From: Nocardiopsis composta
GTDB lineage: Bacteria; Actinomycetota; Actinomycetes; Streptosporangiales; Streptosporangiaceae
Length of the DNA stretch: 64,000 nucleotides
Direction: 5' to 3'
NCBI RefSeq assembly: GCF_014200805.1
Contig: NZ_JACHDB010000002.1
Span: forward strand, 124,001 to 188,000
Part shown: positions 1-64,000 of the stretch, piece after piece
Layout: each line of letters opens with the position of its first letter
Position numbering within the stretch: position 1 is the first letter of the stretch
Position numbers and translations under genes: made by a program
Notes under the pieces: model-generated
Seen by the model: the letters and a program-made list of their open reading frames with translations, nothing else
The model's database searches: none
What the model was told of the DNA's origin: nothing

Positions 1-594
1 GGCCTCGGTGCGCGGACCGCAGACGCCGGCCTTCTCCGCGGCGATCTCGGCCGGTGTGTCGCCGAGCACGCCGATGTGCTCGGCGAAGACCGCCCCCATC
101 GCGACCACCCGCGGCCCGGTCAGGGACAACTCGTCGCGGCGCCCGCCCATCCCGGCCTCCAGTACGCACGCGTCGGCGCCGATCCGCACCGCCTCCAGCA
201 GGCCGGCCGCGAGGAACAGGCCGTTGGGGCCCAGGTAGCCGCCGTCCGCGGCGGGCAGCCGGCCCCGGGCGGCGGAGATCCGGGCGGCCAGGGCCTCCAG
301 CCGCCCGCCGGAGACCGCGCGGCCGTCCACCCGGATCCGTTCGCGGTGGCTCCGGTGGCTCGGCCCGGTGACGGTCACCACTCGCAGCCCGGCGGCGGCC
401 AACCGGGCCGAGGCGAACGCGGCGGTGGTGCCCTTGCCCTTGGATCCGACCACGCCGAGCACCGGAACGGCGTCCTGCGGGTCGCCGAGCCCGCGGAGGA
501 GGGCGGCCATCCGGGGCAGGCTGCGCCGCTCGCCGGGGGCGCGGGCCTCCCACTCCTCGGTGAAGACGCCGGGCGCGGGTTCGAAATCGGACAT
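1..594 (-). CDS. FolC/Mur-ligase family protein, partial (second, divergent folC-like gene)
   Basis: The reverse strand is open from ATG at 594 to the window edge, so the C-terminal part is missing. The protein starts MSDFEPAPGVFTEEWEARAP. At about residues 48-56 it has the Mur-ligase ATP-binding loop VVGSKGKGTT, and further on GPSHRSHRERI and VLEAGMGGRRDELS, which align with the same landmarks in FolC. Family knowledge: these ligases add amino acids to carboxylates using ATP. The substrate loop differs from the FolC at 799 (GSKGKGTT versus GTNGKTST), so this is a paralogue of unknown substrate. It is divergent from folC, with about 200 bp between the starts. I am confident of the superfamily but not of the reaction. 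Confidence 0.75.
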   Translation of the reverse strand, partial: MSDFEPAPGVFTEEWEARAPGERRSLPRMAALLRGLGDPQDAVPVLGVVGSKGKGTTAAFASARLAAAGLRVVTVTGPSHRSHRERIRVDGRAVSGGRLEALAARISAARGRLPAADGGYLGPNGLFLAAGLLEAVRIGADACVLEAGMGGRRDELSLTGPRVVAMGAVFAEHIGVLGDTPAEIAAEKAGVCGPRTEA

Positions 595-798
595 GCGCCA
601 GTTGTACAGCACGCCGCGGCGGACGGCGCACCTGCGATGACCTCGGCGCCACGGGGCCGTCGGAGCACCCGGACGGGGCCGCGGCGCCGGGATCACCGCC
701 TGGGGGAGGGTGTGTGATCGGCCATGCGCGGGGCGGGGCGGCGGCACCGCGGGCGGTCAGTAGGCTGGAGGCGTGTTCATCCCGACCAGAGCGACGCC

Positions 799-2145
799 AT
801 GAGCAAGTCCGGCGCGCACGAGCGCTACCAGCAGGTGATGGCCGAGATCACGGCCCGGCGGGTCGAGACCGACATCGACCCCACCGTCGAGCGGGTCCGG
901 GAGGTCCTCGACCTGCTCGGTGATCCGCAGCGCACCTACCGGATCATCCACATCACCGGTACGAACGGCAAGACCTCCACCGCGCGGATCGCCGATGCGC
1001 TGCTGCGCGAGCGGCGGCTGCGGGTGGGCCGCTACACCAGCCCGCACCTGCGCACCATGCGCGAGCGGATCGTGGTGGACGGCGAGCCGATCTCCGAGGA
1101 GGCGTTCGTCGCCGCCTATGACGACGTGCTGCCCTACGTGCAGATGGTCGACCAGGGCTCCGACGTTCCGCTCTCCTTCTTCGAGGTGCTCACGGTGATG
1201 GCCTACGCGGTCTTCGCCGACGCGCCGGTGGACGTCGCGGTGATCGAGGTCGGCATGGGCGGCGCCTGGGACGCCACCAACGCGGCCGACGGCGACGTTG
1301 CGGTGGTCACCCCGATCGGCATCGACCACACCGAGTACCTGCCGGACACGGTGGAGGGCATCGCCGAGGAGAAGTCCGGGATCATCAAGCCCGGGTCGGT
1401 CGCGGTGCTGGCCCAGCAGCCGCTGGCCGCCGCCGAGGTGCTGGTGCGCCGGGCCGCGGAGGTCGGCGCCACGGTGGCCCGGGAGGGCCTGGAGTTCGGC
1501 GTGGCCCACCGGGAGGTCGCGGTCGGTGGGCAGCTGGTCACGGTCAAAGGGCTGCGCGGCGGCTACGAGAACCTCTTCCTGCCGCTGTACGGGGAGCACC
1601 AGGCGGGCAACGCCGCGGTGGCGATCGCGGCGGTGGAGGCGTTCGCCGCCCCCGCCGAGGGCGACGAGGCGCTCGATCCGGAGCTGGTCGGCGAGGCGCT
1701 GGCCCGGGTCGGCTCGCCGGGCCGGCTGGAGGTGGTGCGGCGCGGCCCGACGGTCATCGTGGACGCGGCGCACAACCCGGCCGGGATGGCGGCCTCGGTG
1801 GCGGCGGTGGAGGAGTCGTTCGGCTTCACCCGGCTGATCGGCCTGGTCGCGATCATGGCGGACAAGGACGTCGAGGGCATCCTGGAGCCGCTGGAGCCGC
1901 TGGTCACCGAGATCGTGGTGACCCGCAACTCCTCGCCGCGCTCGCTCCCGCCCGAGGAGCTGGCCCGGATCGCCGAGCCGATCTTCGGCGCCGAGCGGGT
2001 GCGCACCGCGCCGCGCCTGGACGACGCGATCGACCTGGCGATCGCCGGCGCCGAGGAGACCGGGGAGACCTCCGGGACCGGCGTGCTGATCACCGGTTCC
2101 GTGGTGACCGCCGGCGACGCCGGCTTTCTGCTCAAGGGGGAGTGA
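799..2145 (+). CDS. folC: Bifunctional folylpolyglutamate synthase/dihydrofolate synthase
   Basis: A 448-residue cytosolic Mur-ligase-fold enzyme. In this family it adds glutamate to dihydropteroate or tetrahydrofolate with ATP, completing dihydrofolate and retaining folates in the cell. Seen: the P-loop HITGTNGKTST at about residue 52, the substrate loop TSPHLRTMRERI, the metal-binding stretch VIEVGMGGAWDATNAAD, GIDHTEYL, and the C-terminal domain motif IVDAAHNPAG. The start was set at ATG 799 (MSKSGAHERYQQ), because the in-frame extension back to 724 has no family-like sequence. The DUF4233 gene follows after one base, which suggests one transcript. Confidence 0.95.
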   Translation: MSKSGAHERYQQVMAEITARRVETDIDPTVERVREVLDLLGDPQRTYRIIHITGTNGKTSTARIADALLRERRLRVGRYTSPHLRTMRERIVVDGEPISEEAFVAAYDDVLPYVQMVDQGSDVPLSFFEVLTVMAYAVFADAPVDVAVIEVGMGGAWDATNAADGDVAVVTPIGIDHTEYLPDTVEGIAEEKSGIIKPGSVAVLAQQPLAAAEVLVRRAAEVGATVAREGLEFGVAHREVAVGGQLVTVKGLRGGYENLFLPLYGEHQAGNAAVAIAAVEAFAAPAEGDEALDPELVGEALARVGSPGRLEVVRRGPTVIVDAAHNPAGMAASVAAVEESFGFTRLIGLVAIMADKDVEGILEPLEPLVTEIVVTRNSSPRSLPPEELARIAEPIFGAERVRTAPRLDDAIDLAIAGAEETGETSGTGVLITGSVVTAGDAGFLLKGE

Positions 2146-2146
2146 C

Positions 2147-2494
2147 GTGCGGACGATCTGCGCGGTGGTGCTGGCGTTCGAGGTCATCGTGATCGGCCTG
2201 GCGGTGCCGGTCGCGATCAACCTGGCCGGGTTCTCGCCCGCGGTCGCGGGCGGGGTGTGGGGCGGGCTGGCCGCCGCCGCCCTGGTGCTGGCCGGGCTGC
2301 AGCGGTTCCGCTGGGCGCACTACGCCGCCTGGGTCCTCCAGGCGGCCTTCGTGGCCAGCGGCTTCCTGGTGCCCGGGCTGGCGCTGCTGGGCATCGTCTT
2401 CGCCGGGCTGTGGGTGGCCGGGGTGGTGCTGGGCCGCCGGACCGACGCGATGAAGGCGGCCGCCGACGACGCGGCCGGCCCCCAGGCGGCCTGA
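2147..2494 (+). CDS. DUF4233 small membrane protein
   Basis: A 115-residue protein with a GTG start one base after the folC stop. It has four predicted hydrophobic segments (about residues 3-22, 28-48, 55-75 and 78-98) and a short polar tail rich in Ala and Asp. DUF4233 proteins sit between folC and ndk in many actinobacteria and their role is unknown. The tight spacing with folC indicates translational coupling. No catalytic motif is visible. Confidence 0.85.
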   Translation: MRTICAVVLAFEVIVIGLAVPVAINLAGFSPAVAGGVWGGLAAAALVLAGLQRFRWAHYAAWVLQAAFVASGFLVPGLALLGIVFAGLWVAGVVLGRRTDAMKAAADDAAGPQAA

Positions 2495-2637
2495 GCGGCC
2501 TGCGCGAAGCCGCGCCGGGCGGTGCGGCGGGCGCGGTAGTGTTGCGGTCGGCCGGGCCGTCCGGGAGCCCCCTCGCGCGCGGACCGGAACACCGGGGCCC
2601 GCCGTTCGACGCCCATCAGCCTGAGGAGTAATTCATC

Positions 2638-3048
2638 GTGGAGCGCACCCTTGTCCTGATCAAGCCCGACGGGGTCCGGCGGAACATCATCGGCGAGGTG
2701 ATCTCCCGCATCGAGCGCCGCGGCCTCAAGATCGTCGCGCTGGAGCTGCGCACGCTGGACGAAGAGACCGCCAAGACGCACTACGAGGAGCACGCCGAGC
2801 GGCCGTTCTTCCCGTCGCTGGTCGAGTTCATCACCGGCGGTCCGCTGGTCGCCATGGTGGTCGAGGGCGAGCGGGCCGTCGAGGCGTTCCGTGCGCTGGC
2901 CGGCGCCACCGACCCGGTCTCGGCCGGCCCGGGCACCATCCGCGGCGACTTCGCCCTGGAGGTCCAGTCCAACGTGGTGCACGGCTCCGACTCGACCTAC
3001 TCGGCCGAGCGGGAGATCAAGCTCTTCTTCCCCGACCTCGTGCACTGA
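2638..3048 (+). CDS. ndk: Nucleoside diphosphate kinase
   Basis: A 136-residue protein, the usual length for this family. It transfers the gamma phosphate from ATP to nucleoside diphosphates through a phosphohistidine. Seen: the start [22 protein letters not shown], the active-site segment NVVHGSDS with His near residue 115, and the terminal motif [18 protein letters not shown] at 2638 is chosen because [11 protein letters not shown] is the conserved N terminus; a GAGGAG ribosome site precedes it. The 143-bp gap after DUF4233 suggests its own promoter. Confidence 0.97.
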
Positions 3049-3455
3049 CCCGCGCGGCTCCGGCCGTGCAGTTCCCCGCGCTCCGGGCGCCGGGCGGCGA
3101 TCGCGCCCCCGGCGCCTTCGTCGTCTCCGGGGGCGGGGAGGGGCGCCCGGCGGGGCTCCTCCGGGGGAGGGGCGGGCGCGCGGGGCGGGTCCCGATGCGC
3201 CCGGCGCGTCCGGGATCCGGGCGGGGAACAGGGGCGGGGAGGGCGCCGGCGGGGCGTCCTTTCCGGGGCGGCTCATCCCGGAGGGTGCCGATCCGTTCTC
3301 TGTGATGGCAAGAAGGCAACGATTCGGTGTGTTTGCGTAACGGCTCGAGTGCACAGCGTTACGATACGGGTGCTGGATACACATCCGTGCACGATCGAGA
3401 CCGTATTGCCCGCCTCGCGCCGACGCGTGGCCTTCGGTGCCGCTGAGGACGATAT
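3049..3455 (+). promoter_or_regulatory. Intergenic region upstream of mreB
   Basis: 407 bp without a supported gene. The first 250 bp are extremely G+C rich and hold no clear T-tailed terminator. The last 150 bp are less G+C rich and most likely hold the mreB promoter. They contain an inverted repeat, CGTAACG at 3336-3342 and CGTTACG at 3357-3363. A -10-like TACGAT overlaps the second arm at 3360-3365. No strong -35 is seen at ideal spacing, so the exact promoter is uncertain. Confidence 0.4.
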
Positions 3456-4490
3456 ATGACCAACAATCTCGCCTTTCTCGGCCGCGACATGGCGGTCGAT
3501 CTCGGTACCGCCAACACCCTGGTGTACGTGCGGGGTCGGGGGATCGTGCTGAACGAGCCCTCGGTCGTGGCCCTCAACACCTCCACCGGCAAGATCGTGG
3601 CGGTCGGCACGGACGCCAAGCAGATGATCGGGCGTACGCCGAGCAACATCACCGCGATCCGCCCGCTGAAGGACGGCGTCATCGCCGACTTCGAGATCAC
3701 CGAGCGCATGCTGCGCTACTTCATCCAGAAGATCCACCGCCGCCGGCACTTCGCCAAGCCCCGGGTGGTGGTCGCGGTGCCCAGCGGGATCACCTCGGTG
3801 GAGCACCGCGCCGTCAAGGAGGCCGGCTACCAGGCCGGCGCGCGCCGGGTGCACATCGTCGAGGAGCCGATGGCCGCCGCGATCGGCGCCGGGCTGCCGG
3901 TGCACGAGCCCACCGGGAACATGGTGGTCGACATCGGCGGGGGCACCACCGAGGTCGCGGTGATCTCCATGGGCGGCATCGTCACCTCGCAGTCCATCCG
4001 GGTCGGCGGGGACGAGCTGGACGAGGCGATCGGGACCTACGTGAAGAAGGAGTTCTCCCTGATGATCGGGGAGCGCACCGCGGAGGAGCTCAAGGTCGCC
4101 ATCGGGTCGGCCTACCCGACCGGCTCGGAGGAGATGCACGCCGAGGTGCGCGGCCGCGACCTGGTCAGCGGGCTGCCCAAGACGGTGGTGATCTCGGCCG
4201 CCGACGTCCGCCAGGCCATCGAGGAGTCGATCACCGCCATCATCGACGCGGTCCGCACCACCCTGGACAAGTGCCCGCCGGAGCTGTCCGGGGACATCAT
4301 GGACCGGGGCATCGCGGTCACCGGCGGCGGCGCGCTCCTGTGCGGCCTGGGCGACCGGCTCCGCCACGAGACCGGGATGCCCATCCACCTGGCGGAGAAC
4401 GCCCTGGACTCGGTGGCGCTGGGCTCGGGCACCTGCGTGGAGAACTTCGAACGGCTGAACCAGGTCCTCGTCCCGGAACGGCGGCGCTGA
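3456..4490 (+). CDS. mreB: Rod-shape-determining protein MreB (bacterial actin)
   Basis: A 344-residue actin-fold ATPase that polymerises under the membrane and directs the cell-wall elongation machinery. In mycelial actinobacteria it is often tied to spore-wall synthesis. Seen: the phosphate-1 loop [23 protein letters not shown] near residue 16, [14 protein letters not shown] (phosphate 2), and the adenosine motif [18 protein letters not shown], all as in the family. The start [17 protein letters not shown] fits. It heads the mreB-mreC-mreD-mrdA-rodA cluster, and mreC begins one base after the mreB stop. Confidence 0.97.
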
Positions 4491-4491
4491 C

Positions 4492-5412
4492 ATGCGGCGC
4501 GAGCGCACCCGCCGGCGCCTGGTCCTGGCGGCGCTGGCCGCCGCGTCGGTGGGGCTGATGGCGGTGGACGCCGGCGACGAGCCGCACCCGGCGACCTCCG
4601 CCGCGCGGCACGCCGCCGCGGCCGCGTTCGCCCCGGTGTCGGACGCCGCGTCGGCGGTGTTCCGGCCGGTCACCGACGCCGCGGCCGCGATCGCCGCCGC
4701 GCCCGGCGCCAAGCGGCGCATCGACGAGCTGGAGCAGCGCAACAGCGAGCTGAGCGCCGAGCTCGCCGCCCGGGACCTGGACGACCGCCGCTCCCGCGAC
4801 CTGGAGGAACTGCTCCAGCTGTCCGGGCTGGGCGGCTACGAGGTGCTGCCGGCCCGCTCGGTGACCAGGGTGGGCACCGGCGGCTACGCCGACGCGGTCA
4901 CCCTGGACGTGGGCACCCGCGACGGGGTGCGGCCGAACATGACCGTGGTCGACGGCGGCGGCCTGGTCGGCCGGGTGGTGCGGGCCGCGGAGCGGACCAG
5001 CACCGTGCTGCTGATCAGCGACGGCGCCTCGTCGGTGGGCGTCCGGATGGAGGGCACCGGGCAGATCGGCGTGGTGCACGGCCGGTCGCACCCGCTGGAC
5101 TCCGACGCCCCCGCCGAACTGGAGCTGATGCGGGCCGACGCGAAGATCGCCGAGGGGGACCGGATCGTCACCATGGGGTCGCACGACGGGGCGCCGTTCG
5201 TCCCCGGGGTGCCGGTCGGCACCGTCACCGAGGTCCGCGACACCCCGGGCGCGCTGACCCGCACCGCCGAGGTGCGGCCCGCGGTGGACCTGGGCGCGCT
5301 GGACATCGTCGGCGTGGTGCTGGCCGCCCCGGAGGAGGACCCGCGCGACGCGGTGCTGCCCTCCGAACCGCCGTCCGACGCCGGCCGGTCGCCGAAGGGG
5401 GAGCAGGGATGA
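4492..5412 (+). CDS. mreC: Rod-shape-determining protein MreC
   Basis: A 306-residue bitopic membrane protein that in other bacteria links MreB to PBP2 on the outer face of the membrane and activates the synthase. Seen: an N-terminal hydrophobic segment (about residues 9-27), a coiled-coil stretch around residues 78-110 (KRRIDELEQRNSELSAELAARD), then the paired beta-barrel region with VTLDVGTRDGVRPNMTVVDGGGLVGRV, typical of MreC. The C terminus is acidic and probably disordered. ATG lies one base after the mreB stop, and the stop overlaps the mreD start (ATGA). Confidence 0.94.
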   Translation: MRRERTRRRLVLAALAAASVGLMAVDAGDEPHPATSAARHAAAAAFAPVSDAASAVFRPVTDAAAAIAAAPGAKRRIDELEQRNSELSAELAARDLDDRRSRDLEELLQLSGLGGYEVLPARSVTRVGTGGYADAVTLDVGTRDGVRPNMTVVDGGGLVGRVVRAAERTSTVLLISDGASSVGVRMEGTGQIGVVHGRSHPLDSDAPAELELMRADAKIAEGDRIVTMGSHDGAPFVPGVPVGTVTEVRDTPGALTRTAEVRPAVDLGALDIVGVVLAAPEEDPRDAVLPSEPPSDAGRSPKGEQG

Positions 5413-5963
5413 AGCGGGCGGTGAGCGCGGTCCTGCTGGTGGCCGCGGTGCTGCTGCAGGTGGGCGTGGTCGACCGGCTGCCGCTGCCGTGGGGGGCGGT
5501 GCCCGACGCGGTGCTGCTCGTCCTGGTCGCGGTCGCGCTGCACTCCGGGCCGGCGGGCGCCGCGGCGGCTGGGTTCGCCTGCGGGCTCGCCATCGATCTG
5601 CTGCCGCCCGCCGACCACGAGGCGGGCCGCTTCGCGCTGCTCTACTGCCTGGTCGGCTACCTGGTGAGCCGGCACGGGCGGGGCGAGGCCCGGGGCGCCC
5701 CGGCCCGGTACGGGGTGGCGGCCGCGGCCGCGCTGGGCACCGCCGCCGGCTACGCGCTGCTCGGCGTGCTGCTCGCCGACCCGCGGGTCGGCCTGGCCGC
5801 CGCGGCGTTCGCCGTGCCGGCCACCGCGGCGGTGACGATGCTGATCAGCCCGGTGCTGCTGGCCCCCGCCGAGCGGCTGCTGCGGCTGCTGGACACCGAG
5901 CGCCACGACGGGCTGGGGCCGCCGGTGGCGCCGGTTCGGATCGGCGGAGGGTGGCGCGGATGA
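5409..5963 (+). CDS. mreD: Rod-shape-determining membrane protein MreD
   Basis: A 184-residue polytopic membrane protein with five or six hydrophobic segments, near the usual family length. MreD is part of the elongasome scaffold; its exact biochemical role is not settled. Seen: the MKRAVSAVLLVAAVLLQVGVVDRLPLP start and FACGLAIDLLPPADHEAGRFALLYCLVGYLV, matching the conserved MreD GfxxGLlxDl region. It overlaps mreC (ATGA at 5409) and mrdA (ATGA at 5960), so translation of the three is probably coupled. Confidence 0.92.
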   Translation: MKRAVSAVLLVAAVLLQVGVVDRLPLPWGAVPDAVLLVLVAVALHSGPAGAAAAGFACGLAIDLLPPADHEAGRFALLYCLVGYLVSRHGRGEARGAPARYGVAAAAALGTAAGYALLGVLLADPRVGLAAAAFAVPATAAVTMLISPVLLAPAERLLRLLDTERHDGLGPPVAPVRIGGGWRG

Positions 5964-8200
5964 GGCAGGAGCGCAAGGAGCGCCGGTACTTCCGGGACGC
6001 CCGGAGCGGGGCCGGCGCGCGCAGCGGCGCCCGGTCGGCGCCGCTGCCGGGGGAGCGCACCACCGGGCGGGCGGGGATGATCGCCGCCCAGGTCCTGGTG
6101 CTCGTACTGCTCGCGGTGCTCACCGTCCGGCTGTGGTACCTGCAGGTGCCGATGGGCGACCATTACGCGAAGCTGGCCGCCTCCAACCGCACCCAGGACC
6201 TGATCGTGCCGGCCACCCGCGGGCTGATCGTGGACGCCGCCGGGCGGCCGATGGTCGGCAACCGGGTCGAGCTGGTCGTCTCGGCCGACTTCCACGCGCT
6301 GCGCAAGCGGGAGGACGGCGGCGCGGAGGTCCTGGCGCGGGTCGCCGAGGTGGTCGGCGAGCCCGTCGAGGAGCTGCAGAAGCGGATGCGGCTGTGCGGC
6401 CCGGAGGTGAGCCGGCCGTGCTGGCCCGGCTCGCCCTACCAGCCGGTCACCCTGGCCGAGGGGGTGGAGCCGCAGGAGGCGCTGCAGATCCTGGAGCGCC
6501 GCGAGGACTTCCCCGGGATCTCCGCGCAGCAGCTCGCCGTGCGCGACTACCCGCAGGGCGGCAGCGCGGCCCAGGTCCTGGGCTACCTGCAGCCCGTCAC
6601 CCAGGAGGAGCTGGAGGCCCGCGAGGAGCTGCGCGCCCAGTTCAGCGGGGTGGACCAGGTCGGCCGGGACGGCGTGGAGGCGGTCTACGACGACCGGCTG
6701 CGCGGCACCGCCGGGGTGCGCACCCTGGCGGTGAACAACCGGGGCGAGGTGACCGGGGTGGTCCGCGAGCAGGCGCCCGAGCCCGGCATGCACCTGGTGA
6801 CCCACCTGGACGAGCGGGTCCAGGAGGTCACCGAGAAGGCGCTGAGCAACGGCATCAAGAAGGCCCGCGCCTCCGGGAAGCCGACCGAGTCCGGGGCGGC
6901 CGTGGTGCTGGACGTGCGCAACGGCGGCGTGGTGGCGATGGCGAGCCTGCCCAGCTACGACCCGTCGGTGTGGAACGGCGGCATCGACCAGAAGACCTTC
7001 GACGAGCTGCTCAGCGAGAAGGCCGGAAACCCGCTGACCTCCCGGGTCACCCAGGGCCAGTACCCGCCGGCCTCCACCTTCAAGGTCTCCTCGCTGGCCG
7101 CGGGGGTGGCCGGCGGCGCCGACCTGAAGGGCACCTACGCCTGCCCGTCCTCGATCACCGTCGGCAACCGGTCCTTCGAGAACTACGAGGGCACCACGCA
7201 CGGCTCGCTCAGCCTGCACCGGGCCATCGTGGTCTCCTGCAACACCGTCTTCTACCAGCTCGCCTACGACCAGTGGAAGTCCGACGGCGGCTCCGCTCCG
7301 ACCAAGGAGCCGGCCGACGTGTTCCGGTCCACCGCGGAGGGCTTCGGCTTCGGCGAGCCCACCGGGATCGACCTGCCGCACGAGGCCGCCGGGCGGATCC
7401 CCAGCCGGGACTGGAAGAAGGAGCTGTGGGAGGCGACCAAGGACGAGAGCTGCAAGCGGGCCGAGGAGGGCTACCCCGACGTGGACGACCCGCAGCGCGC
7501 CTCCTACCTGCGCTCGGTGGCCAAGGAGAACTGCACCGACGGCTACCGGTGGCGCGCGGGTGACGCGGTGAACTTCTCCATCGGCCAGGGCGACGTGCTG
7601 GTCACCCCGCTGCAGCTGGCCCGCGCCTACGCGGCCATCGCCAACGGCGGGACGCTGTGGGAGCCCCGGGTCGGCAAGGCGCTGGTCTCCGCGGACGGCG
7701 AGCAGGTGCGGCAGATCGAGCCGGAGAAGGCGGGCGAGCTGCCGGTCTCCGACGAGGTGCTGGCCTACCTGCAGTCGGCGCTGACCGAGGTGCCCAAGTC
7801 CGGTACGGCCGCGGGGGCGTTCAACGGGTTCCCGCAGGACGAGGTCTCCATCGCGGGCAAGACCGGTTCCGCCTCGGCGATGGGCAGCGAGTCCTCCGCC
7901 TGGTTCGCCTCCTACGCGCCGGCCGACGACCCGCGGCTGGCCGTGGTGGTCCTCGTCCCGCAGGGCGGCACCGGCGGTGAGACCGCCGCGCCGATCGCCC
8001 GGGAGATCTACGACGGGATCTACGGCTTCACCGGCGAGAAGGACGACGAGGCCGCGGAGGAGGCCGGAGAGGGCGGGGAGCAGGAGGAGCGCGAGGAGCG
8101 CGGCCCGGTGGAGCCCGCGCTGCCCGGCGGCGAGCCCCGCTCCGACCTGCCGAAGGTCCGCCCGGACGGCTCCTTCGACCACCCGGGCGCGGACGCCTGA
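5960..8200 (+). CDS. mrdA: Penicillin-binding protein 2 (elongasome transpeptidase)
   Basis: A 746-residue class B PBP that cross-links peptidoglycan in the periplasm together with RodA. Seen: a basic cytoplasmic tail, one transmembrane segment (about residues 40-60), the PBP dimer domain, and the penicilloyl-serine transpeptidase domain. The catalytic S-T-F-K is near residue 372, SCN near 426 and KTG near 634. The C terminus carries an acidic Glu/Asp-rich tail of about 60 residues that is not part of the fold. ATG at 5960 overlaps the mreD stop and is preferred to the long upstream extension, which has shadow composition. Confidence 0.96.
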   Translation: MRQERKERRYFRDARSGAGARSGARSAPLPGERTTGRAGMIAAQVLVLVLLAVLTVRLWYLQVPMGDHYAKLAASNRTQDLIVPATRGLIVDAAGRPMVGNRVELVVSADFHALRKREDGGAEVLARVAEVVGEPVEELQKRMRLCGPEVSRPCWPGSPYQPVTLAEGVEPQEALQILERREDFPGISAQQLAVRDYPQGGSAAQVLGYLQPVTQEELEAREELRAQFSGVDQVGRDGVEAVYDDRLRGTAGVRTLAVNNRGEVTGVVREQAPEPGMHLVTHLDERVQEVTEKALSNGIKKARASGKPTESGAAVVLDVRNGGVVAMASLPSYDPSVWNGGIDQKTFDELLSEKAGNPLTSRVTQGQYPPASTFKVSSLAAGVAGGADLKGTYACPSSITVGNRSFENYEGTTHGSLSLHRAIVVSCNTVFYQLAYDQWKSDGGSAPTKEPADVFRSTAEGFGFGEPTGIDLPHEAAGRIPSRDWKKELWEATKDESCKRAEEGYPDVDDPQRASYLRSVAKENCTDGYRWRAGDAVNFSIGQGDVLVTPLQLARAYAAIANGGTLWEPRVGKALVSADGEQVRQIEPEKAGELPVSDEVLAYLQSALTEVPKSGTAAGAFNGFPQDEVSIAGKTGSASAMGSESSAWFASYAPADDPRLAVVVLVPQGGTGGETAAPIAREIYDGIYGFTGEKDDEAAEEAGEGGEQEEREERGPVEPALPGGEPRSDLPKVRPDGSFDHPGADA

Positions 8201-8249
8201 GTCCGGCCCCGACCCGACGACGACCCAGCGACCCGGAGGACGGTCCGCC

Positions 8250-9422
8250 TTGAGCATCGGAAACCAGCCCCGGCCCCGGTCCTCCGGCGAGCGGGCGGCC
8301 CGCGCCATCGCGGGGGCGCTGCCCCGCCGGGTGGACGGGCCGCTGCTCGCCGCGGTCGCGGCGCTCATCGCGATCGGCACCGTGCTGCTGGCCGCCGCCA
8401 CCTACACGCCCGGCGACCCGGCCGAGCAGCTGCACTACGTGGAGCGGCACCTGCTCTACGCCGCGGTCGGCGGGGTGTGCTGCGCGGCGCTGGTCGCGCT
8501 GGACCACCGGACGGTCCGGGCCTATGCGCCGATCGTCTTCGTGGTCTGCTCCATCGCCCTGGTGCTGGTGCTCACCCCGCTCGGCGCGGTGATCAACGGG
8601 ACCCGGTCCTGGCTGGTCATCGGCGGCCTGCAGCTGCAGCCGGTGGAGCCGGCCAAGCTGGGCCTGGTGATGATGGTGGCGGTGCTGCTGGGCGAGCCGC
8701 GGGACGGCGAGCACGCGCCCACCTCCCGCGACGTGCTGTTCAGCCTGGCGGTGCTGGCGGTTCCCACGGTGCTGGTGATGCTCCAGCCCGACCTGGGGTC
8801 GCTGCTGGTCATCGGGGCGACCTACCTGGGCATGCTGGCGCTGTCCGGGGCGCCGCTGCGCTGGATCGCCGGGCTGGCCGCGTGCGGGGTGGGCGGCCTG
8901 GTCGCGGTCTGGTCGCTGGGCCTGCTCAAGGCCTACCAGCTGGCCCGGCTGACCAGCTTCGTCGACCCCTCCTCCGACCCGCTGGGCCGCGGCTACAACG
9001 CCAACCAGGCGATGATCGCGGTGGGCTCCGGCGGGTTCACCGGGACCGGGCTGTTCCAGGGCGAGCAGACCAGCGGCCGGTTCGTGCCCGAGCAGCACAC
9101 CGACTTCATCTTCACGGTGGCCGGGGAGGAGCTGGGCTTCGTCGGGAGCACGCTGATCATCGCGCTGATCGGCGTGGTGCTCTGGCGGATCCTGCGGATC
9201 GCCTCGCTGTGCGCCCAGCCCTACGCCCGGCTGCTGTGCACCGGCGTGGCCTCCTGGTTCGCCTTCCAGAGCTTCATCAACATCGGGATGACCATCGGCA
9301 TCACCCCGATCACCGGCATCCCGCTGCCGTTCGTCTCCTACGGCGGCACCGCGACCATCGCCAACCTCGCCGCGATCGGCATGGTGCTGGGCATCGGCGC
9401 CCGCGACCGGGGCCGGAGCTGA
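8250..9422 (+). CDS. rodA: RodA, SEDS-family peptidoglycan glycosyltransferase
   Basis: A 390-residue polytopic protein that polymerises lipid II into glycan strands as the partner of PBP2. Seen: about ten hydrophobic segments, the SEDS motif GFTGTGLFQGEQTSGRFVPEQHTDFIFTVAGEELGFVG, and NIGMTIGITPITGIPLPFVSYGG near the C terminus, both hallmarks of RodA/FtsW. The start is TTG at 8250, placed 9 bases after a GGAGG site; ORF sequence further upstream is antisense-like and overlaps mrdA. It closes the mre cluster. Confidence 0.95.
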   Translation: MSIGNQPRPRSSGERAARAIAGALPRRVDGPLLAAVAALIAIGTVLLAAATYTPGDPAEQLHYVERHLLYAAVGGVCCAALVALDHRTVRAYAPIVFVVCSIALVLVLTPLGAVINGTRSWLVIGGLQLQPVEPAKLGLVMMVAVLLGEPRDGEHAPTSRDVLFSLAVLAVPTVLVMLQPDLGSLLVIGATYLGMLALSGAPLRWIAGLAACGVGGLVAVWSLGLLKAYQLARLTSFVDPSSDPLGRGYNANQAMIAVGSGGFTGTGLFQGEQTSGRFVPEQHTDFIFTVAGEELGFVGSTLIIALIGVVLWRILRIASLCAQPYARLLCTGVASWFAFQSFINIGMTIGITPITGIPLPFVSYGGTATIANLAAIGMVLGIGARDRGRS

Positions 9423-9526
9423 GCGGCGGGCGCCGGGATCGGCCTAACCTGGAGCCACAGGAGTCCGCGGAGGCCCGCCGGGAAGCGCCGGCACGGCCCG
9501 CCATCCCATCCGAAGGAACGAGCCCG

Positions 9527-11476
9527 ATGGTCGCCAACGCAGGTGAGAGTGTTTTCCCGCGGCTGGAGGAACTGCTGCCGCGGGTGCGCAAACCGGTCCA
9601 GTACGTGGGCGGTGAGCTGAACTCGGTCACCAAGGACTGGGACGCCGCCGAGGTGCGGTGGGCGCTGATGTACCCCGACGCCTACGAGGTGGGCGTGCCC
9701 AACCAGGGGATCCAGATCCTCTACGAGATCCTCAACGAGCGGGACGGGGTGCTGGCCGAGCGGACCTATGCGGTCGGCACCGATCTGGAGGCGCTGATGC
9801 GCGAGCACGGCGTGCCGCAGTTCACCGTGGACGCGCACCGCCCGGTCGGCGGGTTCGACCTGCTCGGGGTGAGCTTCGCCAGCGAGATGGGCTACACCAA
9901 CCTGCTCACCGCCCTGGACCTGGCCGGCATCCCGCTGCACGCGGCCGACCGCGGCGAGGAGCACCCGGTGGTGCTGGCCGGCGGGCACGCCGCGTTCAAC
10001 CCGGAGCCGATCGCCGGCTTCCTGGACGCCGCGGTGCTCGGCGACGGGGAGGAGATCGCGCTGGCCGTCACCGAGGTGGTGCGGGAGTGGAAGCGGGAGG
10101 GCCGGCCCGGCGGGCGGGACGGCCTGCTGGAGCGGCTGGCCGCCGGCGGCGGGGTGTACGTGCCGCGCTTCTACGACGTGCACTACCTGCCCGACGGGCG
10201 GATCGGCGGCTACCGGCCGAACCGGCCGGGCGTGCCGTGGCGGGTGCACAAGCACACCGTGATGGACCTCGACCGGTGGCCCTACCCGAAGCAGCCGATC
10301 GTGCCGATCGCGGAGTCGGTGCACGAGCGCTACAGCGTGGAGATCTTCCGGGGCTGCACCCGCGGCTGCCGGTTCTGCCAGGCGGGCATGATCACCCGGC
10401 CGGTGCGCGAGCGCAGCGGCGCGACGGTGGAGTCCATGGTGGAGCAGGGCGTGCGGGCCTCGGGCTTCCAGGAGGTCGGCCTGCTCTCGCTGTCCAGCGC
10501 CGACCACAGCGAGATCGGTTCGATCACCAAGTCCCTGGCCGACCGGTACGAGGGCACCGGCACCGGGCTGTCGCTCCCCTCCACCCGGGTGGACGCGTTC
10601 AACATCGACCTGGCCAACGAGCTCACCCGCTCCGGACGCCGCTCCGGCCTGACCTTCGCCCCGGAGGGCGGCAGCGAGCGGATGCGCCGGGTGATCAACA
10701 AGATGGTCACCGAGCAGGACCTGATCCGCACCGTCACCGCCGCCTACGCCGCCGGGTGGCGGCAGGTCAAGCTGTACTTCATGTGCGGCCTGCCCACCGA
10801 GGAGGACGAGGACGTGCTGGCCATCGCCGACCTGGCCAAGGAGGTGGTGCGCACCGGCCGCGAGGTCACCGGCCGGACCGACATCCGGTGCACCGTCTCC
10901 ATCGGCGGGTTCGTGCCCAAGCCGCACACCCCGTTCCAGTGGGCCGGGCAGGCCCCGGCCGAGGTGGTCGACGCCCGGCTGCGCCGGCTGCGCGACGCGC
11001 TCCGCTCGGACAAGCGCTTCGGCAAGGCGATCGGGCTGCGCTACCACGAGGGCGCCCCGTCGATCATCGAAGGGCTGCTCTCCCGGGGCGACCGCCGGGT
11101 CGGCGCGGTGGTCGAGCGGGTCTGGCGGGACGGCGGCCGCTTCGACGGGTGGAGCGAGCACTTCGACCGCGCGCGCTGGGACCGCTGCGCCGCGGAGGCG
11201 TTCGCCGGCGGCCCGGTCGACCTGGACTGGTTCACGGTGCGCGAGCGCGCCGAGGACGAGGTGCTGCCCTGGGACCACCTGGACGCGGGCCTGGACCGGG
11301 ACTGGCTCTGGCAGGACTGGCAGGACGCCCAGCACGGCGAGGAGTCGGTGGAGGTCGACGACTGCCGGTGGAACCCCTGCTACGACTGCGGCGTCTGCCC
11401 GAGCATGGGCACCGAGATCCAGATCGGGGTCGGGCCGCAGGACCGCTCGAAGCTGCTGCCGCTGTCGGTGCGCTGA
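9527..11476 (+). CDS. TIGR03960 family B12-binding/radical SAM protein
   Basis: A 649-residue protein. Residues about 1-230 resemble the Rossmann/B12-like leader of this family (ALMYPDAYEVGVPNQGIQILYEILNE, VVLAGGHAAFNPEPIAGFLDAAVLGDGEE). The radical SAM core then carries RGCTRGCRFCQAG, a C-x3-C-x2-C cluster motif near residues 277-284. The C-terminal region has CRWNPCYDCGVC, a possible second metal site. The family always sits beside TIGR03936, as here, and its substrate is unknown; a role in RNA or ribosome maturation has been suggested from context. ATG 9527 follows a GGAACG site and gives the expected N terminus. Confidence 0.93.
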   Translation: MVANAGESVFPRLEELLPRVRKPVQYVGGELNSVTKDWDAAEVRWALMYPDAYEVGVPNQGIQILYEILNERDGVLAERTYAVGTDLEALMREHGVPQFTVDAHRPVGGFDLLGVSFASEMGYTNLLTALDLAGIPLHAADRGEEHPVVLAGGHAAFNPEPIAGFLDAAVLGDGEEIALAVTEVVREWKREGRPGGRDGLLERLAAGGGVYVPRFYDVHYLPDGRIGGYRPNRPGVPWRVHKHTVMDLDRWPYPKQPIVPIAESVHERYSVEIFRGCTRGCRFCQAGMITRPVRERSGATVESMVEQGVRASGFQEVGLLSLSSADHSEIGSITKSLADRYEGTGTGLSLPSTRVDAFNIDLANELTRSGRRSGLTFAPEGGSERMRRVINKMVTEQDLIRTVTAAYAAGWRQVKLYFMCGLPTEEDEDVLAIADLAKEVVRTGREVTGRTDIRCTVSIGGFVPKPHTPFQWAGQAPAEVVDARLRRLRDALRSDKRFGKAIGLRYHEGAPSIIEGLLSRGDRRVGAVVERVWRDGGRFDGWSEHFDRARWDRCAAEAFAGGPVDLDWFTVRERAEDEVLPWDHLDAGLDRDWLWQDWQDAQHGEESVEVDDCRWNPCYDCGVCPSMGTEIQIGVGPQDRSKLLPLSVR

Positions 11477-11989
11477 ACCGGCGCACTGCGCGAGGCCGGG
11501 TCCGGTCGGCCGGACCCGGCCCGCGGTGTCCGCGGGGGCGCACGGCCGGTGCGGCAGAGATCGTTGCGAAGAGGGGGCGCCCGGGTGCTCGACGCGGCCG
11601 GAAGGCGGCGGAGCGGGCCCGATCGGGCCGGGCTGAAGGGGTATGGCCCGGCGCCCCGCTCGCGCCGGGCCATACGTGCAGTAAGACGGACGGGGCCCCC
11701 GAATGGTTTGCACGATCGGCGAAAAATCTCGAAGAAAATTTGGGGCCGGTCGAAACAGCAGGTCAGAGAGGTTCTGGGTGGGAGAACCCGGCGGGGCGGG
11801 CCGGGCGGCCGCGGTGCCGGGCGGGGCGGAACGCCACCGGCGGGCTTTTCAACGGGGCGCGCCGGGGGAAGAGCATCTACGTGCGAGACGCATGGAACCG
11901 ACCGACGGGCGAGATCTCCCTTACGTCGGGTGATCGGCCGACACGGCCGGGTCGGTGGCGCGCGCCCCCTGCCGCGGGCCGTAGGCTGA
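11477..11989. other. 513-bp intergenic region
   Basis: No convincing gene. The first 250 bp are G+C rich. They contain a perfect stem-loop at 11641-11675, listed separately. An unusually A/T-rich pocket follows at about 11700-11760, which is a plausible promoter area for the TIGR03936 gene. Short reading frames here have no recognisable features. Confidence 0.5.
11641..11675 (+). terminator. Stem-loop downstream of the radical SAM gene
   Basis: Arms GTATGGCCCGGCG (11641-11653) and CGCCGGGCCATAC (11663-11675) pair perfectly over 13 bp with a 9-base loop. No T tract follows, as is common for actinobacterial terminators. It lies 165 bp after the stop, so it could also be a processing or regulatory hairpin. 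Confidence 0.5.
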
Positions 11990-12922
11990 ATGGGACGTGA
12001 ATTCCCCAGGTGGGTGTGGCGTGCAGGAATCGGCCGCCCGCTCGGGGAGTTGGACAGGAAAGGAGTACCGCTGCCCCCGGTACCTCAGGGCGAGGCTCCG
12101 CCCTCCGACGAACGGACCGGCCACCGGATCCGCGTCCGCTACCGCAAGCGCGGCCGGATGCGGTTCGCCAGCCACCGCGACATCGCGCGCGTGCTGGAGC
12201 GGGCCGTGCGGAGGGCGGGGGTGCCCGTTGCCTACTCGGCCGGGTTCTCTCCGCGCCCGAAGATCTCCTACGCGGGCGTCGCTCCGACCGGAGTGGCGAG
12301 CGAGGCGGAGTACTTCGAGATGGTGCTGGCCGAACCGGCCGGCGTCGGGCAGGTACGGATCGGCCTCGACGCGGCGCTGCCCGAAGGGCTGGACGTCGCA
12401 GAGGTCGTGCAGGCGGGCACCGGCGGCCTGGCGGACCGCCTGGAAGCATCGGAGTGGAGAGTGGAACTGCCCGGCGTCGCCCCCGATGACGCCGAGCAGG
12501 CCGCGGCCGCGTTCCTGGCGGCCGGCGGTGTTGAAGTGGAGCGGCTCACCAAGAAGGGCCGCCGGCGCTTCGACGCCCGCGGTGCCGTCGTCCGACTCGA
12601 GTCGGTAGGGCGCAGCACAGCGGGACGAGAAGCGACATATGCCATACTTCGGATGGTCATACGGCACACCACACCCGCCGTACGACCGGACGACGTGGTG
12701 ACCGGCCTTCGTCACGTGGCCGGCCTGGCGCCGCCGTCATCGCCGATGATGACCCGGCTGGCGCAGGGGCCGCTGGACGAGGAGTCCGGCAGGGTCGCCG
12801 ATCCGCTCCGAGCGGATCGAAAGGCCGACCCGCCCGGACGCGCGGAATGGACTCCGCGGCCGTCCCCGCCCGCGGAGGGCGCGCACGCGCCGCCCTCGAC
12901 GGGGGACGCGGGCGAACGATGA
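11990..12922 (+). CDS. TIGR03936 family protein (DUF2344)
   Basis: Up to 310 residues. The recognisable domain begins around residue 45 (RIRVRYRKRGRMRFASHRDIARVLERAVRRAGVPVAYSAGFSPRPKISYA), which is the conserved core of TIGR03936/DUF2344, the constant partner of the preceding radical SAM protein. The function is unknown. The first 40 residues and the last 50 (polar, Pro/Arg-rich) are not conserved. The start is uncertain: ATG 11990 is the only standard in-frame start upstream, but an AAAGGAG site at 12058-12064 has no good start after it except CTG 12071. Confidence 0.85.
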   Translation: MGREFPRWVWRAGIGRPLGELDRKGVPLPPVPQGEAPPSDERTGHRIRVRYRKRGRMRFASHRDIARVLERAVRRAGVPVAYSAGFSPRPKISYAGVAPTGVASEAEYFEMVLAEPAGVGQVRIGLDAALPEGLDVAEVVQAGTGGLADRLEASEWRVELPGVAPDDAEQAAAAFLAAGGVEVERLTKKGRRRFDARGAVVRLESVGRSTAGREATYAILRMVIRHTTPAVRPDDVVTGLRHVAGLAPPSSPMMTRLAQGPLDEESGRVADPLRADRKADPPGRAEWTPRPSPPAEGAHAPPSTGDAGER

Positions 12923-13046
12923 CGACTTTGCCCGGAGGTGTGCGAACACCACCGGCGCCGAAACAGCGACGACAGTCCTCGCGAGCGGCGGCAGAGGCTC
13001 GACGAGCCGAGGCCGCCCCCGAGGGCTCTGACGGGAGACCGCCCGG

Positions 13047-16000
13047 ATGCTCGAGAACGAGCCCAACGGCGGTGCCGACGGCACCGCGGGTACAACTGAA
13101 ACGACGGAGACCGCCGAGGAGCAGAAGCAGGCCAGGGCGACCGTGACGGTCGCCCAGCCCCAGCAGGACTTCGAGGTCAAGGTGAGCACCCCGGCGAAGC
13201 GGGGCAAGGGGGCGGTGCGCGCCGCCGGCCCGCCGCCCGAACCGGAGCCCGCCGCGCAGACCTCCTCCGCCCCGCTGACCGCCCCGGCGGGCACGGTGGA
13301 GCCGGAGTCCGCGGTCGCGGTGAACACGCCGCGCAAGGGCACCGCCGAGCGGCGCGCGTCCGCCCCCGCGGCGGAGCCGGCGGAGGCGGCGGCCGACGAG
13401 GCGGCCGCGCCGGCCGAGGAGAAGGCCCCGGCGAAGACCAAGGCCGCCCGGACCCGTGCCCGGGGAACCCGGAAGAAGGCCGAGGAGGCCGCGGAGCCCG
13501 CGGTGGAGCCGGCCGCTGCCCGGGCGGAGGCCGCCGAAGAAGAAGCGGAGCCGCGCCCGCGCACCCGCACCCGCGCCCGGGGCTCCCGCAAGGCCGAGGC
13601 CTCCGAGGCCGGGACCGCCTTCCAGGCGCCCGCGGCCGAGGAGCCGGAGGAGGCCGCCCCCTCCGTCCTCTCCTTCCAGGCCCCCGTGGTCCTCTTCCAG
13701 CCGCCGGTCGCACCGCCGGCCGCGGCCAACGGGACCGTGGAGCAGGCCGGCGGGGAGGCCGACGAGGAGGAGGCCGAGGAGACCGAGTCCGCCGAGGCCG
13801 AGGGCGACGAGGACCGCCCCGGCCGCCGCCGTCGCCGCCGCGGCGGGCGCGGGCGCGGCAGGTCCCGCACCTCGGAGGAGGAGGCCGAGGAGCAGGCCGC
13901 CGAGGACGGCCGGGAGGCCGCCGCGGAGGAGGGAGGCGAGCAGGCCGCCGAGCGGTCCGCGGACGGCGCCGAGCAGGCCGAGCCCGCCGAGGGCTCGGCC
14001 ACCGGGACCCGCCGCCGTCGCCGCCGTCGCCGCCGCGGCGGGTCCGACTCCGGCGACGAGGCCCTGGGCAAGGACGACCCGCCCAACACCGTGGTGAAGG
14101 TGCGCGAGCCGCGCGCCGAGAAGCCGATCGAGGACGAGGTCCAGTCGGTCCGCGGCTCCACCCGCCTGGAGGCCAAGAAGCAGCGCCGCCGCGAGGGCCG
14201 CGAGCAGGGCCGCCGGCGCACCCCGATCATCACCGAGTCGGAGTTCCTGGCCCGCCGCGAGTCGGTCAAGCGGGACCTGGTGATCCGGCGCATCGGCGAC
14301 CGCACCCAGATCGGCGTGCTGGAGGACGACGTCCTGGTCGAGCACTACGTCGACCGCTCCACCCACCGCTCCTACGTCGGCAACGTCTACCTGGGCCGGG
14401 TGCAGAACGTGCTCCCGTCCATGGAGGCGGCCTTCGTGGACGTCGGCAAGGGCCGCAACGCGGTGCTCTACGCGGGCGAGGTGAACTGGGACGCCTCCGG
14501 CCTGGAGGGCCAGCCCAAGCGGATCGAGTCGGTGCTCAAGTCCGGCCAGTCGGTGCTGGTCCAGGTGACCAAGGACCCGATCGGGCACAAGGGCGCCCGG
14601 CTCACCAGCCAGATCAGCCTCCCCGGCCGGTACCTGGTCTATGTGCCGGACGGCTCGATGACCGGCATCAGCCGCAAGCTCCCGGACAAGGAGCGGGCCC
14701 GGCTCAAGCAGATCCTGAAGAAGGTCATGCCGGCCAACGCCGGGGTGATCGTGCGGACCGCGGCCGAGGGCGCCAGCGAGGAGGAGCTGGAGCGCGACAT
14801 CTCGCGCCTGGCCGCGCAGTGGGAGTCGATCAAGCGCAAGTCGAAGTCGGCGACCGCGCCCGCGCTGCTCAACAGCGAGCCGGACCTGACCGTCAAGGTC
14901 GTCCGGGACGTGTTCAACGAGGACTTCTCCAGCCTGGTCGTCTCCGGCGACGAGGCCTGGGACACGGTGCACGACTACGTCGACTACGTGGCCCCGCAGC
15001 TCGCCGAGCGCCTGGTCAAGTGGGACGGCGACCGGGACATCTTCGAGGCGTACCGGATCGACGAGCAGATCGCCAAGGGCCTGGAGCGCAAGGTCTGGCT
15101 GCCCAGCGGCGGCTCGCTGGTCATCGACCGCACCGAGGCGATGACCGTGGTCGACGTGAACACCGGCAAGTTCACCGGCCAGGGCGGCAACCTCGAAGAG
15201 ACGGTCACCAAGAACAACCTCGAGGCGGCCGAGGAGATCGTGCGCCAGCTGCGGCTGCGCGACATCGGCGGCATCATCGTGATCGACTTCATCGACATGG
15301 TGCTGGAGAGCAACCGCGACCTGGTGCTGCGCCGCCTGCTGGAGTGCCTCTCCCGGGACCGCACCAAGCACCAGGTGGCCGAGGTCACCTCGCTGGGGCT
15401 GGTGCAGATGACCCGCAAGCGGGTCGGCCAGGGCCTGCTGGAGGCGTTCTCGCACAACTGCGAGCACTGCAACGGGCGCGGCCTGATCGTCTCCGCCGAG
15501 CCGGTGGAGGGCAAGGGCTCCGGCGGCCAGTCCGCCTCCGGCCGCAAGAAGAAGGGCAAGAACGGCTCCTCCGCCGAGGCCGACAAGGCCAAGGACGACA
15601 AGGCCGAGAAGGCCAAGGAGGAGAAGGCCGAGAAGGCCGCCGCCACGTCCGGGAAGGGCGCCGAGGACGGCGCGGCCGAGGGCGGCGCGGCCGAGGGCGG
15701 CGCGGCCGAGGGCGGCGCGGCCGAGGGCGGCGCCAAGGACGGCAAGGCCGCCAAGGCCGCCGAGAAGGGCGGCCGCTCCCGCTCCGGGAAGTCGGCCAAG
15801 GCCGCCGCCGGTGCCGCCTCCGAGGCCGCGGAGGAGCGGCCCGCCGAGGCGCCGGCCGAGGCGTCCGAGGCCCCCGCGGAGCAGCCGGCCAAGGCCGGCG
15901 GGTCCCGGAAGCGCACCCGCAAGGCCAAGGAGGCCGCCGCCGAGCCGGCGGCCGAGCAGCCCGCGGCCGCCGAGCAGGCCGAGCCGGCGCCCGCCGCCGA

Positions 16001-16388
16001 GCGGCAGGAGGGCGCGGCCGGGGAGAGCGCCGAGGAGCCGGCCGCCGAGGCCGCGCCGAAGCGCACCCGGGCGGCGAAGAAGACCACCACGCGCAGCCGG
16101 AGCCGCAAGGCCGCCGGTGCGACCGCGGACACCGGCGGCGAGCAGGCCGCCGAGGGCTTCGCCGAGCAGCGCGCGGAGGAGGCGACCGCGGCGCCGGACG
16201 GCGCCGCGGAGGCGGCCCCCGCACCGGCGGCGGACGGCGCGGAGCGGTCCGCGGCCGCCGAGCCGGCCGGCGGGGAGCAGGACGAGAGCGCCGAGGGCGG
16301 AGCCGAGCGGCCCCGCCGCCGGCGCACCCGGCGGACGGCCAAGTCGGCGGGCACCGCCCCCGAGTCGGCCCCCGTCGAGGCCGGATGA
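13047..16388 (+). CDS. rne: Ribonuclease E/G family endoribonuclease
   Basis: A 1113-residue RNase E/G, the long actinobacterial form that initiates mRNA decay and rRNA processing. Residues 1-400 are low complexity (Glu/Ala/Pro with Arg-rich tracts, RRRRRRGG-like). The catalytic core spans about 405-815. Its S1 region is GNVYLGRVQNVLPSMEAAFVDVG, the metal-binding aspartates lie in VVDVNTGKF and IIVIDFIDM, and the zinc-link is CEHCNGRG. The C-terminal 300 residues are again disordered Lys/Glu/Ala-rich, with a GGAAE tandem repeat. Such flanks in other RNase E proteins bind RNA and partner enzymes. ATG 13047 follows a weak ribosome site. Confidence 0.95.
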   Translation: MLENEPNGGADGTAGTTETTETAEEQKQARATVTVAQPQQDFEVKVSTPAKRGKGAVRAAGPPPEPEPAAQTSSAPLTAPAGTVEPESAVAVNTPRKGTAERRASAPAAEPAEAAADEAAAPAEEKAPAKTKAARTRARGTRKKAEEAAEPAVEPAAARAEAAEEEAEPRPRTRTRARGSRKAEASEAGTAFQAPAAEEPEEAAPSVLSFQAPVVLFQPPVAPPAAANGTVEQAGGEADEEEAEETESAEAEGDEDRPGRRRRRRGGRGRGRSRTSEEEAEEQAAEDGREAAAEEGGEQAAERSADGAEQAEPAEGSATGTRRRRRRRRRGGSDSGDEALGKDDPPNTVVKVREPRAEKPIEDEVQSVRGSTRLEAKKQRRREGREQGRRRTPIITESEFLARRESVKRDLVIRRIGDRTQIGVLEDDVLVEHYVDRSTHRSYVGNVYLGRVQNVLPSMEAAFVDVGKGRNAVLYAGEVNWDASGLEGQPKRIESVLKSGQSVLVQVTKDPIGHKGARLTSQISLPGRYLVYVPDGSMTGISRKLPDKERARLKQILKKVMPANAGVIVRTAAEGASEEELERDISRLAAQWESIKRKSKSATAPALLNSEPDLTVKVVRDVFNEDFSSLVVSGDEAWDTVHDYVDYVAPQLAERLVKWDGDRDIFEAYRIDEQIAKGLERKVWLPSGGSLVIDRTEAMTVVDVNTGKFTGQGGNLEETVTKNNLEAAEEIVRQLRLRDIGGIIVIDFIDMVLESNRDLVLRRLLECLSRDRTKHQVAEVTSLGLVQMTRKRVGQGLLEAFSHNCEHCNGRGLIVSAEPVEGKGSGGQSASGRKKKGKNGSSAEADKAKDDKAEKAKEEKAEKAAATSGKGAEDGAAEGGAAEGGAAEGGAAEGGAKDGKAAKAAEKGGRSRSGKSAKAAAGAASEAAEERPAEAPAEASEAPAEQPAKAGGSRKRTRKAKEAAAEPAAEQPAAAEQAEPAPAAERQEGAAGESAEEPAAEAAPKRTRAAKKTTTRSRSRKAAGATADTGGEQAAEGFAEQRAEEATAAPDGAAEAAPAPAADGAERSAAAEPAGGEQDESAEGGAERPRRRRTRRTAKSAGTAPESAPVEAG
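15669..15734 (+). repeat. 15-bp tandem repeat within rne
   Basis: The unit GGCGGCGCGGCCGAG occurs about four times head to tail. It encodes a repeated GGAAE pentapeptide in the disordered tail of RNase E. The unit length is a multiple of three, so copy-number changes keep the frame. Confidence 0.85.
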
Positions 16389-16395
16389 CGGACCC

Positions 16396-16427
16396 GGCCG
16401 GACCGGGGAGGCCCCCTGGTCCGGCCG
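16396..16427 (+). terminator. Hairpin after rne
   Basis: An inverted repeat around GGCCGGACCGGGG / CCCCCTGGTCCGGCC lies 8 bases after the rne stop, with a very short loop. There is no T tract. It is a likely terminator separating rne from rplU-rpmA. Confidence 0.55.
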
Positions 16428-16633
16428 GGACCGCGGCGTGTCCGCCGCCGAGCGGCGGATGGTAATCTATGGGTCGGTGCGTCGGCGCGCCCCAATCGTT
16501 CGCGCGCCCGAGACCCGACTTCGATTCCCATGCCCCCGCTACGGGCCCTGATGGGTAACGAGCTGCGGTCAAAAGCAGCGCATTTCACCCCGCTCCGGCG
16601 GGGATGGTCCACGAGCAGGAAGAGAGTTCCCCG
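16428..16633 (+). promoter_or_regulatory. rplU leader region
   Basis: About 200 bp before rplU with a -10-like TAATCT at 16463-16468 and an A-rich stretch (GGTCAAAAGCAGCGCATTT) nearer the gene. L21 operons often have a structured leader, but I cannot prove one from sequence alone. This is a probable promoter for rplU-rpmA. Confidence 0.4.
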
Positions 16634-16945
16634 GTGTACGCGATCGTGCGAGCGGGCGGCCGACAGGAGAAGGTGTCTGTCGATGACGTCTTGAACATCG
16701 ACAGGGTCTCCGAGGAGGCCGGTTCGACGGTGACGTGGGAGCCGCTGCTTGTCGTCGACGACGGCAAGGTCATCAGCGAGGCCACCGAGCTGAACGGATA
16801 CCAGGTCACCGCCGAGGTCATCGGCGAGACCAAGGGTCCCAAGATCAACATGATGAAGTACAAGAACAAGACCGGTTACAAGAAGCGCCTGGGGCACCGC
16901 CAGAAGTACACCCGGGTCCGCGTCACCGGCATCGCTGCGAAGTAG
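16634..16945 (+). CDS. rplU: 50S ribosomal protein L21
   Basis: 103 residues, the standard length. The sequence begins [25 protein letters not shown] and ends [23 protein letters not shown], both family signatures. L21 binds 23S rRNA in the large subunit. GTG 16634 is chosen because [10 protein letters not shown] is the conserved N terminus; an AGGAAGAGAG site lies upstream. The rpmA gene starts 14 bases after the stop. Confidence 0.96.
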
Positions 16946-16959
16946 AGGAGGGGCTCGAG

Positions 16960-17220
16960 ATGGCACACAAGAAGGGCGCATCGTCCAGCCGTAACGGGCG
17001 CGACTCCAACGCCAAGCGGCTCGGCGTCAAGCGCTTCGGCGGCCAGTCCGTCAAGGCCGGCGAGATCCTGATCCGCCAGCGCGGCACCCGCTTCCACCCG
17101 GGCGACAACGTCGGCCGCGGTGGCGACGACACCCTGTTCGCGCTCGTCGCGGGCACGGTCGAGTTCGGCAACCGGCGCGGCCGCAAGGCCGTGAACATCG
17201 TCCCGGCCCCCGCGGAGTAG
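16960..17220 (+). CDS. rpmA: 50S ribosomal protein L27
   Basis: 86 residues. It has the conserved N terminus [29 protein letters not shown], whose flexible tail reaches the peptidyl-transferase centre, and the [24 protein letters not shown] core. A GAGGAGGGG ribosome site precedes ATG 16960. It is co-transcribed with rplU and ends before a strong hairpin. Unlike the Firmicutes form, there is no N-terminal cleavage extension. Confidence 0.97.
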
Positions 17221-17244
17221 CGGGCCCGACGATCACGCTTCACC

Positions 17245-17277
17245 GCAGGGCGGGCCAGTCCGACTGGCCCGCCCTGC
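17245..17277 (+). terminator. Terminator of rplU-rpmA
   Basis: Perfect 15-bp arms GCAGGGCGGGCCAGT / ACTGGCCCGCCCTGC with a 3-base loop, 24 bases after rpmA. A second perfect 24-bp palindrome (17283-17306) follows immediately, between this hairpin and obgE. Confidence 0.85.
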
Positions 17278-17334
17278 GTGCTCCGGAGGGGCGGCCGCCC
17301 CTCCGGGCCAGTCCGCATACGGGGAGAAGAGCAC

Positions 17335-18699
17335 ATGCCCGATTTCGTCGACGAAGCGGTCTTGCACGTCAAGGCCGGTGACGGCGGGCACGGTTGTGCC
17401 TCCATCCACCGCGAGAAGTTCAAGCCGCTGGGCGGACCGGACGGCGCCAACGGCGGCCGGGGCGGCGACATCATCCTGGAGGTCGACCCGAACAGCGCCA
17501 CCCTGCTGGAGTACCAGCGCCGGCCGCACCGCAAGGCGGGCAACGGCGCGCCCGGCAAGGGCGGCAACCGGGCCGGCGCCAACGGCGAGACCCTGGTGCT
17601 GCCGGTCCCGGACGGGACCGTCGTCACCACCCTCGACGGCGAGCCGGTGGCCGACCTGGTCGGCGCCGGGACCCGGCTGGTCCTGGCCGAAGGCGGCGCG
17701 GGCGGCCTGGGCAACGCCGCGCTGGCCTCGCCCAAGCGCAAGGCCCCCGGGTTCGCGCTCAAGGGCGAGGAGGGCGCCTCCGCCGACGTCCGGCTGGAGA
17801 TCAAGACCATCGCCGACGTCGGCCTGCTCGGCTTCCCCAGCGCAGGCAAGTCCTCGCTGATCGCCGCGCTGTCCGCGGCCCGGCCCAAGATCGCCGACTA
17901 CCCGTTCACCACCCTGGTGCCCAACCTCGGCGTGGTCGAGGCGGGCACCGTGCAGTACGTGGTCGCCGACGTGCCAGGGCTGATCCCGGGCGCCAGCTCG
18001 GGCAAGGGCCTCGGGCTGTCCTTCCTGCGGCACATCGAGCGCTGCTCCATGCTGCTGCACGTGCTGGACTGCGCCACCTACGAGAAGGACCGCGACCCGG
18101 TCAGCGACCTGGACGCCCTTGAGGCCGAGCTGACCGCCTACGGCGAGCTCACCGACGTCGACCTGTCCGACCGGCCGCGCCTGGTCGCGCTGAACAAGAT
18201 CGACGTGCCCGAGGCGCGCGAGCTGGCCGAGATGGTCCGCCCGCTGCTGGAGGAGCGCGGGTTCAAGGTCTTCGAGATCTCCGCGGCCAGCCGCGAGGGG
18301 CTGCGCGCCCTGTCGTACGCGATGGGCGAGGAGGTCGCCCGGGCCCGCGCCGCCCGGCCCGCGCCGGAGCCGACCCGGGTGGTGCTGCGCCCGCGCGAGA
18401 TCGGCGACGCCCCGTTCGAGGTGGCCAAGGTCGGCGAGAACACCTTCCGGGTGAGCGGCGCCAAGCCCGCCCGCTGGGTGCGCCAGACCGACTTCTCCAA
18501 CGAGGAGGCCGTCGGCTACCTGGGCGAGCGCCTCAACCGGCTCGGCATCGAGGACGCGCTGCGCAAGGCCGGCGCCACCGAGGGCGCCGAGGTCTACATC
18601 GGCACCGAGGAGGACTCCGTGGTCTTCGACTGGGCCCCCGACGTCGACGCCGCGGTCCCGCCGACCGGCCCGCGCGGCACCGACGACCGGCTGGCCTGA
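17335..18699 (+). CDS. obgE: GTPase Obg (CgtA)
   Basis: A 454-residue essential GTPase that binds the 50S subunit late in assembly and ties ribosome biogenesis to growth and differentiation. Seen: the glycine-rich Obg domain (residues 1-160: [32 protein letters not shown]), the G domain with P-loop GFPSAGKSS near residue 166, [10 protein letters not shown] (G3) and NKID (G4), and a C-terminal OCT domain (about 350-430). ATG 17335 follows a GGGGAGAAG site. It lies downstream of rplU-rpmA as in most bacteria. Confidence 0.97.
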
Positions 18700-18714
18700 C
18701 GTCGCGCGGGGTAC

Positions 18715-18740
18715 CCGCCGCCCCCGTCCCGGGGCGGCGG
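18715..18740 (+). terminator. Hairpin between obgE and proB
   Basis: Arms CCGCCGCCCC and GGGGCGGCGG pair perfectly over 10 bp with a 6-base loop, 15 bases after the obgE stop. Confidence 0.6.
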
Positions 18741-18792
18741 CGTTCGGAGGCTCAGCCGTCCGGGATCCGAGTCAGATGGGAAGTCGTGCATC

Positions 18793-19977
18793 GTGCACGG
18801 AGCAGGTACGACACAGGCAGGGGCGAACGCGCAGGGCGGCGCGGAGGCCGAGCGCGCCCGGTTGAGGACGGCGCGCAGGGTCGTGGTCAAGGTGGGCTCG
18901 TCCTCGCTGACCACCCCTGACGGCCACATCGACCGGGAGCGCATCGCGGTGCTCACCGACGTGCTGGCGCGGCGCCGCTCGGCAGGGACCGAGCTGGTGC
19001 TGGTCTCCTCCGGGGCGGTCGCCGCCGGCATGTCCCCGCTGGGGCTGCCGTCCCGCCCCAAGGACCTGGCCACCCAGCAGGCGGCGGCCAGTGTCGGGCA
19101 GGGCCTGCTGGTCGCGCAGTACACCGCCGCGTTCGCCGGGCACGGGCTGACCGCCGCCCAGGTGCTGCTCACCGTCGAGGACATGATGCGCCGGGTGCAG
19201 TACCGCAACGCCCAGCGCACCCTGCGGCGGCTGCTGGACATGGGCGCGGTGCCCATCGTGAACGAGAACGACACCGTCGCCACGCACGAGATCCGCTTCG
19301 GTGACAACGACCGGCTCGCCGCCCTCGTCGCCCACCTGCTCCGGGCCGACGCGCTGCTGCTCCTCTCCGACGTGGACGCGCTCTACGACGGCGACCCGTC
19401 CCGCCCCGGCACCCGGCGCATTCCGTGGGTGCCGGCGGTGCGCGAGCTCACCGGCGTCGACGTCGGCGGCGCCGGGCGGCGCGGGGTCGGCACCGGGGGG
19501 ATGGCGACCAAGCTGGAGTCGGCCCGGATCGCCACCGAGGCCGGGGTGCCCACGGTGCTCGCCGCGGCGGCCGACGCCGGGCCGGCGCTGGCCGGGGAGC
19601 CGGTCGGCACCCTGTTCACCGCGAGCGCCGAGCGCCGCCCCTCGGCCCGCCAGCTGTGGCTGGCGCACGCCACCGCCGGCCGCGGCAGCGTGGTGCTGGA
19701 CCCCGGCGCGGTCCGCGCGGTCGCCGCGGAGCACGCCTCGCTGCTCCCGGCCGGCGTGGTCAAGGTCGAGGGCGACTTCAGCGCCGGCGACCCGGTCGAC
19801 CTGTGCGACGAGGACGGCCGCACCATCGCCCGCGGCCTGGTGAACTACGACGCCGCGGAGATCCCGGAGCTGATGGGCCGGTCCACCCGCTGGCTCGCCC
19901 GCGAACTGGGACCGGAGTACGAGCGGGAGATCGTGCACCGCGACGACCTGGTCGTGCTGGACGGCGCACACCCCTGA
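18793..19977 (+). CDS. proB: Glutamate 5-kinase
   Basis: A 394-residue enzyme for the first step of proline synthesis: ATP plus glutamate to gamma-glutamyl phosphate. Seen: the amino-acid-kinase domain with [50 protein letters not shown] and [18 protein letters not shown], followed by a C-terminal PUA domain (about residues 300-385). Proline feedback inhibition is typical of the family. GTG 18793 adds about 25 non-conserved residues before the domain, so a start slightly further in is possible. proA follows 104 bases downstream. Confidence 0.95.
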
Positions 19978-20081
19978 CCCGGTCCGGGCGGGGCCCGCGG
20001 CGGGCGTCGCACGGGCCGCCACCGCATCCGGACACAGCACCCGACCCCCATGAGACAACTGCGGAGAACGGACGGAACGCC

Positions 20082-21338
20082 ATGAGTGACACCGAGCGCC
20101 AGGTGCACGCCACCGCACGGCGGGCCAAGGAGGCCGCGGCCGAGCTCGCCCCGCTCGGCCGGGAGGCCAAGGACGCGGCGCTGCACGCGGTGGCCGACGC
20201 CCTGGTGGCCGAGGCCGCCTCCATCGTCGAGGCCAACGCCGAGGACGTGCAGCGGGCCCGGCGGGCTGGCGAGCCCGGTGCGATGGTCGACCGGCTCACC
20301 CTGACCGAGGAGCGGGTCGCCGCGATCGCCGGCGCGGTGCGCGAGGTCGCCGAGCTGCCCGACCCGGTGGGCGAGGTGGTCCGCGGGTCGGTGCTGCCCA
20401 ACGGGCTGGAGCTGACCCAGATCCGGGTCCCGATGGGCGTCATCGGCATCATCTACGAGGGCCGCCCCAACGTCACCGCGGACGCCGCGGTGCTCTGCCT
20501 GAAGAGCGGCAACGCCGCGCTGCTCCGCGGCTCCTCCTCCGCCTACTCCTCCAACACCCGGATCGTCGAGGTGATCCGCGGGGCGCTGGAGAAGACCGAC
20601 GTCCCGGTGGACGCGGTGCAGCTGGTCCCCGGCGCCGGCCGGGACTCCGCGCAGGCGCTGATGCGCGCCCGCGGACTGGTCGACGTGCTCATCCCGCGCG
20701 GCGGCGGGTCGCTGATCCAGGCGGTGGTGCGGGATTCCACCGTCCCGGTGATCGAGACCGGCGAGGGCAACTGCCACGTCTACGTCGACGAGCACGCCGA
20801 CCTGGACAAGGCCCTGGCGATCGCGCTGAACGCCAAGACGCAGCGCTGCTCGGTGTGCAACGCGGCGGAGACCACCCTGGTGCACCGGGCGGTGGCCGAC
20901 CGCTTCCTGCCCCGGTTCCTCGCCGACCTGGCCGACCTGGGCGTCACCGTGCACGGCGACGACGCGGTGCTGGCCCACGACGACCGGGTCGTCCCGGCGA
21001 CCGAGGCGGACTGGGGCACCGAGTACCTGTCCATGGACATCGCGGTCAAGGTGGTGGACTCGCTGGACGAGGCGGTCGCGCACATCCGGGAGTACTCGAC
21101 CTCGCACACCGAGGCGATCGTCACCGACTCCCAGTCGGCGGCCCGCCGGTTCGTCTCCCGGGTCGACTCGGCGGCGGTCATGGTCAACGCCTCCACCCGG
21201 TTCACCGACGGCGGCGAGTTCGGCTTCGGCGCGGAGATCGGCATCTCCACCCAGAAGCTGCACGCCCGCGGCCCGATGGGGCTGCGCGAGATGACCTCGA
21301 CCAAGTACGTGGTCACCGGCGACGGCCACGTGCGCTAG
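20082..21338 (+). CDS. proA: Gamma-glutamyl phosphate reductase
   Basis: A 418-residue NADPH-dependent enzyme of the aldehyde dehydrogenase superfamily that reduces gamma-glutamyl phosphate to glutamate semialdehyde, the second step of proline synthesis. Seen: [35 protein letters not shown], the active-site segment [14 protein letters not shown] with Cys near residue 255, and the C-terminal [26 protein letters not shown] 20082 is the first good start. It works with ProB upstream and ends at a 30-bp palindrome. Confidence 0.96.
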
Positions 21339-21344
21339 AGCGCC

Positions 21345-21374
21345 GCGGGGGCGGCGGGCGCCCGCCGCCCCCGC
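21345..21374 (+). terminator. Terminator of proA
   Basis: A perfect 30-bp palindrome with arms GCGGGGGCGGCGGGC and GCCCGCCGCCCCCGC, 6 bases after the proA stop. It would form a very stable hairpin without a T tract. Confidence 0.75.
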
Positions 21375-21587
21375 GCCTGCCTCGGCGTTGCGGGGGCCCG
21401 GACGGCCCGGTCGGGGACGGCGCCTCGGCGGCGGCGCGCGGGCCGGCCGCGGGCCTGGCCGGGCGGCCCGGCACCGCTTCCGCCCCGCCTCCCGGACGGG
21501 TTCGGACGGCATACAGCCTACGGAGGGGGCCCAGGGGCGCTAGGATTCCGCTGCCATAGGCGTTCTCGCGTTCCTCAGGAGCCCCCC

Positions 21588-22406
21588 ATGAACGATGACA
21601 GGAGTTCGGCCCCGCCGACCTCGGTGTTCGACCAGGGCGTGCCGACGGCCGCCCGGGTCTACGACGTGATGCTCAACGGCAAGGACAACTACGCCATCGA
21701 CCGGGAGGTGGCCCGGGCCAGCCTGGAGGTGATGCCCGAGCTGAAGGAGATCGCCCTGCACAACCGGGCGATCCTGCACCGGGTGGTGCGCACCCTGGCG
21801 GAGCAGGAGGGCATCGGCCAGTTCCTGGACCTGGGCTCGGGGCTGCCCACGGCGCGCAACACCCACGAGGTGGCCCAGGAGGCGGACCCGCAGGCCCGGG
21901 TGGTCTACGTGGACATCGACCCGCTGGTCTCCGCGCACGGGCACGCCATCCTGGCCGACAACCCCGCCACCCGGGTGGTCACCGCGGACATCCGCGACCC
22001 GCAGAGCGTGCTGGACCACCCCGACGTGCGCGGGCTGATCGACCTGGACCGCCCGGTGTGCGTGATGCTCTGCGGCATCCTCCACCACATCCTGGACGAG
22101 GAGGACCCGAACGGGATCGTGGCGGCGCTGCGCGAGGCGGTGGCGCCGGGCTCGTTCTTCTTCATCACCAACTTCACCCGGCTCGGCGACGCCCCGGAGA
22201 GCCAGGAGCTGGAGCGGGTGCTGCTCAGCCAGCTCGGCACCGGCCGGGTGCGCACCGTGGAGGAGCTGCTGGCCTACTTCGACGGGTTGGAGCTGCTCCC
22301 GCCCGGGATGGTGCCGCTGCCGCTGTGGCGGCCGGACGGCATCGTGCCGGACAGCACCTCGGTCGCGGCGCGCTTCATGACCGGCGGGGTCGCGCGCAAG
22401 GCGTAG
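21588..22406 (+). CDS. SAM-dependent methyltransferase, PF04672 (DUF574) family
   Basis: A 272-residue member of the actinobacterial DUF574 methyltransferase family. Seen: the N-terminal motif VPTAARVYDVMLNGKDNYAIDREVA, diagnostic for the family, then the SAM-binding FLDLGSGLPTARNTHEVAQ and VVYVDIDPLVSAHGHAIL. Members occur in many copies in streptomycetes and relatives, and their substrates are unknown. It is monocistronic: the proA terminator lies upstream and a convergent M48 peptidase gene downstream. Confidence 0.9.
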   Translation: MNDDRSSAPPTSVFDQGVPTAARVYDVMLNGKDNYAIDREVARASLEVMPELKEIALHNRAILHRVVRTLAEQEGIGQFLDLGSGLPTARNTHEVAQEADPQARVVYVDIDPLVSAHGHAILADNPATRVVTADIRDPQSVLDHPDVRGLIDLDRPVCVMLCGILHHILDEEDPNGIVAALREAVAPGSFFFITNFTRLGDAPESQELERVLLSQLGTGRVRTVEELLAYFDGLELLPPGMVPLPLWRPDGIVPDSTSVAARFMTGGVARKA

Positions 22407-22418
22407 CGGAGGCGGGAC

Positions 22419-22471
22419 GGCGCGCCCGCGCCGGCCCCCGGGGACGGCCGGGGTGCCCGCGCGGGCGCGCC
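22419..22471. terminator. Bidirectional hairpin between convergent genes
   Basis: Perfect 13-bp arms GGCGCGCCCGCGC (22419-22431) and GCGCGGGCGCGCC (22459-22471) lie between the stops of the methyltransferase and the M48 peptidase. They are likely to terminate both. Confidence 0.6.
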
Positions 22472-22478
22472 GCGGCGG

Positions 22479-23537
22479 TCAGGATCCGTTCTGGCCGCTG
22501 TCCCCGGAGCGGCCGCCGGCGTTCTTCCACCGCTCGGCGACGGTGTCGAAGAGCTTGCCTCCGGCGCTGGCCGCGCTGCCCGCCACGTCGCGCACCATGC
22601 CCACCAGCGGGTCGGCCGAGCGCTCCCAGGACTCCTTGTAGGAGTTGGCGGCGCTGCGCGCCTCCGCGCTGACCGAGGCGTCCCGGTCGGTGGAGCGCCG
22701 CGGGTAGTCGCCGTTGATGATCCGCTGGTAGGAGCCGTCCTCGATCCAGCGGTGCAGTTCGGCCATCCGCACCACGGCGAACGGGTGCGTGGTGCCCATC
22801 AGGCTGAGCAGCTTGATCAGGCTGTCCCGGGCGTCGCCGCCGCGGTCGTACTCGCGGGCCTGCTCCAGGAAGGCGTCCGGGTTCATCTCGGCCAGCCGGG
22901 AGCCGCCGGCGATCTTCATCAGCGCGCGCTTGGCCGCGTCGGGGTTCTGCGAGGCGAGCACGCCGGCCCGGTCGCAGGAGAGCTCCGACTTGCGGTACCA
23001 CTCCTCCAGGGCGGCGACGATCGCGCGCAGCCCGATGTAGCCCAGCGGGATCCAGGCGACCCGGGCGGCCAGCTGGATCAGGGCGAGCAGCATGGTGCGG
23101 TAGACCGCGTGGCCGGAGAGGATGTGCCCCACCTCGTGGCCGACGACGAACCGCTGCTCCTCGGCGTCGAGCAGGTCGAATAGCCCGGTGGTCATCACGA
23201 TGAACGGCCGCTGGCTGCCGATGGCCATCGCGTTGGGCCGGGGGTCCATCTGGATGTAGAGCTCGGGTACCTCGTCCAGGTCGAGCACGTAGGCGGCGTC
23301 CCGGACGTAGTCGTACACCTCGGGGAACTGGCGCTCGCTGACCCGGACCGAGCCGGACAGGAACATCAGCCGCAGGGCGCGTTCGTTGAACAGGCCGGAC
23401 AGGCGCTTGAACACCTCGTCGAAGCCGCGCAGCGAGCGCAGCGCCACCAGGGCGCCGCGGTCGGCCGGGTGCTCGTAGGCTCGCGAGGAGATTTCGGTGA
23501 GTCGGACGCGGGCACGGTCTGGTGTGTTGGTGGCCAT
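22479..23537 (-). CDS. M48 family zinc metallopeptidase
   Basis: A 352-residue protein with the zinc site [14 protein letters not shown] (HExxH near residue 133), a downstream [13 protein letters not shown] segment that supplies the third ligand, and a hydrophobic segment before it ([22 protein letters not shown]). It is an M48-type (HtpX/Ste24-like) peptidase; such enzymes degrade or process membrane or secreted proteins. The C-terminal 60 residues are polar and probably disordered. ATG 23537 is the start. It is divergent from nadD. Confidence 0.88.
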
Positions 23538-23709
23538 ATCGGCATGCTATGCGGCACTCCCCGGGCCACGCCACGATTTCGGGCGACGAGATATGACGCG
23601 AATTTCCGGCCGGCGCCGCGTCGCTCCGGCGGCGGCCGGGGACGCCGCGCCCCGGCGGGTCGGCTACGCTCGGCTCCAGCTGGAGGAAGCGGTGGAAAGG
23701 GAGCGGCAG

Positions 23710-24387
23710 GTGACGAAGGACGCGGCGGGAGCGGACGCTCCGCGCGGCCCCCGGGCGCCGGTCAGGCGCGTGGGGGTCATGGGCGGCACGTTCGACCCGA
23801 TCCACCACGGGCACCTGGTCGCGGCCAGTGAGGTCGCCCACCTCTACCACCTGGACGAGGTGCTGTTCGTGCCGACCGGGCAGCCCTACCAGAAGGACCT
23901 CAGCAAGGTCGCGCCGGCCGAGGACCGCTACCTGATGACGGTCATCGCCACCGCGGAGAACCCGCAGTTCCGGGTGAGCCGGGTGGAGATCGACCGGGAC
24001 GGCCCCACCTACACCATCGACACCCTGCGCGAACTCAGGAAGGCCTACGGGCCCGAGGTGAAGCTGTTCTTCATCACCGGGGCCGACGCGCTGGGCGCTA
24101 TCCTGAGCTGGCAGAACGTGGACGAACTCTTCGAACTCGCGCACTTCGTGGGCTGCAACCGCCCCGGGCACCGGCTGACCGATTCCGGCCTGCCCGACGG
24201 CAAGGTCAGCCTGGTGGAGATCCCGGCCCTGGCGATCTCCTCCACCGAGTGCCGGGAACGGGTGCGCAAGGGCGAGCCGATCTGGTACCTCGTTCCCGAC
24301 GGCATCGTCCGCTACATCAACAAGACCGGGCTCTACCTCGACGACCAGCCGGGGCAGCGCCCAGGGGAGGCAGCTTCTTCATCGTGA
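23710..24387 (+). CDS. nadD: Nicotinate-mononucleotide adenylyltransferase
   Basis: A 225-residue enzyme that adenylates nicotinate mononucleotide with ATP, giving deamido-NAD. Seen: the nucleotidyltransferase motif [21 protein letters not shown] and [13 protein letters not shown] (the ISSTxIR motif). The start is GTG 23710, set by an AAGGGAG site 6 bases upstream; the longer in-frame extension to 23497 reads into the divergent promoter and is rejected. The stop overlaps rsfS (GTGA). Confidence 0.94.
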
Positions 24388-24785
24388 CCGCCACCGACCG
24401 GGCCCTGGAGCTCGTCAACATCGCCGCCGAGGCGGCATCGGACAAACTGGCCGAGGAGATCGTCGCCTACGACGTCAGCGACCAGCTGATCATCACCGAC
24501 GCCTTCGTGCTCTGCTCGGCCCCCAACGACCGGCAGGTGCGCTCCATCGTCGACGAGGTGGAGGACCGCCTCCGGGACGGCGCTGGGATCAAGCCGGTGC
24601 GCCGCGAGGGCGAGCGCGACGGCCGCTGGGTGCTCCTCGACTACGCCGAGATCGTCGTGCACATCCAGCACGAGGAGGAGCGCGGGCACTACGGCCTGGA
24701 GCGGCTGTGGAAGGACTGCCCCGTCATCCCGCTGCCGGAGAGCGCGCGGGGCCGCGAGCGCAGCGCGGCGGAGAACGGCCACTGA
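24384..24785 (+). CDS. rsfS: Ribosomal silencing factor RsfS
   Basis: A 133-residue protein of the RsfS/Iojap family that binds L14 and blocks subunit joining under starvation. Seen: [56 protein letters not shown] and [32 protein letters not shown], the conserved core. GTG 24384 overlaps the nadD stop after an AGGGGAGG site. The nadD-rsfS-phosphatase order is common in actinobacteria. Confidence 0.95.
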
Positions 24786-24882
24786 GCACCGGCCGGGGCG
24801 CAGGGGCCGGGGGACCGGGCCCGGTCCGCGCCCCGGAGCAGCCCCCGCCCCCTGTTCCCCACCCAGACCGGAGCCGAATCCC

Positions 24883-25503
24883 ATGACCCGCCGCGTCATC
24901 TGCTGGCGCCACGGCCAGACCCAGTGGAACGTCGAGAAGCGCTTCCAGGGGCAGACCGACATCCCGCTGGACGAGACCGGCCACGGGCAGGCGCGCCGCG
25001 CCGCCCGGCTGCTCGCCGCGCTGCGCCCGGATGCGATCGTCTGCTCGGACCTGCGCCGCGCCGCGGACACCGCCGGCTACCTGGCCGCCGAGACCGGGCT
25101 GACCCCGGAGGTCGACAAGGGCCTGCGCGAGCGCTTCGGCGGCTCCTGGGAAGGGCTGACCCGCGAGGAGATCCGGGAGCGCTGGCCGGAGGAGAACGCC
25201 CGGATGGCGATCCCCGACGGCGAGCCGGTCCTGGACGTGGGCGAGCGGGTGCACGACGCGATCCGCCGCGCGCTGGCCCGGGTCCCCGAGGGCGGCCTGC
25301 TGGTGGCGGTCGGCCACGGCGCGGCGCTGCGGGCCGGCATCAACCGGATGATCGGCCTGCCCGAGGAGATGCGCCAGGCGCTCGGCCCGCTGGGCAACTG
25401 CTCCTGGTCGCTGCTGGGCCCGCTGGACTCCGGCGGCTGGCGGCTGCTCGAGCACAACGCCTCCAGCCTGCCCGAGGACCGCATCCTCGGCGACGACCGC
25501 TGA
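24883..25503 (+). CDS. Histidine phosphatase (phosphoglycerate mutase-like)
   Basis: A 206-residue branch-1 histidine phosphatase. Seen: CWRHGQTQWNVEKRFQGQTDIPLDETG with the phospho-accepting His in RHG, GLRERFGGSWEG, and the second catalytic His in VAVGHGAALRAG. In this position the family is often annotated as phosphoglycerate mutase, but it may act as a broad phosphatase (for example glucosyl-3-phosphoglycerate phosphatase). It follows rsfS by 97 bp and precedes the first tRNA-Ala. Confidence 0.9.
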   Translation: MTRRVICWRHGQTQWNVEKRFQGQTDIPLDETGHGQARRAARLLAALRPDAIVCSDLRRAADTAGYLAAETGLTPEVDKGLRERFGGSWEGLTREEIRERWPEENARMAIPDGEPVLDVGERVHDAIRRALARVPEGGLLVAVGHGAALRAGINRMIGLPEEMRQALGPLGNCSWSLLGPLDSGGWRLLEHNASSLPEDRILGDDR

Positions 25504-25589
25504 GCCGGCCGTTTCGACGCGGCGGCGGGATTCCGCTATCCTTCCTGGAGTCGGCGGGGCGGCGATGACCGGCCCACCGGCCCGGATAC

Positions 25590-25662
25590 GGGGCTATGGC
25601 GCAGTTGGTAGCGCGCCTCCATGGCATGGAGGAGGTCTGGGGTTCGAATCCCCATAGCTCCA
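25590..25662 (+). tRNA. tRNA-Ala (anticodon GGC), copy 1
   Basis: 73 bases from GGGGCTA to discriminator A. The acceptor stem has the G3:U70 wobble pair that identifies alanine tRNA. The anticodon loop is ATGGCAT, so the anticodon is GGC (reads GCC). The T loop is GGGGTTCGAATCCCC. CCA is not encoded. Identical in sequence to the copies at 26282, 61036 and 62494. Confidence 0.97.
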
Positions 25663-25668
25663 CACCGA

Positions 25669-25710
25669 ACGGAGCGCCCGGCGCAGGGGGACCTGCACCG
25701 GGCGCTCCGT
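25669..25710 (+). terminator. Terminator of tRNA-Ala copy 1
   Basis: Arms ACGGAGCGCCCGG and CCGGGCGCTCCGT pair perfectly over 13 bp, and TCTTTCG follows. Confidence 0.85.
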
Positions 25711-25836
25711 CTTTCGTCCGCCTCCGGTCCTCCCGCCGCGGACTCCTCCGCGCCGGCCCGCCGGGGCCCGGCTCCGCCGCTCCGGGAGCCCGGCGGCCGC
25801 CCTCCCGGCGTGCGGAGGGGCGGCCGCCGGCGGGCC

Positions 25837-26157
25837 CTACAGGTACAGGCCGGTGCCGTGCTGGGTGGCCTCGTTGGCCACCGCGTGCACGTCCCGCTCG
25901 CGCAGCACCAGGTAGCGCTCCGAATGGAGCTCCACCTCGAAGGCGTCCTCGGGGTTGAACAGCACCCGGTCACCGGAGGCGACGTGGCGGGCGCTGGTGC
26001 CCGCACCGCACACCTCGCCCCATACGAGGCGGGTCGCCATCTTCACGGTGTCCGGGATGACCAGTCCGCCGCTGCTGCGCCGCTCGCCCTTCTCCGGGAG
26101 CTCGCGCACGAGGAGCCGGTCGTGGAGCATCTGGATCTCAAGCTTCGTTTCGGACAC
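25837..26157 (-). CDS. GroES-family (cpn10) co-chaperone
   Basis: 106 residues with the cpn10 core IQMLHDRLLVRELPEKGERRSSGGLVIPDTVKMATRLVWGEVCGAGTSA and GDRVLFNPEDAFEVELHSERYLVLRERDVHAV. GroES caps the GroEL cavity, but no groEL lies nearby and the mobile loop is atypical, so this is probably a divergent paralogue. The start is GTG 26157. A -10-like TAATCT ends 6 bases before the GTG with no good ribosome site, which suggests a leaderless mRNA. It sits between two tRNA-Ala genes, convergent with the first. Confidence 0.85.
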   Translation of the reverse strand: MSETKLEIQMLHDRLLVRELPEKGERRSSGGLVIPDTVKMATRLVWGEVCGAGTSARHVASGDRVLFNPEDAFEVELHSERYLVLRERDVHAVANEATQHGTGLYL

Positions 26158-26166
26158 CCTGCAAGA

Positions 26167-28023
26167 TTAATCCGTTTCCGGGGCGCTCCGCTCAGGCGGG
26201 CCCCCGGGCGCCCCTGTCCGAGCAGTGCCGAAGATCCGGTAGAGTCGAGGGGTCGCCAGGGCGAACACCCGGGAACGGCACGGGGCTATGGCGCAGTTGG
26301 TAGCGCGCCTCCATGGCATGGAGGAGGTCTGGGGTTCGAATCCCCATAGCTCCACGTAAAGTTGAACGTTCGAACCTTGCCCCGCATCATCGCGGGGCAA
26401 GGTTCTTTCGTTGTGTGGCCTGGGGTCGGTGGCCAGGATCGTCTGGATCGCTTCGGTCGGTTGGAGGGTGGCGTCGTCGTCATCGATGGTGATGCGGTCG
26501 AACAGTGCCCGGTTGAGCATCCGCCGCTCGGAGGGTTCGGCCTTGGCGTAGACGTCGCCGATGTCGGTGAGGAGCCCGAGGATTGCGTCGAGCCCGACCT
26601 TGGCCTTGTCGTAGGTCATCTCCAACGTGTCGAGCCGGCCGGTGATCGCTTGCAGGCTCGCGCGGATGCGGTCTTGTTCGGTCTTGAGCAGGGCGATGGG
26701 GATCGCGTCGGCGTAATGGGCTTGGAGGAGCTTGACCTGTTCGGCTTCGAGCTTCGCCTTCTGCCCGGCGAGGAGCTTCTTCTCGTCGCTGGTGGATTCG
26801 GAGAGGGTGTCGAACACCTGCCCGAGCACACCCTGGACCTGCGCGGCCTCGCCAGGACTGATGGAGATGTCCTGGTAGCCGGCCTCGATGGACTGCTCGA
26901 CGCGGTGGGTGAGGACGGCGGCGCGCTGGCAGTTGTTGCGCTTGAACCGATGGCCGGTGCAGGTGAAGTAGTCGTAGGCGACGCCCTGGTGGTTGCGGGG
27001 ACGCTCGAACATGAGCCGCTTCCCGCAGGCGCAGTAGATCGAGCCTTTGAGGTAGTGATCGTACTTCTGCGGCTTGTCGCCGACGACGTGATTTTGCCGC
27101 AGAATCGTCTGCACCTGCTCGAACGTCTCCGGCGTCACGAGCGGATCATGTGTGCCTGGGTAGGTCACGTCACGGAAGGTGACGATGCCCTGGTAGTAGG
27201 GGTTCGTGAGGATCTTGTGCAGCGCGGTCGTGGTAACCGGCTTCGCGGGGAACGACGGCGTGGGCCGGGTGGTGAGGCCGCGGGTCTCCAGCTCGCGGGC
27301 GAGCTTCGATAGCGACCAGTCGCCGGTGGCGTAGGCGGTGAACGCGAACCGGATCAGCTCACACCGGTCGGGGTCGAGCCGGACCTCGCGGACTTCGCGC
27401 CCGTTCGCGTCGATGGTGCGGACGTTGAGGTAGCCGATGGGTGCCCGGTGCGGGGTGCCGCCGATCGTGGCTTTCTGCACGAGCCCCTTGGTGACCTCCT
27501 GGGCGAGGTTCAGGCTGTAGAACTCGGCGATCGAGGCCATGATGCCGTGCATCAGCATCCCGGACGGGGTCTCGTCGATGTTCTCCATGACGGACACGAG
27601 CGTGACCCCGGCCCGGCGGAGTGTGGCGTGGATGATCGCGTCATCGAGCCGGTTCCTCGCGATGCGGTCGACCTTGTTGATGATGCAGTACCGGACGGGG
27701 TGCTCGGCGAGATAGTCGAGCATCTCTTGGAGGGCTTTGCGGCGCGCGGTCTTGCCGGACTCGCCTGGTTCGATGAACTCCGCGACGATGACCGCGTTCA
27801 GCTGGTCGGCCTTGCGCTGCGCGGCGTCGCGCTGCGCGGGGATGGAGAGGCCTTCTTCGAGACCGTTGCGGGTGGCCTGGTCCTTGGTGGAGACCCGCAG
27901 GTACGAGATCGCGGGCACCTTCCCGTCAGGAAGGGCCGCTGCTTCGCTGGTCTGCTTCGGGCCGGCGGCCAGGGTGCGCAACGCGCCGAGGTCGAGGCCG
28001 GCGGAGAGATCGAGGAGCGTCAT
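26167..28023 (-). CDS. Large serine recombinase (ICE integrase)
   Basis: Catalyses integration and excision through a 5' phosphoserine. Seen: the resolvase catalytic domain with YLRVSTKDQ (nucleophile Ser near residue 45), IINKVDRIARNRLDD, the recombinase domain, a zinc ribbon (CACGKRLMFERPR with FTCTGHRFKRNNC) and a coiled coil (about 380-460). ATG 28023 is used; an in-frame GTG at 28050 is an alternative. Odd: element-like sequence ends near residue 543. The frame then continues through the repeat, the terminator and the antisense of tRNA-Ala for about 75 residues to a chromosomal stop at 26167. In the circle the C terminus would differ. Confidence 0.9.
   Translation of the reverse strand: MTLLDLSAGLDLGALRTLAAGPKQTSEAAALPDGKVPAISYLRVSTKDQATRNGLEEGLSIPAQRDAAQRKADQLNAVIVAEFIEPGESGKTARRKALQEMLDYLAEHPVRYCIINKVDRIARNRLDDAIIHATLRRAGVTLVSVMENIDETPSGMLMHGIMASIAEFYSLNLAQEVTKGLVQKATIGGTPHRAPIGYLNVRTIDANGREVREVRLDPDRCELIRFAFTAYATGDWSLSKLARELETRGLTTRPTPSFPAKPVTTTALHKILTNPYYQGIVTFRDVTYPGTHDPLVTPETFEQVQTILRQNHVVGDKPQKYDHYLKGSIYCACGKRLMFERPRNHQGVAYDYFTCTGHRFKRNNCQRAAVLTHRVEQSIEAGYQDISISPGEAAQVQGVLGQVFDTLSESTSDEKKLLAGQKAKLEAEQVKLLQAHYADAIPIALLKTEQDRIRASLQAITGRLDTLEMTYDKAKVGLDAILGLLTDIGDVYAKAEPSERRMLNRALFDRITIDDDDATLQPTEAIQTILATDPRPHNERTLPRDDAGQGSNVQLYVELWGFEPQTSSMPWRRATNCAIAPCRSRVFALATPRLYRIFGTARTGAPGGPPERSAPETD
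26282..26354 (+). tRNA. tRNA-Ala (anticodon GGC), copy 2
   Basis: 73 bases, identical to copy 1 (G3:U70, anticodon GGC). The antisense strand of this gene is read in frame as the 3' part of the integrated recombinase ORF. It marks the chromosomal side of the left ICE junction and is intact. Confidence 0.97.
26372..26405. terminator. Hairpin after tRNA-Ala copy 2, overlapping the left attachment repeat
   Basis: Arms GAACCTTGCCCCGC (26372-26385) and GCGGGGCAAGGTTC (26392-26405) pair perfectly over 14 bp with a 6-base loop, followed by TTTCG. It is the likely tRNA terminator. Its right arm contains the 12-bp repeat found again at 59878. Confidence 0.8.
26393..26404 (+). repeat. Candidate attL core (12-bp direct repeat)
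   Basis: CGGGGCAAGGTT occurs here and again at 59878-59889 in the same orientation. It is proposed as the recombination core. The true crossover of a serine recombinase may be only 2 bp inside it. Confidence 0.5.
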
Positions 28024-28189
28024 GGTCGTGACTGCCTTTCGGGCTCTCACCCAGCCCCAGCATTGGGGGTGGGTGCGGGCGCCGACGGGCGGTCACGACA
28101 CAAATTGGGGAGGCCTGCCGAACCGCGACGGGTTCGGGCAACAGATGGGTAAGCCGGTAGCGCCCTGGGATGGACGTACAACTGGGATT

Positions 28190-28393
28190 CTACCGTTCGC
28201 TGCCCAGCAGCGCCCGGAGCTGGTCTCCGGCCCGGCCGACCGGGCTGGCGGTGCCGGCCTCGCGCAGGGCGACCCGGATGAGGACTTCGGCGATCTTCTC
28301 GGTGTCGATCTGCTCCCGCCTCGTGAACGTGACCCGCAGCCGTCGATCCGCCGAAGGGCGCTGGGTCTTGCGCTGATAGTTCCGCACCATCAC
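28190..28393 (-). CDS. Small ICE protein, unknown function
   Basis: 67 residues, basic (MMVRNYQRKTQRPSADRRLRVTFTRREQIDTEKIAEVLIRVALREAG). It begins 4 bases after the stop of the DUF4913 gene and lies just upstream of the recombinase, so it could be a recombination directionality factor or accessory protein, but no motif proves this. Its frame shows normal G+C-rich third positions. Confidence 0.6.
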   Translation of the reverse strand: MMVRNYQRKTQRPSADRRLRVTFTRREQIDTEKIAEVLIRVALREAGTASPVGRAGDQLRALLGSER

Positions 28394-28396
28394 CGC

Positions 28397-29041
28397 TCAC
28401 CCGTCCTCAGAATCGGCGTCCTCGTCGGGGTCGGCGTCGATGTCGAGGTCGGCGTCGTCGCGGCGGGCGAAGAAGGCGTCTTCGGCGGCTTTGCGGCGGG
28501 CGACCTGTTCGATCACGAAGGCCACGAAGTCCTCCCGCCGGTTCGTGATCGGGATATCTTCGACCGGCGGGGCCGGGGGCTCGCCGGGCCAGGCGGTCTG
28601 CCGGTCGGGACGGTCGCGATCCAGGCGGGTGCCGGAGGCGGCGACCCAGTCGCGCAACCGCTGCCGGGCGGCGGCGAAGTCGCGATGCCACCCGATCGCG
28701 GCCGAGGCGTCCTGTTCCGGGTCGTAAGCGGCGAGCCAATGCAGATGCAACGCGGACAGCTCCCACTTGAGCGCCGGATGCCGGTGCCACAACGGCGGGA
28801 TCACCGAGGCGGGCAGCGCGTACTCTCTCCTGACCCACTCGACCCACCGGTTCAGGGCGAGCCATTCCTGCTCCAGATCGTGCGCGAGCAGCAGGTTCCA
28901 GTTCACCGGCCGCGGCGGCCCCGGCACATCATCGTCGGGACCGGTCGGCCCGAAGTCTTCGTCCTCCCACTCATCCTGCTGACCCTCGTCGTCGGGGGTC
29001 GTCTCGTCGGCGGGCGGGCGCGTGGTGTCGTCGTCCATCAT
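28397..29041 (-). CDS. DUF4913-type ICE protein
   Basis: About 214 residues. The middle matches what I recall of DUF4913: WVEWVRREYALPASVIPPLWHRHPALKWELSALHLHWLAAYDPEQDASAAIGWHRDFAAARQRL. Both ends are acidic and disordered (PDDEGQQDEWEDED; DADLDIDADPDEDAD). DUF4913 proteins are common in actinobacterial conjugative elements and have no known activity. The start is taken at ATG 29041 after GAGGAG; GTG 29053 overlapping the previous stop is an alternative. Confidence 0.7.
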   Translation of the reverse strand: MMDDDTTRPPADETTPDDEGQQDEWEDEDFGPTGPDDDVPGPPRPVNWNLLLAHDLEQEWLALNRWVEWVRREYALPASVIPPLWHRHPALKWELSALHLHWLAAYDPEQDASAAIGWHRDFAAARQRLRDWVAASGTRLDRDRPDRQTAWPGEPPAPPVEDIPITNRREDFVAFVIEQVARRKAAEDAFFARRDDADLDIDADPDEDADSEDG

Positions 29042-29049
29042 CCGGCTCC

Positions 29050-29529
29050 TCACATGGCCCGGGCGGGCTGCTCGTGGCCGGGCTGTTCGTGCTCGGGCGG
29101 CTCGAAGCCGACCTGCCGCTGCGGCTGCTGCCGGTTCGGGGGCTCCATCTGGGAAAGCCGGCGCGGGCTGCCCACGTGGGTGTTCATGCGGGCGAGATCG
29201 TGGCCGAACCGGCTCGCGATGAACTCGGTCTCCTCGACCCCGGTCTTGGGGTGGGTGCTCGGTTCCGTGTGCCCGATCGCGAGGAACCAGTCGCCTTTGG
29301 CGAGCTTGCGATCGCCGGCTTCGGCCGCCCCGCGGAACGCGACGACATCGTGGAAGGTGGTGGGGAGCTTGATCCTGGACCCGTCGGGTGCGAACTCGTA
29401 ATGCTCCTGCCCGGCCCGGAAGTACAGGCGCGGCTTGCCGTCGTGCGTGGTCGGCTTCGGATTCGAGGCGACGAACCCGTAGAAGGCTTCACTGATCTCC
29501 GGGTCGACGTTGGGCTTCTGCTCGCTCAT
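29050..29529 (-). CDS. Putative SSB-like (OB-fold) ICE protein
   Basis: 159 residues. KLPTTFHDVVAFRGAAEAGDRKLAKGDWFLAIGHTEPSTH...VEETEFIASRFGHDLARM resembles the V-F-x-x-A-E / L-x-K-G-D-x-V-x-V-x-G pattern of single-stranded-DNA-binding proteins. The C terminus is Gln/Pro-rich. A role protecting the transferred strand would fit its place beside the coupling protein, but this is inference. GTGCACCTG lies about 60 bp upstream of its ATG at 29529, which follows a good ribosome site. Confidence 0.55.
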   Translation of the reverse strand: MSEQKPNVDPEISEAFYGFVASNPKPTTHDGKPRLYFRAGQEHYEFAPDGSRIKLPTTFHDVVAFRGAAEAGDRKLAKGDWFLAIGHTEPSTHPKTGVEETEFIASRFGHDLARMNTHVGSPRRLSQMEPPNRQQPQRQVGFEPPEHEQPGHEQPARAM

Positions 29530-29587
29530 CGTGTGCTCCTGCTCTGCTCATGCCGCCCGCTCGTCCGTGGGGGCTGCTCGTGGCAGG

Positions 29588-29597
29588 CAGGTGCACC
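29588..29597 (-). promoter_or_regulatory. Shared ICE upstream motif GGTGCACCTG, copy 1
   Basis: On the minus strand GGTGCACCTG, 59 bases before the SSB-like start. One of six copies of the GTGCACCTG core in the ICE. Confidence 0.5.
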
Positions 29598-29613
29598 CGA
29601 CCACCCCGGCGGG

Positions 29614-31398
29614 TTACTGCTGGTGGGCGTTGTGCAGGAGCTGTTCGACCTCGGCTCGATCCGCCTGGAGCTGCGTGCCGTCGGGGCGGTCGGGCCAGGC
29701 ACGCAGGTCGGTGATGATCGGCGGAGCCGACCGCAGCAGGGTGACGGCGGTGCCGAACGGGAGGCGTCGGATGTGATCGGGCGGGAGGATCGCGACCCGC
29801 CGCACGCTGCGTTGGTTGGAGCGGGAGCCGTGGTCGCCGACGGTGGTGGTGTCGGTGAGCTCGTCGCGTTCCCCGATGAGCGTGGAGAGGTCCTGGAGGT
29901 CGCGGCTGTTGGAGGCGCCGCCGAGGATGATTTTCACGATGGACGCGTCCCAGATCGCGCCGGCCTGGTGCTCGTTCCACTTGTCCCGCGCCTGCGCGAG
30001 GGACTGGAGCACGGCGAGGGTGGTGATGCCGGTGCCGCCGCCCTCGGCCATCAGGGTCGGCAGGCTGGGAAGAGGTGCCAGGTTCCCGATCTCATCCAGG
30101 CACAACAGCAGCGGCGGGTCCAACCGGGCACCGGTGGAGCGGGCGGCCATGCGGCGGGCGGTCTCCACGAGGTCTTCGACCAGTGCGGCGACGAGCGCGG
30201 CGCTGTTCCCGGCGCCGGCGCCGGTGGCGAGGAGGAACAGGGTGCCGCGATCGCGGATGAACGCCTCGGGGTCGAATTCCTCGCCCTCTGCGGGTGAGAC
30301 GGCATCGAGCACCCGCGGGTCCGCCAGCGCCGCCAGCGAGAGGCTGACGCCCTGCCAGATGGAATCCCTCGTGCGCGGGTCGGCGTCGATCATCGACGCG
30401 AGCGAGTCCGCCCACCCGGTCGCCGCGTCGGGGTGGTTGGTGAGGATCGCGACCGCGTCCGCTGCGCTGGTGGGGTCGAGGGTCCAGCGGAACAGCTCAG
30501 ATGGCGACCGGCTGTCGAGGGCGGCGGCGTGCAGCAGGGCCTGCAGCGCGGCTTTGGTTTTGCCTTCCCAGAAGTCGCCGCCTTCGACCCCGCCCGCGGA
30601 GAGGCCGGTCGCGGAGGCGAGGCCGGCGGCGCGGATCATCGCGGTCTGCGGGGACTCGCATCCGCGGATCGGTGACCAGCGCATCCCCGCCGGCAGGCCT
30701 TCGGCGAGATGCTGGGGGTCGAACACCGCGACCGGGCCGATGCGTTTGCGGGCGCGCAGGCACGCGGTGACGTTATCCGGGCGCGTGGAGGTGGTGACGA
30801 CGGCGCCGGGGGCGTCGAGGATCGCCGGGATGATCAGGTGCAGGCCCTTGCCGGAGCGGGGCGGGCCGATCAGCAGGATCGAGTCCTCCACGCTCGCCCG
30901 CACCTCCCGGCGGTGCGCGGTGCCGAGCCGATACCCGACATCACCCGGCTGCGGGTTGTCCAGGCTGGGGCGGAGGGTGCCGGCCCGCCGCATGAGCGCC
31001 TTCACTGACGCCGCCTTGGCGGCCTCATGCCGCGTGGCGGTGCCTTCCTTCCGGTGCGGATCGCCCGCGGCCTGCCGACTCAGCCGGCGGATCAGGCTCC
31101 AGACCCAGAGCCCCGCGGCGGTCAGGGCGGTGAGCATGAGGGCGGCGGTGATCCAGTAGACGACGGGGTTCAGACCCTCAGCGCCGAGCTGCCCGCCCGG
31201 GTCGGAGGGGGGGAAGAACACCGCGACCCCGCCGGTCGCCCCGGTGGTCGGCTGCGGGGTGCCGGTGAGGAACGCGGCAATACTGCCCGCGGCACGGAGC
31301 ACGAACGCGACCCCGAGCAGTCCGCCGATCGCGATGAGCAGGATGTTGGTGAGTTCGTCGCCCATCGGCTGGCCGGCGCGGCCCTGCGGGCCGGTCAT
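29614..31398 (-). CDS. VirD4/TraG-type conjugative coupling ATPase
   Basis: A 594-residue inner-membrane ATPase that brings the relaxase-DNA complex to the secretion channel. Seen: two N-terminal membrane segments (about residues 18-44 and 79-103), Walker A GPPRSGKGLHL near 178-188, Walker B LLLCLDEIGNLAPLPSLPTLMAEGGGTGITTLAVLQSLAQ near 420, and the C-terminal VRRVAILPPDHIRRLPFGTAVTL motif. This is the TraG/VirD4 architecture. ATG 31398 overlaps the previous stop (31395), so translation is coupled. Confidence 0.93.
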   Translation of the reverse strand: MTGPQGRAGQPMGDELTNILLIAIGGLLGVAFVLRAAGSIAAFLTGTPQPTTGATGGVAVFFPPSDPGGQLGAEGLNPVVYWITAALMLTALTAAGLWVWSLIRRLSRQAAGDPHRKEGTATRHEAAKAASVKALMRRAGTLRPSLDNPQPGDVGYRLGTAHRREVRASVEDSILLIGPPRSGKGLHLIIPAILDAPGAVVTTSTRPDNVTACLRARKRIGPVAVFDPQHLAEGLPAGMRWSPIRGCESPQTAMIRAAGLASATGLSAGGVEGGDFWEGKTKAALQALLHAAALDSRSPSELFRWTLDPTSAADAVAILTNHPDAATGWADSLASMIDADPRTRDSIWQGVSLSLAALADPRVLDAVSPAEGEEFDPEAFIRDRGTLFLLATGAGAGNSAALVAALVEDLVETARRMAARSTGARLDPPLLLCLDEIGNLAPLPSLPTLMAEGGGTGITTLAVLQSLAQARDKWNEHQAGAIWDASIVKIILGGASNSRDLQDLSTLIGERDELTDTTTVGDHGSRSNQRSVRRVAILPPDHIRRLPFGTAVTLLRSAPPIITDLRAWPDRPDGTQLQADRAEVEQLLHNAHQQ

Positions 31399-31940
31399 GA
31401 CAGGCCCCTGACGGCGATCGTGCCCGAGACCCGCCCGACCAGCACCACCTCACCCGCCTTCGCCGCGGCGACGACCTCGGGGTCGAGGAGGGCGCGGGCT
31501 CGGCCGTCGGGGGTCGCGTCGGTGTGGGCGACGATGACCGCGACGGCGACGTCTTCGCCGGAGATGAACCCGTCACCGCCGTCGACCCGGATGGGGTCGG
31601 CCCCGCGACGACGCCGGCCCGCTTTCCTCACCGGCTCCGGCTCCGAGTCCGTGTGGCGCTTCAGAGCGGGACGTTTGGCGGCGGGGAGAATGTCGGTGAA
31701 GGTGCTGCCGTCGACCTCGTGCACGGTGACCCTTACCGGGATCGCCCGGTCGTGGGTGACGAGATCGATGATCTGCGCGAACATCGCCCGCCGCCACGCC
31801 CCCACACCCTCCGGCGCAGCGACCGGGTGGTGGTCGAGGGTCGCGGTGAGGGTGCCGTCCTCGTGCACGTCGAGCACGAGATGCGGCACCACCACCGGCG
31901 CAGAACTGGTCAAATCGGCGGGGCTCTGAGCGTGTCTCAT
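31395..31940 (-). CDS. Hypothetical ICE transfer-region protein
   Basis: 181 residues from ATG 31940 (MRHAQSPADLTSSAPVVVPHLVLDVHEDGTLTATLDHHPVAAPEGVG). It has no membrane segment and a basic stretch in the middle (RKAGRRRRGADP). I do not recognise the family. It lies between virB4 and virD4 and overlaps the latter by 4 bases. GTGCACCTG lies just before the start. Confidence 0.7.
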   Translation of the reverse strand: MRHAQSPADLTSSAPVVVPHLVLDVHEDGTLTATLDHHPVAAPEGVGAWRRAMFAQIIDLVTHDRAIPVRVTVHEVDGSTFTDILPAAKRPALKRHTDSEPEPVRKAGRRRRGADPIRVDGGDGFISGEDVAVAVIVAHTDATPDGRARALLDPEVVAAAKAGEVVLVGRVSGTIAVRGLS

Positions 31941-31946
31941 GCCCGC

Positions 31947-31956
31947 CAGGTGCACC
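31947..31956 (-). promoter_or_regulatory. Shared ICE upstream motif GGTGCACCTG, copy 2
   Basis: Minus-strand GGTGCACCTGGCGGGC directly before ATG 31940. It occupies the place of the ribosome site. Confidence 0.5.
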
Positions 31957-31973
31957 GCACCACCCCGGTCCGG

Positions 31974-33455
31974 TCAGCTGCGCGCCGCCGCCCGCGAGCT
32001 CGTGTCGAAGAGCCGATTCTCGGCCGGGTGCAGCTGGTGTTGGACGACGTAGGAGGAGCCCTTGAACTTCCACAGCCCCTGCCCGACCCCCAGCGTCGGC
32101 AGCAGGGCCTGTTCGGTGCCGGTCAGGCCGAGCGCCGCGGAGGTGGGGCCGAGCTGGTCGCTCTCTTGCCGGTAGATGATCCTCGTCTCCGCGTTCGCCA
32201 ACAAGGAGTTGGCGAGGCCGCGCATGGCCGAGCCCTGATCGCCGACATTGTCGAGATCGGAGACCTTGTGGAAGATCATCGCGTTCGCGATCCCATACGC
32301 CCTGGCGAGTCGCCAGTGCGCGTCCATCCGCCTCAGCAGGGCGGGCTGGGACATGAGGCGCCAGGCTTCGTCGTAGATGCACCACCGCTGCCCGCCGGCG
32401 GGGTCGAGGAGGGCGGCTTCCATCCACGCGCTGGAGCAGGTCATGAGCGCGGAGATGAGGGTGGAGTTCTCGGTGACCTGGGAGAGGTCGAGGGAGATCA
32501 TCGGCAGCGACGGATCGAACACCTCCGTCGAGGGACCATCGAACAAGCCGGCGAGGTCACCGGCGACCAGGCGGCGCAGGGCGTGGCCGACCATCCGCCC
32601 GTCCTCTCGGAGCCTGCCGTCCTCGTCGCCGGCGGGGTCGAGAAGGTGGTCAACGATCATCGGCAGGATCGGCACCGAGTTGCCGCGCATGGTCGCCGCC
32701 AGGGCGGTGTCGATCGCGGTGTGCTCCAACGGCGACATGGGCCGCGCCAGTACGGTCTCCGTCAATGCTCCGATCAGGTCGCGTCGCCGGGAGACGACGG
32801 TCGCGGTCCATTGTTCGTCGCTCATCCCGGCCGGCCGGTAGCCCTCATCGAGGGGATTCAAGCGTGAGGGCAGGCCGTGGCCGAGCTTGATCGCCCGCCC
32901 GCCGACGGCTTCCGCCACGGCCGTGTGTTCGCCTTTCGGGTCGCTGGGGATGTAGACGCGGCGACCGAACCCGAGCGAGCGCGTGTAGAGGCTCTTCGCC
33001 AGGCTCGACTTGCCGGAGCCGACGATCCCGGCGACCACGACGTTCGGGGCGGTGATGACCCCGTTCGCATACAAAACCCACGGGTCGTAAACGAATGACC
33101 CGCCTGAGTAGAGGTCCTGCCCGATGAACACGCCGTGGGAGCCGAGGCCGCCCTCGGCGAGAAACGGATACGCCCCAGACAGCATCGCCGAGGTGTCCTG
33201 ATGCTTCGGGAGGCGAAACCGGCCCGGCGTGCGCAGCGTCGCCGGACCGGGCTCGCCGGCGGCGGGCAGATACCGGGTCGCCCGCCGCTCAGCCCGCTCA
33301 CGCTCCCGCTTCGCCCTCGCCTCGGCCCGCTCACGTTCCCGCTGTGCGGCAACGAGCTCCGCCGCCGCCTGCCGGCGCTGCTTGCGCAGCCGGCGCCGCT
33401 CCTTGGCCGGGGCGACGAGGACGGCGGAGTGCAGCTTCTCGCGGTCGCCGCTCAC
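31974..33455 (-). CDS. VirB4-type conjugation ATPase
   Basis: A 493-residue ATPase that powers the type IV secretion machine. Seen: a charged N-terminal coiled coil (residues 15-70, Arg/Glu repeats), Walker A VAGIVGSGKSSLAKSLYTRSLGFGRRVYIPSDPKGEH near 143-150, Walker B WCIYDEAWRLMSQPALLRRMD, and GIANAMIFHKVSDLDNVGDQGSAMRGLANSLLANAETRIIYRQ typical of the VirB4 C-terminal domain. It overlaps the upstream gene by 4 bases. Confidence 0.92.
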   Translation of the reverse strand: MSGDREKLHSAVLVAPAKERRRLRKQRRQAAAELVAAQRERERAEARAKRERERAERRATRYLPAAGEPGPATLRTPGRFRLPKHQDTSAMLSGAYPFLAEGGLGSHGVFIGQDLYSGGSFVYDPWVLYANGVITAPNVVVAGIVGSGKSSLAKSLYTRSLGFGRRVYIPSDPKGEHTAVAEAVGGRAIKLGHGLPSRLNPLDEGYRPAGMSDEQWTATVVSRRRDLIGALTETVLARPMSPLEHTAIDTALAATMRGNSVPILPMIVDHLLDPAGDEDGRLREDGRMVGHALRRLVAGDLAGLFDGPSTEVFDPSLPMISLDLSQVTENSTLISALMTCSSAWMEAALLDPAGGQRWCIYDEAWRLMSQPALLRRMDAHWRLARAYGIANAMIFHKVSDLDNVGDQGSAMRGLANSLLANAETRIIYRQESDQLGPTSAALGLTGTEQALLPTLGVGQGLWKFKGSSYVVQHQLHPAENRLFDTSSRAAARS

Positions 33456-34240
33456 CGGAACAACCCCCGGTCCTCGGCGACCTCATCGATCGCATCCGGC
33501 CGAAACCACGACGACGCCCCGCCCGATCGTGCCGTCCCGCCATGCCGCCCGCGCCGCGGCGCGGGCTCCGGGAGGGGCGGGATGGTGGTGCCGGAGGCCG
33601 GAGCCTCAGGGTTGGGGGCGTCGATGCGGCGGGACAAGCCCACGTAGTTCAGATCGAGGCTGTAGGTGAGGGCGTAGTCGCCGGACGTGGCGAGCCGGTC
33701 GGCGGCGCTCTGCGGGGCGGTGTCGTAGACGTACCCGTGCTCCATCGCATCGCTGACGGTCTCCTCGCCGTGATCCCAGCCGGCGAGGTGGGCGATCGCG
33801 GCGTCCGTGCCCTGCCGGTCGATGATCTCCATCACCGGGTCCGCGTCCTCGCCTTGGAGGAACACGATGCTGACCCACCGGTGCTGCGGATCGTCGGGCC
33901 TCCACGCGATCTGCCCCGCCTTCCCGGACGCCTGGTCGAGGGAGACTTCGGCCTGGTCCATGCGGGCGGACGCGGTGCGCAGCGCATCGATCGTGTCGCT
34001 GATGAGCGTCCGTGCGGCGAGCGGATCACCGTGATCGGTCGTCGCCCGTGCCGCACTGCGGTGATGGTTCTGGGCGAGCTGATCGGTGACCTGAGCCAGG
34101 TACCGGGTGCTGGCCAGCAGGTTCCCGATGACCTCATACATGACGCGCGGGTCCTCGATGGCGGCCGTGGCGTGCGCGAGACCGCGCAAGGCCTCAGCGG
34201 CTTCGCGGGCATCCGCTTGGGGATCGTTGAATGTCGGCAT
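33452..34240 (-). CDS. Hypothetical ICE transfer-region protein
   Basis: 262 residues (MPTFNDPQADAREAAEALRGLAHATAAIEDPRVMYEVIGNLLASTRYLAQVTDQLAQNHHRSA). The first 110 residues look helical, the middle is a mixed globular part (HRWVSIVFLQGEDADPVMEIIDRQGTDAAIAHLAGWDHGEETVSDAMEHGYVYDTAP), and the C terminus is Pro/Arg-rich. I cannot name the family. It overlaps virB4 by 4 bases, so it is part of the transfer operon. The CHAT gene diverges from it. Confidence 0.75.
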   Translation of the reverse strand: MPTFNDPQADAREAAEALRGLAHATAAIEDPRVMYEVIGNLLASTRYLAQVTDQLAQNHHRSAARATTDHGDPLAARTLISDTIDALRTASARMDQAEVSLDQASGKAGQIAWRPDDPQHRWVSIVFLQGEDADPVMEIIDRQGTDAAIAHLAGWDHGEETVSDAMEHGYVYDTAPQSAADRLATSGDYALTYSLDLNYVGLSRRIDAPNPEAPASGTTIPPLPEPAPRRGRHGGTARSGGASSWFRPDAIDEVAEDRGLFR

Positions 34241-34392
34241 GACAGCTCCTCAGGTTTCGGCGGGCGCGGCGCGCCCCGACCCCGGCGGAGGTGGGATGGG
34301 GTCGGGGCGCTGTGTTCCCCAGGTGCGCACGGCTCTGCTCTGTCCGTGGTGCCGGATAGCGTTGCCACGCAGGTGAATCGAGAGGAGCCGAG

Positions 34393-35455
34393 GTGGGATC
34401 ACAGCAGTACCGCGGGGAGCTGGAGCGCAAGCGCAAGCAGCGCGTCGACGCGGAGAAGAAGGCCGGTGAGTACCGGAACAAGGAGTCGAAGAAGCGTGCC
34501 GAGGCGGACAAGGCACGTCAGGAGGCGACGAAGACCAAGAGCGCGGCGACACAGAAATCGAAGTTGAGCCGGGCCGCGCAGCGTGACAAGGAGGCCGCGT
34601 CCGCCGGAAGCGAAGCGAACAAGTGGCAGGCCAAGGCCTCCGGCTACCCGTAAGCAGGAAGCAGACCTCCAGACCAAGCTCGCACGAGCAGAGCGCTCCG
34701 AGGCCGACGCGGCGGAACGGAAGCGCAAGCGAGAGCAGACCGCGGCTGATCGGCGCGCAGCCGCCGAACGCGCGGCGACCGAAGCGCGCTTCGACCGCAC
34801 GGAACATGCTGTCGGCGAAGCGCTCCGGGAACTGCGTGCACCCAAGCCCGAGAAGCTGCGGGTGCTGTTGCTCGGCGCGTCCTCCGAAGGCGATCTGCGC
34901 GTCGGGCGAGAGCAGAAGCGTATCCGATCCGCCGTCGAGTCCGCGCTGCACCGAGACCTGATCGAACTCGATGTCCGCCCTGCCGCGACCGCGAGCGACC
35001 TGCTGGACGGCATCACCAAGTTCCGTCCGCACGTCGTGCACTTCTCCGGACACAGCAACGAAGACCTCATCGTCTTCGAACACGACACCGACGCACCGCA
35101 CGCCGGGCACGTCGTCACGGCGCGCGCGTTCTCCCGCGCCATCGCCGCCACTGACGACCCGCCCCTGCTCGTGCTGCTCAACGCCTGCAAATCTGCCGCG
35201 CAGATCGATCAACTCGTCGCGGACGTCGTCCCGTTCGCTATCGGCATGGCCGACAGCATCGACGACGGAGACGCCATCAACTCCGCCGCCCAGTTCTACG
35301 CCTCCATCGCGAACGGACAGTCCGTGCGCTCGGCGCATCTGTCCGGACAGGCCGCGTTGGAGATGGCCGGCCTCGACGGTGCCGAGCTCCCGACCCTCGC
35401 CGCAGCTCCCGACGTCGACCCCGGTGCCACGATCCTGGTCGAGCCCACCGACTGA
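34393..35455 (+). pseudogene. Coiled-coil CHAT-domain (caspase-like) gene split by a frameshift
   Basis: It starts GTG 34393 after a GAGGAGCCGAG site. The first frame gives 86 residues of Lys/Glu/Ala coiled coil, ending at TAA 34651-34653. The same coiled coil resumes in the +1 frame (RKQEADLQTKLARAERSEADAAERKRKREQ) and runs to 35455. The second part carries the CHAT fold: KLRVLLLGASSEGDLRVGREQKRIRSA, catalytic His in VVHFSGHSNEDLIVFE and Cys in LLVLLNACKSAAQ. CHAT proteases act in immunity and cell-death systems. It is the only plus-strand gene inside the transfer operon, so it looks like cargo. Either mutation or recoding explains the break. Confidence 0.8.
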
Positions 35456-35462
35456 CCACATC

Positions 35463-36932
35463 TCAGATGCGGCGGGCGATGGGCAGGGCGGCGGCGGTGA
35501 ACGCGGCGGCCTGCTGCCCAACCAGGCGCCGGGTTTCGCATGACGCCTGGATCGCGGCCTGCTCGATCGCCGCGACCGCCGTGTCGAGCTCTTCGACGGT
35601 GGGGGCGGTGATGGCGATGAGGCCGGTGTAGCGCAGCACCCCGTGCCCGGCGGTCAGATCGGCTTCCTGGCGCAGCACGTCCTCGTACTCGGCGGTCTGG
35701 GAGGCGTCCTGGATCTGCCCGATCTTCGCCCGCTGGGCGCGGTCGCTGATGTACTCCACCTTCTTCTTGCGGATATCGCGCACGGCTTGGTCGGTGCGGA
35801 GCGGGGTGCAGATCAGCGAGATCGACCGCTGTATCCCTGTCGACAAGGTGATGGGGGCGAGGAACCCGGGATACACCATCGCGCGGGGCCACTCCGAGAT
35901 CCAGAGCACGGCGTGATAGCCGGAATCGGTCCGCAACCGCTCCCACGTCTCGGCGACCGCGACCGGGCCGGCGGTCGCGAGGTCCTGGCCGAGCTGTCCG
36001 TGGCGTTCCAGAGTCGGCCCGATGGCGGGGTCGTAGGCGGTGCGCAGCATCACCGCCAGCTCGCCCGTGGACAGCCAGCCGGAGGGGGTGAGGTCGGCGG
36101 CGCGGAGCGCGGAGAGGAGGGTGGTCATCTCCTGGCGGAGCACGTTCGCCGCCCCTTTCAGGCCGCCACCGGCGGTGCGGATCTGCCGGCCCGCCGCCTT
36201 CATATCCAACGACAACGACAGCGTCGTGGCGTGACGTTCCCCGGCAGGCCCGGCACGGTCGATCAGCTCGCTGTAGGTGGTGGAGGCCCAGGAGTCGTCG
36301 TGGGCGCCGTGCTCGGCCCACCATTCGGCGAGCCCCTGCCCCGAATCCGGCAGCGTCCGCTCCAGGACTTGGAGGGTGGCGACCCGGCCGGAGCGGCAGA
36401 TCGTGGCGAGCACGCGGCCCCAGGCGGTGACGCGGCGGTGCTGCTCGGACGGGTCGAGCAGCACGAACGCCGGATGCGTGACCGACACCACCACGGTGAG
36501 CGTGTTCGCGGTCGGGTCGTGGATCATCCCGGCCCCGGTCTCGGGGTCGGTGTACTCGCGCAGCCGGGCCATATCTCCCGGCAGCGCGAGCGTGCCCTCG
36601 GGTCTCGGGGCGACGATCCGGCGCCGGTAGGCGAGCTGTCCACCGGTGGTGCGCCAGGCCCACCAGGCGCAGACGGGTATCCATTCGACCAGGGCCCGGC
36701 CCCCGGTCTTCACCCAGGTCAGGGCGATCGCGGCCGCCCAGATGGGGGCGGAGTAGGCGATGAGGATGCCGCCGCCGGCATACAGCGCTCCGATCAGGGA
36801 GGCGCCGCCGATGCCGAGGGCGATCATCTGCGACAGTGACAGGCCCAGGATGAGGCCGCGTCGGGTGAGGCGGGAGAATTTCACCGGCACCAGCTCGCCG
36901 GTAGTCGTGGTGGTGTCGTCTGTGCGGGGCAT
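35463..36932 (-). CDS. SCO6880-family conjugation protein
   Basis: A 489-residue protein with two N-terminal hydrophobic segments (about residues 27-75) in a PrgI-like layout, followed by a soluble domain (AFVLLDPSEQHRRVTAWGRVLATICRSGRVATLQVLERTLPDSGQGLAEWW, and ...RHATTLSLSLDMKAAGRQIRTAGGGLKGAANVLRQEMTTLLSALRAADL) typical of the actinobacterial SCO6880 family. These proteins sit beside VirB4 and probably replace VirB3 plus the VirB4 N terminus. It lacks a P-loop. It starts 3 bases after trbL. Confidence 0.85.
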   Translation of the reverse strand: MPRTDDTTTTTGELVPVKFSRLTRRGLILGLSLSQMIALGIGGASLIGALYAGGGILIAYSAPIWAAAIALTWVKTGGRALVEWIPVCAWWAWRTTGGQLAYRRRIVAPRPEGTLALPGDMARLREYTDPETGAGMIHDPTANTLTVVVSVTHPAFVLLDPSEQHRRVTAWGRVLATICRSGRVATLQVLERTLPDSGQGLAEWWAEHGAHDDSWASTTYSELIDRAGPAGERHATTLSLSLDMKAAGRQIRTAGGGLKGAANVLRQEMTTLLSALRAADLTPSGWLSTGELAVMLRTAYDPAIGPTLERHGQLGQDLATAGPVAVAETWERLRTDSGYHAVLWISEWPRAMVYPGFLAPITLSTGIQRSISLICTPLRTDQAVRDIRKKKVEYISDRAQRAKIGQIQDASQTAEYEDVLRQEADLTAGHGVLRYTGLIAITAPTVEELDTAVAAIEQAAIQASCETRRLVGQQAAAFTAAALPIARRI

Positions 36933-36935
36933 CGC

Positions 36936-38300
36936 CTACTCCTTCCCGCCGGCCGGGCCGGGGTCCGCCGGCGCGGGGGCGGCCGGTTCGGTCGGGGTGT
37001 TCGGCACCGGCGCCGACGGAGCCGGCGGCGCACCGCCGCCCGGGCCGCCGTCGCCGTTGCTGTCGTTGGTGGTGTTGCCGGTGTTCTGGGCTCCCACGGC
37101 GGCGGTGTCGGCCTGGGTGCCGACCTCGTGGCCGGCCTCGGGGCCGGCCTCGGCGGCTTCTTTGGCGACGATCACGCCGGCCACGACCGGGGCGGCAGGT
37201 CCGCTGCTCGCGGCGGTCTCCGTTCCCGCCTCGGCGGTCGCGGTCTCCGTGCCCGCGGTCTCGGTGCTGGCGGGCGGCTTCGTGGGCGGGCTCCCACCCC
37301 CATCACCGTCACCCCCGCCGTCTCCGCCGCTGGAGCCGTCGAGGATCTTCTTCGGGCCCTCGCCGCCCCGGGTGGGGACCGGGAGGGGCCGGTTCATGGC
37401 GTTCTTGGCGTCCTGTTCGGCGCCCATGGTGTTGTAGAGGTCGAAGCCCACGAAGCTCAGGAGCCGGTAGACCATGTAGGGGGCGAAGGCCGCGATGCCG
37501 AGCAGCACGATCCCGGCGATGGGCTCGGTCACCGCGGTTAGGCCGGCGTCGATGGGGGTCGCGACCTGCGTGATCGCGACCAAGAACACCACGACGAGCA
37601 CCAGCTTCGAGACGATCAGGGCGATCAGGAACGTTACCCACTTCCCGATCCACCCCTTGGTCACATCCCACGACGCCCCCGACAACGCCAGCGGTGCCAG
37701 CACCACGGTGACGAGAATCAGCGCCTTGCGGATCAACAAGCTGAACCAGACGATGCCGATCGCGGCGATCATCAACCCGGCCAGGAAGATCGACACGATC
37801 GCGCCGACGCCGGGAGCCGTGATGTTCAGCCCCGCGAGGGCGCCAGCGAGCAGGAGGAGTTGGTTGCCCATCGACTCGGTGGTCTCCCCGGCGGCCTGGA
37901 TGAGGCCAATGCAGAGCTGGTCGACGATCTCCAGCAGCACCGTCGTCAACGTGATGACCACGAAGCTGCCGAGGATCGACTTGCCCGCCCCGAGCGCGGC
38001 ACGGGACAGGGCGCCCGGGTCGCGCTGGATCATCCCGGTGATCAGTTGCAGGAAGAAGAAGATCGCGATGATGAACAGGGCGATCCCGAAGACGATGTTG
38101 TAGACCGAGACGAACCCGTCCTGGTTCAGGTCGACCAGGGTGGTGGTGTCGAAGACGGTCCACATCGTCTCCATCAGCCAGGCCGCGGCCCCGGCCATCG
38201 AGGAGGCGAGCCAGTCGAACGGGGCGGCGATCAGGGACGCGGTGCCCTCACCGACGGCGTCGCACACGTTGGAGATGACGGGGATGTCGCACACGCTCAC
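36936..38300 (-). CDS. TrbL/VirB6-type transfer channel membrane protein
   Basis: A 454-residue polytopic protein with seven or more hydrophobic segments between residues 60 and 300 (VYNIVFGIALFIIAIFFFLQLITGMIQRDPGALSRAALGAGKSILGSFVVITLTTVLLEIV), typical of TrbL/VirB6. These proteins form part of the inner-membrane pore. The C-terminal 150 residues are a Gly/Asp and Pro/Ala/Thr-rich tail, probably extracytoplasmic. The start is GTG 38300 after an AGGAGG site 8 bases away. Confidence 0.87.
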   Translation of the reverse strand: MSVCDIPVISNVCDAVGEGTASLIAAPFDWLASSMAGAAAWLMETMWTVFDTTTLVDLNQDGFVSVYNIVFGIALFIIAIFFFLQLITGMIQRDPGALSRAALGAGKSILGSFVVITLTTVLLEIVDQLCIGLIQAAGETTESMGNQLLLLAGALAGLNITAPGVGAIVSIFLAGLMIAAIGIVWFSLLIRKALILVTVVLAPLALSGASWDVTKGWIGKWVTFLIALIVSKLVLVVVFLVAITQVATPIDAGLTAVTEPIAGIVLLGIAAFAPYMVYRLLSFVGFDLYNTMGAEQDAKNAMNRPLPVPTRGGEGPKKILDGSSGGDGGGDGDGGGSPPTKPPASTETAGTETATAEAGTETAASSGPAAPVVAGVIVAKEAAEAGPEAGHEVGTQADTAAVGAQNTGNTTNDSNGDGGPGGGAPPAPSAPVPNTPTEPAAPAPADPGPAGGKE

Positions 38301-38335
38301 GGCGCACCCCTCCTTTCACACGCAGAAGAGAGGGG

Positions 38336-38605
38336 TTAGACCTGCTGGCCGACCGACCAGCCGAAGTTCACCAGCGCGACGGCGGCGCCGCAGATCACGG
38401 CCGCGCCGCAGGAGATCAGCAGCCCCGTCTTCCCCCGCCCGGCGAGGTGCGGGTTGGACGAGTTGGAGCCGTAGGCCCAGACGATCGCGGAGACGATCAG
38501 GGCCAGCACGCTGAGGATGAGGCCGACGGTCATCACGGCGCCGACGATGGTGCGCAGCTGCTCGATGCCCGGCAGTCCGCTGGAGTTGGGGTCGATGTCG
38601 ATCAC
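38336..38605 (-). CDS. Small two-helix membrane protein, DUF6112-like (pilin-like), copy A
   Basis: About 89 residues from GTG 38605 (VIDIDPNSSGLPGIEQLRTIVGAVMTVGLILSVLALIVSAIVWAYGSNSSNPHLAGRGKTGLL). It has two hydrophobic segments with a small polar loop, resembling VirB2/TrbC-type pilins. It is clearly related to the next gene (38747) by the pattern SGLxGIExLR...GSxxxNxxLAxRGrxGvxxS. The GTG is placed 6 bases after GAAAGGG; a longer ORF start is rejected because it would cover the upstream motif. Confidence 0.8.
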   Translation of the reverse strand: MIDIDPNSSGLPGIEQLRTIVGAVMTVGLILSVLALIVSAIVWAYGSNSSNPHLAGRGKTGLLISCGAAVICGAAVALVNFGWSVGQQV

Positions 38606-38644
38606 GATGTGCCCTTTCACGAGACGAGAGACAGTTCCGACCGC

Positions 38645-38654
38645 CAGGTGCACC
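38645..38654 (-). promoter_or_regulatory. Shared ICE upstream motif GGTGCACCTG, copy 3
   Basis: Minus-strand GGTGCACCTGGCGG, 40 bases before the GTG start of the DUF6112-like gene. Confidence 0.5.
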
Positions 38655-38746
38655 ACCCGCGCCCAGGGGCGCACGAAAGACCCGCCCCGAGGTGCCGAAG
38701 CACCCGAGGGGCGGGCCAGAGAAAACCGAAGACGGCCGCGGCGGGG

Positions 38747-39016
38747 TTAGAGCTGGTTGCCGATGGTGATGAGCCAGTTCAGCCAGGCGACGCCGGCGCC
38801 GGCGAGGATCGCGCCGGCGAAGGACACGAACACCCCGGCCCGGCCGCGGGCGGCGAGCTGGTAGTTGCCGTTGCTGGAGCCGATCGCCCAGCAGACGCCT
38901 GAGACGATCAGCATCAGCACCGCCACGATCAGCACGAACATCAACACCGCGCCGGCGACCTCCCGCAGATCCTCGATCCCCGACAGCCCTTCGAAATCCG
39001 GGAACACCTCCATCAC
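38747..39016 (-). CDS. Small two-helix membrane protein, DUF6112-like (pilin-like), copy B
   Basis: 89 residues (MMEVFPDFEGLSGIEDLREVAGAVLMFVLIVAVLMLIVSGVCWAIGSSNGNYQLAARGRAGVFVSFAGAILAGAGVAWLNWLI). It has the same two-segment layout as copy A, from which it has diverged; a tandem duplication is likely. ATG 39016 overlaps the stop of the hydrolase gene. It possibly supplies the surface filament or a channel subunit. Confidence 0.82.
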   Translation of the reverse strand: MMEVFPDFEGLSGIEDLREVAGAVLMFVLIVAVLMLIVSGVCWAIGSSNGNYQLAARGRAGVFVSFAGAILAGAGVAWLNWLITIGNQL

Positions 39017-41277
39017 GCCCCCTCCCGGACCGTGATGTGGAGGTGGTCGAAGTGCCCGCCGGTCACATCTGAGGGGTCGTGCATCCCGCCACCGCTGTAG
39101 TCGCGCCAGCCCTCATCGGCGCGGGCGAGGGACCAGATCTTCCCTTGCCAGATCAGGTACTCGACGCCGAGGATCTCGGCGTGCTCTTGGAGCCAGTCGG
39201 TGACCCGCCACCCGTACTCGAGCTGGGCCGGGGTCGGGTACTGGCCGATCGCATTCCCGAACGCCACATCACACGCACGCCCGATGGGATGCTCCGATTT
39301 CGATCCCGGCCGGGGCGAGTAGCACGCCCACGTCGACTCCGGGAACGCGGCGAGGGTCTGTTCGTAGACGCTGCGCGTCCGCACCGTGATCTGCCCACCG
39401 CTGGTGGGGTCGTCCACCAGCTCGTCCGGGTCACCGTCGACCGGGGCCGGATCACCCGGCGTGCCCTGCTCGGTGTCGCAGTCCTCGTGCTGTCCGGGCG
39501 GGGTGACGTCGGACTCGTCGAGGTCGGCGGCGTCATGGTCGTTGAGCCACTTCGCGGGATCGATGTACTCGCCGTCGGTGCCGCCGTCGCGGACCTCGAA
39601 ATGCAGATGCGGCCCCGTCGACATCCCCGAGCTGCCGACGTCGGCGATGTGCTGCCCCGCCCGCACCGTGTCACCCGGCGCGACGTGGATGCCGTCCTCC
39701 CAGGAATGCGCGTACGCGGTCGCCATGGTCTTCCCGTCGATGCGGTGCTCGATGACGACGAGACCCCCGTAGCCGCCGGAGAACTCCGGGACCGTCACGG
39801 TGCCGTCCGCGGCCGCGAGGATCGGGGTGCCGTCCGGGGCGGAGAAATCGCTGCCGGTGTGGAAGGACTGCTCCCCGGTGATCGGATGCGTCCTCGGCCC
39901 GAACGGGCTGGTCGGCACCCACGTGCCCTCCGGGAGCGGGAACACCACCCGCGCAGACTCGACCGGCTCCGCACCCACCAGGACCGGGGCACGTGCGGGG
40001 CCGGGATCGCCGCTGGCGCTGCCGCTGCCGGTGAGGGCGGCGAGGATGTCTTCGGCGACGGGCTCGTAGTTGTCGTACCGGTCCGGGAACGCGCTGACTT
40101 CCACGGCTTGGGCGGCCTCGCCCTTGCCCATCTGCTCCCAGCCGGGAATGTCCAACAGCCCCCTGGGTGAGCCGGTGTTGGGGCCGCCCCGGCCACCGTA
40201 GAACGCGGCGGCCTGATAGTCGGGGTCCATGAGCTCGGCGACGGTGCCCCACCCGGAGGCCGGCCGCATCTGAAACAAACCGAGGGAGTCGTGATCCGAG
40301 CCGTCGCCGTCGTTCGGGTACTCGCCGCTCTCCGGATACGCGGAGGTGTTGGCGAGCATCCGCATCCGCGACTCGGTCAGCGCCGCCATCAACGCGATCA
40401 CGATCCCATCCCGGCCGACCCCGTCGGTGGCGTTGCCGGTCTCGATGATCGTGGCGGCGTGGGTGAGCTCGGCCTTGCCGAGGACGATCTGTTCCCCGTC
40501 GCGGGTGGTCGAGGTCAGGTCGTCCGGCACGTCGCCGACCTGCACGCTGCCGCCGGGGGCGGCGCAGGAGGCGGCGGAGGGGTTGACGAGCAGCCCGACC
40601 GAGACGAGGACGACCGGCTGGTCGAGGACGGACAGGCGCAGCAGATAGCACGGGTCGCCGCCCGGCGGGCAGGTCAGGAAGATCGTGAACGCCACCTCAT
40701 GCGCACTCGACGTCGCCTCGTCATTCCAGATGCCCTGCCGGTGGCGGACACCCTCGACCGTGTACGCGATGGTGCCGGGCGCCAGTTGCCCCGGCTGCGC
40801 CTGCGATTCGGCCTCCGCCCACGCCTCCGGCACGAACACATCGGTGAGCTCCAAGCGCTGGGTCGTGCTGTACTTGCGCAGCTCGACCCAGGTCTCCCGG
40901 TTCGGGAGATAGCCGGCGATATCCGAGGCCAGACTCGCCTGCTCGACCCCGGACGGATCGGCAACGGCCAGGAGAACGCTGGTGTAGTCCAGCGGCATCA
41001 GCCCGCTGGTCGTATCCCACCCGAACAGCGCCTCCGCAACGGCGCGGGCGAACTCCTCCGGGTCGTCGGTCTCAGGGATCGGCGCCAGCTCCCGCGGCCC
41101 CTGCTCCGTCGTGCCCAGTGCGGTCGGTGACGGGCGCGCGGGTGGCGGGTCGCTGGTGGTGCGGGGGCCGGCGACCAGGCCGTAGACGCCGACGCCGACC
41201 AGGAGCAGCACGACGACCGCGGCCGAGATCAAGACGACCAGTCGGCGGCGGGAACGAGAAGCATCTGTCGAGTTCAT
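39013..41277 (-). CDS. Three-domain peptidoglycan hydrolase of the transfer system
   Basis: A 754-residue secreted or anchored protein that locally opens the wall for the conjugation channel. Seen: one N-terminal membrane segment (about residues 10-33); a lysozyme-like region around 260-400 (VIALMAALTESRMRMLANTSAYPES, HDSLGLFQMRPASGWG); an M23 domain around 450-570 (FHTGSDFSAPDGTPILAAADGTV, GPHLHFEVRDGG); and a C-terminal domain like ARB_07466 (SEHPIGRACDVAFGN, GGHFDHLHITVREG). ATG 41277 is used. GTGCACCTG lies just upstream of it. Confidence 0.88.
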   Translation of the reverse strand: MNSTDASRSRRRLVVLISAAVVVLLLVGVGVYGLVAGPRTTSDPPPARPSPTALGTTEQGPRELAPIPETDDPEEFARAVAEALFGWDTTSGLMPLDYTSVLLAVADPSGVEQASLASDIAGYLPNRETWVELRKYSTTQRLELTDVFVPEAWAEAESQAQPGQLAPGTIAYTVEGVRHRQGIWNDEATSSAHEVAFTIFLTCPPGGDPCYLLRLSVLDQPVVLVSVGLLVNPSAASCAAPGGSVQVGDVPDDLTSTTRDGEQIVLGKAELTHAATIIETGNATDGVGRDGIVIALMAALTESRMRMLANTSAYPESGEYPNDGDGSDHDSLGLFQMRPASGWGTVAELMDPDYQAAAFYGGRGGPNTGSPRGLLDIPGWEQMGKGEAAQAVEVSAFPDRYDNYEPVAEDILAALTGSGSASGDPGPARAPVLVGAEPVESARVVFPLPEGTWVPTSPFGPRTHPITGEQSFHTGSDFSAPDGTPILAAADGTVTVPEFSGGYGGLVVIEHRIDGKTMATAYAHSWEDGIHVAPGDTVRAGQHIADVGSSGMSTGPHLHFEVRDGGTDGEYIDPAKWLNDHDAADLDESDVTPPGQHEDCDTEQGTPGDPAPVDGDPDELVDDPTSGGQITVRTRSVYEQTLAAFPESTWACYSPRPGSKSEHPIGRACDVAFGNAIGQYPTPAQLEYGWRVTDWLQEHAEILGVEYLIWQGKIWSLARADEGWRDYSGGGMHDPSDVTGGHFDHLHITVREGA

Positions 41278-41283
41278 GCCCAC

Positions 41284-41293
41284 CAGGTGCACC
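41284..41293 (-). promoter_or_regulatory. Shared ICE upstream motif GGTGCACCTG, copy 4
   Basis: Minus-strand GGTGCACCTGGTGGGC directly before ATG 41277, with the same layout as copy 2. Confidence 0.5.
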
Positions 41294-41354
41294 CCGACGC
41301 ACATCCGCCCCAGCACCCCCTACAGGGGTCCGGGGCGGCCAAGCAACGTGAGGG

Positions 41355-42386
41355 TCAGAGGGCGCGCAGGTGCCGTACCCCACCCTCGCCCTCTGCACGG
41401 TCGTCGTCGTTGTCGGTGTTCTGGTTGCGTGCGGCGCGGAGGGCGGTGGCGAAGCGGGCGGTGCCGTCGGCGATCGTCAGGAACATCTCGATCTGCTCCT
41501 CGGTGAGCTCGCCGGCGAGCACGGCCGGGTCGTAATGCGTCCACCAGTCGACCAGTTCGCCCCAGATCACGACGAACGAGCGGGCCGTCCACACCGTGAG
41601 CGTCGCCGGCGCGGGAGCGGCCGCCGTCTTCGTGCGGCGGGGCCGGTTCTTGGCGCGGGCGACCGCTTCCTGTGCGAGCCGGTCCAACTCCGCATCCCGG
41701 GTCCGGGCGGGGTCGTCGAGGAGGGCGCGGACCTCCTCGAAGATCGGATGCACCGGCGCGCCCGCCTCGATCCGTGCCAACGCATCCGCGACCTGGGCTC
41801 GGGTGTCGTCGGGGAGGTCGTCACGGTCGGCGGCCTGCTGGATCGCCTCGATCTTGTCCAGCGTCCGATACGACGCCGCGCCCGGGATCATCGCCGCCGC
41901 CTGCTGCCGCGCCTCACCCGCCGCACTCGGTGAAGGTGTCGGTGACGGTGCCGGAAATTTTCCGCCACCGTCCTCCCCACCCTCGCCGGTCTCGGACGGT
42001 TGGTGATCGGTGCTGAACCGGGATGCTTCCTGACGGCGGGCCGCGTCCTCGGCGAGGAGGGTCTTGAGCTCGCGGTAGAGGGATGCGGCTTCCAGTGGGG
42101 TGAGGTCCTTGTGTAGAAGGTTGTCGTCCTGCTCCGCGAGGAGTTGCCCGAGCCGGTCGGAGATCCCTTGCCGCACCCACACGTTCACGGTGCGCCAGCC
42201 GAGTTGCTGGATCGCGGCGAGCCGGCGCCTGCCGCACACGAGCACCCCGTCCGGGGTGATCGTCGGAGGCTGGAGCAGCCCGTCGCGAGCGATGGACGCG
42301 GCCAGGGCGTCGATGTCGCCCAGGTCGGTGCGGTGCCGGTTCCCGATCCTGATCGAGGACACGGCCCGTTCCAGCTCGATGCTCAT
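41355..42386 (-). CDS. ParB/Spo0J-like nuclease-domain protein
   Basis: 343 residues. The N-terminal ParB domain reads RIGNRHRTDLGDIDALAASIARDGLLQPPTITPDGVLVCGRRRLAAIQQLGWRTVNVWV, with the GRRRL box. It continues with EQDDNLLHKDLTPLEAASLYRELKTLLAEDAARRQEASRF, as in plasmid ParB-like partition and regulatory proteins. No ParA lies adjacent, so it may regulate or aid maintenance rather than segregate. ATG 42386 overlaps the preceding stop. Confidence 0.85.
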   Translation of the reverse strand: MSIELERAVSSIRIGNRHRTDLGDIDALAASIARDGLLQPPTITPDGVLVCGRRRLAAIQQLGWRTVNVWVRQGISDRLGQLLAEQDDNLLHKDLTPLEAASLYRELKTLLAEDAARRQEASRFSTDHQPSETGEGGEDGGGKFPAPSPTPSPSAAGEARQQAAAMIPGAASYRTLDKIEAIQQAADRDDLPDDTRAQVADALARIEAGAPVHPIFEEVRALLDDPARTRDAELDRLAQEAVARAKNRPRRTKTAAAPAPATLTVWTARSFVVIWGELVDWWTHYDPAVLAGELTEEQIEMFLTIADGTARFATALRAARNQNTDNDDDRAEGEGGVRHLRAL

Positions 42387-43264
42387 CGCCGGCCCCCATT
42401 CCGGGGTGCCGCCAGTGACACTGTGAGCACGAGGTCGTCGTCGTGCAGCAGCACCGGCAGCGTCTCGCCGATCAGCAGGCGCAGCAGAATGCCCCGCCCG
42501 GCCGAGGTGGCTGCGACACCGGGGGCGGGGTTGCCGAGCAGCGCCCGCAGCAGCGCCGTCCACGAGGAGCCGGGCAGGTCGAGCAGGGCGCGGGAGTGCT
42601 GGTCGTGGCGCAGCACCTCGAACGCGGACTGCCGCGACCCAGCACGGGCGAGGGCGTGGCAGACATGCTCGACCGCGGCGCGGGCGGTCTGGGCCGGCCA
42701 GCCGAGGACCGTGACGAACGCGATCGCGTCCTCCACCGCACCAGAGGCCGACGTGACCACCTCGGCCGGCTCCACCACCTCCCTCACACTCCCGTTCTCG
42801 TCGTGTTCGTCGTCGGGGTGGGGGTCGGTGATGTGGAACGCGGGTTGGTAGTCATCCAGCGGGTTCTCGCGGTCAGAGAGGCGTTCTGCGTCATGGAAGA
42901 CCGAGTAGTGCGGGCGGCGCGCCTGATGCGTCGAACAGAGCAGGCCTTGGGCGCGTTCCTCGGCGATGCAGGTGATCCGCACCGCGTGAGTGACCACGCC
43001 CCACGGGTCATCGGCCTCGCGCGCGGAGCGAGTGCGCATCACATCGAACGCGGCACCCGCCGCCTCCCACGGATCAAGGCCATGCTTACGCGCCAGAGCC
43101 GCATACTTGTCGGCCGCGTACTGCATGAGCTTCGCGGCGGTCGGGTCGGTGCGCCACGCTCCCAGTCCTTCCGCGTGCAGCCGGGTCAGCAGGGCGCGCA
43201 GGCCCTCGCCCGTCGTGTAGTCCTCGCCGCCCGGGCCGGCGGCGGTCGTTGTGTGCGGGATCAT
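42383..43264 (-). CDS. Conserved ICE protein, unknown function
   Basis: 293 residues from ATG 43264, preceded by AGGAGG at 8 bases. Seen: GLRALLTRLHAEGLGAWRTDPTAAKLMQYAADKYAALARKHGLDPWEAAGAAFDVMRTRSAREADDPWGVVTHAVRITCIAEERAQGLLCSTHQARR. This helical region resembles DNA-binding regulators, but I cannot name the family. It is coupled to the ParB-like gene by overlap. GTGCACCTG lies 20 bases upstream of the start. Confidence 0.75.
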   Translation of the reverse strand: MIPHTTTAAGPGGEDYTTGEGLRALLTRLHAEGLGAWRTDPTAAKLMQYAADKYAALARKHGLDPWEAAGAAFDVMRTRSAREADDPWGVVTHAVRITCIAEERAQGLLCSTHQARRPHYSVFHDAERLSDRENPLDDYQPAFHITDPHPDDEHDENGSVREVVEPAEVVTSASGAVEDAIAFVTVLGWPAQTARAAVEHVCHALARAGSRQSAFEVLRHDQHSRALLDLPGSSWTALLRALLGNPAPGVAATSAGRGILLRLLIGETLPVLLHDDDLVLTVSLAAPRNGGRR

Positions 43265-43283
43265 CTCGGCACCTCCTGCCAGG

Positions 43284-43292
43284 CAGGTGCAC
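43284..43292 (-). promoter_or_regulatory. Shared ICE upstream motif GTGCACCTG, copy 5
   Basis: Minus-strand TGTGCACCTGCCTGGCAGG, 20 bases before ATG 43264. One base of the outer GG differs from the other copies. Confidence 0.5.
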
Positions 43293-43363
43293 ACCGGCTC
43301 CCACGAACAGCGGGGCGGTCAGGGAAAGAACGTGGGATCGTGGACATGACGGCTCACCCCTGG

Positions 43364-43771
43364 TCACTTCCTGCCCAGACCCAGCGCCTCGGGCGCGGGC
43401 TCCTCGCGGCCGAACGCCGACAGCGGCGGCAGCCGCCTCGCACCCGCGGCGATCTGCCGACCGACATATTTGGCGCTGACCGCGATGCCATGCCGGGTCC
43501 CACGAACGAGCTTGGCGTCCAGGTCGATGCCCCGCCGCGACAGAGAGCCGCCGCCACGGGCGATCAGATCGGAGGCGCGCACCCAGTCCACCCCGCGCGT
43601 CGGCCTCTCCACGTCCACGCCCTCCGCGCTCTGCTTCTCCCTGTCGACATCGGCGGCCTGGATCGCCTCCGGCGCCATCCCCGCCGACGGATCAGGCCGC
43701 TCCGGCCCTGCCGCCTCGGATGGTGGCTGCTCGGGCGACTGCTGGTCGTGCGGATGCTGTTCGGCGTTCAT
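43364..43771 (-). CDS. Hypothetical ICE protein
   Basis: 135 residues. The N-terminal half is polar and disordered (Pro, Glu, Gln). The C-terminal half has VDWVRASDLIARGGGSLSRRGIDLDAKLVRGTRHGIAVSAKYVGRQIAAGARRLPPLSAFGRE. It overlaps the DUF2637 gene by 4 bases. No function is recognised. Confidence 0.65.
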   Translation of the reverse strand: MNAEQHPHDQQSPEQPPSEAAGPERPDPSAGMAPEAIQAADVDREKQSAEGVDVERPTRGVDWVRASDLIARGGGSLSRRGIDLDAKLVRGTRHGIAVSAKYVGRQIAAGARRLPPLSAFGREEPAPEALGLGRK

Positions 43772-44577
43772 GACAGTTCCTCCTCGGAATGTTCAGGTGG
43801 GATGCCGGCCTCCTGCGGGCCGGACGACTCAGACACCTCGACCGCGGGTTCGGGCTTGGGCTGGGCTTGTTGGGGAAGCCAGCGGCCCACGGTGGAGGGA
43901 TGCACGTCGAGCTCGCGGGCGATCTGCTTGTTCGACCAACCCGCCTCCCGCAGCCGCGCCGCCCGCTCCCGCCGCCCAGAACTAGCCACCGTCGGAGCCG
44001 GCTCGTGGGCCTCGTGGATCGCGGGCGCGGTCGGCTCTACTTCGTCTTTGTCCTCGTGCTGCGGTGAGGGGGCGTCGGGCTCCGGCGCCGGGCTCTGGGT
44101 TGGGGTCTCGGGTGCGGTGCCTGCCGGCGGGAGAGCCGGCAGCGGCTCATCGGTCTGCGGCGGGGTGGTCGTGGTGCGGGTGGAGCGGATGAGCACGACG
44201 GTCAGATGCGTGGACGCCAGCAGCACCAGGGGTGGGACGGCGGCGACGGTCGCGGCGAGCAGGCCCGGCACGGACGCCTCGGCGGTGACCAGGGCGTGCG
44301 CGGCGTTCGCGACCACCGAGACAAGTGCGCCGCCAATGAGCAGCGCCCACGGATACCACGCCGCCCGGTGCCCATCGAGAGCGACCACGGCGACGGTGGC
44401 GACGACGATCAGCCCGTCGACCAGCAGCGGCCAGATCCACGCCTGCCCGCCCCCGATCCCCGAGCGCACGGCGAGGTCGGCCAGCGCCGTGAACGACAGC
44501 CAGAACGCGCCCGCGCCGATGAGCACGGTGCCCGACGCGGCCGTGACCACCGCCCACCCGCGCCGCCGAGTCATCAC
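43768..44577 (-). CDS. DUF2637 membrane protein with C-terminal HTH
   Basis: 269 residues. The first 140 hold four membrane segments of the DUF2637 type (VLIGAGAFWLSFTALADLAVRSGIGGGQAWIWPLLVDGLIVVATVAVVALDG), known from actinobacterial plasmids (SpdA/Spread-like neighbourhoods). A Pro/Glu/Thr linker follows, then a helix-turn-helix near residues 205-235 (RAARLREAGWSNKQIARELDVHPSTVGRWLPQ). A membrane-bound DNA-binding protein is implied. It overlaps genes on both sides. Confidence 0.85.
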   Translation of the reverse strand: MMTRRRGWAVVTAASGTVLIGAGAFWLSFTALADLAVRSGIGGGQAWIWPLLVDGLIVVATVAVVALDGHRAAWYPWALLIGGALVSVVANAAHALVTAEASVPGLLAATVAAVPPLVLLASTHLTVVLIRSTRTTTTPPQTDEPLPALPPAGTAPETPTQSPAPEPDAPSPQHEDKDEVEPTAPAIHEAHEPAPTVASSGRRERAARLREAGWSNKQIARELDVHPSTVGRWLPQQAQPKPEPAVEVSESSGPQEAGIPPEHSEEELS

Positions 44578-45500
44578 AACCCCCTCGCCGGCGCGAGCCG
44601 CTGCTCCGGGGCCGCGTCATGCGACGGGCCGGGGCGGGACGCCCTCGTCTCACCTGCCGGAGCTGAGGTGCCGTGGATGCGTTTGTAGCCGGAGGTGACG
44701 GTGCGGGTGATCTCCCGAGACCCGAAGTCGGGCTGCTCGACCGTGAGCATCGCGTCCAGCGCCTCCCGATACGGCACGCCTTCCTCGGCGAGCACGCACG
44801 AGGCCCAGAACAGCTTCCGATTCCGGTCCGTGCGCTCTCCGCCCAACCAGTCCGCGAGCTTCTGCGGATCAGTCCGCCCCTGCCCGCGCATCCGAGGCGG
44901 GAATCGACGCGGCGGGCGGGGCGGTTCGAGAAAGCCCCGCAGCCGGCCCGCGTCCAGCGGGCGTGCGGGCTCAGTGCCGAGCTCGGTGATCCGGTACGGC
45001 ACCATCTCGCCGTCGATCACGCGCAGCGAGGGTGGGGCGACGATGTAGCCGCCGTCGCCGCGGAAGTCGATCCCCGCGTCCCCGGCCTGCCACGACCGCT
45101 GCTCCATCTCGTCGGCGGCTGGGTAGTAGAGGTGCAGGCCGCCCGTCGGCGTACGCACCAGGAACTCCCACCCCATGACGAGGCCGGCTCGGTCGGCGCG
45201 GTGCAGGGCGTCGTAGCCGTTCGTGCCGTGCACGTCCACATCCACCACGACCAGCCCGGAGGCAGCGCCGGTCGGCACACCGATGTTCGCCTGCGGGAAG
45301 CGCCGCCACCACGCCTCGACCTGCCGCAGGTCAGTTGTTGCGTCCCGGAACCCGCGGCCGTGGCGGATCAGCGGCACCTTGTCGCGCGGCGCGACCGGGA
45401 ACACCGGCACCCCCGCAGACGCAAGCCCGCGGGCCGCGTACGGGAGAGGCTGGTCGGTGGCGTCGAGGAAGATCGCCGACAGATCACGGACCGTCATCAC
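44574..45500 (-). CDS. Bifunctional DNA primase/polymerase (prim-pol) domain protein
   Basis: 308 residues. The prim-pol fold is seen in YAARGLASAGVPVFPVAPRDKVPLIRHGRGFRDATTDLRQVEAWWRRFPQANIGVPTGAASGLVVVDVDVHG, with the catalytic D-x-D in VVDVDVH and GIDFRGDGGYIVAPPS. It primes and extends DNA, probably for lagging-strand synthesis of the excised or incoming element. It overlaps the ArdC and DUF2637 genes by 4 bases each. Confidence 0.9.
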   Translation of the reverse strand: MMTVRDLSAIFLDATDQPLPYAARGLASAGVPVFPVAPRDKVPLIRHGRGFRDATTDLRQVEAWWRRFPQANIGVPTGAASGLVVVDVDVHGTNGYDALHRADRAGLVMGWEFLVRTPTGGLHLYYPAADEMEQRSWQAGDAGIDFRGDGGYIVAPPSLRVIDGEMVPYRITELGTEPARPLDAGRLRGFLEPPRPPRRFPPRMRGQGRTDPQKLADWLGGERTDRNRKLFWASCVLAEEGVPYREALDAMLTVEQPDFGSREITRTVTSGYKRIHGTSAPAGETRASRPGPSHDAAPEQRLAPARGL

Positions 45501-46576
45501 AGCCCCCGCCCCGCCCGCTCGGGTCGCAGCTCCTCAGGCTCCGCGGCAGGCGCCGCCCGGCCGGCGCCACGTTCTAGTGGGCGGCGTTGGGTGTCGCGGT
45601 CGAGGCCGGGCGGGGTGCCATCGGGCACCTGGGTCGTGTCGAGCCCATCGAGGATGTTGATCGCGGTCTTGCGGATCCGCTCCCCGGCGGCCTGGACCAC
45701 CTCGACCGGGTTCTTCCCATCCACGGCCGCCGCCCACCCGGCCACGTACGGGATCGTGTACTCGCTGGTGTCCATCCCGTGAGCGGCACCGATCATCAGC
45801 GCCACGGATTCGGCCTCGACCTCACCGATCCCGCGATGTCGGCGGGCCTCCTCCTGGTCGGGGCCATGCATCAGGACGTGGGCGAGCTCGTGGCCCTCGG
45901 TCTTCACCTGCGCGGCGTCGGGCATGTTCTCCCGCACGGCGACCTGGCGGGTCTCGAAGTTCGTGAGCCCGTTCGCGCCGCCGATCATGCCCTCGTGCGG
46001 CACCCACAGCAGCTCGAACCCCTCCGCCTTGATCCGTCCCGCCAGCCCCTCGCGCAGTCCTTCCGGCGCCTCCCCGGTCAGCAGCCGCGGCTCCGGCTTC
46101 TTCGGGAGCGGGTCGCCGGTGGTCTGGGAGACATCCCAGACGTAGGCCGGGCGTACCCCGACCATCTTCGAGCGCACAGTCTCGCCCGGCTTGGGCTTCT
46201 CGCCCCGGTTCAGGCGCCGCCACGACGCGGGATCGGAGGGGTTCGCCGACGCGAATCGGCCGGTGACGGGGGCGAGGATCTGGTATCCGGCCTGGCCTTT
46301 GCCGACCTGTCGGCCGAGCTGTTGCCACTGCTTGTACCCGGCGACATAGGTCGGGAACGGCTCGGGCACCCGGCCCTGCTCGAACGCGGCCTGATGCTGT
46401 TCCCAGATCAGCAGGACGTTGTTGAACGACCGCGACCGGAACCTCGCGGCGAACCGGAGCGCGTCGGCCCAGTCCTCACCGGTGACGAGTCGCTCGACCG
46501 CGCCGGTGAGCCTGTCGTGGAGCTCGTCGAGCTTCGCCTCCCGCGCCTGGCGGGCCTCCTCTTGCCTCGTCGCCAT
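45497..46576 (-). CDS. ArdC-like antirestriction protein with metallopeptidase motif
   Basis: 359 residues. The ArdC N-terminal ssDNA-binding domain is seen in FRSRSFNNVLLIWEQHQAAFEQGRVPEPFPTYVAGYKQWQQLGRQVGKGQAGYQILAPV. The zincin motif EGHELAHVLMHG lies near residue 230. ArdC proteins protect incoming plasmid DNA from host restriction. ATG 46576 follows GGAGGAGG by 7 bases. It heads the long minus-strand transfer operon. Confidence 0.88.
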   Translation of the reverse strand: MATRQEEARQAREAKLDELHDRLTGAVERLVTGEDWADALRFAARFRSRSFNNVLLIWEQHQAAFEQGRVPEPFPTYVAGYKQWQQLGRQVGKGQAGYQILAPVTGRFASANPSDPASWRRLNRGEKPKPGETVRSKMVGVRPAYVWDVSQTTGDPLPKKPEPRLLTGEAPEGLREGLAGRIKAEGFELLWVPHEGMIGGANGLTNFETRQVAVRENMPDAAQVKTEGHELAHVLMHGPDQEEARRHRGIGEVEAESVALMIGAAHGMDTSEYTIPYVAGWAAAVDGKNPVEVVQAAGERIRKTAINILDGLDTTQVPDGTPPGLDRDTQRRPLERGAGRAAPAAEPEELRPERAGRGL

Positions 46577-46812
46577 CGTCCGGCCTCCTCCCGGCGGGCC
46601 AGCCACCAGGGGCGGCGGCGGGCCCTGTACCTGCGAGGTGAGCCAGGCACATCCGGCGAGTCGAGACGGTCAGCGAACTACGGGATCGGTAGGTTGGCCG
46701 CCAGGACAACTTGTGGTCGCGCCTGACGTAGGACATACCGGCCTACCAGCGCTCCCGCCGACGGTCGACGGGAAGCGGGGATGTCCGGTCGGACGCCGGA
46801 CGAAGTGAGGGT
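46577..46812. other. Intergenic region upstream of the ArdC operon
   Basis: 236 bp. It holds the ribosome site of the ArdC gene and a degenerate relative of the shared motif (CCCCTGGTGGCTGG on the minus strand, about 40 bases before the start). It probably contains the operon promoter. No gene is seen. Confidence 0.4.
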
Positions 46813-47886
46813 TTACCGGACCACGGTGCCGTTCTCGGGGTGATCCGTGGTGACGGGGCGCATGGCGCGGTAGCGGCTCGGGCTGAGCCCGGTGTGCTCG
46901 ATGAACGCCTCCGTCGCCCGTGACCGGCTCGACCAGCCCACACGCCGGCCCGCAGCAGCCACGGGCAGGTCGGTCTCGCGCAGCAGCCGCGCCATCTCCT
47001 GCACCCGCAGCATCGTCAGGTAAGCGATCGGGGTCTTCCCGAACGCCTCAGCGAACACCCGCGTGAGCTGTTGCGGAGATAGCCGCACGGTCTCGGCCAG
47101 TTCGCCCAGCGTCCACGGGTGCGCGACGTTCTCGTGGAGGGCTTCGCGCGCGAGCATCGCTTCACGGCGCAGCGGCGCGAACCGCCGGGTACGCGGCAAC
47201 ACGGGACGCGAGCGCGCCCGCTGCAACGGCGTCAACCGCACCGGCGAGATACGGATGTGTGGGGCGACGACATCCATCACCGCGAACCAGAGGGCCTGCA
47301 ACCGGTTGAACCGCTGCGGGAAACAGCCCTCAATACTGAGGGCGACCATCTCGTCCAGCCACGGCGTCACCATGCCCGCCCGGTCTCTGCCCAGGCGCAG
47401 GACCTGGGCCGGCTCGGAGTAGACCTTCTCGGCAAACCCTTGCGCGTCGAGCCGATCGTGCAGGACGGTCGAGTGCTGCCAGAAGAACTGATCGAGCGCG
47501 AAGTCGGTATCGACGTAGATCGCGGTGAGAGTGACGTAGTCTTCGGGTTCGGCGCTGAACAACACGTTCGGGCCGATCAGGATCGCATCACCGAAGCTGC
47601 CCGGCTGGTGCCCGAACTCGCTGAACACGATCGCGGACCCCGACCTGACGAACACGAGCTTGAGACAGTCGTAGACTATCGGCCCGACCGGACGACGGAT
47701 TGAGCGGGTGCGGGCCAGGACTGGCAGAAACCGTCCGCGGTCAGGGGCCTTTACCATCCGCACCGGTCGGCGCTGATCCGCAGAGCGCGCAATGGCTCGA
47801 CGCTGTCCGCGCTCGGCGTGGAGAGCAGAGCCCACGCCGCAGATATCATCTTCTTTGAAGCGCCGCGAATGAGTGTTCTGACCCAT
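46813..47886 (-). CDS. AraC-family transcriptional regulator
   Basis: 357 residues from ATG 47886, which is 8 bases after the stop of the preceding gene; ATG 47757 (MVKAPDRGRFLPVL) is an alternative. The N-terminal AraC-binding-like region (VYDCLKLVFVRSGSAIVFSEFGHQPGSFGDAILIGPNVLFSAEPEDYVTLTAIYVDTDF) resembles cupin effector domains. Two C-terminal HTHs are present: WTLGELAETVRLSPQQLTRVFAEAFGKTPIAYLTMLRVQEMARLL and RVGWSSRSRATEAFIEHTGLSPSRYR. Likely in one operon with the two genes upstream. Confidence 0.87.
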   Translation of the reverse strand: MGQNTHSRRFKEDDICGVGSALHAERGQRRAIARSADQRRPVRMVKAPDRGRFLPVLARTRSIRRPVGPIVYDCLKLVFVRSGSAIVFSEFGHQPGSFGDAILIGPNVLFSAEPEDYVTLTAIYVDTDFALDQFFWQHSTVLHDRLDAQGFAEKVYSEPAQVLRLGRDRAGMVTPWLDEMVALSIEGCFPQRFNRLQALWFAVMDVVAPHIRISPVRLTPLQRARSRPVLPRTRRFAPLRREAMLAREALHENVAHPWTLGELAETVRLSPQQLTRVFAEAFGKTPIAYLTMLRVQEMARLLRETDLPVAAAGRRVGWSSRSRATEAFIEHTGLSPSRYRAMRPVTTDHPENGTVVR

Positions 47887-47894
47887 CGAGCCGA

Positions 47895-48476
47895 TCAGTC
47901 GTCGAGCAGAGGGTTGTACTTCATACTCAGGCTGCGTTCGAGCCCGGCGGCTCCGGCCAGGATGATGAGTGCCACGTTCGTCCAGCCCGGTAGCGTCAGT
48001 GCCGGGACCTCGAACGACGGCAGTCCGACGAGCGGCGTCAGGTTCCCGGCAAGGTTGATCAGCTGGGGAAGCTCGATCCCGAGCACAGCCAGTAGGACGA
48101 CGAGCGAGACCCAACCGACGACTCGGCTCGCGGTAGGGTGAGCGGTACCGACCCGCGCCCGCCATGCCTCGGCCGTTCCTTCGGCCGGTGGAAGCTGCAC
48201 TGTGCCGCCAGCTTCGCCCTGTCGCAGGCGAACGTACTTCATGCCGGCCTTAGCGACCGCGGCCTCGATCCGTACGCCACCGCCGAGATGGAACGTGGCA
48301 CGCCCGCGAGCAGTGTCGACGAGTCGCCCGTTCCGGTAGAGGCGGATGCGCTCGTCCAGGTCGAGGTAGTGAGCGTCGACGACGTAGGTCGCCCCGTCGT
48401 GCTCGGTCTCGAAACGGCCCCGGACCAGCCCCTCCCCGCGCCGCAGCGGCCGCAGGACCTCGGAGTCATCCGCCAT
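47895..48476 (-). CDS. Two-segment membrane protein, unknown function
   Basis: 193 residues. A soluble beta-rich N terminus (RGRFETEHDGATYVVDAHYLDLDERIRLYRNGRLVDTARGRATFHLGGGVRIEAAVAKAGMKYVRL) is followed by two hydrophobic segments (about residues 113-130 and 150-175), and it ends SMKYNPLLDD. I do not recognise the family. It overlaps the TetR gene by 11 bases, so it is co-expressed. Confidence 0.75.
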   Translation of the reverse strand: MADDSEVLRPLRRGEGLVRGRFETEHDGATYVVDAHYLDLDERIRLYRNGRLVDTARGRATFHLGGGVRIEAAVAKAGMKYVRLRQGEAGGTVQLPPAEGTAEAWRARVGTAHPTASRVVGWVSLVVLLAVLGIELPQLINLAGNLTPLVGLPSFEVPALTLPGWTNVALIILAGAAGLERSLSMKYNPLLDD

Positions 48477-49113
48477 GGCCGCCCTCCGTGTCGTCAGTCG
48501 TGCTCTTGCCGAGCCCGCAGGCCAGCGCCGCGTCTAGGACCCGGTGTGCCTCGTCGGCCCCGAGATGGCCGTGCAGGACTTCACTCGCGAGCCCGCCGGC
48601 CGTCGCAAGCAATCCATCAGAGATCATCTCCGGGGACGTGATGCCGGCTGCTTCCAGCGCGGAACCGGGTCTGCGTAAGACGAGCGCAACCTGATCGACC
48701 AGCAGCATGCGCAGCTCTGCGCGACCCTCCAGCAGTGCCCGCCCCAACGCCGGCTCGGTGAGCGCCAAGGTCTCAAACATGGTGACCACACGGAGATCTC
48801 TGAAGTCCTCGGGACTCCGCGGGATCATCGTGCGCAGAATCGCCGCGACCACCTCCGCAGGGCTCGGCTCGACTTTCGCGAGCGTCGCCTCCACACGAGA
48901 ACGCGCCCTATCCTGCACAGCATCGAAGCAGGCCTGCACCAGCTTGGCGCGGTCGGTGAAGTAGTGCTGGACCCGTCCCGGGGATACATCCGCGGCAGCA
49001 GCGACCCGACGGAACGTCAGCGACTCGAGGCCCCCCTGCTCGACCGCGGCGCCCGCTGCATCGATGATCGCTTGCCGGACCACATCGTGATCGCGTCCGC
49101 GCCCTCGCGCCAC
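48466..49113 (-). CDS. TetR-family transcriptional regulator
   Basis: 215 residues. The N-terminal HTH is GRDHDVVRQAIIDAAGAAVEQGGLESLTFRRVAAAADVSPGRVQHYFTDRAKLVQACFDAV, followed by a helical ligand domain. GTG 49113 follows GAAGGAAGGGAG by 7 bases. A 12-bp ATACAAGTGTAT dyad lies 29 bases upstream, and a related perfect palindrome lies before the acyltransferase gene, so autoregulation and control of that gene are likely. Confidence 0.9.
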   Translation of the reverse strand: MARGRGRDHDVVRQAIIDAAGAAVEQGGLESLTFRRVAAAADVSPGRVQHYFTDRAKLVQACFDAVQDRARSRVEATLAKVEPSPAEVVAAILRTMIPRSPEDFRDLRVVTMFETLALTEPALGRALLEGRAELRMLLVDQVALVLRRPGSALEAAGITSPEMISDGLLATAGGLASEVLHGHLGADEAHRVLDAALACGLGKSTTDDTEGGHGG

Positions 49114-49141
49114 AGCCCATCTCCCTTCCTTCCGCAGTGTA

Positions 49142-49153
49142 ATACAAGTGTAT
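49142..49153. promoter_or_regulatory. Candidate TetR operator O1
   Basis: ATACAAGTGTAT, with the shared pattern ATACA-N2-TGTAT, 29 bases before the TetR start. It matches the core of O2 at 50651. Confidence 0.6.
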
Positions 49154-49350
49154 CGAAGTAAATACGCGGTGTCCATCCCTTCTGGCAGGCGGGCGACGGC
49201 GGCAGGCCGACATTGGCGCTCTACGGTCACTTGGCGATTTCAGTGCCGTGGGAGCGACCGGACGCCAGGCGCGGTGTCAGGGTTCGGCCACGGCCGAGCC
49301 TTGACCCCCGGTCGCGAAGGGTGCCGGGCATTGGGGAGCGGAGAAAGCTG

Positions 49351-50490
49351 TCACATAATCTTCTTGACTCCTGGGATCGTGCGCACGACTGCAGCGAGCA
49401 GCCAGCAGGCCGGTACTGCCAGGAGGAGCAGGACGCCGAACTTCGCGATCGCCGGAGCCGTGACGTCCCGAAGCATCAGTGCAAGACCGACCAGGATTGC
49501 GGGATGAATGACGTAGACGGTGAACGCGTTCGCCGACAGAAACCTCCGGATCGGTCCGGTATCCGGCGCGAGTCGTCTGAATATCACCAGCACTACCACG
49601 CTGAGCCCGACGCCGAGCGCGGCCGTGAGAACTCCCGCCGCGACCGCAGACACGCGAGGGTCGGGCGACATCATCCCAGGCGCGAGCGCTGAAAGCGTGA
49701 CTGCGGACAGGGCTGCGCTCATCGCGGCGACTGAGGTGGGCACGCGTTCCAGCCATCGATGCCGGGACGCGAGCACGCCAGCGGCAAACATCAACGCGTA
49801 CTGCGGAAGAAAGGACGGCGTCGGCAGACCCACGACCGGCCAATGAGTGCCATCGGGAACAATGAGCCGCCAGGCCGCCCCCGTTGCAGCCATGACGGCC
49901 ATGAGCGCGAGGAGTTGGACGACGGCAACTCCGGGGCGAAGTTCGGAAGCGGTGTCCCGGCCAGGTGGAGGGGTTCTGCGTGCGGTGCGGTAGATGGCGT
50001 AGATCAATGAGAACACCAGCAGCACTTCGAGGAACCAGGCCGGTCCCGCATCGATAGTGCGAAGGTAGTGCAGAGCGTAGGGCGGCCGGTCCGAGTCGAG
50101 TAGCCAGGAGTGGAAGTTGGCAAGTGGCCGCACGATCAGCACGAAGCTGAGCAATGGGAGACCCAGACGGATGAGCCGATCCTGGGCGAATGTGCGCGGC
50201 CCGTGTCGGTCGACCGACACAGGAACGAAGTAGCCCGAGATGAGGAAGAATAAACCCATGAACCAGGTCTGGTTCAGCACAACCAGCGCGTCTAGCGCAT
50301 AGGCCGACGGATCCTGTGGGGGCTCGTTGTAGAACCAGACGGGGATGTTCCCGTAGGTGACCGCGCAGTGGTGCGCTATGACCAGGACGGTAACTGCCAC
50401 CCGGACCGTGTCAATCCACGGCAGTCGAGGACGAGCAGCGGCCTCGGCGCGGTGCAGCCCCCGCAAGTTCGGTTGAGACTCTCTATGCAT
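49351..50490 (-). CDS. Acyltransferase-3 family membrane protein
   Basis: 379 residues with about ten hydrophobic segments. Seen: LPWIDTVRVAVTVLVIAHHCAVTYGNIPVWFYNEPPQDP, with the catalytic-type His in the first helix, LFFLISGYFVPVSVDRHGPRTFAQDRLIRLGLPLL, and FTVYVIHPAILV. Members O-acylate sugars, antibiotics or envelope components; the substrate here is unknown. ATG 50490 is used. Probably repressed by the neighbouring TetR protein through O2. Confidence 0.87.
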   Translation of the reverse strand: MHRESQPNLRGLHRAEAAARPRLPWIDTVRVAVTVLVIAHHCAVTYGNIPVWFYNEPPQDPSAYALDALVVLNQTWFMGLFFLISGYFVPVSVDRHGPRTFAQDRLIRLGLPLLSFVLIVRPLANFHSWLLDSDRPPYALHYLRTIDAGPAWFLEVLLVFSLIYAIYRTARRTPPPGRDTASELRPGVAVVQLLALMAVMAATGAAWRLIVPDGTHWPVVGLPTPSFLPQYALMFAAGVLASRHRWLERVPTSVAAMSAALSAVTLSALAPGMMSPDPRVSAVAAGVLTAALGVGLSVVVLVIFRRLAPDTGPIRRFLSANAFTVYVIHPAILVGLALMLRDVTAPAIAKFGVLLLLAVPACWLLAAVVRTIPGVKKIM

Positions 50491-50650
50491 CAGATTGGCA
50501 TCCTGTCTTTGTTCTCGGCGGTGAACTGTCGCGGCATAGCCGAGTTGGTTCGCGTTGCTGTGGCGTGGGCAGAGACCCTGCAGGGCTTTGCCCGCCGAGG
50601 CCTAACCTCGGTTTGGGGGCTGCGGGCTTACCCCCGGGCGTCACAGCACT

Positions 50651-50668
50651 ACGATACAATTGTATCGT
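50651..50668. promoter_or_regulatory. Candidate TetR operator O2 (18-bp perfect palindrome)
   Basis: ACGATACAATTGTATCGT, a perfect palindrome 160 bp before the acyltransferase start and touching the end of the methyltransferase fragment. It shares ATACA-N2-TGTAT with O1. Confidence 0.7.
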
Positions 50669-51136
50669 TCAGGGGGTGAAGTCGATGGTTGCATCGTCGG
50701 GGTTGCGTGCATCGGGGGTTGCTCCTTCCGGGGTGGGGCGGACTGCGGGTGCGGAGAGCAGGCCGCGGACGTTCTCGATGACGACGAGCTCGGGTTGTAG
50801 CGCGTCGATCGCGGCCGCCATGTGCGACCAGAGCCCGGAGCGCGTGCCGGGTGCGAGGCCGGCGCCTTTGCCGACCGTGCTCACGTCTTGGCAGGGGAAC
50901 CCTCCGATCAGCACGTCCACCGGCAGCACCGTCGCCCACTCGACGGATGTGATGTCGCCGAGGTCCGGGAAGCCCGGCCAGTGGTGGGCGAAGACGCGGA
51001 TGGAGGTGTTGGTCTCGGAGAACCAGATCGTCTCGCCGCCGGTGGCGTACTCGACGGCAAGGTCGAGGCCGCCGTAGCCGGAGGACAGCGACCCGACGTG
51101 GAGAGGGCGGCCGCGAAGGGGATGGTCGTCGCGCAT
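50669..51136 (-). pseudogene. DNA (cytosine-5) methyltransferase, 3'-truncated
   Basis: 155 residues. Motif I is SLSSGYGGLDLA, motif IV is DVLIGGFPCQDVS with the catalytic Cys, and motif VI is ELVVIENVRGLL. The ORF then stops at PDDATIDFTP. Full enzymes need another 150 or more residues with motif VIII, the target-recognition domain and motifs IX-X; none is present downstream. The stop abuts the O2 palindrome, so the missing half was probably replaced by the regulator/acyltransferase block. The start is uncertain, as the reading frame stays open further upstream. Confidence 0.8.
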
Positions 51137-51454
51137 GAGGTGGCTCCGCAGGCTTCGTGAACTCGGGATCTCGACGCGACCGAACGGGCGCCGACGCTCC
51201 GGGCTGAACACCTGCCAGGTGTGCCACCAGACGACCGGCGCGTATCGAATGACCGCGGCCCGAAGCGTCTTCGGCCGACTGCCTCCTCGAACCCGCGGCA
51301 GCGCGCGACTCGACCTCCTTCGTGACCGTCGCTCTCGCCGCCCCAACGAGCCGCCACACGTCTTTCAAGCGAGGCCCCTGCCGTCAACCTAAGTTGACAA
51401 CGGGAGGTTGAGGCGCTTCGCCGTTGTGAGATGCCGTCGGCTCACCTGGTCGGT
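51137..51454. other. Divergent region between the methyltransferase fragment and relaxase; possible oriT
   Basis: 318 bp. It contains the inverted repeat GTCAAC-CTAA-GTTGAC (51383-51398) and a second one, ACAACGG (51397-51403) with CCGTTGT (51421-51427), both within 75 bp upstream of the relaxase. MobF origins of transfer typically lie beside the relaxase and contain such dyads. Inference only. Confidence 0.4.
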
Positions 51455-53235
51455 ATGACGGTCTCGATGCGAGTGATGAGCGCCGGCGACGGCTACGAGT
51501 ACCTGCTGCGCACCGTCGCCGCCGGTGACGGCGACCGCTCGCTCTCGACCCCGTTGACGAGGTATTACACGGAGGAGGGAACTCCTCCCGGGTTTTGGAT
51601 GGGGTCGGGCCTGCCGTACCTCGGCGGCGGCGAGCTCACCGAGGGCGGCCGGGTCTCCGAGGCTCAGCTTCAGCTCCTGGTCGGGATGGGTCGCGACCCG
51701 ATCACGGGTGAGCCGCTGGGTGAGACGTATCGGCAGTACGCGAGCGTGCAGGAGCGCGTCGATCAGCGGGTCGCTGACCTTGACTCGGAGCTGGGGCCGG
51801 TGTCTCGTGCGGAGCAGGTCGCGGCGATCGAGGCGGAGGAGGCTGAGCGCGGCACCCGCCGGGCGGTCGCGGGGTATGACTTGACGTTCTCGGTGCCGAA
51901 GTCGCTGTCGGCGTGGTGGGGTGTTGCGGACGGAGGCACGAAATCCCTGATCGCGGACGCCCACCATCAGGCCGTTGCCGAGGTGGTTGCGTTCCTCGAA
52001 CGCGAGGTTGCGACCACCCGCGTCGGCGCCGCCGGCCCGGACGGGGCGGTCGCGCATGTCGATGTCGCCGGCGTCCTCGCCACCGCGTTCGACCACTACG
52101 ACTCACGCCGTGGCGATCCGCAATTGCACACCCACGTCGTGGTGAGCAACAAGGTCCTCACCGTGCAGGACCAGAAGTGGCGGACCCTCGCCGGCCGACC
52201 CGTGCACGCCTCGGTCGTCGCCCTGTCCGAACTGTACAACGCCACGTTGGCGGATCGGATCACGGGCATGTTCGGGATCGAGTGGGAGGCCCGGGAGCGA
52301 GGCCAGGATCGCAACCCCGCGTGGGAGCTCGCCCCGGTGCCGGACGAGCTGATCTCGGAGTTCTCGTTGCGGTCCCGCCAGATCGAGGAGGAGAAGACTC
52401 GTCTGATCGACGCCTACCGGGCCAAGCACGGCCGTGAGCCGTCGGCGAAGACGATCCTGAAGCTGCGCGCCCAGGCGACCCTGGCGACCCGTCCGGAGAA
52501 GCGGGTGCAGTCGCTCGCTGCCCTCACTGCCAACTGGCGCCACCGCGCCGGCGAGGTCTTGGGTGAGGACGCGAACGCCTGGGCGCGCACCCTCACTGGG
52601 ACTGGCGAGCAGGCGGCGCTGTTGCGGGCCGACGACGTGCCCCTGGATACCATCACCGACCTCGGCCAGTCCCTCGTGGCTGCGGTGGGTGAGAAGCGGT
52701 CGACGTGGCGGCGCTGGAACCTCCACTCCGAAGCCTCCCGCCAACTCATGGGGGTCCGGTTCGCGTCGGCCGCCGACCGGGAGGCGATCACCGGGATGGT
52801 GACCGACGCGGCCGAGCAGGCGTCGCTGCGGTTGACGCCGCCGGAGCTGGCATCGAGCCCGGTCGTGTTCCGCCGCCCCGACGGGTCGAGCCGCTTCCGC
52901 CACCCCAGCGCCGTCCTGTACTCCACCGAGGAACTGCTCGCCGCAGAAGACCGCCTCCTCGACCGCTCCCACGCCACGACCGGGCCGACCGTGGAACTGG
53001 CCACCGTCGAGAAGATCACCAGCAGGCCCGACGCGGAAGGGCGCCGGCTCGGCCCCGATCAGGCCGATGCCCTTCAGCGGATCGCCGTGTCGGGCCGGGT
53101 CGTGGACGTGCTCGTCGGGCCCGCCGGTGCGGGGAAGACGACGGCGATGAGCGCGTTGAAACGGGCGTGGGAGAAGCAGCACGGCGCCGGCAGCGTGGTG
53201 GGGTTGGCGCCGTCGGAGAACGCGGCGCAGGTGCG
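51455..53235 (+). pseudogene. MobF (TrwC-type) relaxase, truncated in the helicase domain
   Basis: It starts at ATG 51455 (MTVSMRVMSAGDGYEYLLRTVAAGDG). The relaxase domain is complete: FSVPKSLSAWWG, VAHVDVAGVLATAFDHYDSRRGDPQLHTHVVVSNKV with the metal-binding histidines. The helicase Walker A appears at VVDVLVGPAGAGKTTAMSALKRAW, then the sequence breaks after GLAPSENAAQV. The frame runs on to 53320 through antisense dprA. A full protein would be about twice as long. It may still nick oriT but cannot unwind DNA. Confidence 0.88.
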
Positions 53236-53811
53236 CCGGTCCGGCCCGCCGGGCACCACCGCGATCGTCTGCCCACCGCTACTCAGCGCAGCGCGGTGCG
53301 CGGCACCGTCGATGCCGTAGGCGCCGCCGGAGACCACGATCTGCTCCGCGTGCGACGCATCGTGCGCGAGCTCTCCGACGACGTGATCGCCGTAACTCGT
53401 CGATGCCCGAGACCCGGTGATCGTCACCCGCGTCTCCTGCCGGACTGCGAGGAACGAGGTCGCCCCCTTCGCCCACAGCACATACGGGGCACGATCACCC
53501 AGCGCGTCCACCGAGACCGGCCAATGCGCATCGCCAGGGATCAGCGGCGCATACGACCCGTCCAGCAGCCCCGCCAGCTCATCGCCGAGGCTGCCCCGGG
53601 AAGCGAACTGCTGCGCGGTGTGGTGCAGGATCGACGCTTCCTCAGCCCGGACGCCCGGCATCGATCCGCCCGCGTCGAGGAGCCGGAGGGTCTCGACGGC
53701 GCCTTCGCGGCGCAGCAGCCGACCGACGGTGCGGTCGGCGGGCTCGATCATCATCGAGAGCATCACGCGGGCCGTCCGCTCATCGGAGGCGTAGTCAGCC
53801 AGAGCAACCAT
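53236..53811 (-). pseudogene. DprA-like DNA-processing protein, 3'-truncated
   Basis: From ATG 53811 (MVALADYASDERTARVMLSMMIEPADRTVGRLLRREGAVETLRLLDAGG). The Rossmann core of DprA is present (RVTITGSRASTSYGDHVVGELAHDASHAEQIVVSGGAYGIDGAAHRAALSSGGQTIAVVPGGPDR). It ends at the junction with the relaxase, where the usual YP..N..L segment should follow. DprA loads RecA on incoming single strands. Preceded by GTGCACCTG copy 6, 36 bases upstream. Confidence 0.85.
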
Positions 53812-53846
53812 GACCGGGTCCTTCCACTCACCAGGCACTACCAGCG

Positions 53847-53856
53847 CAGGTGCACC
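53847..53856 (-). promoter_or_regulatory. Shared ICE upstream motif GGTGCACCTG, copy 6
   Basis: Minus-strand GGTGCACCTGCGCTGG, 36 bases before the dprA-like start. Confidence 0.5.
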
Positions 53857-54018
53857 CGGCACCGCGACGAGACCTTCCCCTTCGCCAGGCCCCGGCGTAA
53901 ACTAGGAGGTGAAGCGCAGGCATTCCATCTGTAGGGTCCTTCGGGATCGCCCCTTCCGGGGCCACCACCAACACGCCGCTTCTCGATCATTCGAACCGTG
54001 TTGAATGGAGGCCCACCG

Positions 54019-54429
54019 ATGTTCCTCAGCGACCGCGTCCGACGCCGCTGGCGCCAGAGCGAGAACACCGCCCAGAACCTGGAACCGGCCCGCCGGCTCT
54101 TCCCGACGAACCGCATCCGCGATGCCGTCTACACCCGCCGCGGACTCAAATGGGGCGTTCCCGCGATGCTGCTCGCCGCCCCCTACATCGCCGCCGTCAA
54201 GCTCCTGAGCGATCACATCGAGCAGGGCGGTCCCGGCTGGCTCCACCTGGTCGTCCTGCTGTGCGCATGGAACGCGCTCAAGATGCTCTGGCTCGGCCCG
54301 ATGAGCCTCATCGCCCTCGCCCGCGTCCGCTACCGCGAGCACGTCCAGCGCCGCGCTGCTCGCCGTGAAGCCGAGTCGCGCGGTACGACGCCGGATGAGG
54401 TTCTGGTAATGGCCGGAGGTGCGTCATGA
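54019..54429 (+). CDS. Small membrane protein of the ICE
   Basis: 136 residues (MFLSDRVRRRWRQSENTAQNLEPARRLFPTNRIRDAVYTRRGLKWGVPAMLLAAPYIAAVKLLSDHIEQGGPGWLHLVVLLCAWNALKMLWLGPMSLIALARVRYRE). It has two or three hydrophobic segments between residues 42 and 105, flanked by basic ends. Function unknown. It overlaps the next gene by 4 bases. Confidence 0.75.
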   Translation: MFLSDRVRRRWRQSENTAQNLEPARRLFPTNRIRDAVYTRRGLKWGVPAMLLAAPYIAAVKLLSDHIEQGGPGWLHLVVLLCAWNALKMLWLGPMSLIALARVRYREHVQRRAARREAESRGTTPDEVLVMAGGAS

Positions 54430-54830
54430 AGGCCGTCACCTATCGGTACAGCGCGGCAGAGAACCCGACCTGGCTGGACCAGCAAGAAGCCGACTGCCGC
54501 CGCTACGCCGACGAGCACGGCATGTCCGTCACCGAGGTCTTCACCGACGTCGGGCGCAGTCGCTACGGTCTGCAAGGCGTGCTCGATGCCGTCGAGCGGG
54601 AGGACGTGACCGGGCTCATCGTCACCGACCTCGCTCGGCTCGGCTCCAAGTACGCCGATCACGTCGCCGTCGTCCAGCAGCTCCACGACGCCGGAGTCGA
54701 CATCCACATCACCAACGACCGCACGACGAGCTCCGTCGAGGAGAACCTGATCGCCGTCAAGCAGGCGTACACCGAAGCTAACGCTCGCTTCGCTGACTAC
54801 CCGCTCAGCAGCGACGACCCCGACCACTAG
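54426..54830 (+). CDS. Small resolvase-domain protein
   Basis: 134 residues of the serine-recombinase N-terminal fold: MKAVTYRYSAAENPTWLDQQEADCRRYADEHGMSV (Ser in YRYS at the nucleophile position), VTGLIVTDLARLGSKYADHVAVVQQLHDAGVDIHITND. The DNA-binding C-terminal part is missing, so it may be a regulator or a remnant rather than an active resolvase. Confidence 0.75.
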   Translation: MKAVTYRYSAAENPTWLDQQEADCRRYADEHGMSVTEVFTDVGRSRYGLQGVLDAVEREDVTGLIVTDLARLGSKYADHVAVVQQLHDAGVDIHITNDRTTSSVEENLIAVKQAYTEANARFADYPLSSDDPDH

Positions 54831-54944
54831 CGGGCTCCTCACTTGCAGTACCGGCCTCGCTCCCAACTTCCGGGAGCGGGGCCACATCCACGGGCCGCGT
54901 CCCGTCCGTCACGCGTTGGCACCTTCCTGACGAGCCTGCGACTA

Positions 54945-55868
54945 GGCCGTGTTGCTAAATGCTGGTTCGGACCCTTGGGTGATCCTTGATCCGTGTCGCG
55001 AGATGTCATCACGGACGAGGTCTGGGAGCTGATCGGGGACGTGTTCCCGCCGGCGAGGACGCGGGGCCGCCCGCCCGTGGACCGGCGCACAGTGGTCGAG
55101 GCGACCGCGTGGCGATTCCGGACGGGGTGCGCGTGGCGAGACCTGCCCGACCGGTTCGGGAGCTGGAACACGATCTACAAGAACTTCCGCCGCTGGGCGA
55201 CCGACGGCGTCTGGGAAGACCTCCTCACGCACGTGCAGAAGCGGGCGTCGCTCGCTGGCGAGATCGACTGGGTCGTGTCGGTGGATTCCTCGATCGCGCG
55301 CGTCCACCAGCATGGCGCGACCCTGCCCCGGGGCACAGGGGGATCCATCGAACTACAAGAAGTCAGGGCCGGAGCCTCCTGACCACGCGATCGGCCGGTC
55401 ACGGGGCGGGTTGACGACGAAGATCCATCTCGTCTGCGATGGGAAGGCGCGGGCGCTGGCGTTCGTGCTCACCGGCGGGCAGGTCGCGGACACGAGCATG
55501 TTCACCGACGTGCTCGACGAGATCCGCGTCCCTGGACGGGGGGCGTGCGCGCACGAGGCCGGAGCGGGTGCTCGCGGACAAGGGCTATCCGTCGAAGAAG
55601 AACCGGGCCTGGCTGCGCGAGCGCGGCATCAAGGCCACGATCCCCGAACGCGACGACCAGATCGAGAAGCGACGCAAGCGGCCGGGGCGTCCGATCGACT
55701 TCGGTGACGAGCAGCAGGAGCGCTACAAGGGCCGCAACGTGATCGAGCGGTGCTTCAGCTTCGTGAAGCAGTGGCGCGGGCTCGCCGCCCGCTACGACAA
55801 GACCGCCCGGTCATACGCCGCAGGACTCTGCCTCTCCGCCGCCTTGCAATGGATTTAGCAACACGGCC
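54945..55868. mobile_element. IS5-family insertion sequence (IS427-like group)
   Basis: 924 bp with perfect 16-bp terminal inverted repeats GGCCGTGTTGCTAAAT (54945-54960) and ATTTAGCAACACGGCC (55853-55868), flanked by TA on both sides. It encodes a DDE transposase. It sits between the resolvase-domain gene and the ABC-3C operon. Confidence 0.92.
54993..55858 (+). pseudogene. IS5-family transposase in three reading frames
   Basis: Frame 1 (54993 on) gives MSRDVITDEVWELIGDVFPPARTRGRPPVDRRTVVEATAWRFRTGCAWRDLPDRFG and the first catalytic Asp region VVSVDSSIARVHQHG. Frame 2 gives DHAIGRSRGGLTTKIHLVCDGKARALAFVLTGGQVADTSMF. Frame 3 gives RVLADKGYPSKKNRAWLRERGIKATIPERDDQ and NVIERCFSFVKQWRGLAARYDKTARSYAAGLCLSAALQWI. 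The second switch is near a GGGGGG run at about 55538. One shift is usual (programmed) in this group; two suggest an inactive copy. Confidence 0.88.
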
Positions 55869-55982
55869 TAATGGACCCGAACCACACATGGCTTCTCACG
55901 ACCCACGAGCTGACGATCGCAGAGCAGAGCAGCGCTATCTCATAGGATTGGCGGTGACGGCGCTCGAACGAGGAGGTGCCGC

Positions 55983-57095
55983 GTGTCCCTGGCGACCCAG
56001 CCGCATGCAGGCGGCGGTGCCCCCGAACTCATCGACTTTCCTGTCCCCGTCGTGCCGGGCTCGCCAGCCCCAGCGCTTCCTGGATCGCCCGTACCTCCAG
56101 CCCACCGCATCTACTTCTATTCACCAGACGAGTGGGAAGTCTTCATCACCGAGTGGGCAACCGGAGTCGCTGTTTCGTATCGACAGATCAAACAACTCGG
56201 AGGCTCCGGAGACCGCGGCGTCGATGTCGCCGCGTTCAAGACCGACCGTGGCCTTGAAGACGCATGGGACTGCTTCCAGGCCAAGCATTACGACGGATCA
56301 CTCACTGTGTCGGACGCATTCCCGGAGATGCTGAAGATTTTCCACGGTGTGGTGGATGCCTTCTATTGTCTTCCGGACCGATACGTGTTCGTCGCGCCGC
56401 GGGGATGCGGTCCAACGCTCAATCGTCTGCTGAGTAAGCCTACGGATCTCCGGAAGAAGTTCCTCGAACTGCTCGACGCACGCGGCACCGCTACGCGGCA
56501 GTATGACGAGCAAGCGCTGAAATCAATTCGTGAACTCGCCGAAACCACTGACTTCTCGATCTTCCAGTCGCTCGAACTTAACGAGATGCTCGACATACAT
56601 CGGAAGACGCAGTACTTCGCCGCAAGGTTTGGGACTGCGCTTCCTGCTCGACCTCCGGTCGAACAGGCCCCGGAAGTTCCTGCGCCAAGCGAAGCGATCT
56701 ATGTAAGGAAGCTTGTAGACGTCTATAACGAGCAGGACCCCGCATCCTGCTCCGATGTCGAATCGGTCGCTGCGCATGCCAAGCACGGTCCGCACCTCCA
56801 GAGGCAGCGAGAGGCCTTCTATTCCGCCGAAGCGCTTCGCCTGTACGCGAGGGACTCGGTGCCCGACGGTACGTATGAACTGCTCCAAGACGACGTCTAC
56901 ATCGGCGTAATCGATACCGCAGAAGCGAATCACTCCAGTGGCCTTGCCCGACTCCGAGCTGTGCTTACACAGTCTGGCCAACTCGACCTTGGCGCCCACA
57001 CGCTTATCTCGATGTCGAACCTCAAGGACCGTCAAGGTATCTGCCACCAGCTAGCCAACGCCGACAAGCTGACGTGGGTGGAAGTCGATGAGTAA
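55983..57095 (+). CDS. ABC-3C system effector with Mrr-like nuclease domain
   Basis: 370 residues from GTG 55983 after GAGGAGG. The N-terminal restriction-endonuclease fold has LGGSGDRGVDVAAFKTD (Asp81) and CFQAKHY (Q99-x-K101), the D...QxK pattern of Mrr-type nucleases. The C-terminal domain (about 240-370; YVRKLVDVYNEQDP, REAFYSAEALRLYARDSVPDGTYELLQDDVYIGVIDTAEA) matches the shared C-terminal region of ABC-three-component effectors. The system is predicted to sense invaders and cut nucleic acid. It overlaps the next gene by 8 bases. Confidence 0.85.
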   Translation: MSLATQPHAGGGAPELIDFPVPVVPGSPAPALPGSPVPPAHRIYFYSPDEWEVFITEWATGVAVSYRQIKQLGGSGDRGVDVAAFKTDRGLEDAWDCFQAKHYDGSLTVSDAFPEMLKIFHGVVDAFYCLPDRYVFVAPRGCGPTLNRLLSKPTDLRKKFLELLDARGTATRQYDEQALKSIRELAETTDFSIFQSLELNEMLDIHRKTQYFAARFGTALPARPPVEQAPEVPAPSEAIYVRKLVDVYNEQDPASCSDVESVAAHAKHGPHLQRQREAFYSAEALRLYARDSVPDGTYELLQDDVYIGVIDTAEANHSSGLARLRAVLTQSGQLDLGAHTLISMSNLKDRQGICHQLANADKLTWVEVDE

Positions 57096-57567
57096 TCCCC
57101 TCAACAGTCCTCTTGAAGTGGGGATGCGTGTCCTGATGATCCTCGTCGAAGCTTTTCCTGCTCATCTGGATATCAACCGCCTTGTCCTCCTCGACCACGG
57201 CCTACTACACAGCGCGGACCTCAACGGCCCCGAGAGCCTCCACCCTCCTATCCCCGTACGAGTCGGTGAGCTCGGGGTGAAACGACAGCACATCGAAGAT
57301 GGCCTCCACGTCATGATCCGAGCTGGACTCGCCGAGATGTCACCGGAGGACAGTGGTATCGAGTTCTGGGCTAGCGAGAGCTCCGAGAGCTTCCTGAAGC
57401 TCCTTGAATCTGAGTACGCGCGCGCCCTCCACGACCGTGCGCACTGGGTTGTTGAAGAACTCGGCGCCGTTGATGGCGCGCGCCTGCGAGAGCGCATGAG
57501 GGAGATCTCTTCGCATTGGGCCGAAGAGTTCGAAGTCATGCAACACGAGAGCGGGAACGACATCTGA
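57088..57567 (+). CDS. ABC-3C middle component
   Basis: 159 residues (MSNPLNSPLEVGMRVLMILVEAFPAHLDINRLVLLDHGLLHSADLNGPESLHPPIPVRVGELGVKRQHIEDGLHVMIRAGLAEM). NPLEVGxRxLxxLxEAfPxxLDxxRLVxxDhxLxHSxDxxGPxSLHPxxP is the pattern of the winged-helix-like middle components of ABC-3C systems. It links effector and ATPase. Its stop overlaps the ATPase start (TGATG). Confidence 0.82.
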   Translation: MSNPLNSPLEVGMRVLMILVEAFPAHLDINRLVLLDHGLLHSADLNGPESLHPPIPVRVGELGVKRQHIEDGLHVMIRAGLAEMSPEDSGIEFWASESSESFLKLLESEYARALHDRAHWVVEELGAVDGARLRERMREISSHWAEEFEVMQHESGNDI

Positions 57568-59441
57568 TGGGACGGCTCGCGCTTTCGCACTTGACATTCA
57601 CCGGCACAAATGCCGCCCCGGCTTCGGTCGACTTCAGCCCGCACGTCACCGTCATCCATGGGCCCTCGGACACCGGCAAGTCATTCATCGTCGATGCGAT
57701 CGATTTCGTCCTCGGCGCCAAGGAGCTCAAGGAGATCCCGGAGCGGGAAGGGTACAGTCGCGTCCTGCTCGGGCTGGAACTCCCCACCGGTGAACGCATC
57801 ACGCTCGCACGGTCGGTGGACGGCGGCAGTGTCTCCCTCTACCGATCCGACATCCGCGTCGAGCCCTCGACCCCCGCGGATGAGACGCTCGCGGCGAAGC
57901 ACAGCGCAACGAGCACGAAGAACATCTCCCGGTTCCTCCTCGACCAGGTTGGTCTCGACGAGAAGCAGGTGCGGAAGAACGCGCGGAACGAGACTCACAT
58001 GCTCAGCTTCCGCGACTTGACCCGCCTGTGCCTGATCGGTGAGACAGAGATGCAGGCCGAAGAAGCCCCTGGCCTCAGCGGCAACCCAGTCAACAAGACC
58101 AAGGAAGTCTCGGCTCTCAAGCTCCTTCTTACGGGAGAAGACGACTCTGCGTTGACTGCGGTTCCCTCGGCGCAAGAGCAGAAGCGGCTGCGCGGCGCTC
58201 GGCAGGAAGTTGTCGAGAGGATGCTCAGCCAACTTGAGTCGCAGCTCCAAGACGTTGCTGAGCCAACAGAACTTACGACGCAGCTCGGCAAGCTGAACAG
58301 CACAATTGACGAGCACAGCACGATGATCGGTAGCCTCACGGAACAGCGTGGCCAGCTCCTCGTTGCGCACAGCAAACTTCAGTCCGCCGACAACGCCCAG
58401 CGGTCGGAGTATTCAGATGCGGCGGCGCTCCGCCAGCGGTTCACTCTCTTGCAGAAGCAGTACGAGAGTGATCTGGCACGCCTCGAAATGATCGCAGAGG
58501 CCGGGAATCTGCTTGGGTACTTTAGGCGCGGGACCTGTGTCTTCTGCGGTGCAGAACCGGCCAGTCAGCATCTCAATTTGGATTGTGAGGGAGATGCGAC
58601 CAGCTTCGGCGCCGCCGTCGAATCCGAGACTCGGAAAACCCAGGGCCTTCTGGATGATCTTCGCGTGACCATCGAGAGCCTCGATGCGCGAACCGAGGTG
58701 CTTCGCACATCGATCAAGACGACTCGTCGAGAAGCCTTGTCGTTACAGAAGCGCATCGAGAATCTGGACGCGAGGATGAACCCAGAGAAGGGGAACCTCC
58801 GGGAACTTCTCGCGAAGCGTAGCGAGATCGAGAAACACCTCGGCCTCTATGAGCAAGTCAAAACCTTCGAGGACATGATTCGACGGATCGCTGACGAGAC
58901 TGAAGCGGAGGTGGCAACAGCGGTTGCGGGATTGAGCCTCACCGCCGTACGGGAGTTCTCGGCGGAGATTTCCAAGCGCCTCGCCGAATGGGACTACCCG
59001 TCCGCAGCATCTGTTCGTTATGACCGAAACGAACTCGACATTATCGCGGGCGACCAACGGCGCTCGGCGCACGGCAAGGGAGTACGCGCAGTTCTCCACG
59101 CCGCCTTTACGCTCGCCCTCGCCCAGTATTGCTTTGACCGGGAGCTGCCGCACCCTGGATTCGTCGTGCTCGACTCGCCCCTCGTCACCTACCGGCCACC
59201 CGATCAATCAATAGACGCCGACGGCGAGCCACCGGAGGGCGTTATCCGGGCCTTTTACCGTGACATCCAGGCCAACTTTGACGGCCAGATTATCGTCATG
59301 GAGAACACTGATCCGCTGGATCCTCTCGGACCCGATGCGCGCGATATCCGCTTTACGAAACACATCGACGTGGGAAGGTACGGCTTCCTGCCTGTCGTCG
59401 ACGGCGCGGAGACCACTGACACCCTCGTGATCGAAGGCTGA
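57567..59441 (+). CDS. ABC-3C ATPase (DUF3732, Rad50/RecN-like)
   Basis: 624 residues. Walker A is VIHGPSDTGKSFIVDAIDFVLGA near residues 32-39. Two long coiled coils (about 210-310 and 360-440) flank a zinc-hook-like CVFCGAEPASQHLNLDC near residue 325. The signature-like RSAHGKGVRAVLHAAFTLAL is near 500 and Walker B PGFVVLDSPLVTYRPPDQS near 530. This is an SMC-like clamp, expected to sense DNA and gate the nuclease. ATG 57567 overlaps the previous stop. Confidence 0.88.
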   Translation: MGRLALSHLTFTGTNAAPASVDFSPHVTVIHGPSDTGKSFIVDAIDFVLGAKELKEIPEREGYSRVLLGLELPTGERITLARSVDGGSVSLYRSDIRVEPSTPADETLAAKHSATSTKNISRFLLDQVGLDEKQVRKNARNETHMLSFRDLTRLCLIGETEMQAEEAPGLSGNPVNKTKEVSALKLLLTGEDDSALTAVPSAQEQKRLRGARQEVVERMLSQLESQLQDVAEPTELTTQLGKLNSTIDEHSTMIGSLTEQRGQLLVAHSKLQSADNAQRSEYSDAAALRQRFTLLQKQYESDLARLEMIAEAGNLLGYFRRGTCVFCGAEPASQHLNLDCEGDATSFGAAVESETRKTQGLLDDLRVTIESLDARTEVLRTSIKTTRREALSLQKRIENLDARMNPEKGNLRELLAKRSEIEKHLGLYEQVKTFEDMIRRIADETEAEVATAVAGLSLTAVREFSAEISKRLAEWDYPSAASVRYDRNELDIIAGDQRRSAHGKGVRAVLHAAFTLALAQYCFDRELPHPGFVVLDSPLVTYRPPDQSIDADGEPPEGVIRAFYRDIQANFDGQIIVMENTDPLDPLGPDARDIRFTKHIDVGRYGFLPVVDGAETTDTLVIEG

Positions 59442-59469
59442 CCGGCGGCAACGGCGAGGCCCGTTCCAC

Positions 59470-59760
59470 CTAACGTTCGCGGCCGTGGGGATCGCGGAGC
59501 GCCATCCCCGCGCGGAGCAGGTACACCCGAACAGAGCTTGGATTGAAGCCGAGCCTCTCGCCGACCCTCGCCAAGGACTCGCCCTGCTCGTAACGCAGGC
59601 ACATCTCGCGCACCTGCTCAGATGACGGCTTCTCACGGCGCAACCGCACACCTCGCGCCCGCAACCGCTCAGCGAGACGCTGACGGCTCATCCCCAGATC
59701 ACCCGCGATCACGCGCAGGATCTCGCCGTCCTTGTAGCGGCGCTCTGCCTCATCCAGCAT
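59470..59760 (-). CDS. Small HTH protein at the ICE right end
   Basis: 96 residues from ATG 59760 (MLDEAERRYKDGEILRVIAGDLGMSRQRLAERLRARGVRLRREKPSSEQVREMCLRYEQGESLARVGERLGFNPSSVRVYLLRAGM). Two Hin-type helix-turn-helix repeats. It may control excision. In the circular element it would lie directly downstream of the recombinase on the same strand. Confidence 0.75.
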   Translation of the reverse strand: MLDEAERRYKDGEILRVIAGDLGMSRQRLAERLRARGVRLRREKPSSEQVREMCLRYEQGESLARVGERLGFNPSSVRVYLLRAGMALRDPHGRER

Positions 59761-59877
59761 CGCCGCCGTCAACTGCGGAACTGGTCGCGGCAAGGGCCGC
59801 GAGAAGGCCGGGCCTGACCCTGCCGACCTACGGCGACGCCGGATCGCCCGATGCGACGAGACCGCCAACTGTAGAGC

Positions 59878-59889
59878 CGGGGCAAGGTT
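59878..59889 (+). repeat. Candidate attR core (12-bp direct repeat)
   Basis: CGGGGCAAGGTT, identical to 26393-26404. The chromosome resumes after it with only 24 bases to the hydrolase stop. Confidence 0.5.
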
Positions 59890-59913
59890 AGAGCACTGTC
59901 GCGCTACCTCCAC

Positions 59914-60786
59914 TCAGAAGCGGCCTTGCTCGGGGGACTCCGTCCGCCTCGCCGGGTCGTTTCGTCGTTCTTCCCGGAGGACACCCGGCTTTGCAGCGCT
60001 CGGGGCGCCGGCCAGGAAGTGCTCCAGCCGCCGGTTGAAGGCGTCGCCCACACGGGGAACGCTGTGGCCCGCTCCCGGTATCACCGCGCGTTCGGCCCCC
60101 AGAGCGCGTTCGAGCACATCGCAGACGAGGTCGAACGCCGCGTTGTGCGCACCGGAGACGACCAAACCCGGGAACGGCGCCCTCGCCAACCGCTGCAAGG
60201 GGATGCGGGCCTCCCACGGCCCGCGCTCGGCCACGAGCATCGCCGCACCCTGTTCGAGCGGCGGGGGCAGCGGGTCGGGAAGCGCGACCTCCGAACCGGC
60301 GAGTTCGAGGAAGGCTCTCAGGAACAGGCCCGGGTCCCCGCGAGGTCCGTGCCGCCAGTGATCCTTCAACCGGGTGACGAGGCCCCTGACGGCCGGATGA
60401 TCGGCGGCGACCCCGAACGCCGGCGGCTCGATGACGGTGAGCGACGCCAGGGCCTCGGGCCGGGCGGCCGCCGCCAGGAGGGAGACCACCCCGCCGTCGG
60501 AATGTCCGACCAGGTGGACGCGGTCGACGCCCCAGAGCTCCTCCGACCGGTCGAGGAGCGCCGCCACCGACTCGGCGTCGGCGGCGAAGTCCACCCGGTC
60601 GACCGGGGAACTGGCCCCGAAACCGGGCCGGTCGATGACGATCAGGCTCCACCGCTCCGCCAGCGGCTGCTGCGCGGACCAGGTCATCGCCCCGTTCAGT
60701 ACGCTGCCGTGGACGAACAGGACGGGTGGCCCCTTCCCCTCCTGCTCGTAGTGCAGGTTCAATCCGTTCACTCTCAGCATCGGCAT
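59914..60786 (-). CDS. Alpha/beta hydrolase
   Basis: 290 residues from ATG 60786 (MPMLRVNGLNLHYEQEGKGPPVLFVHGSVLNG). The oxyanion motif HGS is present, the nucleophile elbow reads GHSDGGVVS (Ser), and the terminal catalytic His is in GAGHSVPRVGDAFNRRLEHFL. The substrate is unknown; the form is like epoxide hydrolase or esterase. It is convergent with the tRNA-Ala 2 side and marks the chromosomal right flank of the ICE. The C-terminal 25 residues are non-conserved. Confidence 0.9.
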   Translation of the reverse strand: MPMLRVNGLNLHYEQEGKGPPVLFVHGSVLNGAMTWSAQQPLAERWSLIVIDRPGFGASSPVDRVDFAADAESVAALLDRSEELWGVDRVHLVGHSDGGVVSLLAAAARPEALASLTVIEPPAFGVAADHPAVRGLVTRLKDHWRHGPRGDPGLFLRAFLELAGSEVALPDPLPPPLEQGAAMLVAERGPWEARIPLQRLARAPFPGLVVSGAHNAAFDLVCDVLERALGAERAVIPGAGHSVPRVGDAFNRRLEHFLAGAPSAAKPGVLREERRNDPARRTESPEQGRF

Positions 60787-61035
60787 GGCGGTCTCCTGCC
60801 GGCCGCCGGTCCGGAAGCGCCCGTGGGCGGTTCGCGACGATGGGCCGCCGGCCGTCGCTCTAGGGTCGATTCCGCCAGGGGGACGGCGGGGTGCACCGGG
60901 CGTCCGCCCGCTCCGCCGACCGGGCCGTCCAGCGGGCCTTCCCGCCGGGACGGTGCCCGCCGCGCGACCGGTCACAGCGGCCCCGGAGGTCCGATACACT
61001 CGTCAGTGCGCTTCCGGGGAACCGGAGGTGAACGC

Positions 61036-61108
61036 GGGGCTATGGCGCAGTTGGTAGCGCGCCTCCATGGCATGGAGGAGGTCTGGGGTTCGAATCCCCA
61101 TAGCTCCA
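61036..61108 (+). tRNA. tRNA-Ala (anticodon GGC), copy 3
   Basis: 73 bases, identical to the copies at 25590, 26282 and 62494 (G3:U70, anticodon GGC, no encoded CCA). Its 5' and 3' flanks are unlike the others. Confidence 0.97.
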
Positions 61109-61114
61109 CAGAGC

Positions 61115-61155
61115 GGCCCGCGCGGCCGGCCACCCGGTGGCCGGCCGCGCGGGCC
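61115..61155 (+). terminator. Terminator of tRNA-Ala copy 3
   Basis: Perfect 18-bp arms GGCCCGCGCGGCCGGCCA and TGGCCGGCCGCGCGGGCC with a 5-base loop. Confidence 0.8.
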
Positions 61156-61198
61156 TCGCCGTTTCCCGGGGCGGATCGCCGGGGCGAGGGATCGGCGG

Positions 61199-62005
61199 CT
61201 ACGAGGCCGGGCTGCGCGCCGGCGGGAGCAGCCCGGACTCGCGGGCCACCGCGGCGGCCTCGCCCCGCGAGCTGACGCCCAGCTTGGTCAGCACGTTGGC
61301 CACGTGGTACTTGACCGTGTGCTCGCTGATGTGCAGCCGCGCGGCGATGTCGCGGTTCCGCCGCCCCCGGGTCAGCTCCTGGAGGACCTCGCTCTCCCGC
61401 GGGTTGAGCGTCGCCAGCAGCCTGGCCTGCGGGCCGTCCGGCGACTCCGCCGGGCCCAGGGGGATGCGAGAGGTCAGGGTGGTGCCCCAGTCGGGCACGG
61501 AGTCCACCGACACCGTCGCCGCGAACGGGGCGAGGACGGTCGCGATGCGGTGCACGTCGAAGTCCTCCTCGGTCAGCAGCCCGGGGCCGTCGTCCCGCAC
61601 CGAGACGTCCAGCACGTTCCCCTCCACCCGCCAGGCCACCCGCACCCGGGTCACGCCCCGCTGGTCGAGCATGGTGAGCACCGCCGCCCGGACGGTGGCC
61701 CGGGCCCCGCCGGCCACCTCGGCCGGCAGCGGGTGCCGCCGGTCCTCCGGGGCGCTCAGCTCCAGCCGCGCGTCGTTGTAGCGCATGAGCAGGGTGAGCT
61801 TGTGCGCCATCTGGCGGAACGCCTCGCCGGCGGTCGGCTCGTCCTCCTCCGGCTCGCGCCGGGGCGAGCGCACCTCGATGAGGGCGTCGGCGGCCAGCTC
61901 GGCCGCCGCGCGCCGGGCCGAGCGGTCGTCCAGGTCGTGCGAGCGCAGTGCGCCCAGCAGCGCGGTCAGCGTGGCCGCGTGCGCGTCGGCCAGGTCCGCG
62001 GCCAC
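61199..62005 (-). CDS. LuxR-type regulator with histidine-kinase-like ATPase domain, 5' end probably lost
   Basis: About 268 residues. Helical region ADLADAHAATLTALLGALRSHDLDDRSARRAAAELAADALIEVR, then an HATPase-like part (LDVSVRDDGPGLLTEEDFDVHRIATVLAPFAATVSVDSVPDWGTTLTSRIPL), then a LuxR HTH (LNPRESEVLQELTRGRRNRDIAARLHISEHTVKYHVANVLTKLGVSSRGEAAAVA). Upstream of about 62020 the strand is antisense to a dioxygenase remnant, so the natural start seems deleted; GTG 62005 is the first usable start. Confidence 0.75.
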   Translation of the reverse strand: MAADLADAHAATLTALLGALRSHDLDDRSARRAAAELAADALIEVRSPRREPEEDEPTAGEAFRQMAHKLTLLMRYNDARLELSAPEDRRHPLPAEVAGGARATVRAAVLTMLDQRGVTRVRVAWRVEGNVLDVSVRDDGPGLLTEEDFDVHRIATVLAPFAATVSVDSVPDWGTTLTSRIPLGPAESPDGPQARLLATLNPRESEVLQELTRGRRNRDIAARLHISEHTVKYHVANVLTKLGVSSRGEAAAVARESGLLPPARSPAS

Positions 62006-62035
62006 CCGGGCCCGCTCACCGGTGTCTACTCCGGG

Positions 62036-62392
62036 ATGGAGCGGGAGGGAACCGAGGGGGAGCGCTTCCTGCGCGGCATCCAGATCACCGGCGAGGACGG
62101 CGCCGTCGCCTTCGACACCCTCTACCCCGGCTGGTACAGCCGCCGCACCCCGCACATCCACGTCAAGGTGCACATCGGCGGAGAGGTCGTGCACACCGGC
62201 CAGCTCTACTTCGACCAGGGGGTCAACGACGCGGTGGCCGCCGTCGCCCCCTACGCGGGCCGCGGGGAGCCGGACACCACCAACGGCACGGACATGTTCT
62301 CCGCCGGCATCGGCCCGGAGACGACCATGCGCCTCACCGGTACGCCGGAGGAGGGCTACCGCGCCTCGATCGACCTGGGGGTCCGGCGCTGA
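62036..62392 (+). pseudogene. Intradiol ring-cleavage dioxygenase, N-terminally truncated
   Basis: 118 residues remain: MEREGTEGERFLRGIQITGEDGAVAFDTLYPGWYSRRTPHIHVKVHIGG. They carry the iron ligands Tyr (PGWY) and His-x-His (HIHVKV) of protocatechuate/hydroxyquinol-type dioxygenases. The first half, with the other Tyr ligand, is missing; the preceding codons still read VYSG. The gene ends normally (IDLGVRR). Deletion remnant. Confidence 0.85.
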
Positions 62393-62493
62393 GCCCGCCG
62401 GCCCGCACCGCCCCGTGCGCCTCCTCACCCGGCCCGGACCGGAAAACCGGCTTCCTCCCCCTCCGGCATCCGCTACCATGGAGACGTACCTGA

Positions 62494-62566
62494 GGGGCTA
62501 TGGCGCAGTTGGTAGCGCGCCTCCATGGCATGGAGGAGGTCTGGGGTTCGAATCCCCATAGCTCCA
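62494..62566 (+). tRNA. tRNA-Ala (anticodon GGC), copy 4
   Basis: 73 bases, identical to the other three copies. 102 bases downstream of the dioxygenase remnant. Confidence 0.97.
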
Positions 62567-62574
62567 CACCGCGC

Positions 62575-62610
62575 AAGGCGGGCCGCCGGTTTCCGACCGG
62601 GGCCCGCCTT
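62575..62610 (+). terminator. Terminator of tRNA-Ala copy 4
   Basis: Arms AAGGCGGGCC and GGCCCGCCTT pair perfectly over 10 bp, with a further inner stem CCGGT/ACCGG. Confidence 0.8.
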
Positions 62611-62877
62611 CGTCGTTCCCGGGGAGGGCAGGTCTCCGGACGAAGCCCGCGGGCGCATCGATGGGCCGCCGCGGCGCGCCGCTCGGCGGGGCGGCATCGC
62701 CGACGGGCCGGCCAGGTGCTTGGTCTAGCCGCTCTGACCTGCGATCATCCATCCGGGTTGTGGGGGCACGCGAATTTCGTGTTTCCGGTGGGGCGGAGGG
62801 GGAGCCTAGCGTCGGTGCCGCGGCCCGGAAGGGCGGGCCGGGCACAGGACACAACCGGGATGACGGGGGGATTCCCA
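62611..62877 (+). promoter_or_regulatory. Upstream region of the SDR gene
   Basis: 267 bp without a gene. It contains an imperfect dyad CACGCGAATTTCGTG (62767-62781), about 95 bases before the SDR start. This is a possible operator or promoter element. Confidence 0.35.
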
Positions 62878-63632
62878 TGTCCGAGCAGACGCTGCGCGGC
62901 AGGACGGTCGTGGTGGCCGGCGGGGCGAAGAACCTGGGCGGCCTGATCAGCAGGGACTTCGCCGCGGAGGGGGCCGGGATCGTGGTGCACTACCACGGCG
63001 ACGGCAGCGCGGGCGCGGCCGAGGAGACGGTCCGCGCGGTCAAGGAGGCCGGCTCGGAGGCGATCGCGGTCCAGGGCGACCTCACCCGGGTGGGCGAGGT
63101 GCGCCGGCTGTTCGACGCGGCGGTGGACGGCTTCGGCGGGGTGGACGTCGCGGTCAACACCACCGGCATGGTGCTGCGCAAGCCGATCCTGGAGACCACC
63201 GAGGAGGAGTACGACACCATGTTCGCGGTCAACTCCAAGGCCGCGTACTTCTTCCTCCAGGAGGCGGGGCGGCGGCTGAACGACGGCGGGGCGATCATCA
63301 ACCTGGTGACCTCGCTGCTGGCCGCCTACACTGACGGCTACTCCACCTACGCGGGGGCCAAGGCGCCGCTGGAGCACTTCACCAGGGCCGCGTCCAAGGA
63401 GTTCGCGGCGCGGGGCATCTCGGTGAACAACGTCGGCCCCGGTCCGATGGACACCCCGTTCTTCTACCCGCAGGAGACGCCCGAGCGGGTGGAGTTCCAC
63501 AAGTCGCAGGCGATGGGCGACCGGCTGACCCGGATCGAGGACATCGTCCCGCTGGTCCGCTTCCTGGCCACCGGCGGGCACTGGATCACCGGCCAGACCG
63601 TCTTCGCCAACGGCGGCTACACCACCCGCTGA
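62878..63632 (+). CDS. SDR-family oxidoreductase
   Basis: 251 residues. N-terminal VVVAGGAKNLGGLISRDFAAEG is a variant TGxxxGxG cofactor loop. NTTG follows. The catalytic set is Ser in NLVTSLLAAY, then YSTYAGAK (Y-x3-K). The C terminus is GQTVFANGGYTTR. It is an NAD(P)-dependent reductase or dehydrogenase of unknown substrate. ATG 62878 is chosen; upstream in-frame sequence is non-coding. The next gene follows after 73 bp and may be co-transcribed. Confidence 0.92.
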
Positions 63633-63705
63633 CCCGGACCGGCGGACGGGGGCCGGCCGCGCGGGCGCGCGCGGTCCGCCCCGCACGATCACAGGAGGAC
63701 CGACC

Positions 63706-64000
63706 ATGAGCCTGAAACCGAGCGACCCGGTGGTGCGCGCGTTCGTCGACGCGGTCAACGGGGGCGACCGCGACGCCTTCTACGCCCTGCTCGCACCGGG
63801 GGCGACGATGACCGACGACGGGACCGAGCGCGACCTGGACCAGTGGGTCGACCGGGAGATCTTCTCCAGCGACGGCCGGATGGACGTCGAATCGGAGAGC
63901 GACGGCGGCCGCACGCTGGTCGCCTCCTACACCAACTCCACCTGGGGCACCATGCGCACCCGCTGGCACTTCACCGTCGACGGGGACAGGATCGCCCGGT
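63706..64000 (+). CDS. SnoaL/NTF2-like protein, partial (window edge)
   Basis: The first 98 residues are visible: MSLKPSDPVVRAFVDAVNGGDRDAFYALLAPGATMTDDGTERDLDQWVDREIFSSDGRMDVESESDGGRTLVASYTNSTWGTMRTRWHFTVDGDRIAR. The cone-shaped NTF2/SnoaL-like fold is typical of small ligand-binding or isomerase proteins. A GGAGG site precedes ATG 63706. The end lies outside the window. Confidence 0.85.
   Translation, partial: MSLKPSDPVVRAFVDAVNGGDRDAFYALLAPGATMTDDGTERDLDQWVDREIFSSDGRMDVESESDGGRTLVASYTNSTWGTMRTRWHFTVDGDRIAR

What the first reader, a model, noticed from the sequence alone, without database searches (positions are those of the whole stretch)
34393..35455. CHAT caspase-like gene with coiled coil, split by a +1 frame change
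The coiled coil is continuous across two frames (stop TAA at 34651-34653, resuming in +1), and the CHAT His and Cys are both intact. The gene is the only plus-strand gene inside the transfer region. Either a single indel inactivated it recently, or expression is controlled by recoding. CHAT proteases often execute defence or programmed cell death.
Basis: partly seen in the sequence, partly recalled or inferred. Interest (0 to 1): 0.62.

Follow-up and report, generated by a model that had tools for sequence, protein, structure and literature searches.

The report
Broken protease gene in mobile element
A mobile DNA element in this actinobacterium carries a damaged copy of a caspase-like protease gene, probably an anti-phage suicide gene; intact relatives encode it as one protein, and several other copies have been broken independently, so this is a dead gene and not a new way of reading genes.

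Summary
A plus-strand gene (34393-35455) encodes a coiled coil and a CHAT caspase-like domain, and a one-base length change beside the TAA at 34651-34653 splits it. Intact relatives at 53-99% identity read the same protein in one frame (about 353 aa), and both halves are under strong purifying selection (dN/dS mostly 0.05-0.15). The frame break is private to this genome. A copy 99.8% identical lacks it but has its own nonsense mutation 95 bp upstream. A Ruania copy has a different frameshift and a Herbiconiux copy an IS256-type insertion. This is a pseudogene, not recoding; a sequencing error is the main rival.

The intact gene is probably a stand-alone abortive-infection effector. Its N-terminal helical hairpin matches, in register, that of the phage-defence candidate PDC-S66, whose C-terminus is TIR. 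Its CHAT domain is closest to SAVED-CHAT (8TL0). It occupies a cargo slot inside the transfer region of a tRNA-Ala ICE; the slot is empty in some relatives and holds AbiH or TIR-like genes in others. The element here looks defective, with a truncated relaxase. The defence function is inferred.

The parts
34393..34653 (+). 5' fragment of the CC-CHAT gene: helical hairpin residues 1-85, ends at TAA 34651-34653
   Evidence: GAGGAG ribosome-site-like motif upstream; matches intact homologues in frame
34646..34653 (+). frame break: one-base length difference from all close relatives, directly before the TAA
   Evidence: pairwise DNA alignments with L002 (G067) and L020; private to this genome
34583..35455 (+). 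second open frame (+1): listed ORF of 290 aa; in-frame homology starts at residue 86 (about 34652)
34856..35455 (+). CHAT caspase-like protease domain (residues 155-353)
   Evidence: Pfam PF12770; AlphaFold2 model of the intact homologue; 8TL0 match
35051..35053 (+). catalytic His220 codon (HFSGH)
   Evidence: invariant in 27 homologues, aligned with 8TL0
35186..35188 (+). catalytic Cys265 codon (LNAC)
   Evidence: invariant in 27 homologues, aligned with 8TL0
35282..35284 (+). private Tyr297Ser substitution at a position that is aromatic in relatives
33452..34240 (-). conserved ICE gene of unknown function on one side of the cargo slot
   Evidence: present beside CHAT in the ICE copies and directly beside the SCO6880-like gene where the slot is empty
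35463..36932 (-). SCO6880-family transfer gene on the other side of the cargo slot
   Evidence: NCBIfam NF042935 E 1.3e-135
31974..33455 (-). VirB4/TraC-like transfer ATPase of the ICE
   Evidence: NCBIfam NF045971 E 1.4e-17, below its cut-off
29614..31398 (-). coupling protein (TraG/TraD type)
   Evidence: Pfam TraG-D_C 1.8e-27, T4SS-DNA_transf 9e-27
51431..53320 (+). TrwC relaxase, C-terminal helicase part lost (629 aa against 1206 aa in G067)
   Evidence: Pfam TrwC 1.5e-88; comparison with G067
26167..28050 (-). large serine recombinase at the ICE end, its 3' end overlapping a tRNA-Ala
   Evidence: Pfam Resolvase and Recombinase; tRNA-Ala 26282-26355

Best explanation
The gene is a recently inactivated copy (pseudogene) of a single-gene coiled-coil-CHAT effector carried as cargo by a tRNA-Ala integrative and conjugative element. 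Intact copies make one protein of about 353 aa: an N-terminal helical hairpin (residues 3-137) that most likely senses a trigger or oligomerises, and a C-terminal CHAT cysteine protease. By analogy with SAVED-CHAT and with the CC-TIR candidate PDC-S66, activation of the coil should switch on the protease, which cleaves cell proteins and stops growth of the infected cell (abortive infection). In this genome a one-base change ends translation inside the coil, so neither coil nor protease function is expected. Shown: the split, one-frame homologues, purifying selection on intact copies, independent breaks elsewhere, intact catalytic motifs, shared coil module, cargo slot. Inferred: sensing by the coil, proteolysis, phage defence, and loss because the gene is dispensable or costly.
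For: Intact single-frame homologues in Brevibacterium, Brachybacterium, Microbacterium, Kocuria, Arthrobacter, Rhodococcus, Streptomyces and others. dN/dS mostly 0.05-0.15 for coil and CHAT domain. The G067 copy differs at 3 positions in 1260 bp over the gene region: no frame break there, but a CAG-to-TAG nonsense at the equivalent of 34552; the third difference is the window's Tyr297Ser. Ruania L024 has another frameshift in the coil; Herbiconiux L026 has a 1.47 kb insertion in the coil encoding a 462 aa IS256-type transposase (recognised by eye). Broken CHAT in 4 of 10 ICE copies against about 5 of 110 neighbouring gene copies, Fisher p 0.003; without the window 3/9 against 4/98, p 0.012. 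The window element has other lesions: relaxase truncated, two genes fused. The coil matches PDC-S66 in all 7 full-length homologues scanned, in register from the N-terminus in 6 of them (E 2e-5 to 2e-18; the seventh 0.008), while 0 of 7 heptad-preserving shuffles match. CHAT matches 8TL0 at 7.6e-30.
Against: No raw reads, so an assembly error cannot be excluded; a length error in a short run of one base is a common long-read fault. The enrichment of breaks was noticed after the fact, rests on few copies, and partly uses draft genomes; it shows dispensability and does not prove selection for loss. In two ICE remnants (G909, G765) the CHAT gene stayed intact while transfer genes were lost. No defence activity is shown for this family.
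Confidence: 0.77

Rival explanations
1. The frame break is a sequencing or assembly error and the gene is intact in the living strain.
For: The change is a one-base length difference in a short run of the same base, typical of long-read errors; the rest of the CHAT domain has no synonymous difference from G067.
Against: The same allele carries a second private change (Tyr297Ser) at an aromatic position, the element is damaged elsewhere, and three other copies are broken by different kinds of mutation, including a substitution and an insertion that are not homopolymer errors.
Confidence: 0.16
2. Programmed +1 frameshifting joins the two frames and controls the amount of CHAT protease.
For: Coil is continuous across the frames and the stop lies exactly at the shift; catalytic residues intact.
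Against: Homologues at 53-99% identity have no shift; the site is private; other copies are broken at other positions; the P-site codon CCG followed by U offers no obvious +1 re-pairing (my reading, not tested); Tyr297Ser.
Confidence: 0.02
3. The two frames are expressed as separate proteins (free coil and free CHAT) with a split function.
For: Truncations that spare the CHAT frame recur: window, G067, Ruania, Herbiconiux, and a Streptomyces clavuligerus pSCL4 copy that has lost the coil.
Against: No homologous pair of separate genes was found; after the TAA the first in-frame start is GTG 34862 inside the first CHAT strand, without an evident ribosome site; the lesions are all different.
Confidence: 0.05

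Closest known systems
SAVED-CHAT protease (PDB 8TL0; type III CRISPR and CBASS effector)
   Same: CHAT domain with the same His/Cys motifs, E 7.6e-30 by sequence profile and 2.5e-9 by fold
   Different: No SAVED domain found; an N-terminal helical hairpin in its place, and no CRISPR or CBASS genes among the flanking genes examined
PDC-S66 (PADLOC phage-defence candidate; CC-TIR protein such as L069:1492-2406)
   Same: Homologous N-terminal coil aligned from the N-terminus
   Different: C-terminal effector is TIR, here CHAT
Borvo (CHAT defence system; PF12770 listed for it in PMC10952713)
   Same: A defence system with a CHAT protease domain (single-gene by my recollection)
   Different: No Borvo match was reported by PADLOC; architecture not compared directly
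TPR-CHAT of type III-E CRISPR (Craspase)
   Same: Caspase-like CHAT protease that causes abortive infection (PMC10952713)
   Different: No TPR match and no CRISPR effector genes in the slot
AbiH and TIR-like cargo genes in the same slot of related ICEs
   Same: Same position in the transfer region, probable abortive-infection role
   Different: Unrelated protein families

Membership tests
CHAT protease domain family (PF12770) | Profile match above the curated cut-off | tested here: met
   window second frame 32.3 bits, cut-off 24; the full-length L020 protein was not reported at E 0.01, probably because of bias from the coil
CHAT protease domain family (PF12770) | Catalytic His and Cys | tested here: met
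   HFSGH and the Cys of LNAC invariant in 27 homologues and aligned with 8TL0
CHAT protease domain family (PF12770) | Proteolytic activity | not testable with these tools
   needs purified protein
SAVED-CHAT | N-terminal SAVED domain that binds a cyclic nucleotide | tested here: not met
   N-terminus is a helical hairpin; only the CHAT part of the SAVED_CHAT model and of 8TL0 aligns
PDC-S66 (CC-TIR) | N-terminal coil | tested here: met
   E 3.1e-7 for L020, 2.4e-18 for Halobacillus, in register from residue 1; shuffles do not match
PDC-S66 (CC-TIR) | C-terminal TIR domain | tested here: not met
   only profile positions 1-134 of 282 match; full-length member L069 has TIR_2 at 9.2e-24
Borvo | Match to its defining CHAT protein | tested here: inconclusive
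   no Borvo model among PADLOC hits, but presence of such a model in the library was not verified
TPR-CHAT (type III-E) | TPR repeats and CRISPR effector neighbourhood | tested here: not met
   no TPR family in Pfam; the flanking genes examined are transfer genes
Programmed +1 frameshift gene | Conserved shift site in homologues | tested here: not met
   homologues are continuous

The most novel reading that the evidence does not exclude
The helical hairpin is a general trigger module that is coupled interchangeably to TIR or CHAT effectors, giving an uncharacterised family of single-gene suicide systems; it travels in a defence cargo slot inside the transfer operon of actinobacterial ICEs, and is repeatedly knocked out because it harms some new hosts (autoimmunity).
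Probability: 0.3. Interest if true: 0.6.

Novelty: new member of a known kind. Interest (0 to 1): 0.34.

Why it matters
The split itself is an ordinary broken gene. What has wider value is its intact family: a widespread stand-alone coil-CHAT protein whose coil is homologous to that of a CC-TIR phage-defence candidate, sitting in a slot that related elements fill with AbiH, TIR-like or other genes or leave empty. That makes a simple test possible: does the same coil trigger two different killing domains? The natural broken alleles also help to ask whether such genes are costly in new hosts.

Tried and rejected
Recoding: rejected because homologues are continuous and the site is private. Internal re-initiation: first in-frame start after the TAA is inside the CHAT fold. 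Phage origin: no relatives in the phage collection or in viral contigs. A conserved partner gene (substrate, gasdermin, regulator): none seen; on plasmids the gene stands alone among unrelated genes. Coil match as mere composition: tested with heptad-preserving shuffles, rejected. Slot proteins L081, L082, L091, L096 and L098 have no confident Pfam or PADLOC match. Papers on ICEs with CHAT cargo, or on a Brevibacterium/Brachybacterium ICE: none found. One genome search failed.

Full report
Observation. The second frame matches Pfam CHAT (E 9e-8). Searching the own genome finds one copy only; the window lies at G000:C2:124001-188000.

One gene, one frame. Relatives from genome collections, near identical (97-99%) in Brevibacterium sp. 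CS2, B. senegalense, Brachybacterium massiliense and Microbacterium paulum, and down to 53% in other Actinomycetota, read straight through the place where the window breaks. Plasmid copies of about 353 aa are annotated as single genes in Rhodococcus, Curtobacterium and Streptomyces. Among intact ICE-type copies dN/dS is mostly 0.05-0.15, for the coil and for the CHAT domain alike. The protein is therefore maintained as one fused product.

The break is private and not alone. The closest copy (G067, same family, 1257 of 1260 bases identical) has no frame break but an in-frame TAG 95 bp upstream. The third difference is Tyr297Ser in the window, at a position that is Tyr or Phe in the 27 aligned homologues. 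The Ruania copy L024 has a different one-base shift in the coil. The Herbiconiux copy L026 is interrupted between residues 77 and 81 by 1.47 kb that encodes a 462 aa transposase of IS256 type (my recognition of the sequence). Outside this ICE group, Nonomuraea L034 has a frameshift at the start of the CHAT domain, Streptomyces clavuligerus pSCL4 has lost the coil, and staphylococcal plasmids carry a 5'-truncated remnant. In 10 ICE copies, 4 CHAT genes are broken against about 5 of 110 neighbouring gene copies (Fisher p 0.003; without the window 3/9 against 4/98, p 0.012; gene-copy totals counted by hand). The count was made after the pattern was seen, some genomes are drafts, and transfer genes are under their own constraint, so I read this as dispensable and perhaps costly, not as proof of selected loss. 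Against a simple cost story, two genomes (G909, G765) keep an intact CHAT gene beside remnants of the element.

No route to function in this allele. After the TAA the first in-frame start codon is GTG 34862, within the first CHAT strand. The element itself is damaged: the TrwC relaxase has lost its helicase half (629 aa against 1206 aa in G067) and two genes are fused at 39013-41316. A frame break in such an element needs no special explanation. An assembly error remains possible because no reads are available.

What the intact protein is. AlphaFold2 on 12 homologues gives a helical hairpin (3-47, 51-137) and an alpha/beta CHAT domain (mean pLDDT 80.6, pTM 0.56, with residues 221-239 poorly modelled). 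The best PDB matches are chains of the SAVED-CHAT filament 8TL0 (Foldseek E 2.5e-9; profile E 7.6e-30), with HFSGH on HFIGH and LNAC on LNAC. The coil matches the first 125-134 positions of PADLOC PDC-S66 in register (L020 3.1e-7, Halobacillus 2.4e-18, Agrobacterium 1.6e-9, Corynebacterium 2.5e-9). Seven shuffles that keep the heptad pattern do not match it. A full-length PDC-S66 protein (L069) has TIR at its C-terminus (TIR_2 9.2e-24). The same N-terminal module is thus joined to TIR in one family and to CHAT in the other. CHAT proteases with known roles act in defence: SAVED-CHAT by a proteolytic cascade (PMC11229360), type III-E and Borvo as listed in PMC10952713. PDC-S66 itself is uncharacterised (PMC12482510).

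Where it sits. The gene fills 1.2 kb between an SCO6880-family transfer gene and a conserved gene of unknown function, in an ICE with a coupling protein, a VirB4-like ATPase, a TrwC relaxase and a large serine recombinase that overlaps a tRNA-Ala. In more distant relatives of the ICE this slot is empty (53-123 bp in L084-L087, L089, L093-L095) or holds other genes: AbiH in L090 (1.4e-19), a TIR-effector-like protein in L109 (2.9e-10), a Clp_N protein in L088, and unknown proteins in L081, L082, L091 and L098. In L082, L088, L092, L098 and L109 the far side of the slot was not reached, so slot occupancy there is presumed. This supports cargo of the abortive-infection kind.

Verdict. A broken member of a known kind. 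Best-supported mechanism for the intact form, inferred: coil-triggered CHAT protease, stand-alone abortive infection. For this allele: no function expected.

Noticed in passing
window 25590, 26282, 61036, 62494: Four copies of a tRNA-Ala (ggc) with a 78-bp direct repeat, spaced 692, 34754 and 1458 bp: looks like tandem integration of elements at one tRNA; the serine recombinase ORF (26167-28050) reads antisense through one of them.
   Followed up: partly
window 51431-53320: TrwC relaxase truncated to 629 aa by a deletion of about 2.2 kb relative to G067 (1206 aa), so the element is probably not self-transmissible.
   Followed up: yes
window 39013-41316: One ORF of 767 aa here is two genes (about 235 and 550 aa) in all compared relatives; an 82-bp length difference from G067 lies at the junction (about 40615).
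   Followed up: partly
window 36546-40615 and 51941-53234 against G067: Sharp mosaic of divergence between two otherwise near-identical ICEs, as expected from recombination between related elements.
   Followed up: no
G067 equivalent of window 44853: The Prim-Pol gene (44574-45500) has a 2-base length change and a frame break in G067.
   Followed up: no
L081, L082, L091, L096, L098 slot genes: Cargo genes of unknown family in the same slot of related ICEs; L091 looks HEPN-like and L096 PIN-like by eye, untested. Candidates for new defence genes.
   Followed up: partly
L065 (Staphylococcus plasmid) 4001-4528: A CHAT gene lacking its coil and first strands; similar matches lie on 12 staphylococcal plasmid records.
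   Followed up: partly
L067 (Agrobacterium pTiCFBP5877): Three CHAT genes in a row next to TIR and caspase-family genes on a Ti plasmid.
   Followed up: no
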